Assembly (NCBI GenBank): GCA_026397515.1
Contig: JAPLUU010000014.1
Coordinates: 27,750 to 72,376 of the forward strand
Direction: 5' to 3'
From: a candidate division SR1 bacterium
Lineage (GTDB): Bacteria > Patescibacteriota > Gracilibacteria > Absconditabacterales > Absconditicoccaceae
DNA: 44,627 nucleotides
The notes under the pieces are model-generated. The model was not told the DNA's origin, made no database searches, and saw only the letters and a list, made by a program, of their open reading frames with translations. Position numbers and translations under genes: made by a program. Shown piece after piece: positions 1 to 44,627 of the stretch; the stretch's first letter is position 1; every line of letters starts with the position of its first letter.

Positions 1-636
1 ATGGATGCAAAATTGGGCGATACGATTTTCTTCTCTGCAGCAAAACGTGAAATAGCTGATAAAGCTTTGGATATCGTGAGAAGAGAACTTGGGAAAATAT
101 TACAATTATATCCAGAGGATATGATTTCATTTTGCTGGATTATCGATTTTCCTATGTTTAAAAAATGAATGACAGGAAAATGGAAATTTACGCATAACCC
201 ATTTTCACTCCCCAAAAAGGAGCATATCGCTTTGCTGATGGAAGGTAAAGAGATAGAAAAGATACAAGCGCAACAATATGATATTACTATGTGTGGACAT
301 GAAATTGGTTGAGGTTCTATCAGAGCACATCTTCCAGAGATTTTGAAAAGTACCTACAAAGTGATGCAATATTCTGATGAAAAAATCCAGCATAGTATAG
401 GTCATATGTTGGAAGCATTTTCGTATTGAGTGCCTCCCCATGGGGGATTGGCGTTAGGGATAGATAGAATTATGATGATCCTTCAGCAGGAAAAATCTTT
501 GCGTGAAGTCATTGCATTCCCCAAGACATGATCAGCAGAGGATCTACTATTCGGTGCACCATCAGTATTGTCAGATAAGACATTGAGTGATGCTCATATT
601 AGAATAGAAAGCTACATCACTACGCAAGGGAAATAA
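1..636 (+). CDS. aspS: Aspartyl-tRNA synthetase, C-terminal part (5' end outside window)
   Basis: This is the class II aspartyl-tRNA synthetase that charges tRNA-Asp in the cytoplasm. The window starts inside the gene; 211 residues remain before TAA. Visible are the bacterial-type insertion/catalytic segment, a motif reading HEIGGGSIRAH, class II motif 3 in the form [12 protein letters not shown], and the family's C-terminal [18 protein letters not shown]. Several glycines, including one in HEIGGG and the one after FPKT, are encoded by TGA, which gives early support for code 25. The ATG at position 1 is internal, because the family is normally about 590 residues long. No clear terminator follows; a tRNA gene faces it on the other strand. 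Confidence 0.93.
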
Positions 637-714
637 TATTGAGTATAAAAAATATGCGATAAAAAAAATCTGTATTTTCATCAGATCTTAATTTTCCTGT
701 AGGTTTATTTATTT

Positions 715-788
715 TAGGCGAACGGGGAATCGAACCCCGAACCTTGTCCTTAAGAGGGACCTGCTCTAACCAATTGAGCTATTCACCC
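715..788 (-). tRNA. tRNA-Lys (anticodon CTT)
   Basis: A full cloverleaf can be folded on the minus strand. The acceptor stem is GGGTGAA/TTCGCCT with discriminator A at 715, the D stem is GCTC/GAGC, the anticodon loop is CTCTTAA with anticodon CTT (plus-strand 752-754), the variable loop is AGGTT, and the T arm is CGGGG-TTCGATT-CCCCG. The outermost anticodon-stem pair looks mismatched (G.A). CCA is not encoded. The minus-strand upstream region holds a TTGATT and a TATAAG-like box, a plausible promoter. It reads AAG lysine codons. Confidence 0.93.
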
Positions 789-937
789 ATAGTGCATAGT
801 GGAATTCCTTATATAGATAGTAAGAAAAAAATCAACCGTATTTTTGTATTTACCAAAAGATACATTTAATAGAAAATGATATTGCTTTTTGGTTTTTAAT
901 ACATATGGTTTTTTTAACAAAACTAATATATAAAAAT

Positions 938-2458
938 ATGACAGCAAAAGAAAAAACAGAAAAAAAGATTTTCGTGTTAGACACGAACGTAATCTTACAT
1001 GACTACAACTCTATTACAAAGTTTGCAGAACATGATGTGCGTATCCCATCTACGGTAATCCAAGAGCTGGATACTTTTAAGAAAGGGAACGAAACCATCA
1101 ATGTAAATGTTCGCGAATTTCATAGGACGTTGAAGCGACTGAGAGAAACCAAAGTAGAGAAAGAATTCACTACGGGTAAGGCTGGTAACAAACATTCCAT
1201 AGTGGTAAAAAAAATGGTGCCTGCATTATCACATGGAGGAGTTTCCTTAGGTGAGGGTTTGGGAAAGATTGAACTCATTCGTTTACCCAAAGATCTTCAT
1301 CCATTGGTAAAAGCCCAATTCTTTCATCCCACGCCAGACAACTGGATTCTGAGTAGTGTGCTGGAAATCGAAGAACAGCAAAACAAAGGACAGAAGCGTC
1401 GTGTGATTCTTGTGACCAAAGATTTCAATCTTCAGGCTAAGGCTGACTTGCTTGGAATAGAAGTTCAAGACTACGAGAATGATAAAGTGCCTAATATAGA
1501 GTCTCTCTATATGGGCAGAGGTGAACTTGTTCACGAAGGATTATTATCGTTGATTGATTTACTGTACAAAAGTGGTAAGGCCCTCATCTTTGACCAGGAC
1601 TATTCAGAATATATCAACAAAGAAGAACTTAAACCAAATAAGTTCTTTGTGATCAAGACCAACAACAAAAGCTGTCTTGTTCGCGTAGATGTAAATATGG
1701 AATATTTCCAAAAAGTGGAAAAGACTACAGTCGCTGGAATTAGTCCGTTGAACTCAGAACAGGTGTTCTCGGTAAGTGCACTGATGAATAAAGACATCAA
1801 TTTAGTGACTTTGATGGGTAAAGCTGGCACAGGAAAAACCTTATTGGCTATGGCTACTGGTATTCAACAAATCAAAGACAATAAATATGATCGTATTATT
1901 GTCGCAGCAGCTATGGTACCTTTGAGTAACAGAGATATCGGCGCATTACCTGGTAGTGCAGACGAAAAAGTATCTCCTTACATGCAAGGATTGTTTGATA
2001 ATCTTGCGTTTATCCAAAGCCAAATGAAAGGGCCGAAAATAGATCTGATTGTTGAACATCAAGAAGCTGTTAATACCAAGAGGAAAAGCCAGAAAAAAAC
2101 ACCTACTACTGTTGAAAAGGTTGATTATCTTACATCATTGCAAAAGGACGGAAAACTTAAAATTCAACCTTTGGCCTCTATCCGAGGAAGAAGTTTGAAC
2201 AATACGTATTTTGTTATCGATGAAGCGCAAAACCTTACTCCGCATGAAGTGAAAACTATCATCACTCGTGCAGGGAAAAACACCAAGATTGTATTCTGCG
2301 GAGACGTAGAGCAGATTGATTCTCCATATCTTGATGCTCGTTCCAATGGACTCTCCCATGCAATTTATCGCCTTGCTGGCAAGAAGATTGTCGCTCACGT
2401 GACCTTAGTAAAGGGTGAACGTAGTGAATTAGCCAATCTTGCTGCTGATTTATTATAA
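938..2458 (+). CDS. PIN domain-PhoH family ATPase (PhoH2/YlaK-like)
   Basis: This is a fusion of an N-terminal PIN-type RNase domain and a C-terminal PhoH-type ATPase, the PhoH2 architecture associated with RNA cleavage or unwinding. The PIN start is seen in FVLDTNVILHDY (first catalytic Asp), with further acidic residues in VIQELDTFK and TKDFNLQAKA. The ATPase has Walker A GKAGTGKT at about residues 294-301, a PLSNRDIGALPG segment typical of PhoH, and Walker B VIDEAQN near residue 428. I chose ATG 938, which places the PIN motif close to the N-terminus as in relatives; an in-frame ATG at 905 would add 11 residues. The gene has about 30 glycines but no TGA codon, unlike most neighbours. A strong terminator follows. 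Confidence 0.9.
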   Translation: MTAKEKTEKKIFVLDTNVILHDYNSITKFAEHDVRIPSTVIQELDTFKKGNETINVNVREFHRTLKRLRETKVEKEFTTGKAGNKHSIVVKKMVPALSHGGVSLGEGLGKIELIRLPKDLHPLVKAQFFHPTPDNWILSSVLEIEEQQNKGQKRRVILVTKDFNLQAKADLLGIEVQDYENDKVPNIESLYMGRGELVHEGLLSLIDLLYKSGKALIFDQDYSEYINKEELKPNKFFVIKTNNKSCLVRVDVNMEYFQKVEKTTVAGISPLNSEQVFSVSALMNKDINLVTLMGKAGTGKTLLAMATGIQQIKDNKYDRIIVAAAMVPLSNRDIGALPGSADEKVSPYMQGLFDNLAFIQSQMKGPKIDLIVEHQEAVNTKRKSQKKTPTTVEKVDYLTSLQKDGKLKIQPLASIRGRSLNNTYFVIDEAQNLTPHEVKTIITRAGKNTKIVFCGDVEQIDSPYLDARSNGLSHAIYRLAGKKIVAHVTLVKGERSELANLAADLL

Positions 2459-2480
2459 TACTTATTATGATTGTTAATGG

Positions 2481-2509
2481 CTTGCTCTGTTTTTCAGAGC
2501 AAGTTTTTT
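2481..2509 (+). terminator. Rho-independent terminator after the PhoH gene
   Basis: A perfect 9-bp stem (CTTGCTCTG, 2481-2489, with CAGAGCAAG, 2495-2503) closes a TTTTT loop and is followed by six Ts. It lies 22 bases after the PhoH stop codon. Confidence 0.93.
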
Positions 2510-2510
2510 A

Positions 2511-2620
2511 TTTGAGACGAAATGAAAATTATTTTTTAAGAATTTTCATAACGTCGAAATTATATATTCTTTAATTAAAAATATCTATTATTTTTTGATT
2601 GAAGAATATATATGTATTTT
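2511..2620 (+). repeat. Structured intergenic element, copy 1
   Basis: Directly after the PhoH terminator comes TTGAGACG, a small hairpin (TGAAAATT 2523-2530 with AATTTTCA 2541-2548), then CGTCGAAATTATA, then a long hairpin of 21 pairs (2561-2581 with 2592-2612, including two G.T pairs), ending in ATGTATTTT. GACG (2516-2519) can pair with CGTC (2552-2555) and enclose the first hairpin. The same order of parts is found at 5235-5398 and 5575-5641. It could be a leader RNA for obg, which starts 79 bases later, or a REP/MITE-like repeat. The function is unknown. Confidence 0.7.
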
Positions 2621-2698
2621 AGCTTTTTTTATTGTTTTTTCTAAAGACTTTATTACACTCTTATATACAAGTAAATTCTTAGTTCTTAATTCAAAAAC

Positions 2699-4186
2699 AT
2701 GCGTTTTTATGATGAGGTTACGATAAATGTACAGTCCGGAAAATGATGAGATGGAACAGTTACCTGAAGAAGAGAAGCAGGGGTCGCTTTTTGATGACCA
2801 TCAGGAGGAGATTGAGGAAAGTGATGATCAGTTATTTTTCAAGGACTCAAGGACGAAAATACGCTACAAGTCTATAGATATAGATCAGCATTCAAAGCAG
2901 CTCCCGGCGAAGCAGGGAAATCTAGAGACCAATACGGCTCAAATGCAGAAGATCTGATTCTTTATGTTCCTGTAGGGACACTTATAAGAGATAAAGCAAC
3001 GGATGAAATACTCTATACGTTTACCAAAGACGGAGAACAATACACTGCCGTTCAGTGAGGTGAGTGAGGATTGGGGAATATCCATTTCAAGGATGCTATT
3101 CATCAATTTCCGACGTTTTGTTTGCTTGGTGAACCAGGTAACAAAAAAGAGCTGGTTCTAGAACTCCAATTGCTCGCTGACGTCGCATTAATCGGGACAC
3201 CAAGTGTCGGTAAAACGAGTATCATCAATAGTATCTCAAATACCAAAGCCAAAGTCGCTGATTATCCGTTTACGACATTGATACCAAATTTGGGTTCGAT
3301 AACCGTTCAAAATACCCATTTCAATATGATAGATATTCCAGGACTTATAAAGGGTGCTGCGGAAGGAAGGGGACTAGGAAACGCATTTTTGCGTCATATC
3401 CTCAAGGCCAGAGTATTTTGTCTTATCGGCGATATTTCTAGATATGACCAATGAATTACAGAAATACCAGAGTTACTCGATGAAATCTGTACGTATACCC
3501 GTACCAAATTTAGCAAAGATCCCAATGCGGTAGAAATTCAAATCAGAGAAGATAAGGGTATGATTACCTTGTTTATTTACGAAGAAGGAAAAATCGTCAT
3601 AGAAAAAAGAATGCTCTTCCTCATAAATAAATATGATCTCGTAAATGATGCAGATATTTTGAAAGAATACAAAACACAATTTCGAAAACAGATTCTAGAA
3701 TTTTTCAAAAAGAATACTATCTGAACCAAAATCACGAAAAAATTGCTCGACGAACATACCTTCACGATTTCTGCTGCGACCCATTTCGGTGTTGATGAAC
3801 GATTACATAAAGTCGTTGAAATGCTCAATAAGACTGATGTTCAAGAAGTCTATCATGTGGAAAATATTCCTCGTCATGAAGTGAAGCATATCGAAAATTC
3901 TATCAGAAATATCAGTGATCATGAAAAACAAGTATTGATCGACGAAAATTATATCTCAGCGACAGACGCACAATATGTAAATGTTCGAGAAATTTATAAT
4001 GAAGAATTTGCAAAACTTGTCCGAACACTTCAACGATGAAATGATGAGGCAGAAGCGCGATTTCGAAAACAGATTGGTAAACAATGACTTTTGGAAGAAT
4101 TTGAAAATAGAGGAATCCAAAAGGGAGATATCTTCAAAGTGTTGAGTCCTTACAACGGACAACCACCTAAATATATACAATATTAA
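2699..4186 (+). CDS. obg: GTPase Obg (CgtA), ribosome assembly
   Basis: Obg is a GTPase that acts in assembly of the large ribosomal subunit. The N-terminal Obg fold starts MRFYDEVTINVQSG and continues with the usual glycine-rich stretch, where eight glycines are TGA, so under the standard code this domain would vanish. The G domain has G1 GTPSVGKTS (from about residue 166), switch/G3 DIPGLIKGAAEGRGLGN, and G4 NKYD near residue 310. The G3-G4 spacing is about 30 residues longer than usual for the family because of an insertion between GDISRYDQ and NKYD. The 495-residue length therefore exceeds the usual 340-460. The C-terminal region ends in a basic/aromatic tail (PPKYIQY). ATG 2699 is the only start that keeps the Obg fold intact. 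Confidence 0.95.
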
Positions 4187-4190
4187 GACT

Positions 4191-4316
4191 AGTGAATAGT
4201 GAAAAGTTAATAGTGAAAAATGTATGATTTTCTTATGTTACGAGCTATGGTACTTCACGATAGTCTATATACACAATTCCATCGTTTTTCACTTTTCGTT
4301 TTTAGTTTTTCACTAA
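4191..4316 (+). repeat. Degenerate inverted/direct AGTGAAAA repeats between obg and rlmH
   Basis: Units of the type AGTGAA(A)A occur in direct orientation at 4191-4220 and in inverted orientation at 4284-4316 (TTTTTCACTTTTC, TTTTTCACT). RNA from this gap could fold into a long imperfect hairpin just before the rlmH start. It may be a remnant repeat or a 5' UTR structure; no function can be assigned. Confidence 0.4.
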
Positions 4317-4321
4317 AATTT

Positions 4322-4762
4322 ATGTTCACTATCCTCAGTATTTCAGATTCTGACAAACATCGAGAAAAAGTAGTCGAAGAGTATACCAAGCGTTTAGGTA
4401 AATCAGTGAAAATAGAAAATATCAAACCCAGTAGAAAAGGAAATAATGAGCAAATGATCCAAGCCGATACAGAAAATATTATCGCTAAGCTTGAAAAATT
4501 TTCAGATTATAAAAAAATTTTATTGAGTAAGGAAGGAAAAATAGTGACGACTATGGATCTCCACACTATGCTTATCGACAAAAATTGTGTGTTCATTATT
4601 GGATGACCCTACGGTTTGGACGAACCAGCATTGACCAAATATATTGACACAAAAATATCTTTCTGAGCTATTACTTTGCCTCATGGTTTGGCTAAAGTGA
4701 CGTTATTGGAACAATTATATAGAATCTCTACGATAGAACAGTGAAAGAGTTATCATTACTAA
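4322..4762 (+). CDS. rlmH: 23S rRNA (pseudouridine1915-N3)-methyltransferase RlmH
   Basis: RlmH is a SPOUT-class methyltransferase that modifies pseudouridine 1915 of 23S rRNA on the assembled ribosome. The 146-residue length is close to the family's 155. The SAM-binding knot motif is FIIGGPYGLDE, in which the first glycine is TGA, followed by HGLAKVTLLEQLYRI and the typical C-terminus GKSYHY. ATG 4322 is chosen because the protein then starts MFTILSIS, as the family does. An in-frame ATG at 4220 would add 34 residues translated from the repeat-rich gap and is unlikely. It follows obg, so two ribosome-maturation genes are adjacent. Confidence 0.93.
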
Positions 4763-4840
4763 AAGATATTGATTAAATCATCTAAATATATATGGTAGAT
4801 AAGTAACAAAAATAGTCAAACAATATAAAAAACCAAGAAT

Positions 4841-5179
4841 ATGCAAAAACCTGAGATTACATTAAAAGATTTGGTTGGCTTACTGCCATTAACACTAGGT
4901 CAGGCAATAAAATACCTTGACCACAATAACTATAAATTGAGAGGATGTGAAGCAGCCTTGCTTAATAATGTAGATATTGCTAGTAAGGATTTGAACACTG
5001 TCAACACTGTCACTAAGGTTCCTCTTTTGTATTTCGGTAAACTTTCCAACATAACAAACGAGGGTGAGATTACTCTTTTAATACAAGAAAAGAAAGAAGA
5101 AAATCTGGTTCCTATGGAATTATGGGAAGGCATACTCATCGTCTTTAAAGATGGTAAACCAAAATATGCCATCATGTAA
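4841..5179 (+). CDS. Hypothetical protein, 112 residues
   Basis: I do not recognise this protein. It is a compact soluble ORF, MQKPEITLKDLVGLLPLTLG at the start, with a predicted helical first half and a beta-rich second half (EGEITLLIQEKK, GILIVFKDGKPKYAIM). There is no signal peptide or membrane segment. The reading frame contains no TGA. It is flanked by rlmH and a strong terminator, so it appears to be the last gene of the unit running from obg. Confidence 0.7.
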   Translation: MQKPEITLKDLVGLLPLTLGQAIKYLDHNNYKLRGCEAALLNNVDIASKDLNTVNTVTKVPLLYFGKLSNITNEGEITLLIQEKKEENLVPMELWEGILIVFKDGKPKYAIM

Positions 5180-5203
5180 GTAAAGATATATGTTTACACA
5201 TAG

Positions 5204-5231
5204 TCAGGAAGGTATTACTTCCTGATTTTTT
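5204..5231 (+). terminator. Rho-independent terminator
   Basis: An 8-bp perfect stem TCAGGAAG (5204-5211) with CTTCCTGA (5218-5225) and a six-base loop is followed by six Ts. It closes the unit ending at 5179. Confidence 0.92.
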
Positions 5232-5234
5232 CAT

Positions 5235-5398
5235 TTGAGACGCAATAAAAATGTGAGGTATGGAGGATTTTAATGATGTCGAAATTATAGTTGCTATCCA
5301 AATAAGTCCGAGATGTAATGAGGAATTATTGTGATAGCAACTATACATCCTTCAATCAAAAATAAAAAACCTTTTTGAAGAAGGATGTATATATTTTG
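5235..5398 (+). repeat. Structured intergenic element, copy 2 (expanded)
   Basis: Starting just after a terminator, this copy has TTGAGACG, a weak A/T hairpin, then TGTCGAAATTATA (TGTC at 5277-5280 can pair with GACG at 5239-5242 through one G.T). It continues with a perfect 13-bp stem (5286-5298 with 5333-5345) and a second 12-bp stem (5342-5353 with 5380-5391). The second stem resembles the long hairpin of copy 1 (CAATCAAAAAT against TAATTAAAAAT), so the 13-bp hairpin looks like an insertion. The two stems compete for bases 5342-5345. It ends in ATGTATATATTTT. Confidence 0.65.
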
Positions 5399-5514
5399 TT
5401 TCAAAAATATATTATATCTCATTCAAGTATTTAAATTACATATATATGTAATTCTTTTTGCAATTTAGCTCTAAATCCCTATATTTTCCACGAAAGAAAT
5501 CCTCATCAATTAGC
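5399..5514. other. Intergenic stretch between element copies
   Basis: No gene is visible here. The one notable feature is an 18-base A/T palindrome at 5435-5452 (ATTACATATATATGTAAT) followed by CTTTTTG, which could act as a weak terminator. Confidence 0.4.
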
Positions 5515-5641
5515 GAGACAGATTAAAAATTTGGGATGTATATTATTCTAAACTTCTAATCTGTCTAATTATAGTTGAGACACAATCCTCGCAGTATGCG
5601 AGATGATGTCGAAACTATACCGAGACAATCGGTATGTATTT
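5515..5641 (+). repeat. Structured intergenic element, copy 3, preceded by a partial copy
   Basis: 5515-5572 holds GAGAC, a 10-bp stem (AGACAGATTA 5516-5525 with TAATCTGTCT 5557-5566) and then AATTATA, resembling a collapsed copy. Copy 3 follows with TTGAGACACAAT from 5575, hairpin CTCGCA-GTA-TGCGAG (5588-5602), TGTCGAAACTATA, hairpin ATACCGA-GACAA-TCGGTAT (5617-5635) and TGTATTTT. GACA (5579-5582) pairs with TGTC (5607-5610), a compensatory change against copy 1. It ends 35 bases before pnp. Confidence 0.65.
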
Positions 5642-5675
5642 TCTTTCGCCCCTTTTATTTTCATTATTTTTTTTT

Positions 5676-7808
5676 ATGCCTATCAAAAAAAAGGAGTTTA
5701 CTGTGCACGCACAGGCCTTCGATCGAGAAGGAAAACATCTCTCGTTTGAAACGGGAAAATTGGCGGTCCAAGCTGACTGTTCACTTAAAGTGCAATTGGC
5801 AGACAATGTATTATTATGTTCTACCGTTATGGAAAAGAATCCAAGATCAGATTCAGATTTTTTACCGTTGATGATTGATTTTAGAGAAAGTTTTTCTGCA
5901 GCAGGAAGATTAGGGTGAGCTGCATACAGAAGAAGAGAAGGAAGACCATCAGATCAATCTATTTTAAATTGTAGACTTACTGATAGAGCACTTAGACCTA
6001 TGTTTCCCAAAGGAATGATCAATGATGTAGTTATCACTATTACGCCACTTGCTATCGACCACACTATGGATCTTGGAGTGGAAACTATTATTTGATGTTC
6101 ATTGTCAATTATGGCTGCTGGGATCCCATTTGACGGACCAGTAGGTGCAGCACAGATAGGATATATTGATGAAAAATTTATAATCAATCCAACCAAAGCA
6201 GATTCAGAAAAAAGTCTTTTCTTGTTATTAGTTGCAGGAAAAAAATGATCAATAAATATGATTGAAGCTGAAGCAAATGAAGTACCCACAGCTTTACTCA
6301 AAGAAGCATTTATGGTAGGGCAAAAAGCTATCGACGCATCATGTGATTTTCAAATAGAATTTCTTAAACAACTTACGGTAACTCCAAAAGAAATTACGTA
6401 CAATAAACCATCAGAAGATCTTATCGCATATATTACGAATATTCTTACTGCAGACAAATTACAAGCATTGACAGGAAATACTAAAGTACCGTTCAATGAT
6501 TTGTGTTCAATGTACGAAAAAGAAGTATTAGAAATCGCTAAAGAAAATATCGGTGACAAAGAACAATCAGATTTCACAGAAACTAAAGTGAAAATGGGAG
6601 TATTCAATGTGATCAAATATTTCCTTCGTCATAGAACTATCGATACAGGAAAGAGAATAGATGATAGAGATCAAAAAGATATCAGACCAATTATGTGTGA
6701 AGTAGGCGTATTACCTAGAGTTCATGGAAGTGGATTATTTTGGAGAGGTGATACACAAGTATTGACGACAGTAACGTTAGGAGGACCAAAAGAATATCTG
6801 ATTCTCGACGATATGGAAAATCATAACGTACATCAAAGCTACATTCACCATTACAATTTCCCTCCATTTTCCGTAGGAGAAGCAAAAGGAATGAGAGGAA
6901 CAGGAAGAAGAGAAATCGGACATGGAAGATTGGCAGAAAAAGCATTAGAAAAAATGATACCTTCACATACTGAATTTCCATACACTATCAGACTCGTTTC
7001 TGAATGTTTAGGATCAGGAGGATCAACATCTATGGGATCTGTTTGTGGTTCTACATTAGCACTTATGGATGCATGAGTAAAAATCAAAAAACCGGTTGCA
7101 GGTATCGCAATGGGATTGATGACTGATCATGATGATGCAGGAAATATTTCTAAATATATAATCCTCAACGATCTTATGGGTACAGAAGATTTCACGGGAG
7201 ATATGGATTTCAAAGTTGCAGGAACAAGAGATGGAGTAACTGCTATCCAATTGGATACTAAACTCAAAGGAATCACTATGCAAATAATAACAGAAACTAT
7301 CGATAGATCAATCGAAGGATACAACGAAATTATGGATCTTATGTTACAGACTATCGCTGAACCAAATCCAACATTGAGAGAATATGCACCAAAGATTCAA
7401 ATCATTCACATTAAACCTGATAAAGTAAGAGAAGTAATCGGAAAGGGTGGTGATGTTATCAATGGTATTATTGATGCAAACGATGGGGTAAAAATTGATT
7501 TTGATGATGATGGAACATGTTATGTCGGTCATAGCGATCAAGCAGTTATCGACAAAGTAGTAGCTATAATATTAGAAATAGCATCTGATCTCGAAGTAGG
7601 ACAAGAATTCGAAGCGAAGATTAAAAGAATCGAAGATTATGGAATATTTGTTGAACTTCCAAAAAAGAAAATGGGACTTTGTCATATTTCCAATCTTGGA
7701 GAAAGATCAACGACGCCACTTACTGCACATTTCAAACTTGGACAAATAATTAAAGTGAAAATCAAAGGTATCGATCCTGATGGTAAAGTAGCAGTAATTA
7801 AAATATAA
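5676..7808 (+). CDS. pnp: Polyribonucleotide nucleotidyltransferase (PNPase)
   Basis: PNPase is a phosphorolytic 3'-5' exoribonuclease that degrades mRNA in the cytoplasm. The 710-residue length fits the family. The order seen is a first RNase PH domain ([16 protein letters not shown], then [21 protein letters not shown]), an all-alpha linker, a second RNase PH core (RRTIDTG-like [68 protein letters not shown]), a KH domain with [13 protein letters not shown] near residue 588, and a C-terminal S1 domain ([14 protein letters not shown]). ATG 5676 gives the usual N-terminus; an in-frame ATG at 5634 lies inside the structured element. TGA glycines occur within both catalytic halves. The upstream structured element could be a site for the autoregulation known for pnp in other bacteria; that link is inference. 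Confidence 0.95.
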
Positions 7809-7833
7809 AAATATACATTTTTTTTTGTGGGGG

Positions 7834-7848
7834 ACGGTGGTAAACCGT
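7834..7848. other. Small hairpin after pnp
   Basis: ACGGT-GGTAA-ACCGT forms a 5-bp hairpin 26 bases after the pnp stop. The T-run after it is broken (TTCTT), so it is at best a weak terminator. Confidence 0.35.
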
Positions 7849-7886
7849 TTCTTACGCAAAATATTTTATTTTATTACCTACGCTTC

Positions 7887-8447
7887 ATGAAATTTCTCAA
7901 ATCATTAGGTAAAAATCTATGAATTTTATTAGCCATTTTAGTAGTGTTGGCTCTCGTCAATCGATGGTATCTTGGTGGATTTACAAAAATAGAAGTAAAA
8001 GAACAACCTATGGGACCATATACGATCGCTTATGTACATTTCGTCGGTGAATATGGTAAAGTATGACCATCAATGACCAAAGTATATGACATACTTTCTG
8101 GAGCTTGAATCACGTCATTGACGGGTGTGTGAATTTATTATGACGATCCAGCAGTAGTTTCATGAGCAAAATTGAGAAGTGATGTCGGTGCAGTGATTGC
8201 TGTACAAGATGTACATACATTGATAAAAAACAAAGATATACAGACAAAAACATTTCCTGCGGGAAATAAGATGATTGTTGAATTCCCTATGAAGAACACC
8301 TTGTCTATTATGATAGGTGTAATGAAAGTATATCCAGTAATCACAAAATATATGAAAGAAAAATGATACAAAGCTGTCCCTATGACGGAACTATATGATT
8401 CTGCAGCAAAAAAGATCTATTATATAGCTGATATAGCTGTTAAATAA
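7887..8447 (+). CDS. Membrane-anchored GyrI-like (TEX264-like) domain protein
   Basis: The 186-residue protein starts with a basic tail and one membrane helix (residues about 8-25, GILLAILVVLALVNRWYLGG). It is followed by a domain resembling the GyrI-like/effector-binding fold as found in TEX264-type proteins: an opening strand (GPYTIAYVHFVGEYGKVGPS), YDILSGAGI, GIYYDDP, then TFPAGNKMIVEFPMKN and a final GYKAVPMTELYD. Such domains bind small hydrophobic or nucleotide-like ligands; the ligand here is unknown. The membrane helix suggests the domain sits at the membrane, with orientation undetermined. Seven TGA glycines are needed to read it. The gene ends at one of the two identical 39-bp terminators in the window. 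Confidence 0.75.
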
Positions 8448-8480
8448 GTAAATAAGTCCTAGTAAATCATTTTTTTACAA

Positions 8481-8519
8481 TTTGTACAGTCAAAAGACGC
8501 AGAAAACGCGTCTTTTTTC
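8481..8519 (+). terminator. Terminator, left copy of an exact 39-bp direct repeat
   Basis: The stem is AAAAGACGC (8492-8500) with GCGTCTTTT (8508-8516) and loop AGAAAAC, followed by more Ts. The 39 bases from TTTGTACAGT through the T-run recur identically at 19141-19179. Here it terminates the GyrI-like gene. Confidence 0.9.
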
Positions 8520-8527
8520 ATATTTTT

Positions 8528-8556
8528 TTGTAAAAAAATAGTGGCATGAGTATACT
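8528..8556 (+). promoter_or_regulatory. Promoter of the giant surface protein
   Basis: TTGTAA (8528-8533), a 17-base spacer and TATACT (8551-8556) make a good sigma-70-type promoter. The bases after the -10 box, TAGAATAG, closely match those of the promoter at 30896. A CTAGC-AAAA-GCTAG hairpin (8566-8579) lies in the leader. Confidence 0.6.
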
Positions 8557-8624
8557 TAGAATAGACTAGCAAAAGCTAGAAATCATTGTTGTTTTTATTC
8601 TCTTTATAGCAAGCTTAATGTATA

Positions 8625-11600
8625 ATGCATAGATCTTTCCATCATATTCATCATTATATACGTCAACAACACAAGAAATATCTCTTGGGGACAGCTATTG
8701 GAGGTGCTGGATTTTTTGTTATTAAACTATTAGTTTTTGTTATAGGAGTTCTTGGTCTATTACAATATTCATGAACCTTTGCAAGTTGATGACCAGCATG
8801 TGGAGGACGAGATAATAGCCAGTTCATTACGTGATCATTTCGAGATAGTAACCCAGATAACAATAAGATTGTTTGCGCACTCTACGGCGACGGCACAGGA
8901 CTTAATAATAAGACAGCCTACACACAATATCGATGAACTAGTACATGTATCACAGAAAATATGTCTGTGGTTTATCTTTCATGATGATGATTAAATACCA
9001 TTCCAACAACACTTACTGCTAATACTATCTATGTACTTTCTTGATGATTGTGGACCCTGACTGCAGCTAGAAATATTAATCATTGTAGCGCTATCGTTGG
9101 GAAAGGAGACGTGACTATCCAATGAGCAGTAAGTGCAGGGCAGGTATCTATGCTCTCTGCGAATGCAACAAGAAATCGAATACTAGATAACATAAAAGTG
9201 GATAGAAACTATACCTGAGCGATGTGAGGTAATACAGCACTAATTATACAAAATGCCGCTTCCACCTCTATGACCATAAACAATAGTCAATTTTACAACG
9301 CAGGTGCATCATATAATGTATATGCTGCTGGTGGGACATACCTTATCATCAATAATACTCAAATATATGGTGGTACGGTAGGAATAGGTATTACAACAGC
9401 ATACACCATGATCACTAATAGCCAAATATACAATGTCGGTAACGCTGGATTTGAAGTGATAGGAAATAGTGGAGTAATAGACAATTGCCAAGTATACAAT
9501 ACCTTTGTCGGAGTGAGATATAATTCATCAACAAACGGGCATGTCCTCAGTAACAGTCAAGTCTACAATAATTCATATGGAGTGCAATATAGCTTATCAA
9601 ATAATAACATAATTACCAATACCCAAATATACAATAATGCTGGATATGGTATCTACTTCTGAACATGAGATCATAACATTATCAACAATACTCGATCATA
9701 CAACAATGGAGCACTAGGAGGTATAAGCATCATTGCTACATCCACCAATACGAAATATTACGGAGCAAATAGAGTATTCAACAATGGAGCAAATTTTGTA
9801 TGAGTTACTGGAAATCTTATTACTGGTTCAATAAGTGATTATCCATGATTGGGACGAAGCGATGGATCAATAAACACTACGGCAATTTTGACACGGGACT
9901 ATATTACCAATCCCAGAAATGTATCAGGTACCTACCGACACCCCACACGAAGTTCTACATTTACGGCATTAAGAGCAACCAAAGTCTATACATGATCAGC
10001 CATCATGCAATACAGTTTTGGAAGTGGAACACTGACTCAAATACAGCCAGTCGCTTATTTGACATGATCTACACCAACACTACGATGAACATTTACTACG
10101 GGTAATTTCATCTGATGAAACACCCCAAGAATCACAGGAGATCTTATAGGTCTTGTTTCTGGGACTGGTTCGGTAGTAAATGTTACCGTCACAGGAACAG
10201 CTACTTCAATGGCGACCAAATATAATATTTTCTGAGAGGTAATGACAAATATTTTATGAGTAGACATCAATACAAGTACAGGAATAAGACTTACCAATGG
10301 TTGATTATGAGTAAATAGAATAATCACAGAACTCTATGATCCAATAAGTTATTTTGCTATGCACTTTGAAAAAGCTCCTATTCTAGAAGATACAGGAAAT
10401 GATGTATTTATAGATAGCTCATTTTGGGTCACTAATCCAACGACCGGAGATATCATCGCGAGACTCTATGGAGGTTGAGCTGGGGGAAATGATAAGACAG
10501 CATATACCAGTGGACGATTAAGTAATGCCTGTCCGATTGCCAGCATGGTCGTCAGTGGGGTATCGCCAGGCACTAATACCATACCAGCAACATTAGCAAA
10601 CTATACCATTTATGTTCTTGAATCAGGAACCTATTTGACTACTGGGACAACGACCTTGGTAACCTGTTCAGCAATAATTGGGAAATGAAATGTCATTATA
10701 CAATGATCGTTCTCGACCAATACAAGATTACTCATAAGTCAGAGCAAGCAAAATCGAATACTAGACAATCTCAAACTGAATAGAAACTATAGCTGAGGAA
10801 CTTCTGCCGATGTGTTTTATTCAAGCAGTAGCCCATCGTGTACCATGAATAATGTGGACGCATATGGATGATATGCTGGACTCAACTATTATTCTGCAGA
10901 TACATACAACATATTAAACAATAGCCAGGCCCATGATAATGCTAATGTGGGGATACAATTTACGAACAACTCCAGTGGAAACATAATCAATAATGTAAAA
11001 GCATACAAAAATATATTCTCATATGGTATGGTGGTTACTGTCAATTCTATTAATAATAAAGTTAGCAACAGCCAGTTTTATAACAACAATATTGGATTTC
11101 GGTCATCTACAGCTGATGCTTGAATTATCGAAAATTCGCAATTCTATAATAATGCTAGTGTGGGATGTAGAATTGCCTCCAAGATTACCGTAAACAATAG
11201 TCAAACATTTAATAATGCGGGTAATGGGTTTGACCTGAATGCAACTACAGCAGGAGGAACCGTAATTAATAACTGCCAAATCTATAACAATACCAATTAT
11301 GGAATAAGTGTTGCGTCACCAGATTATGTTGCCATAAATAATACCCAAATATATAACAACAGTGCTGCTGGCATCATGTATTCGAGTTCTGCAGATTCAG
11401 GAATAATAAATAATAGTCAGATATATAACAATACGTCATATGGTATATATTATGTCTTATGATCAAATAATTTAGTATGTAATAGCCAAATATATAATAA
11501 TGGTTCACAGGGGATCAATCTGCAAGCAGCATCTACCAATAATAAATATTATTGAATCGTATGAATGTTTGGAAATGCTACAAATATATGATGAACGACG

Positions 11601-14600
11601 GCCAACTTTATCACCTGATCAAGCTCCGACTTCCCGTGACTGGGACGAAGTAATGGAGCCATAGACACCACACCAACAATGTCACGAGATTATCTAACCA
11701 ATCCCTTAAATGCCTCTTGATCATATCTCCTTAATTGGTCTTGAGCATTTTCTGCATTTAGAAATAAATTAAGCTATACAGGAACTGATTGAATGCAATA
11801 TAGTTATGGTAGTGGAATCTTAGCACAAGCACAGCCAGTACTCTTTAGTGGGACAACACTTATTGCCTCATGAGTATTTACGGGGACAAATTATATCTGA
11901 TCTATACTAAACAAAATTACAGGAGATCTAATAGGTATAGTAGCAGGTACTGGTACCGCACCGAACGTTACTGTGCTAGGAACAGCTTCTTCGATAGCGA
12001 CCAAATATAATATTTTCTGAGACATATTTACCAATATTTTATGAGTAAATATTAATACAAACACAGGAATAAAATTAACAAACAATGGACTTTGAATAAA
12101 TAGGATAATTACACAGATCTATGATCCTACAACATATTTTGCTACTCATTTTGAAAAATCAGTCATCGTAGAAGATACAGGAAATGATATATTTATTGAC
12201 GATAGTTTCTGGTCAACCAATCCAACAACAGGAGAAATTATAGCTAGATTTTATGGATGATGAGTGGCTAGTAATGATAAAACGGCTTATACTAAATATC
12301 GATGAACCAATACCTGTATACCAAACAACATGACAGTAAGTTACTTAACATGAGGAGGAAATAATATCATCCCAACAACACTATCAACAAACACCATTTA
12401 CATTCTGTGATCAGGAACATATCTACAATCAGCAGTCATCAATATAGTAAATTGCTCTGCTATAATTGGACAAGGAAATGTTGTTATACAACAAACAACG
12501 TCATCGCTCGGTATAATAGCTTGATGAAATCAAAAAAATCGAATATTAGATAATGTAGGGCTTTATAAATCGACAAATACATTATCTCCTTATGGTATAT
12601 ATGCAAATGGAATGACATCTACAACCATAAACAATATAGATATATCATGAGTCACGGGAAGTGCATGAGTATTTTATCAACTTAGTAATTATTCTATAAT
12701 AAATAATGCACAAATATACAACAACAAATATTGAGTACAATATTATGCAACACCATCAGATTACAATATCTTAACAAATAGTAAGCTATTTAATAATTCC
12801 TCTGACGGAGTAACAATTACCTCGTCAACTGGCGGAATTATAGATAATTGTCAGATATATAATAATGGAATCTATGGAATACATTATACACAGAATGCAC
12901 GAAAAAATTCACTCAATAATTCTCAAATATATAATAATGTAAACTGAATACTTTATGATGGAACAAATCCATGAAATAATGTTATCAATAATTCTCAAAT
13001 ATATAACAATACCAACTATGGAATAAATTTCACGTCTTGATCAAATAATATATTTAATAATACGTGGATTTATAATAACGGAACGACAGGAGTATATATC
13101 AATGCAATTTCTATTACCAACAAATACTATGGAACAAACAAAATATTTTGAAATACGAGCGATATTTGATGAACAGCGGCAAACTTAACTGCATGATTAA
13201 ACGGAGATTATCCTGCTCTTGGACGAATAGATGGAATACTAGACCAAACAAATATTCTCTCACGAGATTATTTTACCAACCCCAAAAATAATACATATAA
13301 TTATTTATCTATACGATCTGGGACATTTTCTAGTTTAAGAGGAAACAAAATATTTACAGGAACAACAGGAATACAATATAGTTATGGTAGTGGAATCTTG
13401 ACGCAAGCACAGCCAGTACTCTATAACAGAACTACTTTAGTACTATCATGAACATTTGTCTGAACAAATTATATCTGAAGTTCTATACCCAAAATTACCT
13501 GAGATATTCAAGGTATATGAAGTTATAACGGAATGAATAGTATCATTACATGAATAGTAAGTAGCCCAGCAACCAAGTACAATATCTACGGAGATCTCAC
13601 AAGATTCTTGTATGGTATAGATAGCAATACAAGTACATGAATTACATTCTCATGATGATTAGCAACAGGAGAAATTATTACTCAAATATACGACCCAATA
13701 AATTATTTTGCGACTCATTTTCAAAAAGTTGCGAACATAGATACAACAGCACCATCCACACCAATCCTCGTAAGCCCAAGTAGTGGAACGATGTTCAGTA
13801 CATGATCAGTTCAACTTATATGGTCTGCAGCTATGGACACAGGAATTTGAATATGATGATATATATATCAAGTAAGTACAGATTTGTGATTTTCAACTAT
13901 CATAAATTCTGGGACACAAACCACCACAGGAATATCTCTGAATAATCTCACGAACGGAACATACTATCGAAGAATAGCTGCTTACGACAATGCAGGAAAC
14001 ACATGAACACGAAGTACTATATGGAATTTCAATATCATTATGATCTCAGCACCAGTAGTCGGCATCGGATATATTTCATCATGAATAACGGGAGATAATT
14101 GATGAGTAAAGTATTATAAAGGAATAATAAATATCAGGGCAAGTTTATCATGAACTAATATCACTTCATGTGAATATACGATTAATGGATCATCACGAGT
14201 TATTGCAAACATATGAGTAAACTATTGTGAAGCAACGAATATTAATCCAACAACAGATATTTCTCTCCAATTCCGTGCAACAAATAGTGCAGGTATAAAC
14301 ACATGATGAATCATAAATTATATGTACGATGGTATTTGACCTACAACACCGATATTACTTTCCCCTAGTAGTGGGACAATATTTACTACATGAAACGTTA
14401 TACTATTACGAAACTGAAGTACAGACATAGGAGCGGGCTTGAGTGGCTATTTTTATCAAATAAGTACAGATTCCTGATTTTCAACTATCATAAATTCTGG
14501 AATACAAACCACCACAGGAATATCTCTGAATAATCTCATGGACGGAACATACTATCGAAGAATATATGCTATCGATAACGTAGGGAATACCTGAGCACGA

Positions 14601-14945
14601 AGTGCTCTACGAAATTTCACGATACTACCAGCGATATCTTTTGATATAACTGCACCTACAGCATTAAATATAGGAAACATTTCTGTACCAGAAGCTACTC
14701 AAGTGATAGAAAAAATATTTACATGACTGAGTACATATTTTACAGTCTCTGATTATGTATGAGATGATATAGGCTATTACACGACAATATCTATGACAAA
14801 TCTTGTAGATGGAAATGGAAATATATTGAGTAATGATAATATCGCAATCAAAACAGAATATCGGCAATTACGTGAACATATATACCATTTAGTAATAATG
14901 TCCTTACATTTATCAAAAGAAATGCATGAACAAATGGTGGAATAA
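8625..14945 (+). CDS. Giant beta-helix/Ig-like cell-surface protein, 2106 residues, frameshifted near its C-terminus
   Basis: The protein has a His/Lys-rich cytoplasmic start, a membrane helix (about residues 25-50, ending near TFASGG) and then a very long Asn/Thr/Ser/Gly-rich exterior. Parallel beta-helix rungs of the type NNSQIYNN recur dozens of times, as in pectate-lyase-like and adhesin folds. Three super-repeats begin at 8913, 10497 and 12282 (TAYT..RG, then IPTTL, TIYVL, CSAI(I/V)G, NRILDN). After about 13740 come Ig/Fn3-like modules (TPILVSPSSGT, STDxGFSTIINSG, GTYYRRI, DNxGNTG). More than 100 TGA codons are read as glycine with no TAA or TAG until 14943. The conserved C-terminal domain continues in another frame (see next entry). 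A role in adhesion or host contact is inferred from the architecture. Confidence 0.85.
8913..13740 (+). repeat. Three tandem super-repeats within the giant surface gene
   Basis: The units begin at 8913, 10497 and 12282 and measure about 1.58, 1.79 and 1.46 kb. Each has a TAYT...C...IPTTL cap, a beta-helix body, then a tail with QYSYGSG, YNIFG, INTSTG, ELYDP and YFAxHFEK. The first two tails continue into FWxTNPTTG and lead directly into the next cap. The protein sequence is more conserved than the DNA, indicating old duplications. Confidence 0.75.
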
Positions 14946-15049
14946 AATGAACGTATGGAGTAGCTCCCGCATTACAATTAACTATTCCACAGTTGCAAAA
15001 TGCTGGTAACTATTCATGAACACTCATATATACACTCTATCCAAATTAG
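14858..15049 (+). pseudogene. Out-of-frame C-terminal end of the giant surface protein
   Basis: From about 14858 the frame that ends in TAG at 15047-15049 reads ISAITGTYIPFSNNV, then LTFIKRNAG, GTYGVAPALQLTIPQLQ and YSGTLIYTLYPN. This matches the C-terminal domain of the secreted protein at 16996-17583 (VTFVSRNN, YSQEITLKVQIP, YTGQLIFTY). One extra A near 14856-14860 (GAA ATA TCG) would join it to the upstream frame. As given, the main frame runs 29 more codons in nonsense sequence to TAA 14943. This is either a real one-base deletion, a slippage site or a sequencing error. Confidence 0.75.
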
Positions 15050-15136
15050 GATAAAATTATTTTTTTTGTTGATTCTCTTATACATATATATAATATACAA
15101 AGGCATATATAAACTGTTTTTATTTTTTTTGTTCTC

Positions 15137-16255
15137 ATGAAAAAAAATATATTTTTGCTTGTAGGTATTAGTTTACTCGTAATGATTGCTCCTGTCTACG
15201 CTGATGCACTCAAAAGTATCTCTTTAGATTATTGTGCTGTTACCGGAAATATACTTCCCTATACTATAGATACTACAGTAGAGACAGGTATTTGTTATAA
15301 AGTTACCAATACCTCTGATCAAGAAATAACTATGAAAATAAATTTTGTTGATGGAACATTTACCAATGACCAACGACAAAATAGAGCATGTTTGGATGAG
15401 TCAGCAAAAGAAAATTTTGGTCAATACGTTACCAATTATGAAAAAACAGTTACCCTATCAGGTTGAGAAACCAAAACTGAAACAGCGAGATTTTCATATC
15501 CTGAAGGTACGGATGGACAATACCATGGATGTATAACATATTCCGTAGTAGATACGTCTAGCAAAACGAGTACAGGAGAAAATTCCAACTTCAGTATTTT
15601 GATGCGTAAAGCAAAATTTATAGATGTACTTGTCGGTCATCCAGAAAAAATCACCGGAGGTATTGTGCTCAAACCATTTGCTCTTTCGTGAAATAATCTT
15701 TCTTCAAATCCCAAAATTAGAATATATCAAGATATGTCTGACAATAAATACGTGATAGAATTGACAATAAAAAATGAGGCTTCAGTAGAACAAGATGTAG
15801 TAGTAACCGGAGTTGTTTCAAATCTTTTGACCTATAAACATACCTTTATAGAAACACGTAAAATCCTCAAAGGACAGGAATTTATCATTACAAAAAAATT
15901 GGAAGACATACCAAATTATTATGTAGATGTAGATATTGCATTAGCATATACTCCAGTTATTCAAGGCATGCCAAACCTTGTCCCTCAGACATCACATATT
16001 CACGAAACAGCACGTATTTTTATCGTAAATATGATAACGATGGTGACAGCGATCGTTTTACTATTGTTGTTGATTATCATTATCTTACTTATAAGATCAC
16101 TAACAAAAAAAAGAAATATTCAACCATGATTCTGACCAATTCCTTCGACTCCCGTTGCTTCATCACAAGTGATTCCTTGACCACAAAACAATATGCCATC
16201 AGCGCCCATAGTTCAAACTCAGCAACAAGTTTCACCACCACCGACGAATATATAA
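15137..16255 (+). CDS. Secreted, C-terminally anchored surface protein with Pro/Gln-rich tail
   Basis: The 372-residue protein has a signal peptide (MKKNIFLLVGISLLVMIAP, cut near VYA-DA), a beta-rich outer part and one membrane helix near residues 290-315 (IVNMITMVTAIVLLLLLIII). A basic stop-transfer stretch and a short Pro/Gln-rich cytoplasmic tail follow. Four cysteines (LDYC, GICYKV, NRACLD, HGCITY) are shared with the next gene, as are FVDGTFTNDQR and FSIL..RKAKFIDV. The layout recalls the DUF916-type partners of WxL surface proteins in Firmicutes: an N-terminal Ig-like domain that opposes envelope, a C-terminal helix and a basic tail. That homology is suggested, not shown. It lies 88 bases after the giant surface gene. 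Confidence 0.8.
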
Positions 16256-16284
16256 AAAATAATTTTATCTGCTAAAAACAGGAC

Positions 16285-16941
16285 ATGAAAAGATATACTC
16301 TAGTATCAAGTATTTTTTTGTTTTCATTGAGTATATCTTTGGTATCAGGAGCAGATATATCAACAAAAGAGGCAAATTCATCCATAAATGGTGAGGTATT
16401 TCAGGAAGCAAGTGCTGAAGTACAAAGTATAGAAGTCGGTTTTTGCGAAAATGATGCCAAGACAAAAAAATATCAAATCAATGCAGGAGATATACAAGAT
16501 ATATGTTTAGAGGTGAGTAATAATGCAAGTAAAGATATTATGGTATCTCTAGATTTCGTAGATGGAACATTTACCAACGACCAACGGAAAAATAGAGCGT
16601 GTTTAGATAGTAATCAGAAAGAAAAATTTGGTCAGTATGTTACATGAAATAAAAATTCTCTTATTATACCAGCAAAATCATCAATAATTACTCATGCAAA
16701 TATGCAATATCCTAGAGGAATAGTTGGAGAGATTAACGGGTGTTTAGTCTATTATACGAAATGAGTTTCTGGAGGTGGAAGTGTGGATTTTAGTATCTTA
16801 GTTCGTAGAGCAAAATTTATAGATGTTACTATTCTACCATGATTTTTTGCTATCTATCAGAGATATATTTTTGGAGCTGCATTGGCAATAATAATTCTAC
16901 TACTATATAGTATAAAAAAATTTATTCGTAGAAAAAAATAA
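16285..16941 (+). CDS. Secreted, C-terminally anchored surface protein, short paralog
   Basis: This 218-residue paralog of the preceding gene has a signal peptide (MKRYTLVSSIFLFSLSISLV, then SGA), the same four cysteines (VGFC, DICLEV, NRACLD, INGCLVY), FVDGTFTNDQRKNRACLD and FSILVRRAKFIDV. It ends in one membrane helix (YIFGAALAIIILLLYSI) and a basic tail. It lacks the second extracellular domain and the Pro-rich tail of its neighbour. The two genes are 29 bases apart and read as a tandem duplication. The function is unknown; the pairing with a giant surface protein suggests envelope anchoring or assembly. Confidence 0.8.
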
Positions 16942-16944
16942 AAT

Positions 16945-16981
16945 AAAAAAAAGCCCTACAAATACTTGCAGAGCTTTTTTT
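16945..16981. terminator. Bidirectional terminator between convergent genes
   Basis: A-run plus GC (16947-16954) pairs with GC plus T-run (16973-16980), with an imperfect inner stem (CAA/TTG, CT/AG). The A-run on the left and T-run on the right allow it to act for both the plus-strand gene ending at 16941 and the minus-strand gene ending at 16996. Confidence 0.75.
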
Positions 16982-16995
16982 GTATATAATGATAA

Positions 16996-17583
16996 TTAGT
17001 AGGTGAATATAAGTTGTCCTGTATATGAAGCTGGAGCTTGTGCTGCAGGAATTTGTACTTTGAGAGTAATCTCTTGAGAATATTTAGAAAGTCATGAACT
17101 ATTATTTCTAGAGACAAAAGTAACTGGCGTATTGAGTGAAGTATTTGGGGCTCAGGTAGCAGTCAATGCTTTTCCTGTACCTAATCGATCAGTTCCTGTA
17201 TAAGTAATTGCAGTAGCAGGAATATCGGTAACACCAGATGCAGTTAATGATGAACTTTGGAGTGTTATAGTAAATGCTGATCATAACATATCACTTACGG
17301 TAAACCTATGATCACTAGCAGATGATGCAGAGATTTCTTCTAAACTCGCTGCGTAACTTCAGATATCGATATTGTTTGACTGGTTTCCTGGATGCAAAAA
17401 ATATGAATCCATAGCACTACCTGTATCTTTGAAAAAGCTAAAAGTTCAAACGGTAATTCATAAAGTAGTATTCGTAGAACTATTAATAGCAAATGATGTT
17501 CAAAAATACAGGAGTCATAATGTTAGTACGACGCCAAGAGTAAGATACATATAGGTAAGTTTTTTAGTTCATCAAATATACAT
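16996..17583 (-). CDS. Secreted protein with the adhesin-type C-terminal domain
   Basis: The 195-residue protein has a signal peptide (KKLTYMYLTLGVVLTLGLLY, cut near TSFA), then a beta-rich, Ser/Thr-rich domain with HRFTVSDMLG, FTITLQSSSL and VTFVSRNNSSG, ending TLKVQIPAAQAP and YTGQLIFTY. This domain matches the C-terminus of the giant surface protein, which suggests that both attach to the same envelope component. The ending resembles the C-terminal strands of WxL domains, but no WxL tryptophan is present, so that is an analogy. ATG 17583 is used; ATG 17550 would shorten the n-region. TGA glycines occur at six or more sites. It converges on the surface-protein pair. Confidence 0.8.
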
Positions 17584-17680
17584 ACGAGTAATTAAACGAT
17601 TAATAATGTAAATATATAAACAGTAGTTTTTTATACATTATATAGGTTTTTTTGTTTTTTGCAAATTATATATGTTGATT

Positions 17681-19045
17681 TTATAATGATGGTCATGGAG
17701 TACCAACTCATAGAGCATCTGCTCTCATAAGCATGAGCATAACATATCATCTGATTTCAGGCATCATAGGGTCATTTATCTGTCTCATAATGTCGTGATC
17801 TTTGAGTGCGTGAAGATGTTTAGAATATCGAAGTAATTCTTGGTGAAGCAATACAGCTGATGAAAAAACAAGCCCAATTGAAGAAATGACAGATTTTATA
17901 TTATTCTTTATAGTAATAAAAAGTGTTCTTTCTCATGGTTGTATATTGTAGGTATTACCAAAAAGCAATCTAGAAAGGGCAGTACCAAACTGAGCTCTAC
18001 TGACCAAAAGATTAGGTTCAAATTTTTTTTGAGGAGTAATTCCATCTTCCTGTAATCACATAAGTCCTAGCTGACATGATAAAACAGCAAACGATTGCAT
18101 TTCTTTGCTTTCATAATTCATGTCAGAAAATACACATTTTTTTGTTGTATCCGGAGTTTTTCAGACAAACTGTACCGCAAACGTAGAGAGCATTTTGGCA
18201 AGATGTTTTCTCAGGATTACTCACGTCATATCAGCTTGTTGAATGGTTGGCATAGTTGTTATAGAATACGCATGTGCCCAAAGATATGCATTAATAAATT
18301 CTTGTGAAAATCACAATCATAAAATATTTCATCAAGTATATGCGCTTGTATGTCATGTCTCATGATTATAGATACAACTATTATCATAATAACTAGAAGA
18401 AAAATCGCCATCAGGACAAACATCTCTATAAAGTATTTGCCCTCATCAACCTCATTGTTGTATTGGTCCATAAGGTGGGGCATGGAAGATTGAAAAATTT
18501 AAAAACACACTATTCCCCGCAATATCAGTAACACGAAAAATATAATTTCAATTTTCTATTATAGTTGCATTATTTTCATAATAAATATTGTTTAATGTTG
18601 CAATAACTCATGGGTTATTGTCAGAAAAATTGATAGTAGCATATCCACTTTGATTAAAAATTATGTTAAATATTGGTAACTCTTTATCAATCCAAGTAAT
18701 GTTATCTACAAAAGTTAGATGGTTCCATAAGTTAGTCGGTCAGTATACTCATCAAGAAGTATAGGGTCAAGTTCCCCGAAGATAAGAGAAAGTATATATT
18801 CAATTTCCTGTTACTATATAGTCAAGTGTGCCAGTAATACTTGATGATCACGTAATACTCGCATATACATTACCACTAGTAAAAAGCCCTGACGAATGGG
18901 CAGGAGTATAGACCATGTGAGTAATCGTATCGTTGATCCCTAAGGAAAGTGTAGTTCATTCATTAGATGCAAAAATTACTCTTCATATGAGAGTAAAGAG
19001 ACAAAATATAAGTAAGATGAATGTTTTGGTGGTGTAACGATCCAT
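17681..19045 (-). CDS. Surface protein with Ig-like region and SLH-like C-terminal domain
   Basis: The 454-residue frame is continuous under code 25. It has a signal peptide (MDRYTTKTFILLIFCLFTLI), an extracellular Ig-like region (SGYATINFSDNNPGVIATL, YIFRVTDIAGN) and a Gly/Asn-rich linker. The C-terminal part resembles the SLH-type domains of CPR surface proteins (NAYLWAHAYSITTMPTIQQA, GVILRKHLAKMLSTFAV, CVFSDMNY, CQLGLMGLQEDGITPQKKF, VSRAQFGTALSRLLFGN). It has repeated Cys near CVFSD and LSCQLG. The last part is atypical, with a hydrophobic stretch (VISSIGLVFSSAVLL). SLH domains normally bind cell-wall polymers, so cell-surface attachment is likely. Confidence 0.8.
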
Positions 19046-19140
19046 AGAGATGAAAAGTTCAAAGCAAAAATAAAATACATATAAGTATACACCAAAACTA
19101 TAAAAAATGCAAATTTGAATATTATATGTGTTTTTTATGG

Positions 19141-19179
19141 TTTGTACAGTCAAAAGACGCAGAAAACGCGTCTTTTTTC
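19141..19179 (+). terminator. Right copy of the exact 39-bp terminator repeat
   Basis: The stem is AAAAGACGC (19152-19160) with GCGTCTTTT (19168-19176). It is identical to 8481-8519 over 39 bases. No plus-strand gene ends just before it; the nearest upstream gene is on the minus strand and starts at 19045. It therefore looks orphaned, as expected if the segment 8520-19140 was inserted or arose by recombination. The rest of 19046-19249 holds no gene that I can see. Confidence 0.85.
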
Positions 19180-19249
19180 TATAAAATAAAAAAAAAAACA
19201 GGGGAGTAGATACAATTAGAGAGTAATCCTTTTAGTTTGCTTGGTAGCT

Positions 19250-20101
19250 ATGAATAAATACCTCTCCCATCATAGAGAAACCCATGAAACTTCTTACCGT
19301 GAATATAATCACAAAAGTAAGAAAGTTGTTAACGAACAAAGAAAAAATAGAGAAGAATTGGAGAAGGTAATAAACAACGAAATAAATTATTTTATACAAT
19401 TAGCAAAATATTATTATACCAATACAGTCAAAGAATCTGAAGTAGAAGAAATCGAGAAAAACGAAGACGATCTCTATACGCTCATCAAAGATCCCAAAGA
19501 TCCCAAAAAAGATTTGTTGGTATTGATCAAAACAGATGAATTACCTGAAGTAGACGAGAGCAAAAAAGAGAATAGTGAGTTAAAAAGCTATATAAACTGA
19601 CCATTGCCTATTTTTATTGTACCGCATTGGATAAAAAATACAGGCATGAAAGCTACGGAATTTCTCAATAATAACGCGATACTTTATTTCTTCCCTCATA
19701 AGTGAGGAAAATTAGAGTTACGTATGACAGAAAAAGAAAGAGAGCATCCTATTGATTATAATCATGCAAATATACCACAATATACAGATAGCATAGTAAA
19801 CTTACAAAATATGATATTTAAAAAAATACTTAAAAATAATACTCTCTTTAAAGGTTTTTCAAATGATAAAGTATTTGAAAAATTCGTAAAAAAAATGGAA
19901 GATCTTAAAACATATACTCCTACAAAACTCTATCAACGAAGCAAAGATACTCATGAGTATAACCAAGATGAAGAAGAAACAAAAATATACGCTATCATCC
20001 GTGAATGTCTCTTGTATATGAGCGAATGAGACAACGAGAAACTCTTTAATCTCATCCAAGCGTTTGATATACAGAAAGAGATATTTACTCAACAGAAATA
20101 G
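19250..20101 (+). CDS. Hypothetical protein, 283 residues
   Basis: I do not recognise this protein. It is hydrophilic and charged, with a His/Lys/Glu-rich N-terminal region likely to form a coiled coil (KKVVNEQRKNREELEKVINN). It continues with a region reading PLPIFIVPHWIKNTGM, ILYFFPHKGGKLELR and a helical C-terminus. There is no signal peptide or membrane helix, so it is probably cytoplasmic. Three TGA glycines are required. The ATG at 19250 is preferred over an in-frame TTG at 19241. It is the first gene after the repeat-flanked surface island and precedes the AMP pathway genes. Confidence 0.75.
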
Positions 20102-20155
20102 TTTGTAATAAAATAGAACAACATTAAGTATTTTTACTTATTAATTATTAGAAAA

Positions 20156-20440
20156 ATGGCTTTAGATTTCGATTTGTTTAAGGTAGTAGACGTAAAAAAC
20201 CCTAGTAAAAACTGTACAGAAATATTTTTTTCTGATGGAAAGGACAACGAACTCAAAAGAACTTCTTTGGTTATCTTCGAACAACAGGTGAAATATATTA
20301 CTACGGAAGAATATGAAACATATAAGAGAGTGAAAATATATATCATCGATGATGATGATGCAATCATGATAGATTTTCATCCAGATGAATATCAATTTTT
20401 TGAAGCATTCTTCTTGGCACTTTACAATAAAAATATTTAG
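20156..20440 (+). CDS. Hypothetical protein, 94 residues
   Basis: This is a small acidic protein, MALDFDLFKVVDVKNPSKN at the start, with an Asp run (YIIDDDDAIMIDFHPDEYQF) and an aromatic C-terminus (FFEAFFLALYNKN). No TGA, signal peptide or membrane helix is present. It sits 54 bases after the 283-residue gene and 30 bases before ribose-1,5-bisphosphate isomerase, so co-transcription with both is likely. I cannot assign a function. Confidence 0.7.
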   Translation: MALDFDLFKVVDVKNPSKNCTEIFFSDGKDNELKRTSLVIFEQQVKYITTEEYETYKRVKIYIIDDDDAIMIDFHPDEYQFFEAFFLALYNKNI

Positions 20441-20470
20441 AGATTATTTTAATTATTTATATATAAAAAC

Positions 20471-21412
20471 ATGATGAATCTAACTCCTATCAAAATTGTC
20501 GTTGATGATATCAAAACCATAAAAATCCAGTGAGCAAGCAATGTCGCTAAGGAAGGAATAGATACCTTAGCCAAAGAAATCAAAAACCAAAAATTCAAAT
20601 CTGAAAAAGAATTTGACACGTTTCTCAAACAAGCGATTGTGATTCTCAAACAAGCGAGAGCTACAGAGCCGATGTTATTTAATTGACTCAAATACTGCTT
20701 AGCGAACTACAAAACATTGTTAGCAAAAAAAACAGATCTCAAAACGATGACGATGAAATTATTTCAAGCATGTAAAAATTACTTAGGTGATATAGAAAGA
20801 GAGGAGGCATTGAGGCCACTTATCTGAGCTAGACTTATAAAGAAACACATGAATATTATGACACATTGCCATTCATCATCTGTGATAAAATTACTCGTAA
20901 CCGCCCACAAACAAGATAAAGATATTCATGTCTATAATACAGAGACGAGACCATTATATCAGTGAAGAAGAACCTCACAAGAGCTTATAAAAGCAGGAGT
21001 GACAGATACGATGATTACGGACGATGCAGCTCCGTTTTTCGTAGATAATTTATACGAATCTGATACACATATCGATATGTTGATTATAGGTTCTGATGCC
21101 ATCAAGATGGATGGAAGCATATACAATAAGATTGGAAGTTTCGGATTGGCATTAGCTGCTCGACATTCCAAAATTCCCGTCTATATCGTAGGAAGTCTAA
21201 ATAAGGTAGATACCGAAAACAACGTAAAAATAGAACAAAGATCCGGTAAAGAACTTCGACCAGAAGCTCCGAAATGACTTAGAATTCTCAACTACGCATT
21301 CGACATGGTTCCTGCAAAATTCATCACAGGAATAATCACAGAATATGGTATTATCAAACCTCAAGATATCAAAAAAGCAGTCAAGAAACATTGTCCTTGG
21401 ATGGTGAAGTAA
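20471..21412 (+). CDS. Ribose-1,5-bisphosphate isomerase (eIF2B-alpha family)
   Basis: This enzyme converts ribose-1,5-bisphosphate to ribulose-1,5-bisphosphate, the middle step of the AMP-RuBisCO pathway. The 313-residue protein has a helical N-terminal domain and the eIF2B/MTNA-type catalytic domain. THCHSS places a Cys at residue 133 and GSDAI an Asp at residue 209, matching the catalytic Cys133 and Asp202 known from the Thermococcus enzyme. Other family marks are NTETRPLYQGR, DDAAPFFV and AARHSKIPVYIVG. The alternatives are a methylthioribose-1-phosphate isomerase or an eIF2B-like protein, but RuBisCO and AMP phosphorylase nearby settle the role. Two start codons are adjacent (20471, 20474). 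Confidence 0.9.
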
Positions 21413-21438
21413 AGTTTTATATGGGATATATTTTATGA

Positions 21439-22683
21439 ATGACGGTAGAAGCACCCAAAAATTCTAACAATGAAATAAATAAAGATAAAACCTTGTATGA
21501 TATTGTTCAAGCTATGGGTCTAAATTTTGTTAATGTTGCTCATGATTTGGCCAAAATGGCTGGAATAAAAGATTATAAGGGTACTGCACCTCAAAATATA
21601 GAGATAAGAAGAAAGATTTTATCTGGAGAGTTGATGCCAGTCAAAGACTTGAAAACAGCAAGCAATGTATTTTCTTCAGAAAAACAGAAAGTGATTCTTC
21701 AAGTTATATGAAAAGATATTACGATAGAACAGATGAATACATACATTGCAAATTTACCACCAAATAAGGTAAAAATATTAGAAAACTTAAAAAATACAGA
21801 ATTTGTATGATTTCTTCGTCAAGAAATAAAAACAGTTATTGCTCATGTAGATAAATCAAAGGTAGAAGGAAATACAGATGAAATAAATGTGACTTTTGCA
21901 GAAAGGACAGCAAGTATGATTGAGGTAAATAATTTGGAAACGAGTTTGAGGCTATTTTTGGAAAAAAACAATGAAAATTATGATAACATATATAAAAAAG
22001 CTAATATTATTGAAAAATGGAATGAAAAAGAGTTTTCTTGAACAAAAGATAAATTATTGAAAAAATATAATAATAATGAAGAAGAAGCAAAAAAACATTT
22101 CAATATGACATTTATGACTGCTGAAGTCTATAAAGATAAGTCACTTAGTCAAAATCAAGAATTTAAAAATATTGCGAGTGGTGTATATGCATACAATGAA
22201 TGATTATGAATAGATTTGAAATCTCTATGGTGAGAAGAATTTTATGCAAGCGTACAATCACGATATCTAGAACAAAAGACATATCAAGCACAAAGAGATA
22301 CATATGGTGAGTCTTTTTCGTCAATAGATCAGTTACAAAGCATAGAAAACGATGATATGATTAAGACAAATATAAAAATAGAAAAATGGGTTTTGGAAGA
22401 AAATAAGGATTATGAATATTATAAAAATCTAGTGAAAATTGATACAAATTTCTATAATATTTTACAAAATGATGTTACCTCAAAAAAATTATTAAACATA
22501 GAAAATCCTACAAAAGAAGAAAAAAAGATAATAGTCGATATGATGAAAAAAAAATCATGATTAACGGAAGAATCTGAAAAATGACTCAAAGAAGAAACTA
22601 ATAATATAATTAAAGAGCAGCTTAAATACTTTGAAACTCTATATGGATATCGATCTTACTGAGCAAGAAAATGTATTGGATAA
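21439..22683 (+). CDS. Hypothetical protein, 414 residues
   Basis: I do not recognise this protein. It is a charged, mainly helical protein with many Lys/Glu/Asn residues, no signal peptide and no membrane helix (NKDKTLYDIVQAMGLNFVN near the start, RYLEQKTYQAQRDTYGESF in the middle). It follows the isomerase by 26 bases; an in-frame ATG at 21421 would add six residues, one of them TGA-encoded. About nine TGA glycines lie in frame. It ends in TAA at 22681, overlapping the start of the next reading frame by 41 bases. The last 15 residues (TLYGYRSYGARKCIG) look unlike the rest, which suggests that the true protein continues in the next frame. Confidence 0.7.
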
Positions 22684-23635
22684 ATTTATTCTCCAACAAC
22701 AGAAAGATTTCATTAAAAAGGATGGAGAAGATGTAGTCTTGGATATCGATGGTACCATAAATGGAAAGAAAATGAAACTTTATTATAATCTCAGTAAATG
22801 AACGCTTCAGCAAGAAGAATTTCTCTCTAGAAGTGGCATAAACACACCATTTTCTATCAATGATCCCGTTGGTGGAAAAAAAGATGTAACCGGTATACAA
22901 CTACCAAAATTCCAAGATTTTATGACGTGAGCAGGAGATATTGATTATAAAAGTGTTATGAATATTTCAAAGTCTCTGGATGAATATAAAAAAAATGTAG
23001 CTAGTGAACTCAAACTCAATATCAAAAAACAAGGTACTTGGGATATGGATACAGAGAAAGATATATTCGAGAAAAAAATACTCAAGGATATTGCAGCGCA
23101 AGAGATATGTACTTTTATGGGCAAAAATAAGGATATTCCAGCGGAAACTCTTTCTAGAGAAGAAAACCCAGTAGCCTACGATATGTATTCAGTTATAGAT
23201 AATAGTCTTAATTATTATACAATAGACGAGCTAAAGACATTTAGAACATATATATCTCATCTTATTACAAAAAAAGAGTCGTATGTAGGTAATCTCAAAG
23301 CCAAAGACAATAATCAAGAAAAATATCTGCTATGATTGGTTGGTAATCCCAAGACTTTATTGGATAAAGAATTCCAAAAAACTAAAAATAGTTATGCGTT
23401 GTTTCTTTCTCTATTTCAAACCAAAGAATCAAATATATCTATTATAGATCTCACAAGTTTAGGAAATTTTATCACAAAATCAGAGCTAACAGAAAATAAA
23501 GATATGTCATATTTGCCCAATCTTGAAATGCATACGAGCTTCAAAAATGCTATGTCAGAGATGGAAGATAATATGTCCTTGGCAGGATTAAACAAAGATA
23601 TCGAAAATTTGCCAGAAACCAAAAAATCAGTATAA
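22643..23635 (+). CDS. Hypothetical protein, 330 residues, possibly the second half of the preceding gene
   Basis: This frame opens at 22610 and has its first ATG at 22643 (MDIDLTEQENVLDKF). It is charged and helical like the preceding protein, without signal peptide or membrane helix (DEYKKNVASELKLNIKKQG, YYTIDELKTFRTYISHLI). No ribosome binding site is visible and the start lies inside the previous gene, one base out of frame. Either it is translationally coupled or the two are one 740-residue gene broken by a +1 frameshift between 22610 and 22681. Function unknown. Confidence 0.65.
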
Positions 23636-23665
23636 TTATAAGATACTTTATCTATTAAACATATC

Positions 23666-24238
23666 ATGATGGCTTTAGAGCAATCACAACAAAATGAAAT
23701 TAAGCAAGAAGTCTTGAAGAATGCATGAGCTACTACAACAAAATTTTCCAATACAAACTATAAAACTGCACAGGATAAGACAGAAAAAAATCATATTATC
23801 AGTGAAAAAGAAGCAGATGATGATTTGAATAAATTCTTAGAAGAAAAATTTAAAGACGATATGAAAGTAGTGTGGACTGAATCTACAGCATACATGGCAA
23901 ATGGAGATTTTCAAAAGGCTCTCGATGTCCTATATCCTGTGATAGAAAAGAATAAAGATTTTTTATTCGAACAATTTAATGTTGATATTAATATCTGGTG
24001 AAATGCCTGAGAATTATATGCGGATACGTATAATTTGAATTTGTCTGATCATAACTGAGGAGAAAGTAAATCAATTAAAGATTATGAAACACAAACAGCG
24101 AAAATGTATCAAGAAATAAAAAATCAAGAAGGTGAAAATAAATGAAAAAATTTATGAACAGCTTCATTGACTATGTATCTTTTGATTATGAATGATCGTA
24201 ATGTTAAATTAAAAAAAATACTATTTGGTGATAAATAA
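23666..24238 (+). CDS. Hypothetical TPR-like helical protein, 190 residues
   Basis: I do not recognise a family. The central part reads like one or two tetratricopeptide-type helices (MANGDFQKALDVLYPVIEKN, then GNAGELYADTYNL), and the N-terminus is Gln/Lys/Asn-rich. About six TGA glycines occur. There is no export signal. It lies 30 bases after the previous gene and 39 bases before RuBisCO, so the three unknown genes 21439-24238 appear to be one unit inserted between isomerase and RuBisCO. The final segment (SLTMYLLIMNDRNVKLKKIL) is moderately hydrophobic. ATG 23666 and 23669 are equivalent starts. Confidence 0.7.
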
Positions 24239-24277
24239 TATCATATAGGGCCTTTTAAATTATAAATATAAACAAAA

Positions 24278-25738
24278 ATGGATATCAAAGAACTTCTAAC
24301 TACGCTTAATCCTCACCAGTCAGCGTATGTAAACTTAGATTTGCCTAACCCAAAAAATGGTGAATATATGCTTTGTGTATTTCATTTGATCCCAGGAGGA
24401 AAATTGAATATGCTCCAGGCAGCATGTGAAGTATCAGCAGAATCATCTACCGGGACCAATTTCGCAGTACAGACAGAGACGGCATTTTCTAGAGAGATGA
24501 ATTCTCTCGTCTATAAAGTAGATATTGAAAAAAACCTAGTATGGATCGCATATCCACGAAGATTATTTGATCGTGGTGGTAACGTACAAAATATATTAAC
24601 CTATATTGCAGGTAATGTCTTCGGTATGAAAGAAGTACAAGCATTGAAACTTCTTGATGTACGATTTCCATCAGCAATGCTAGAACAATATGATGGACCA
24701 AGTTATACATTGGACGATATGAGAGCATACTTGAATGTCTATGATAGACCAATCCTTGGAACTATCGTGAAACCTAAGATGGGGCTTACTTCTTCAGAAT
24801 ATGCTGAGGTAGCATACGATTTTCGAAGAGGAGGTGGAGATTTCGTGAAAAATGACGAACCACAAGCAAATCAAGATTTCTGTCCGTATGATAAAATGGT
24901 AAAATATGTAACAGAAGCCATAGCCAAAGCCGTAAAAGAAACATGACATAAAAAGGTTCATTCATTTAACGTTTCAGCATCAGATTACGAAACCATGATA
25001 GCGAGATGTGAGATGATTGTAAATTCAGGTATGGAAAAAGGTTCCTATGCTTTTCTTATTGATGGAACAACAGCTGGATGGATGGCAGTACAGACCTTAA
25101 GAAGAAAATATCCCGACGTATTCATTCATTTTCACAGAGCAGGACATGGGGCATTTACGAGACCAGAAAATCCAATCGGATATACTGTTTTAGTACTATC
25201 TAAATTTGCTAGATTGGCAGGTGCATCTGGTATCCATACGGGTACAGCAGGAGTAGGAAAGATGGCGGGAACCCCAGAGGAAGATGTAACTGCGGCGCAT
25301 AATATTTTCTGACTTGATGAACCAGGACATATATTTGAACAATCACGAGGAGAAATTCCAGAAAATGATAAAGATCGAATCAAAAAAGTACAAGAAGATC
25401 ATCATCAACATGTAACTAAAGAAGATGACAGTTGGAGAAATATGAAAAAATGTTGCCCAATTATCTCAGGAGGACTTAATCCAACACTCTTGAAACCATT
25501 CATCGATGTGATGGAAGATGTTGATTTTATTACTACCATGTGAGCTGGTTGTCACGCACACCCGGGTGGGACACAAAAAGGCGCAACAGCATTAGTTCAG
25601 TCATGCGAGGCATACAAGAAAGGAATAGATATTCATGAATATGCAAAAGACCATGAAGAATTGGCTCAGGCGATTGAATTCTTTGAAAAGAAAGATAACA
25701 AAGATGTTAGACACGCTGCTAGAAGAGAATCAAATTAG
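24278..25738 (+). CDS. rbcL: Ribulose-1,5-bisphosphate carboxylase/oxygenase, form II/III
   Basis: RuBisCO carboxylates ribulose-1,5-bisphosphate to two 3-phosphoglycerates. The active site is complete: K165 and K167 in TIVKPKMG; K191 (carbamylated), D193 and E194 in FVKNDEPQ; H286-R287 in HFHRAGHGAF; loop-6 K328 in GVGKMAG; and S397 in ISGGLNP. The numbering is within one residue of the form II Rhodospirillum enzyme. The length is 486 residues, and the inserted region after HIFEQSRGEIPEND with a His-rich stretch (QEDHHQHVTKEDD) fits the form II/III type known from CPR bacteria and methanogens. TGA glycines include the ones in NIFGLDE and TMGAGCHAHPGG. In this context it serves nucleotide salvage, not a Calvin cycle. 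Confidence 0.96.
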
Positions 25739-25768
25739 ATAATATAGTTTTATTTTGCTATATATTAT

Positions 25769-26368
25769 ATGATCAATTATATTGATGAAGATAAAAATAT
25801 ACATGGATGAAATACTCATAAAACATGTGCAGGTGAGTTATTCCAAGGTTTAACTTCTAATGATATTTTTCCAATTCATAAGTCTTATGAACCAATTAAA
25901 GATATCTCACAGATACCAGAACTAGTAGAAACTCCATTAGTATCGGCAGTAGAAAAACTATTTCAAAAAAAAATTAAAACGATTGATACATCAGCAAATA
26001 CAGATAAAATTTGGATACAAATATATTATGATGTATTAAACCCAACAAATAGGGGAATAGCTGAAAAAATAGGATGAACATTTAGCCTCTCTTGATGGTC
26101 TGGTGGACGTCCAATAATTTGTTTTGCTCTGCCTCCAATAAAATCTACACCAGTAAAATACATAGAGGATTGGTGAAACTGGATAGCAGATAGTTTCCAG
26201 AAACAAGACTTCGTAGTAATAAAGAAATCATGGACACTTGCAGAGATGGCAAAATTTAGACGTATACCGTGATCAACAGAAGCTAAAATACTTGAAGATA
26301 TGAAACCAATACTTATGACAAGAAGCATAAATTATAATCCACAAACAAAAATATTTACTACAATATAA
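25769..26368 (+). CDS. Hypothetical protein, 199 residues, between RuBisCO and AMP phosphorylase
   Basis: I do not recognise a characterised family. The protein is soluble with a well-folded look: TPLVSAVEKLFQKKIKTIDT, DKIWIQIYYDVLN, GGRPIICFALPPIKS, and a C-terminal STEAKILEDMKPILMTRSIN. TGA glycines are required at six or more sites, including the paired GG of IHGGN. It is 30 bases after RuBisCO and 25 bases before AMP phosphorylase, so it is probably co-transcribed with the pathway, but the sequence does not show that it takes part. An A/T hairpin (AATATAG/CTATATT) precedes the start. Confidence 0.75.
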
Positions 26369-26393
26369 AATATTTTATCACTTTATTATTATT

Positions 26394-27896
26394 ATGAGAA
26401 ATGTTTTTAATGCCATAACAAAATTTGTAGATCTTACCGAAGGAGATACTCTGACGATATGGATCAATGAAGCACAAGCCGCAGCGTTTGGTATCAATGC
26501 AATGGATAAAATTGCTATGAATTATAATGGTCAGGAATATGTCCTAGACGCTAATCTTACGCATAGATATGTAGATCAAAATGAAGTAGGGATCCCAAGA
26601 GATGTGAGTGAAAAATATAAAATCCCGGTATGATCTAAGGTAACGGTCAGCTTCACACAGACAAGTTCTGCTGCTTTGGATGCATTAAAAAGAGGATTGA
26701 ATGGAATTTCATTTACAGAAAAAGATATTAAACTGATTATGGAAGATATTTCCAATAACCGTTTCGCTGATACCTTAGTGACCTACTTTTCTGCACTTGG
26801 ATTTATTCGTAAATCTAGTGATAAGGAGATTTATCGAACCGCAAAATATATGGCTGAAGCTGGTGAGATGATCAAGTTTAAATGAATAGTTGCAGACAAA
26901 CACTGTATGTGAGGAGTACCAGGTAATGAGACAACGATGATTATGATTCCGTTACTTGCTTCGTTATGAATCAAGATGCCTAAGGTATTTTCCAAGGCTA
27001 TTACGACTCCAGCAGCGACAGGAGAATGTGTGAGTGTGTTGATGGATATTTCGTTTACTAAATCAGAAATCGAAGCATTAGTTAAAAAAAATAATTGCTG
27101 TCTAGTATGGGGTGGTGGATTGGATATGGCACCAGCTGATGAAAAATTAATCAAAGTTGCATATCCATTGAGCATGCAATCATACCCGAGAACCATCGCG
27201 AGTATTATGGCCAAGAAATACGCAGTAGGAATCAATCATTCATTGATAGATATTCCCGTTTGACCTACAGCAAAAGTGCCTGATATGAAGACTGCTAAAC
27301 GACTCAAGAAAAAATATGAATATGTAGGAAAGAAACTTGGAATGAAAGTACACGTCGAGATTACTAGCGCATTACAGCCTATCGGAGGTGGTATCGGAGC
27401 AACACTTCAGGTCAGAGAAGTTTTGCGTGTATTGCAACAGCATCCAAGTAGACCACAAGACCTAGAAGATAAAGCAGTATATCTAGCAAGCAAGATTATT
27501 GAACTTGTAGGTATGGCAAAAGGTAAACAAGCACATGATCTAGCATATGGACAATTAATATCATGAGCAGCACGGAAAAAAATGCAGAAAATAATTTCTG
27601 CTCAACATGGTAATCCAGATGTACACTCAGAAAAATTGAAATTAGCTGAACATACCAAAGATATTTTTGCAACCAAGAATGGTAAAGTAGTTGATATCGA
27701 TATGAAAACACTCAATCTTCTCGCAAGGACACTTGGTGCACCACTAGATCTCAAGGCTGGAGTATATCTCTATCAAAAGCTTGGTGGGCAGGTCAAAAAA
27801 GGCGAGAAATTATTCGCTATTTATGCTGATGAGAAGTCTAAAATTGATCTAGCGAGAGAATTTTTGAAAGAAAAAAATATTTATACTATCAAATAA
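26394..27896 (+). CDS. AMP phosphorylase (archaeal DeoA-like)
   Basis: This enzyme splits AMP (and CMP/UMP) with phosphate into base and ribose-1,5-bisphosphate, the first step of the pathway. The 500 residues match the AMP phosphorylase type, which has an N-terminal extra domain (residues 1-85) ahead of the pyrimidine-phosphorylase fold. The phosphate-binding motif is DKHCMGGVPGNET, followed by SKAITTPAATGECVSVLMD and CCLVWGGGLDMAPADEKLI. The C-terminal domain starts near KIISAQHGNPD. Short thymidine phosphorylases lack the N-terminal domain, which favours AMP phosphorylase. Five TGA glycines include one in GIVADKHCMGG. Genes for the next two steps lie upstream on the same strand. Confidence 0.93.
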
Positions 27897-27917
27897 TTTT
27901 ACTTTTTGTATTGAGAG

Positions 27918-28922
27918 ATGACAGGTATTGTAATGAGTATGGGACCATCAAATAATAGTGAAGCACAGCTTATCAGATGCTACGAAAATGGTATCAGGAT
28001 ACTGAGATTCAATTTTCCTCATTACACCCAAGAAACGACAAAAAGAGATGTAGCTATTGCTCATGCAGTAGAACAACAAGTCGGAGGAAAATTTCAATTA
28101 TTACTTGATACGGAAGGGCCTGAAATCAGAACCGGTGTATTAGAAACTCCTATCACATATAGTATTTGAGAAATATTTAAAATCTATATCAGAGAAAATC
28201 ATGGTGATCCCAAATGATTATTTTGTGATTATCTTTCATTAGTTGATGATGTAAAAATCGGGGGAATCGTAAAAATAGATGCAGGATTGCTCGACGTAGA
28301 AGTGCTAGAAAAAGGGTCAGAATATATAGTAGTCAAAGCATTGAATAATTTTGTGGTTGGATCAAGAAGACATCTTAATCTCCCAGGTGTTCGCATAAAA
28401 CTTCCAGGACTTACCGAAAGAGACAAAAAAAATGTTTTGCTGGCGATCGAACAAAAATTCGATTATATTGCATTGAGTTTTACGAGAAAAGCTGACGATG
28501 TCATCGAACTCAGAAATTTTTTGAAAACTAATGGTGGAGAACAGATCAAAATCATTGCCAAGATAGAAAATCAAGAAGGAGTTGATAATGTAAGCTCAAT
28601 CATCGATGCAAGTGATATGATTATGGTTGCTAGGGGAGACCTAGGAACTGAATTGCCGGTTGAAATGATTCCTATCCATCAGATGAATATCGTAAAAAGC
28701 TGTAAAATAAAAAATACTCCCGTGATAGTGGCTACTCAGATGTTGGAATCAATGATTTCCAATCCAGTGCCTACGAGAGCAGAAGTGAGTGATATCTTTT
28801 ATGCCGTTCGTGAAGGCGCTGAATATGTAATGCTGTCGTGAGAAACTGCAATTGGTAAGTATCCCATTGAATGTATCAAAGTCATGAACAAGGTGATTAC
28901 TGAAGCAGAAAAATACAAATAA
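27918..28922 (+). CDS. pyk: Pyruvate kinase, short form lacking the C-terminal domain
   Basis: Pyruvate kinase makes pyruvate and ATP from phosphoenolpyruvate. The barrel is present: VMSMGPSNNSEAQL and LRFNFPH at the start, a B domain, DTEGPEIRTG, the catalytic Lys in IIAKIENQEG, the metal-binding VARGDLGTELP, then VATQMLESMI, PTRAEVSDI and LSGETAIGKYPIE. It stops at 334 residues, shortly after the barrel, so the roughly 130-residue regulatory C-terminal domain is absent. The gene ends in a clean TAA with no remnant downstream, so this looks like a natural short form, probably lacking allosteric control. It lies 21 bases after AMP phosphorylase and gives the pathway an ATP-yielding outlet. 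Confidence 0.93.
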
Positions 28923-28928
28923 AATACA

Positions 28929-29105
28929 TTAGTCTCTATACCATTGCTTAAAGCTTTCCCATTGGACCAGGATATGTGCGTATGCTTCATGTCAGGTTTT
29001 TTTAAATTTCTCAAAAACATGTGTCCGATAATCATTCATATATGATCATCAGATGACAAAGTCTATAAGTCGATTATTTAAATCTTTTTCTAGTTTTTTA
29101 AACAT
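28929..29105 (-). CDS. Small conserved-looking protein, 58 residues
   Basis: This minus-strand frame is too short and TGA-interrupted to be seen under the standard code. It reads MFKKLEKDLNNRLIDFVIGG, then SYMNDYRTHVFEKFKKTG and HEAYAHILVQWESFKQWYRD. Its composition (Trp, Tyr, His, mixed charge) is that of a folded protein and not of random AT-rich DNA. It ends with TAA six bases from the convergent pyruvate kinase stop, fills the gap exactly and has a good promoter upstream (29142-29169). I cannot name it. Confidence 0.6.
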
Positions 29106-29141
29106 ATTGTATAGTAAGGTAAATTGTAGTATTTCAGCAAT

Positions 29142-29169
29142 ATTATAAAAAAAACCTTGTAATTATCAA
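29142..29169 (-). promoter_or_regulatory. Promoter of the 58-residue minus-strand gene
   Basis: On the minus strand TTGATA (29169-29164), a 16-base spacer and TATAAT (29147-29142) form a near-consensus sigma-70-type promoter, 36 bases before the ATG at 29105. Confidence 0.6.
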
Positions 29170-29190
29170 ACTAAAAAACATATTTCAACC

Positions 29191-30339
29191 ATGAAAAAAA
29201 TAATATTATCAATAGTTATGTGTATATCGTTAATGGGTGCTGTGGGAGCGTTTGATTTTTCTGGTTGTCAGGAAAGAACATTCACCGTAACTGCATATTA
29301 TTCACCAGAAAGTGGTCAGATATTTTATTATAAACCGACATTTCTGGATGAAGTAAATCTTAATGGTGAAGGACATTATGGGGCTTCAGGAAAAAAAGTG
29401 TTTAATGGAATGTTAGCATGACCAGTGACGTATCCTTTTGGTTCAATAATTTATTTTCCATGATTTGGTGTAGGAGAAATCGCTGATAGAGGAGGGGCAA
29501 TTGTATTGTCTGGTGAAAGAGGACAAAGTTGTGATCGTATCGATATCTGGATGTGAAATGGTGAAGAATGACTTATTAGAGCGCTCACTTTTGGCAAAAA
29601 AAATATGACAGGATATTTTTGTGATAGTACAATAGTTAAGACCTCACCTAAGGATTTGCTACTACGAGACAAAGTTCCTGTACTCAAAAACTTTTTCGAT
29701 ATCGCGGTATGGATACAACAACTCGAAGAATGAAGAAACGATATTTGGACACGAACATTACAAAAATATTTAGTAAAATTATGATATCTCAACAAAAAAT
29801 ATCGAAATGGAAATTACGAAAAAAATACAAAAAAAGCGCTCTGTACATATCAAGTTGCCAAAAAAATAATTTCTTCAAAAAGTCCTGACTGTTGAACTTT
29901 TGGCTCGATGACAAGATATACGATGAAAATAGATATGCAGAAAAAGGGTTTTTTGCCAGATAATTTATATGCGACAGGGATATTTACTGCTATCATAAAT
30001 TTAGCAAAATATTACAACTGAACACCGACTGAAAGCCTCCCTGTTAAGGGAGGAAACGAAGGGGTGTTTGATATAACTCAAAAACAAAATATCTTTAAGT
30101 TCTATAGAGCATATACTAGGTGACAGCAAAATTCAGAAATAAAAATCCTCCAAGTATTTTTACAGGCTCAATGACTTTATAGGTGAACTATTGATGGAAT
30201 ATATTCCAAAACTACAACCAATGCACTCTATGAATTCCAAAAAAAATATTCACTGATTTCCGATAGTGATCCATCGATATTGAGAGGATTTCTAGGTCCC
30301 AAGACAAGATCAAAGATCAATGAACTCAGAATGAAATAA
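29191..30339 (+). CDS. Secreted 3D-domain protein with C-terminal peptidoglycan-binding domains
   Basis: The 382-residue protein has a signal peptide (MKKIILSIVMCISLMGAVGA). A 3D-type double-psi barrel domain follows, as in lytic transglycosylase-like and stationary-phase survival proteins (FTVTAYYSPESGQ, YGASGKKVFNGMLAGPVTYP, GEIADRGGAI with the first Asp, and CDRIDIWMGNG with two more). Two or more peptidoglycan-binding-type repeats complete it (TRTLQKYLVKLGYLNKK, ILQVFLQAQGLYRGTIDGIY, TTNALYEFQKKYSL, LGPKTRSKINELR). It probably acts on the cell wall, its own or that of a host. TGA glycines lie in catalytic-domain positions (MLAGPV, FPGFG). A strong terminator follows. Confidence 0.87.
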
Positions 30340-30362
30340 TTTTTTTAAAAAAAATATATGAG

Positions 30363-30386
30363 AAAGCCCGGAAAAATCCGGGCTTT
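30363..30386. terminator. Bidirectional terminator
   Basis: A perfect 10-bp stem AAAGCCCGGA (30363-30372) with TCCGGGCTTT (30377-30386) sits between the convergent genes ending at 30339 (plus) and 30405 (minus). A-rich and T-rich flanks support termination in both directions. Confidence 0.85.
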
Positions 30387-30404
30387 GACATACGTGTTGT
30401 TTTT

Positions 30405-30776
30405 CTAATGGGAAAGCATTGCCATTAACATAATTTCAAGAACACTTCGGCGTTCAATGTTTTTGGCATGAATCATGCATGCTTCACAATTCCCTTCACA
30501 GGGTTCAAGAGGGAGAAATCCAGCAATAATACTGTCTGATTTAGCTAAAATGTCGCGGATTTCAGTAAACGCAGGTTGTAAGTCAGCAAGCTCTTCTTTT
30601 GTTTTATCATGAGATATGATCTCAATCAAAACATTTGGGTTACGTGTTGCTTCAATTGCGAGTTTGGTATCCAATTCACTGTCTCTCGGACAAGTGATTT
30701 TCGTTTGCACCGAAATCACTGTTTTTTCTCCTGAAATTCCTGTTTGGTTGATGTTTACGATAAGTAATTTTTTCAT
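30405..30776 (-). CDS. Hypothetical 123-residue protein with a Cys-rich motif
   Basis: The protein opens with a beta strand (MKKLLIVNINQTGISGEKTV), continues with helices (KEELADLQPAFTEIRDILA) and ends with a cysteine motif CEGNCEACMIHAKNIERRS that could bind zinc or a metal cluster, then a Met/Leu-rich tail. There is no signal peptide. It contains no TGA codon and its codon use is richer in G and C than its neighbours, so a different origin is possible. A 9-bp palindrome lies directly upstream of the start codon. The function is unknown. Confidence 0.75.
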   Translation of the reverse strand: MKKLLIVNINQTGISGEKTVISVQTKITCPRDSELDTKLAIEATRNPNVLIEIISHDKTKEELADLQPAFTEIRDILAKSDSIIAGFLPLEPCEGNCEACMIHAKNIERRSVLEIMLMAMLSH

Positions 30777-30779
30777 AGT

Positions 30780-30808
30780 ATTACATTTTGTTGTATATGA
30801 AATGTAAT
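30780..30808. promoter_or_regulatory. Palindrome at the start of the Cys-motif gene, possible operator
   Basis: ATTACATTT (30780-30788) and AAATGTAAT (30800-30808) form a perfect 9-bp inverted repeat with an 11-base centre, three bases upstream of the minus-strand start codon at 30776. It may be a repressor site or a 5' UTR hairpin. Confidence 0.5.
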
Positions 30809-30895
30809 AATTTGGTGTATAAAATCAAGTATAATTGTGATTATATCATAAAAGATAAAAATGTCATATATAAATAAAGAAAAGTTGATAGTTTT

Positions 30896-30924
30896 TTGAT
30901 AAAAACAAGCCCAGTAAGTATACT
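30896..30924 (+). promoter_or_regulatory. Promoter of the giant HD-protein unit
   Basis: TTGATA (30896-30901), a 17-base spacer and TATACT (30919-30924) precede the 94-residue gene at 30957. The -10 context AGTATACTTAGTATAG nearly repeats the AGTATACTTAGAATAG of the promoter at 8528. Confidence 0.6.
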
Positions 30925-30956
30925 TAGTATAGGTATTTTATTGATACTTTAAAGGT

Positions 30957-31241
30957 ATGGAACAAAAAAAGCAATTACTCATAAAAGTACTTAAAAAACT
31001 TCAGCCATATCGAAATCTAGCTGAAGGGATTTTAGCTTTGGTGGAAAGTAGCTATGTAGATGAAAAGACGATAGATGGAATCGTACATATCTTAGCCATA
31101 TCTATTAAAAATGTTAAGGATACATGAGATAAAAAGAAAATGATGAAATGATTGGATGTTATGAAAAAAATAAAAACATTAGAAGATCAAGAGCATCGTA
31201 AAGATGAAGAATCTGCAGAAAGTATTTTATCAAAAATATAA
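30957..31241 (+). CDS. Small helical protein, 94 residues
   Basis: This Lys/Glu-rich, all-helical protein starts MEQKKQLLIKVLKKLQPYRN, continues LAEGILALVESSYVDEKTID and ends with a charged helix (KKIKTLEDQEHRKDEESAES). Two TGA glycines break it under the standard code. It is the first gene after the promoter at 30896 and stops five bases before the 2,282-residue gene, so it is almost certainly co-transcribed and perhaps translationally coupled with it. I do not recognise it; a partner or chaperone role is only a guess. Confidence 0.7.
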
Positions 31242-31246
31242 TCTTT

Positions 31247-34200
31247 ATGGGAGATGTTTTAAAACAAATTGATAGGAAGGAGGGCGATAATAATAAAGAA
31301 ATCGATCTCAATGAAATCCAGAAAGCGTTGGATGAATGATTTTTTGATAAAAAAGATAAAATTTGAAATGTAATCAAGGTGTTGGATGAAAACGAAAGTA
31401 AATTGATTGCGAGCTATACTGAGTCATTAATCACAGGAGTTTCAGATATTTTCAAAAAGCTTGGAGAAAATAAAAATGATTGTTCATTATTGACGGTACA
31501 AGAAAAAAAAATGTTGCAATTGTATGATGTTACATTACTCCAAAAGGATGAAACAGGAATCATAGATGGTAATATTACTGATTATAATGCAATCCAAAAA
31601 ATAGAAGATCAGTTTATAAAAACATTAACCAATGAAAAAAAGTTTCCATTTTTTCTTCAGGAAGCTAGTAATGATGGTAAATATTTTGCTGACAAAGAAG
31701 AGATAACATACGAGAATGGTAAGTTAGTATACAACAAATGGTCTCAAAAAATAGTAGGAAGCGCTCTGGGTGAATTAAGTATGGATCAAGATACCATCAA
31801 TGATTTCATAGACAAATCCAGGATAGCAGCGAAGCAATGAGCTATTCAGTGATATATCGATCAATTGCCTGTAGTGGTATGACAGACATTTTTACTATCC
31901 AAGGAAGATAATACAGTAAGTATTACGGTTGAAGAGGGTAGTGTAGATATGTCAGAGACGATAAAAATTGATGATATTACTGATGCTACCATGGTGAGTG
32001 AAGATGTATTTATCAAATATATACAACCAAAGATAGATGTTCTTGAGAAGAAACATCACAAGATAGATGAAATTAATTTTGATACAGACAAAAAAACTAT
32101 AAGTACAGCAGAAATTAATATATCACTTAACGAATTCACTCCCGAGGATCGAAAAGATGTCAAAGCATCTATGGCAGAAGAGAAAAATAAGGATGTAGCG
32201 GAAAGTTTGAAAACAGGATTGACGACATATTACGATAGTATAATGAAAACGTTCGCCAAAAAACCTGATACAATTCCTTCCATAGCTATACCGATATTGA
32301 ATCTCTATCTCTATCTTATCGAATGAAAGGATGTTGTGGTAAATGCTGAAAAATGAACGATATTAAAAAATTATTTAGCTACAAAAAAAGCTGAACGAGT
32401 AAATAGTTTAAGTGAAGTAGTTGCGGATGATTATTATATAAATAATCTCACCAAAGATTTCGGATTAAAAACATTGAAAAAATTTCCCACGCTCAAAGAA
32501 GCGGAAAATATTTCAAAAGATACTATAACAGACTATTTTGATCTGTCAGATGAAAATGCTACTGACGAGAATAAAGAGATGATAGCAAATAATTTGAAAT
32601 CATGGGCAATCGATTATCTGACTTTAGATCCGAAAGCGGTAATTCCAGAGAATAGTACTTTGACAAGTCTTAAAATCACAAAAAAAAATAAGGAAGCAGA
32701 GGTAAAAACCAATGAGGCAACCAAAAAAGTTTATGATTCATTAGTAGCTAATAAGACCGCATTTGAGAGTGGAAAATTTAAAATTTCGAGTAGTAACGTT
32801 ACCAACACATGTAAAGCATTGGCTTATTTTATAAGCGAGAATTATGATGATGTAAAAATGAAAAGCATTATTGCAAATCGAAGTGCAAATGATGAAATGA
32901 TGAAATTTGTAATAAAAAACGATACGTTGGACATAAATAGTACTGATAAAGATAATCCACTCAAAACATTGGAAAATATATTTAATATCTATAGCATATC
33001 TGTTTTAGCTAATTTGCCTGATAGTAAAAATCCTGATATCCGGGATGAACGTTTATTGAAGATGTATACTATACTCAAGGATACTCCTTCACGTGAGATT
33101 ACGGATGCTGAAATAGATCTTGCAATACCAAGTAAAAACGCTGCTGATACCAAGAAAGCAACATATTTAAAGGCACATAAGGCAGATGTTAAAATAGTAC
33201 TTACAAAATGGAAACGAAGAGAGACATACGCAGATAATACAGAATTGGTTTTGGAGAATAGAAAGATGAAATTTCCTGATACTATGACGGATGATACGAA
33301 AAAATTCTGGGATATATACAATGGTACACTTAATACGATAAATATAGAGATAGCAGCACATAAAAAAGCTATTGAAGACGCTAGAACAAATACCAATAAA
33401 GCATATGAAGAATTAGCAAGCATAGATACAGAGATATGACGAATTTCAAATAAAATGTTCTATGGAACGGCAACAACTGAAGAAAGTGCGAGATATAAAA
33501 AATTGAAAGAAAAAAGAATACCGTATGCTGCGAAAGAACGTATTGCATATGATAGTATCAACAGCACAACAATAGATTATTATAATTATATGAAGACAGT
33601 TACTAGTACATTAGATACATTAAATGATAAATATATTGATACAATTATAAAGGTACATGGTTATCGCATAGCCGAAGTACAAGCTTTGGGAGCCATAGAT
33701 AGTCCATTCTGAAGTTGAATAAGATTGGATTTCAGTAATTATAGCGGTATCAAGTGATGAACAAAATCAGTGATTAGAGATACATTTTGGGAAAAGGTTG
33801 GTGATAAACGAGAATCAGATCCTGAATGAGCAATAATAGATCTTGTAGCTATTATATGAGCTGCAATAGTCGCAGCTATTGCAGTAGCGGCTACTGACTG
33901 AGCAGCTACGCCATTTGTTACTATGCTTGTAGCATGAGGAACATTTTTTGCTGTAGATAATATTATTAAAATGGTTGGTCATGGTGTTGTTGAAACAATC
34001 AAGAATGAAAATAATCCAGAAGGAATGAATAGTTTCTCGTATGGTGCACTGAAATGATTTGGTGCTATTGATGAAGGAACAGGCAAACTCAAAGATACGT
34101 CAGATATTTTATTGTCAAAATGATTTGAGCTTGTTAATGATATATTACTTTATGGAGCTTTAGGAAAAACACTTGCTGGAGCATCGAATATTGCAGGAAA

Positions 34201-37200
34201 AATTATATCAGAAGCATGAACAAAAGTTGCCGAATCAGCTGTTGGAAAAGTAGTGACCAAAGGATTGGCACTATGAATTGAATGAACAGCATTTAACTTC
34301 TATAACAGTTTAATATCAGGTCCTATGCAAACAGGGATAACGGTTCTTGTAAAAGACGGTGACGCTGACAAAGCTTGGTCAAGTATGAAAGCGAGTCGAG
34401 CAGATGCAGTAAACCCAGTAAATATGGTATATGGAATTCTTTATAATACTGCGTTTATTGGCTGTATCAAAGCATGAAGCGGAATCGTTTCTCCAATAAC
34501 AGCAAAAATGATAGATAGAGTGGAAAACACCAAAATAGAAACCAATATAAAAAATGCGGAGACATATTCTATAGAGATAAAGGCCAAATTTGCTGAGCTT
34601 CAGAAAGAAGGATATAAAATGGAGATGAAACAGGAAAATGGTCTCATTACGTGATTTGAAATCAAGGATGCAACCTGAATTATTGTAAATATCAAAGAGG
34701 TATCACCGTGAATAGATGCGTTAAATACCAAGCTCACGGAAGCAAATGATGCTATCCAGAAATGATATGATAAGATAATTATCAAATCGAGAGCAGAAAT
34801 GGAATTAGAAACCAGTAAGGGTAAATTATTAAAACTCATGACGGATTATAAATTACTCAATACATTCAGATCACCAGAAAAAATATTGGATGAAAAAATA
34901 GCAAAACTTAAAATAAAAAGTGATGCTTCTTCCAAAGAAGCATTAGTAGAATTAGAAAAAATAAAAGCAGAATATGTTGCGGCAAAAAACGCGGTGGATA
35001 GAGAAGATCAAGTAGTTGAAAATAAAATAGTTGAAAATCAATGAGTAACCGCTGACAAAGTAGTAGATAATGTTGTTACTAAAAAAACTGTTAGTCGGGA
35101 AATAGTTAAAGCAAACGCAGCTATTACTGATCCGACAGAAAGGATCAATGCAGCAAAATTACTTCCATGACTCGAAAAAATAACACCAGAACAAGAACAA
35201 GCTATTCTAGCTGCACATAAGGTATGAGGTATCAAAGACGAGGTATATAAATATACCCGAGCTGAAATCAGAGAAAAAGTGAAAATATTAGAAAAAGCAT
35301 GATTTGATAAGGATCAAAGAAGGGCACTTATAGAAAACGGAATCTGTGGACGTATAGAAGACCATATTATGCTTATAAAAGAAAATGTAGCAAAGGTGGA
35401 AGCAAAGCTAAAAGAAAATTGAATTGATGTAAATACATCTTCTAGTGAAGAAGTAGCTAGCTGAGAAAAGCTTAATAAGGATACTGTTGAAGCAGAAATG
35501 GATTCATTAGATAAAGGACTCCAAGAGATTGAAAAAGGGTTAGAAAGTACATCCCCGTCATCTAAAGAAATAACAAAGAAAAAATTAGATATCATAAAAG
35601 TGCAGTTAAAAAAATTGATTGACTATGCAACAGATGAATTAAAATCATTGAAATCTGATGTTAAAACAGCAAATGGATTTTTTGAAAAATTAGATGCTAT
35701 CATAGTAAGAGTATCAAAAATAGTATCGATTTTAGTAGAAATAATTCCTGAGTCAAATCATGAAGAGTTTATAGCAATTAATACCATCGATTTCTTACTC
35801 TTTGAATATATGGAGATAAGAATGAGTCGTCAAATAGATGCAATAAAAGCAGATGAAATAAAAATAGATGAGATAAGTACAGCTGAGATAAAGGCAGATG
35901 AAATAAAAATAGCTGGTATAAAAGCAGATGAAATAAAAACAAATGAGATAAAGGCAGACGAGATAAAAATAGATAAGATAGAGGCAAATGAAATAAAAAT
36001 AGATAAGACAAAAACAAATGAGATAAAGGCAGATGAAATAAAAATAGATAAGATAGAGGCAAATGAAATAAAAATAGATAAGATAATAAAGGCAGATGAA
36101 GTAAAAATAGATAAGACAAAAACAAACGAAACAATTTTAGAAAATATAAAAAGTGATAAATACAAAGAGACTCAACCGTTTAAAGATTTTTTAAAGGAAT
36201 ATACTACATTGAGAGATATCGAGGTTGCAAAAGGTAAAGAAGTAGATTTTGATAAGAGATTTTTGACTACTCTGGAATTACATGATAAATGACTTGAATA
36301 TTATGATAAAACTTGAGAATTGGTTACGGGGAAGAGTATTAATGATTACTTAGAAAATATATGAGTAGAACCAAAAAGTGATTTATGAAAAAAAATTAAT
36401 GAATATGCATTTTATCAGACATTAGATAATCCACCACAATATAATTCTCATGGATTTGATCATTCGATAAATGTTACTAGTTATGTAGAGATGATATATA
36501 AGCAGGTTCCTGAATTTGTAGATAAGGTAAAAAATAGTTATTGATTAAATGAGAAAACAAGTCAATTTGTATTAAAAATGACTGGTGTTCTTCATGATTT
36601 TTGATATCCAGAAACAGAAACCATTAAGGCACCAAAATCCTTACATGGTCCCTTAGGTGCGATATTATTTGAAAAAAACATCATGCCAGAATTCAAAAAA
36701 CAGATACAATTAATGGATCCAAATATTACTGAAGAAAATCTCAATCAAGTATGTAAGGATATGTATAATGCAGTATTCTTTCATAGTGCAGATAAAGTAG
36801 AAGTTACCTATAATGGGAAAATGACCTATAAAAATATGACATTTTTGTTTGAAGATGCATTAGGTGTAGATGGTATCGTGGATGCATTGAATAAAAGTTG
36901 AATGTTTACTGATCAAATAGATAAAGGAGAAATTATATTTGAAATAAATTCAGAAAAGACTGATCTTTCTGATAAAATAAAAACAAAATATGGTGATAAA
37001 AACGTAACAACACAAGCTAAAGAGTTTAAAGGAAGAAAGGTGGGAAATGATATCCCATGAGTATGAATAGAATTTCAGACTTCGAGCATAGATTCACCGT
37101 TATCTTCTATTATCAGAATAGCGGACAATCTCGATATAGCATATAGTAGACTTTCTCCCACACAGAAAGATCCAGGATTCCGTGATATTATTCACTCGTT

Positions 37201-38095
37201 CGGTCCTGAATGTACGTGATGAAAATTGATGGAGCTTATGGAAAAGTATGATGATGCAATTAAAGATTTGGAAAAGGGTAAGGTAGAACAAGTTGATGTA
37301 GATAAAGCATTGAGTAAAATTCAGGAGTTTATCAAAAATAATTCTAAGATAAAAATTTTCATTAATGGGGTAGAGACAGAGGTAGCTATATCTGAATCTG
37401 ATATAATCGATTGAGGAAAACCTAATACGGATAATTATAAGGATTTTATAATAAAACAAATATGAGTCACTGATGTTACGGTAAAAGAGGTAGGAAAGAA
37501 ACAGAATAGTATTTCTGTGAGACATTCCTGATGACTTGAACCTATCCATGATTTATCCGATGTAAAAATTAATTATGTTGAAGAAAGTTGAAATTATGTA
37601 ATAAAGGTCAATGTAAATAAAGCAGAATTCGATAAATTAAACGCAACAACAGTTATGGAAGAAGGCTTAGATGTTAATGGAAATAAAATTTATATAGAAG
37701 TTGGTATCTGAGAATATCACATCCGAAGATTATATGAAGCTACAAGAAGTATTGATTTATCAGGCAAGAAGTGTAAAATACAAGTAATGGGTGATGATGG
37801 AAAACTTATAGATATGTGATATACATATCAGGGTACGAAAGCATATGAAGGAAAGGTCTCGTTTGATAAATGAGAAACATATCAAGAAGTAAAAAATAGC
37901 AGCAATTTTTGAACAAGTTATGAGGTGAAGGAAGTAGATAATAATTGAGATTCAGAATATTTCTTATCGTTCGACCAGGCAAAAAATACCACTATATCTA
38001 CACTGGGAAAAAATATCATCACTATCTGAGATAAAAAATATTTTAGACTTACAAAAACCGATGTCCAGATATTAAGTGAAGCATCCAAAATATAG
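31247..38095 (+). CDS. Giant 2,282-residue protein with five-residue repeats and an HD-type hydrolase domain
   Basis: One frame runs 6,849 bases from ATG 31247 to TAG 38093 with only TGA codons inside. The first 860 residues are charged and helical. Residues about 861-905 are hydrophobic (LVAIIGAAIVAAIAVAATDG, TPFVTMLVAGGTFFAV) and may enter a membrane. A long coiled-coil-like part follows, then about 19 five-residue repeats (IKADE, IKIDK, IEANE) at residues about 1533-1628. An HD-superfamily site is seen with H1735 (HGFDHS), H1783-D1784 (LHDFGYP), H1800, H1846 (FHSAD) and D1960 (RIADNLD). Such domains hydrolyse phosphate esters, often nucleotides. No signal peptide is visible. The whole is not a family I recognise. 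Confidence 0.85.
35843..36130 (+). repeat. 15-bp tandem repeat array encoding five-residue repeats
   Basis: The 96 codons hold about 19 units of the type I-K-x-D/N-E/K, with one extra Ile codon breaking the phase once. Larger blocks (KADEIKIDKIEANEIKIDK) are themselves duplicated, pointing to recent expansion. The minus strand is open across it only because of this repetition. Confidence 0.85.
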
Positions 38096-38118
38096 TTTTA
38101 ATTTGTTATAATGAATAC

Positions 38119-38865
38119 ATGGAAGATATAGAACAGTATCTATATGAGTGAAACAGCGAAGAAAAGATTGATATGTGGTTAAATAGCCAATCAGGAAAAT
38201 TTTATGATGCATTGAAAAAAATAGGAGAGAAATATGGAAAAGAAGTGAAAGTTGATCCTCAGAGTATCATGAAGAGAAAAGAGATTTATTCTTTGTGAGA
38301 TGAAAAGGTTGCACTTGAACGCCATATAGATGGATGAACCGTAGGAGTCGATGATGGGACATTACAGACGTATGTTAAATTATGAACGATGGTTGCATAT
38401 CCATGGTTCAAGGAGGCATTAGATATAAGTAATATATGATATCAGACCATCAACGAAGTTCGACTTGGACATGCTATCATCTGATGAGGTATTTCAAACG
38501 AGGTGAAATTCAATTATAATTATATAGCCAATGCTATAGAATATAAATTACCACTGAGTGATAGTGAAGTAAAAAATAAAATAATTAGTCTTATAAAAGA
38601 TGCTATTACTCCTTTTCTAGGAGAAAATTATAGTGTAAAGATAGAAGATGATATATATATAGTACCATCTAATAATGAAGCCAAGAAAAATATGCTTGAA
38701 CATTGAGATATCTTTATGTCTATGATCCATGAAATGACTCAAGACGTGATTATTGGAAAAATACAAGAAGGTATGAAAGGTATAAAAAAACAATATATCG
38801 AAAAGTATAAAAATTCCCAACAAGAAAACACCGAAAACATTAATACATTAAAAAAAGAACTGTAA
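38119..38865 (+). CDS. Hypothetical protein, 248 residues, downstream of the giant HD gene
   Basis: I do not recognise this protein. It begins MEDIEQYLYEGNSEEKIDMW, contains a Gly-rich middle (DGGTVGVDDGTLQTYVKLG, AIIGGGISNEV) and ends in a charged helix (GMKGIKKQYIEKYKNSQQEN). There is no signal peptide or membrane helix. At least ten TGA glycines are used. It starts 23 bases after the giant gene's stop and is the last gene of that unit, before the promoter of the ribosomal genes. Its fixed position suggests that it works with the giant protein. Confidence 0.75.
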
Positions 38866-38898
38866 AAAATATGATTATCTTTTTTCTTGAAAAAGGAC

Positions 38899-38926
38899 TT
38901 GCAATCGTCCCCAATTTTCCTATAAA
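38899..38926 (+). promoter_or_regulatory. Promoter of the rplJ-rplL unit
   Basis: TTGCAA (38899-38904), a 16-base spacer and TATAAA (38921-38926) lie just upstream of the L10 leader. A TTGAAA at 38887 is an alternative -35 box with worse spacing. Confidence 0.6.
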
Positions 38927-38932
38927 ACTGAC

Positions 38933-39040
38933 ATAAACACCCAAGACAGTAGGTTGCTCAAAGCATAAAATACCAATTCCTACCTAGGTTCACATACAGA
39001 TATTCTTTTTTGTATACGAGCCTCGCAAGAGTCTTTTTGT
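38933..39040 (+). ncRNA. Ribosomal protein L10 leader (autoregulatory mRNA structure)
   Basis: The sequence AAGACAGTAGG, a small TGC/GCA hairpin, then CCTACCTAGG reproduces the conserved core of the bacterial L10 leader, which the L10-L12 complex binds to shut down its own synthesis. GTAGG (38949-38953) pairs with CCTAC (38979-38983). Farther on, an imperfect GAGCCTC-GCAA-GAGTCTT hairpin (39018-39034) followed by TTTTTG could be an attenuator. Its place directly upstream of rplJ supports the call. Confidence 0.82.
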
Positions 39041-39077
39041 TTTATAGTCAAATATTTAATTACTTAAGATAGAGAGT

Positions 39078-39728
39078 ATGACAATAACCAAAGCAAGAAA
39101 AGATGAATTATTTGCAAAATACAAAAATGATCTAGCTGGTGCAGCAAACGCAGTGATTGTAAAACAATCAGGAATAGCTGTTCCCGTTGCAAACAAGATC
39201 AGAATGGAACTTAAAACTGCAAACGGAGAGATGAATATCATTAAGAAGAGAATTTTTCTTAAAGCCCTCAAAGACGCAGGACTTGAAGATGTTAATGTAG
39301 ATACATTAGAATGATCAGTTTTTGCATTATATGCACATGAAAATGAATTTGGACCGCTCAAAGTAATCAATAAATATTTGAAAGAGTTTAAAAAAGAAAA
39401 TAAAGGATCAGAATTCTCATTTATAGGATGATGGTTTGAAAAAAAATGGCAAGGTAGTGAATATGTTAATGAACTTGCTAATGTACCTACAAAAGAAGAA
39501 TTATTATCAAAACTTTGTTACTTATTCAACTATCCATTACAATCATTCGCTTGTGTTCTTAGTGAGATTGCAAAGAAAAATGGTGGAGCAGTAGAGGAAG
39601 TTAAAGCTGAGGTTAAAGAAGACGCTAAAATAGAGGAACCAAAAGTTGAAGAAGCAAAAGTTGAAGAAGTTAAAGTTGAAGAAGTTAAAGCAGAAGAGGC
39701 TCCAGCAGAAGAAGCTAAAGCCGAATAA
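39078..39728 (+). CDS. rplJ: Ribosomal protein L10 with an acidic repeat tail
   Basis: L10 forms the base of the ribosomal stalk and carries L7/L12 dimers. The N-terminal RNA-binding part is recognisable (ITKARKDELFAKYKND, IKKRIFLKALKDAGLED), as is the middle (SVFALYAHENEFGPLKVINK). The C-terminal helix that binds L12 (YPLQSFACVLSEIAKKNGG) is followed by about 35 residues of Glu/Ala/Lys/Val repeats (EEPKVEEAKVEEVK), making 216 residues against the usual 165-175. Three TGA glycines are used. The gene is preceded by the L10 leader and followed by rplL. Confidence 0.93.
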
Positions 39729-39779
39729 TTAGTTGTTACCTTATTGTAAAATATCTTTATATTATAATTGTTTCAAGAA

Positions 39780-40163
39780 ATGGAACTTACAAAGAATGCA
39801 CAGAAGATAATGGATCTCGTAAAAGAGATGAGTGCAGTAGAATTAAACCAATTAGTAAAAGGATTGGAAGAAGAATTTGGTGTTAGTGCTGCCGCTATGG
39901 TAGTTGCTGGAGCCGCTGGTGGAGCTGCAGATGCAGGAACTGCTGGAAATGCTGATTCAGTTAATATCGAATTGACTGATATTGGACAACAAAAAATCTG
40001 AGTTATCAAAGCAGTTAAAGAGCTTATGGGACTTGGACTCAAAGAAGCTAAAGACTTAGTTGAAAAGGCACCAACAATACTTAAAGAAAAAGTTAAGTAT
40101 GAAGAAGCTGAAGGTATCAAAGCTAAATTGGAAGCTGAAGGAGCAACTATAACGCTTAAGTAG
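39780..40163 (+). CDS. rplL: Ribosomal protein L7/L12
   Basis: L7/L12 is the multicopy stalk protein that recruits translation GTPases. The 127 residues show an N-terminal dimer domain ([20 protein letters not shown]), an Ala/Gly hinge ([17 protein letters not shown]) and the C-terminal domain ([43 protein letters not shown]). The glycine before VIKAVKE is TGA, in a highly expressed gene, so UGA decoding must be efficient. ATG 39780 is used; an upstream in-frame TTG is unlikely. Confidence 0.95.
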
Positions 40164-40237
40164 ACATAGGGTAGAAACCTGATTTTTTGGGTGTATATAC
40201 CTAAGTTCTAACTTTATTTTATCAAACCGTAAAAATT

Positions 40238-40900
40238 ATGAGTATATCTGTAAACGATGTAGTCGAGGCACAAGCTCATATTGGTACGCTCAAAAGCGAA
40301 GCTCACCCAAAAACCAATAAATATTGGGCTGGGGTAGTAAACAATATAGCGGTGATAAATCCTGAATCCATCATAGAGCAGATCGAGAACGCACAAAAGA
40401 AAATCAAGAAAGCTAAAGAAGAATGAAAAGAAATCTTGGTAGTATCTGAAAAGAAAATGTATGCGGACGAACTCGAAAAGCTAGGTGAAAAGTACTGATT
40501 CAATTATCTTAATTACAAACTTCCTTCTGGATTTTTGACGAATTTTGAGACGCTCAAAAAAAGAATAGAATCCATGAATACTATGGCTCGTTTTATTGAT
40601 ACAGAAAATTATCTGTCATTAACCAAAAAAGAGCAATTAGTATACAAAAGAAAGCTTGCAAGAGTATTGAAAATCTACAAATGAGTAAAAGGACTCACTA
40701 GAAAACCAGAATTGGTAATCGTACTTGATGGTCAGATGATGGATAACTTCATCAATGAAATAACTAAAACTCCTGATATTCAAAATATCATAATCGCTGG
40801 AACTAATTTTAACAGACGATGGGCAGAAGATAGTATCATTCTTGCTAATATGTGAAGTCACAAGAGCGTAGATTTTATTCTAAACAGCATGTTTGCTTAA
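40238..40900 (+). CDS. rpsB: Ribosomal protein S2
   Basis: S2 is a small-subunit protein bound late in assembly. The signature regions are present: AQAHIGTLKSEAHPKTNKYW at the N-terminus, EQIENAQKKIKKAKEEGKEI, NYKLPSGFLTNFETLKKRIE and the LTRKPELVIVLDG strand. The 220 residues are shorter than the usual 230-260, and the C-terminal part after the IIAGTNFNRRW strand is reduced to SHKSVDFILNSMFA. Four TGA glycines include one after KEE. It heads the rpsB-tsf pair, here separated by a membrane-protein gene. Confidence 0.93.
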
Positions 40901-40950
40901 TTTTTTACGCGTAGAATTGCTTACCGCAATTTATCTTCTCTTTGATTCAT

Positions 40951-41463
40951 ATGGAAGAAATAGTACAAGCCAACGTGGCTGAACAACAGTCTAACATAGT
41001 TGGAAAAACACCAGAAGTTGTTACTCCTATGATTATTGAATCCTCGAAAGAGGTGTATATACCTAGTAGTACCGAGAAAAAGAGGGCAGTGATGATGTAT
41101 CTCCTCATAGGGATCATTGTCGTCGCATTCAATAATCAGAAAAAAAGTGATTTTGAACAGTTTCATCTCAAACAAGCTTTGTGATGGCGAGCTGTATTTC
41201 TCCTTCTTGTGGTAGTAACGTCAATATTTATGTTTATTCCAATGATAAAATATATTCCTATAATTATAGTAGTGGTTATGGTCACTTTCTTAGCCATTTT
41301 CATTAAAAAAGCTCGAGACGGAAAATATAGTATATCACAAGAAAATAAATTAGCGATTTTCGTTGGTTTAGGAGAATGGATTATGAACTTATTTGAGGTT
41401 AATAAAGAAAATAATATACCAGAAATAAAGACAGAACAACCAAATCCAGAAGCCAAAAGTTAA
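40951..41463 (+). CDS. Small membrane protein (DUF4870/Tic20-like), 170 residues
   Basis: A soluble 45-residue start leads to two or three membrane helices (VMMYLLIGIIVVAF, then AVFLLLVVVTSIFMFIPMI and YIPIIIVVVMVTFLAIFI), with the connecting FEQFHLKQALGWR typical of DUF4870-like proteins and a polar C-terminus. A single TGA glycine lies in ALGWRA. The function of this group is not established. It sits between rpsB and tsf, which are usually adjacent. ATG 40951 is chosen over an in-frame TTG at 40942. Confidence 0.75.
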
Positions 41464-41528
41464 TTTAATATATTTAAAATAATATATACTGATTTTATTC
41501 ACGACATTTATCATTATCACCATATATC

Positions 41529-42329
41529 ATGTGAAACATAGAATTACTTAAACAATTGAGAGATCTCACATTTGCACCGATTAAAGACTGTAAAGAAGCT
41601 TTGGCAGAAGCAGGTGATGACTTAGCACAAGCACAAGAAATTCTCAAGAAGAAAGGAATCGCAAAAGCAGGAAGTAGAGGAGAAAGAGATACCAAAGAAG
41701 GAATCGTTAAAATTGTAGAAATAAACGAAAAAACAGTTGCACTCAAACTTTTGTGTGAAACAGATTTCGTAGCAAAAAACGAAAATTTTCAAGCATTATT
41801 TGATTCTGTTCTTGCTAAAATAGCTGAAGGTTCCAAAGAAATTACTGCTTTGGCTGATCTTGATCCTACAATAGCAGAGACAGTTGAAAATGAAGTAAAG
41901 GAATTTGTAGGAAAAACAGGTGAAAATATGAAAATAGGTGGTGTTTTTGTTACTCATAAAAAACCATTTATCTACAACCATCCAGGAAACAAAGTAGCTA
42001 CGCTTATCTTCTTCGAAGGAGGAAATAATGAAGTAGCAAAAGAACTTGCCTTACAAGTAACTGCTATGAATCCTAGTTATGTATCATTTGATCAAGTAGA
42101 TGCTAGCGAAATAGCAAAAATGAAAGAAGAATTTAGCGCAGAGCTCAGAGCTGCCGGTAAACCAGAAGCAATGATTACTCAAATCGTTGATGGAAAAATA
42201 CAAAAATCATTAGCCGATTATGTTCTTTTGGAACAAGAATATATTAGAGATGGATCAAAGAAAATAAAAGATATTTTACCAGCCGACATGAAAGTTATAG
42301 CATTTGTTAGAATGGCTGTTTGATCTTAG
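41529..42329 (+). CDS. tsf: Elongation factor Ts
   Basis: EF-Ts recharges EF-Tu with GTP. The start is ATG TGA AAC, so glycine at position 2 is TGA-encoded. The UBA-like N-terminal domain (IELLKQLRDLTFAPIKDCKE, ALAEAGDDLAQAQEILKKKG) and the EF-Tu binding core (LLCETDFVAKNENF, GGVFVTHKKPFIYNHPGNKV, KELALQVTAMNPSYVS) are clear, as is LLEQEYIRDGSKKIKDIL near the end. The 266 residues are within the family range. The second TGA is at the penultimate residue (VGS). Without code 25 both ends would be lost. Confidence 0.95.
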
Positions 42330-42370
42330 AGATTATAATCTGTAAATCCTTTAATTTATAATAAAGTATA

Positions 42371-42937
42371 ATGCAAAAGTATGATGTAGTGTTATTAGTT
42401 GATGCATCTTTATCAGAGACTAACCGCAAAGAAGTGGTATCTGATTTTGAAAAGCTTATCAAAAAAAATATTGTTCAACAGGATGATATTGGACTTCAAC
42501 AATTGGCCTACAATTTAGGTAATAAGGCTTGAAATGATAAGGCATATATGTATTCATATTGTATAGAAGCGGAAGCTGAAGATTTGGATATGATTAAAAA
42601 GAATGTCTTGTATAATAAAGCTATCAAGAGATACTTCATTTTCAAGATGAATAAAACTGCTGATTTTGTAACATTCAAAAAAGTTAATGATGAACTTAAT
42701 GCAGTTATAGAAGGTTGGGATGCTAAAAAGCTTTGACAAAAAGTGAGCTTTTTTTCTGAGAAAAAAAATGAAAAATATATCAGTCGAAAATCAGTAACCA
42801 TGTTAAAAAAATATATTACAAGATTTGGTAATATTAAACCAAGAGAATATACTCACAATTCTGTAGGGACACAAAAAAAATTAAAGACTATAATTCTTAG
42901 AGCTAGAGAACTCGGATTATTAGCATATACTAAATAA
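42371..42937 (+). CDS. rpsF-rpsR: Fused ribosomal proteins S6 and S18
   Basis: One 188-residue frame contains an S6-like domain (residues about 1-100: MQKYDVVLLVDASLSETNRK, IGLQQLAYNLGNKAGNDKAY, YNKAIKRYFIFKMNK). A linker (AKKLGQKVSFFSEKK) and a full S18-like domain follow (about residues 135-188: ISRKSVTMLKKYITRFGNIK, PREYTHNSVGTQKKLKTIIL, RARELGLLAYTK). S6 and S18 bind each other on the small subunit and are normally separate genes, often with ssb between them. Two TGA codons (in NKAG and KKLG) are read as Gly. No TAA or TAG separates the domains and no ATG precedes the S18 core, so a fusion is the simplest reading. Confidence 0.87.
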
Positions 42938-42990
42938 TACAAAGTTAGGAATCAGTTAATATGTAAATTTATCATTTATCATAAAGGAAG

Positions 42991-43146
42991 ATGGCTAGTA
43001 AATTAAGGAGAATAAGAAAATATTCTCGAGATAAAAGAATAGGTAAACATGGGTTCAGAAAGAGAATGGAGAGTGCAGGATGAAGAGCAGTACTCAGTAG
43101 AAGAAGAGCTAAGGGAAGAAAACAATTGACTCCTCAAAGATCGTAA
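42991..43146 (+). CDS. rpmH: Ribosomal protein L34
   Basis: The 51-residue, Arg/Lys-rich protein carries the L34 signature KHGFRKRMESAGGRAVLSRR followed by RAKGRKQLT. One of the two glycines in AGGR is TGA, so the gene is invisible under the standard code. An AAAGGAAG sequence lies directly before the ATG. L34 is normally next to rnpA and dnaA; here it stands between the S6-S18 fusion and rpoB, and no rnpA is seen. Confidence 0.93.
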
Positions 43147-43185
43147 ATCGGTTTTTGAATTTTTTTGTTTTTAGTCGGACAATCA

Positions 43186-43282
43186 AATAATTTATCTATC
43201 CACCATAGTGGGGAAATAAAATGAAAAATTATTGAGTTGGTGACTATATATTCTTCAATACATAGAGATAAGGAGAATATAT
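43186..43282 (+). promoter_or_regulatory. Structured leader upstream of rpoB
   Basis: Two hairpins are visible. AATAATTT (43186-43193) pairs with AAATTATT (43226-43233) around an inner CCAC-CATA-GTGG stem, and ATATATTCT (43246-43254) pairs with AGAATATAT (43274-43282). The second arm overlaps the Shine-Dalgarno AAGGAG (43270-43275) and the ATG at 43281. This may control translation of the small frame or of rpoB. Confidence 0.45.
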
Positions 43283-43388
43283 GAGAAGAAAATTTTTGAC
43301 TAATCCACAGCCGTATTCATCGTTTATTTTCTTATCAAAGATAACCTTATGAAATCAAAAAAAACCTCTCAAGGAAAAAAAGAAATAA
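43281..43388 (+). CDS. Possible 35-residue leader peptide overlapping the rpoB start
   Basis: ATG 43281 follows the best Shine-Dalgarno in the window (AAGGAG, five bases away). The basic peptide starts MRRKFLTNPQPYSSFIFLSK, needs one TGA glycine and ends in TAA at 43386, overlapping the first 40 bases of rpoB in another frame. It may be a real upstream ORF coupled to rpoB, or chance. I do not recognise the peptide. Confidence 0.3.
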
Positions 43389-44627
43389 AAAAAACAAAAC
43401 CAGTAGCCAAAAAAGTAAATAAACCAGTAGCCAAAAAAGCTAAACCAGCTAAGGCGGTTAAGCCAGTAGCCAAAAAAGTAAATAAACCAGTAGCCAAAAA
43501 AGCTAAACCAGCTAAAGTGGTTAAACCAGTTGCAAAGAAAGTAAGTAAATTAGTAGAAAAACACGTAGTAAAGCCAAATGTATCGCTTAGCAAACCGACA
43601 AAAGTAATCACTAGAGGAGCTAAAACAAATAAAATACCTGATATATTCAAAGATTTCTATAGAGAATGAGATAGAATATTTTTGCGTAGTCCAAAAAAGT
43701 TTGCTAGTTTCCCTGATCTATTAGATCTTCAAAAAAGAGGGTACAGTGATTTTATCAAAAAATATATCCACAAGCTTTTCGGTAATATCAACCCAGTATG
43801 GGATATTGCTTGAGAAAAAATGTATGTAGAGATAGATGATATCAAAATTTCTGATCCTATTGATGATTCCAAAACATGTAAGAAGAAGGAATTGACCTAT
43901 GGAGGAATCATTACCGGTAAAGTAAAATTGAGTGAAATACATGATGATGGAAAGAAAAAAACAGAAAAGACATTGTTTAGTAAACGTGCAAATATAGGTA
44001 TTTTGCCACTTATGACACCATCAGCTTCATATATTATCAATGGAGTAGAAAGAGTAATTATTTCACAGATTATCAGATCATACGGTATATTTTTTGCTAA
44101 AAAAGAATTCAGATATTCATTCAAAGTGATCCCTGAAAATGGACCATGGTTGGAAGTACAGACAGAAAAATCTTGAGTCGTTGTAGCTAGGATAAATAAA
44201 TCAAGAAAATTTCCTATTACAACATTATTAAGAATATTCTGAATAGAAAATGATGAAAGTATTAGAGCATTTTTCAAAGACTGTTTTGATGAAGAAGATT
44301 TCAATTACCTAGAGACAACACTCAAAAAAGATACTACTACTGACGCATTATCTGCTGCAGAATTTGTATATAACAAGGTAAGACCAGGAGAATTGATTGA
44401 TCCAGAAAGTGCACTCAATTATATCAAAAACCAATTTCTTTCACCAGATAGAATTTTCGTCGGAAGAATTGCGAGGAGAAAAATCAATGCAAAATTAGGA
44501 ATCAAAAAACCATTGGATGGAGATATAGCAAATATTTTCGACGGAGAAGATTTGATAGGAGCACTCAAATATCTGTTCCATCTTTCAAACTTCAAAAAAT
44601 GATATTATATTGATGATTCTGATCACC
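43349..44627 (+). CDS. rpoB: RNA polymerase beta subunit, N-terminal part (3' end outside window)
   Basis: RpoB forms one jaw of RNA polymerase. After an unusual N-terminal extension of about 95 residues, the beta-subunit start is clear: FASFPDLLDLQKRGYSDFIK, then SKRANIGILPLMTPSASYII, NGVERVIISQIIRSYGIFF, and KFPITTLLRIFGIENDESIR. The extension is made of Lys/Ala/Pro/Val repeats (KPVAKKVNKPVAKKAKPAK) like those of histone-H1-type bacterial proteins. TGA glycines include one in LRIFG. The only usable ATG in this frame after the in-frame TAA at 43301 is 43349. The frame is open to the end of the window. Confidence 0.95.
43400..43546 (+). repeat. 63-bp tandem repeat in the rpoB N-terminal extension
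   Basis: Two nearly identical 63-bp units (43400-43462 and 43463-43525) and a third partial unit encode PVAKKVNKPVAKKAKPAK with a short linker. Only a few bases differ between the first two, which suggests recent duplication. Confidence 0.85.

What the first reader, a model, noticed from the sequence alone, without database searches (positions are those of the whole stretch)
31247..38095. Undescribed 2,282-residue protein with an HD hydrolase domain
The longest intact frame in the window combines a hydrophobic segment, long charged helical regions, a five-residue repeat array and a full set of HD-site residues (H1735, H1783, D1784, H1846, D1960). It heads a unit with two small unknown genes. 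Such size in a reduced genome implies an important function, possibly in cell contact, defence or nucleotide signalling.
Basis: partly seen in the sequence, partly recalled or inferred. Interest (0 to 1): 0.7.

Follow-up and report, generated by a model that had tools for sequence, protein, structure and literature searches.

The report
Giant modular HD-enzyme effector with partner
A tiny episymbiont-type bacterium carries a real 2,282-residue protein whose tip is an HD hydrolase paired with a dedicated neighbour gene, at a locus where related species swap in other enzyme tips, so it looks like a custom toxin or effector gene rather than a housekeeping one.

Summary
The open frame is real, but only under genetic code 25 (TGA = Gly; 54 TGA codons). 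The HD region comes as a two-gene cassette: a ~230-320-residue gene directly follows it in all eight loci, homologous to the window's 38119-38865 gene in six of the other seven. The rest of the protein belongs to a hypervariable locus. A 94-residue helical gene precedes a giant gene whose ~100-residue EF-hand-like head is shared across the family, while the body and C-terminus diverge. In relatives the tip is replaced by a RelA/SpoT-like domain followed by an HD_4 hydrolase gene (the toxSAS-type toxin/antidote pairing), a Zeta-toxin-like kinase, calcineurin-like phosphoesterase, HATPase or 2H phosphoesterase. Best reading: a polymorphic-toxin-like effector whose tip is an HD phosphohydrolase and whose downstream gene is the cognate immunity or regulatory partner. 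HD fold, cassette linkage and tip swapping are shown; toxicity, immunity, substrate and delivery are inferred.

The parts
30957..31241 (+). 94-aa helical protein (P0003). Family-wide small gene lying directly upstream of a giant gene; candidate chaperone, loader or targeting partner.
   Evidence: 20 of 41 genomes; 18 of 25 P0003-like ORFs are followed by an ORF of at least 900 aa, gaps -22 to 47 nt. Alignment.
31247..38095 (+). 2,282-aa giant modular protein (P0001), code 25
31247..31546 (+). Residues 1-100: N-terminal head domain with an EF-hand-like loop, shared by P0003-linked giants
   Evidence: held-out HMM domain E 4.8e-8; hhalign E 2e-4 and 3e-4.
32063..32335 (+). Residues 273-363: second copy of the head domain
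   Evidence: held-out HMM domain E 9.4e-9
33818..33919 (+). Residues 858-891: strong hydrophobic segment inside a Gly/Ala-rich region; possible membrane insertion
   Evidence: hydropathy 2.74
35099..35359 (+). Residues 1285-1371: shared 'LLG-AGF' domain found upstream of many different C-terminal enzyme domains
   Evidence: (40 of 192 genomes of the class)
35832..36131 (+). Five-residue (15-nt) repeat linker, IKADE/IKIDE type
36404..37222 (+). Residues 1720-1992: HD hydrolase domain; H1735, H1739, H1783-D1784, H1800, H1846, D1849, D1960, D1963 invariant
   Evidence: AF2 model; fold comparison
37505..37810 (+). Residues 2087-2188: conserved C-terminal domain of the HD family (RHSGG...VGIGEYHIRRLYEATRS)
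38119..38865 (+). 248-aa partner (P0002), co-inherited with the HD domain; candidate immunity or regulatory protein
   Evidence: E 7e-15 to Parachlamydiaceae, 1e-12 to Uhrbacteria; held-out HMM 2e-14; AF2 model, pLDDT 81.7
29191..30339 (+). Upstream syntenic anchor (secreted-looking conserved protein P0004)
   Evidence: 71-74% identical in three congeners
39078..39728 (+). rplJ, downstream syntenic anchor (followed by rplL, rpsB, tsf, rpsF)
   Evidence: 64-85% identical in congeners

Best explanation
P0001 is a modular, polymorphic-toxin-like giant effector. An N-terminal head (two copies here), expressed just after a small helical partner (P0003), is the constant part. A long helical, probably membrane-active body and the LLG-AGF domain follow. 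The C-terminal tip is an exchangeable enzyme, here an HD phosphohydrolase with a five-ligand H...HD...H...H...D pattern predicted to hold two metals and hydrolyse a phosphoester or phosphodiester of a nucleotide. The downstream gene P0002 is the tip's dedicated partner, most likely an immunity protein or inhibitor that protects the producer. Shown: frame, HD residues and fold, HD-P0002 linkage across lineages, head sharing, swapped tips, and a RelA/SpoT-like tip with an HD_4 gene in two relatives. Inferred: toxicity, the immunity role, the substrate, membrane activity, and delivery into a neighbouring cell.
For: HD core: nine putative active-site residues invariant in eight homologues; AF2 core pLDDT 83-95; VIA-align Z 11-12 to PPX/GppA and PDE HD folds. 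HD-P0002 pair: the downstream gene follows the HD gene in every locus, including one whose contig end cuts it to 127 aa; homology significant for WIN, L015, L074, L075, L076, L080 and L078. Constant head plus P0003. Swapped tips at P0003-linked giants: RelA_SpoT (G006), Zeta_toxin (G188), Metallophos (G026), HATPase_c (G014), HD (window). The tip follows its neighbour gene, not the body: G006 and G009 share RelA/SpoT-like sequence (E 3e-25) and HD_4 neighbours (E 3e-27); G005 and G008 share tips and neighbours. Bodies stay 31-45% identical while tips differ (G008/G006, G004/G001, G026/G009). Exported alarmone synthetases are documented as toxic when they act in the cytoplasm (PMC12691689), and polymorphic toxins are defined by variable tips with linked immunity genes (PMC3482391).
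Against: There is no signal peptide or recognised trafficking domain on P0001, and no secretion system is linked to the locus. An HD hydrolase as the toxic tip has little precedent known to me; HD enzymes more often act as antidotes (as the HD_4 genes probably do here). P0002 has no recognisable immunity fold. The HD-P0002 co-variation test is only borderline (Mantel p 0.064, n = 7). The wider tip list also includes signalling domains (FHA, PP2C, cNMP-binding, kinases), which could mean regulation rather than toxicity. The RelA_SpoT hit is below Pfam's cut-off (20.5 vs 27 bits), and in G009 that domain sits in a separate reading frame beyond the giant's stop.
Confidence: 0.55

Rival explanations
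1. Intracellular defence (abortive-infection type): the fast-evolving body senses phage or stress inside the cell, the swappable tip (HD, RelA/SpoT-like, Zeta) shuts growth down, and the downstream gene is the antitoxin. Nothing leaves the cell.
For: No signal peptide. toxSAS modules act in antiphage immunity (PMC11559606, abstract). The tip/antitoxin logic is the same. A few tips across the class resemble PADLOC effectors such as TIR and PD-T4-6 kinases.
Against: HD region, P0002 and P0003 have no PADLOC hit. The locus is a fixed syntenic position beside ribosomal protein genes, not a defence island. The hydrophobic body suggests membrane interaction. P0003 is found in most relatives of the family whatever the tip.
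Confidence: 0.2
2. Giant surface or attachment protein whose enzymatic tip processes host-derived nucleotides or nucleic acids for nutrition (scavenging).
For: Giant, mostly membrane-assigned proteins are described as host-recognition proteins in Vampirococcus (PMC8080830). That genome lacks nucleotide synthesis, so an ecto-hydrolase would be useful.
Against: No adhesion domain and no signal peptide; tips in relatives include kinase, Zeta and RelA/SpoT-like domains that need ATP or GTP, and a dedicated partner gene would be unnecessary.
Confidence: 0.12
3. Cytoplasmic signalling scaffold: P0002 and the body regulate an HD phosphodiesterase that degrades an internal (cyclic) nucleotide signal.
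For: Fold neighbours include cyclic-nucleotide PDEs. Tips in other giants include PP2C, FHA, cNMP-binding and HATPase domains.
Against: Tips are replaced by unrelated enzymes at the orthologous locus of sister genomes, which a conserved signalling pathway would not tolerate.
Confidence: 0.13

Closest known systems
[quoted passage not shown] 2012, PMC3482391)
   Same: Constant N-terminal part, exchangeable C-terminal enzyme, immediately downstream partner gene, a shared domain in front of the tip, rapid divergence at a fixed locus
   Different: No known trafficking domain (TPS, Rhs, PAAR, LXG, PT-VENN); new head domain plus a 94-aa upstream gene; HD tip not among the classical toxins as far as I know; toxicity untested
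toxSAS toxin-antitoxin pairs and exported alarmone synthetases (PMC11782079, PMC12691689)
   Same: Relatives G006 and G009 have, at or directly after the same kind of giant, a RelA/SpoT-like domain followed by an HD_4 hydrolase gene
   Different: In the window the HD enzyme is in the giant (tip position), its motif is not HDxxED, and the neighbour gene is not an enzyme of known fold
Giant host-recognition proteins of Vampirococcus/Absconditabacteria (PMC8080830)
   Same: Same broad lineage (code 25), very large proteins with hydrophobic segments
   Different: Those were described with adhesion domains (PKD, fibronectin, DUF11, integrin); this family has enzymatic tips and a coupled small gene
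HD/PDEase superfamily phosphohydrolases (PPX/GppA domain III, class I PDEs, dGTPase/SAMHD1)
   Same: HD signature and fold (Z 11-12)
   Different: No family-level sequence match; own conserved motifs (HGFxHS, HDxGYP, HSADK, RxxDNxD) and a C-terminal RHxGG...EY domain

Membership tests
HD superfamily metal-dependent phosphohydrolase | H...HD...D ligand set conserved in homologues | tested here: met
   H1735, H1783, D1784, D1960 invariant in 8 of 8, plus H1800 and H1846
HD superfamily metal-dependent phosphohydrolase | HD fold | tested here: met
   core pLDDT 83-95; best Z 11.7 (rmsd 3.6, 175 aligned), all top rows HD/PDE-type folds. Foldseek alone gave no E below 0.1.
(p)ppGpp hydrolase (RSH, HD_4) | HDxxED motif and PF13328 match | tested here: not met
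   Motif is HDFGYP; no PF13328 hit at E up to 1, while the downstream genes of G006 and G009 do match
HD-GYP c-di-GMP phosphodiesterase | HHExxDGxGYP motif | tested here: not met
   Helix motif is HSADK; the GYP after HD is in a different position
dNTPase (dGTPase/SAMHD1) | Family-level sequence or fold match | tested here: inconclusive
   No Pfam or NCBIfam hit; dGTPase and SAMHD1 among weak Foldseek rows, E 0.12 or worse
Cyclic-nucleotide phosphodiesterase | Hydrolyses cyclic nucleotides | not testable with these tools
   Fold similarity only
Polymorphic toxin system | Shared N-terminus with exchangeable C-terminal enzyme domain | tested here: met
Polymorphic toxin system | Linked downstream immunity gene specific to the tip | tested here: inconclusive
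   HD-P0002, RelA/SpoT-HD_4 and G005/G008 tip-neighbour linkages found; immunity itself untested
Polymorphic toxin system | Recognised trafficking domain or signal peptide | tested here: not met
   No Pfam or NCBIfam trafficking domain on P0001; N-terminus charged, not a signal peptide. A new trafficking domain (the head) is possible. For this reason it is called polymorphic-toxin-like, not filed as a member.
Polymorphic toxin system | Toxic to target cells, delivered outside the producer | not testable with these tools
toxSAS toxin-antitoxin (for relatives G006, G009) | RelA/SpoT synthetase fold next to an HD hydrolase gene | tested here: met
   PF04607 E 6e-4 (below cut-off) in G006; homologue in G009 E 3e-25; PF13328 E 1.5e-13 and 8e-19

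The most novel reading that the evidence does not exclude
Absconditabacteria and related Gracilibacteria run an undescribed polymorphic effector system. A 94-aa helical loader plus an EF-hand-like head carry exchangeable enzymes through a membrane-active giant body into neighbouring cells. In this genome the cargo is a new class of toxin, an HD phosphohydrolase, with its own new immunity family (P0002), which also travels as a separate two-gene unit in other Patescibacteria and a Parachlamydiaceae genome.
Probability: 0.35. Interest if true: 0.82.

Novelty: new variant of a known kind. Interest (0 to 1): 0.64.

Why it matters
How episymbiotic and predatory Patescibacteria act on other cells is largely unknown, and their giant genes are mostly unannotated. 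A constant head plus a small upstream gene gives a handle to list such genes across the group. A tip with a dedicated downstream partner gives a directly testable toxin/immunity pair (HD + P0002), and the RelA/SpoT + HD_4 version is a built-in positive control with known biochemistry.

Tried and rejected
Pfam, NCBIfam, PHROGs and PADLOC gave no meaningful hit on P0001 (HD region in PADLOC); End3 and Decapeptide matches are coiled-coil or repeat noise below cut-off. Sequence search of solved structures with profiles of HD, P0002 and LLG-AGF gave nothing. A Foldseek search of P0002 found no fold (best E 0.22, best VIA Z 4.7). IMG/VR and plasmid searches for the HD family were negative, so there is no evidence of phage or plasmid carriage. 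A similarity of the L016 downstream gene to the HATPase region of L052 was taken as chance. A claim of HD-P0002 co-evolution was dropped as only borderline. hhalign of the window body against relatives' bodies found only the head, so whole-length orthology is not claimed. Surrounding genes of HD-P0002 loci in other phyla are ordinary housekeeping genes, not defence islands. A virB4/TraG-like ATPase occurs in all 21 genomes searched, but nothing ties it to this locus. Promoter and terminator scans around the unit were at chance level.

Full report
WHAT IS THERE. The window lies in a 1.21-Mb, 23-contig, 95% complete genome. The genome reads TGA as glycine, as SR1/Absconditabacteria and Gracilibacteria do. 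Under table 25 the frame 31247-38095 is open for 2,282 residues with 54 TGA codons; under table 11 it is broken. Independent support for TGA = Gly comes from code-11 homologues: the TGA-encoded G1786, G2095 and G2096 sit in invariant glycine columns. The gene lies between two small genes, 30957-31241 (94 aa) and 38119-38865 (248 aa), rather than heading them.

THE HD REGION. No Pfam or NCBIfam HD model reaches P0001. Homologues were found in Patescibacteria genomes (G041, G038, G101, G193), and by a genome-collection scan in Peregrinibacteria, Uhrbacteria, Peribacteria, a Parachlamydiaceae MAG and another bacterium. Some of these are the same contigs seen in both searches. In the eight-sequence alignment, at 24-31% identity to the window, H1735, H1739, H1783-D1784, H1800, H1846, D1849, D1960 and D1963 are invariant. 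Two homologues give sub-threshold Pfam HD hits on the same stretch. The AlphaFold2 model has a confident core (pLDDT 83-95 around the HD helices; whole model 63.7). A structural comparison ranks PPX/GppA domain III and class I PDEs first (Z 11-12). That establishes an HD-type fold but not the substrate. The ligand pattern H...HD...H...H...D suggests a two-metal site (inference). It is not an RSH hydrolase (no HDxxED motif) and not HD-GYP.

THE PARTNER. In every HD locus the next gene, on the same strand and within 90 nt or overlapping, is a 224-321-aa ORF; in L078 it is cut by the contig end at 127 aa. The window's P0002 matches the Parachlamydiaceae one at E 7e-15 and the Uhrbacteria one at 1e-12, and a profile built without it finds it at 2e-14. 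L015, L074, L075, L076 and L080 are also recovered when held out and L078 by profile; L016's is positional only. So HD + P0002 is a cassette that exists independently of the giant: in Uhrbacteria and Parachlamydiaceae the HD proteins are only 741 and 723 aa. P0002 folds confidently (pLDDT 81.7) but resembles nothing solved.

THE GIANT LOCUS. In congeners the interval between P0004 (or its neighbours) and rplJ-rplL-rpsB-tsf-rpsF is syntenic and holds a P0003-like gene plus a giant where the contig covers it. Flanking genes are 64-91% identical (rpsF 55% in the most divergent), P0003 44-61%, but the giants share with the window only a ~100-residue head (held-out HMM E 5e-8; hhalign 2e-4 to 3e-4) and, in some, the LLG-AGF domain. 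The window's protein carries the head twice (1-100 and 273-363). Of 25 P0003-like ORFs, 18 are followed by an ORF of at least 900 aa at -22 to 47 nt. Many heads read like an EF-hand loop (for example DRNKDIAITGQE, DINQDFNITQKE), with only sub-threshold Pfam support. In the held-out test the head was recovered for nine of twelve giants; L051, L052 and L057 were not recovered.

SWAPPED TIPS. Where bodies are still comparable, they remain 31-45% identical over 680-1,100 residues and then lose all similarity (G008/G006, G004/G001, G026/G009). Tips recognised at P0003-linked giants: HD (window), RelA_SpoT-like (G006), Zeta_toxin (G188; the giant's start with P0003 in front is in L153, the tip in L142), Metallophos (G026) and HATPase_c (G014). 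G010 has 2H-SAK and FHA on a contig-edge fragment. The LLG-AGF domain occurs in 40 of 192 genomes of the class, mostly in large proteins. The sequence behind it matches kinases, Metallophos, Zeta toxin, calpain protease, PP2C and cNMP-binding among others.

TIP AND NEIGHBOUR TRAVEL TOGETHER. G006's RelA/SpoT-like tip is followed by an HD_4 hydrolase gene (E 1.5e-13). G009, whose body is unrelated to G006's, has a homologous RelA/SpoT-like ORF directly after its giant (E 3e-25) and a homologous HD_4 gene next (E 3e-27). In G009 the RelA/SpoT ORF is in another frame beyond the giant's stop; I left it as it is. G005 and G008 share both a related tip and a related downstream gene. With HD-P0002 this makes three tip-neighbour pairings. 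The RelA/SpoT plus hydrolase pairing is the logic of toxSAS toxin/antitoxin pairs (PMC11782079), and exported alarmone synthetases inhibit growth when in the cytoplasm (PMC12691689).

INTERPRETATION. A constant head, a variable tip and a linked partner are the hallmarks of polymorphic toxins as defined in PMC3482391, where a linked immunity gene is the distinguishing feature. I therefore read P0001 as a polymorphic-toxin-like effector with an HD tip and P0002 as its immunity or regulatory partner (0.55). Secretion is not shown: no signal peptide or known trafficking domain was found. A VirB4/TraG-type ATPase exists in all 21 genomes searched, in line with a T4SS-like apparatus reported for Patescibacteria (PMC12102498), but no link to this gene was found. 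The main rival is an intracellular abortive-infection system with the same tip/antitoxin logic (0.2). A signalling scaffold or surface scavenging enzyme is less likely because unrelated enzymes replace the tip at the orthologous locus.

LIMITS. Pfam support for some tips is weak (RelA_SpoT 20.5 bits against a 27-bit cut-off; Metallophos 22.3 against 21.5). Genomes are MAGs and several giants run off contigs. Only one genome carries the window's HD version within its family, so selection on the HD site rests on distant homologues. The HD-partner co-variation test was borderline.

Noticed in passing
L051 (G006) 6826-13225 (-): Giant with a RelA/SpoT-like C-terminal domain followed 25 nt later by an HD_4 (p)ppGpp-hydrolase-type gene; homologous pair after the giant in L021 (G009) 787-2645.
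   Followed up: partly
G000:C20:38770-42290 (L045 8770-12294): Second P0003-like gene plus 1,068-aa gene in the same genome; this paralogous locus is much better conserved among congeners (25-41% over most of the length) than the window's giant.
   Followed up: partly
window 8625-14945 (+): 2,106-aa protein with three large blocks of NNSQIYNN-type repeats, probably a right-handed beta-helix surface protein, with a hydrophobic N-terminal segment.
   Followed up: no
window 20471-21412, 24278-25738, 26394-27896: By eye: R15P isomerase-like protein, RuBisCO and AMP phosphorylase, i.e. the AMP salvage set known from SR1/Absconditabacteria.
   Followed up: no
window 21421-24238 (+): Three consecutive unknown ORFs (420, 330, 190 aa), the first two overlapping in different frames; possibly one large gene broken by a frameshift or an assembly error.
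   Followed up: no
Class-wide, e.g. L119, L127, L142, L022: The LLG-AGF domain sits ahead of calpain-like protease, cNMP-binding plus Zeta-like, Zeta toxin and 2H-SAK domains in large proteins of 0.3-2.9 kaa; no Pfam model covers the LLG-AGF domain itself.
   Followed up: partly
L076 5066-8035: A Parachlamydiaceae MAG carries the two-gene HD + P0002 unit between ordinary genes (mutY-like, glycosyltransferase, sodium symporter), suggesting transfer between episymbionts and intracellular bacteria.
   Followed up: partly
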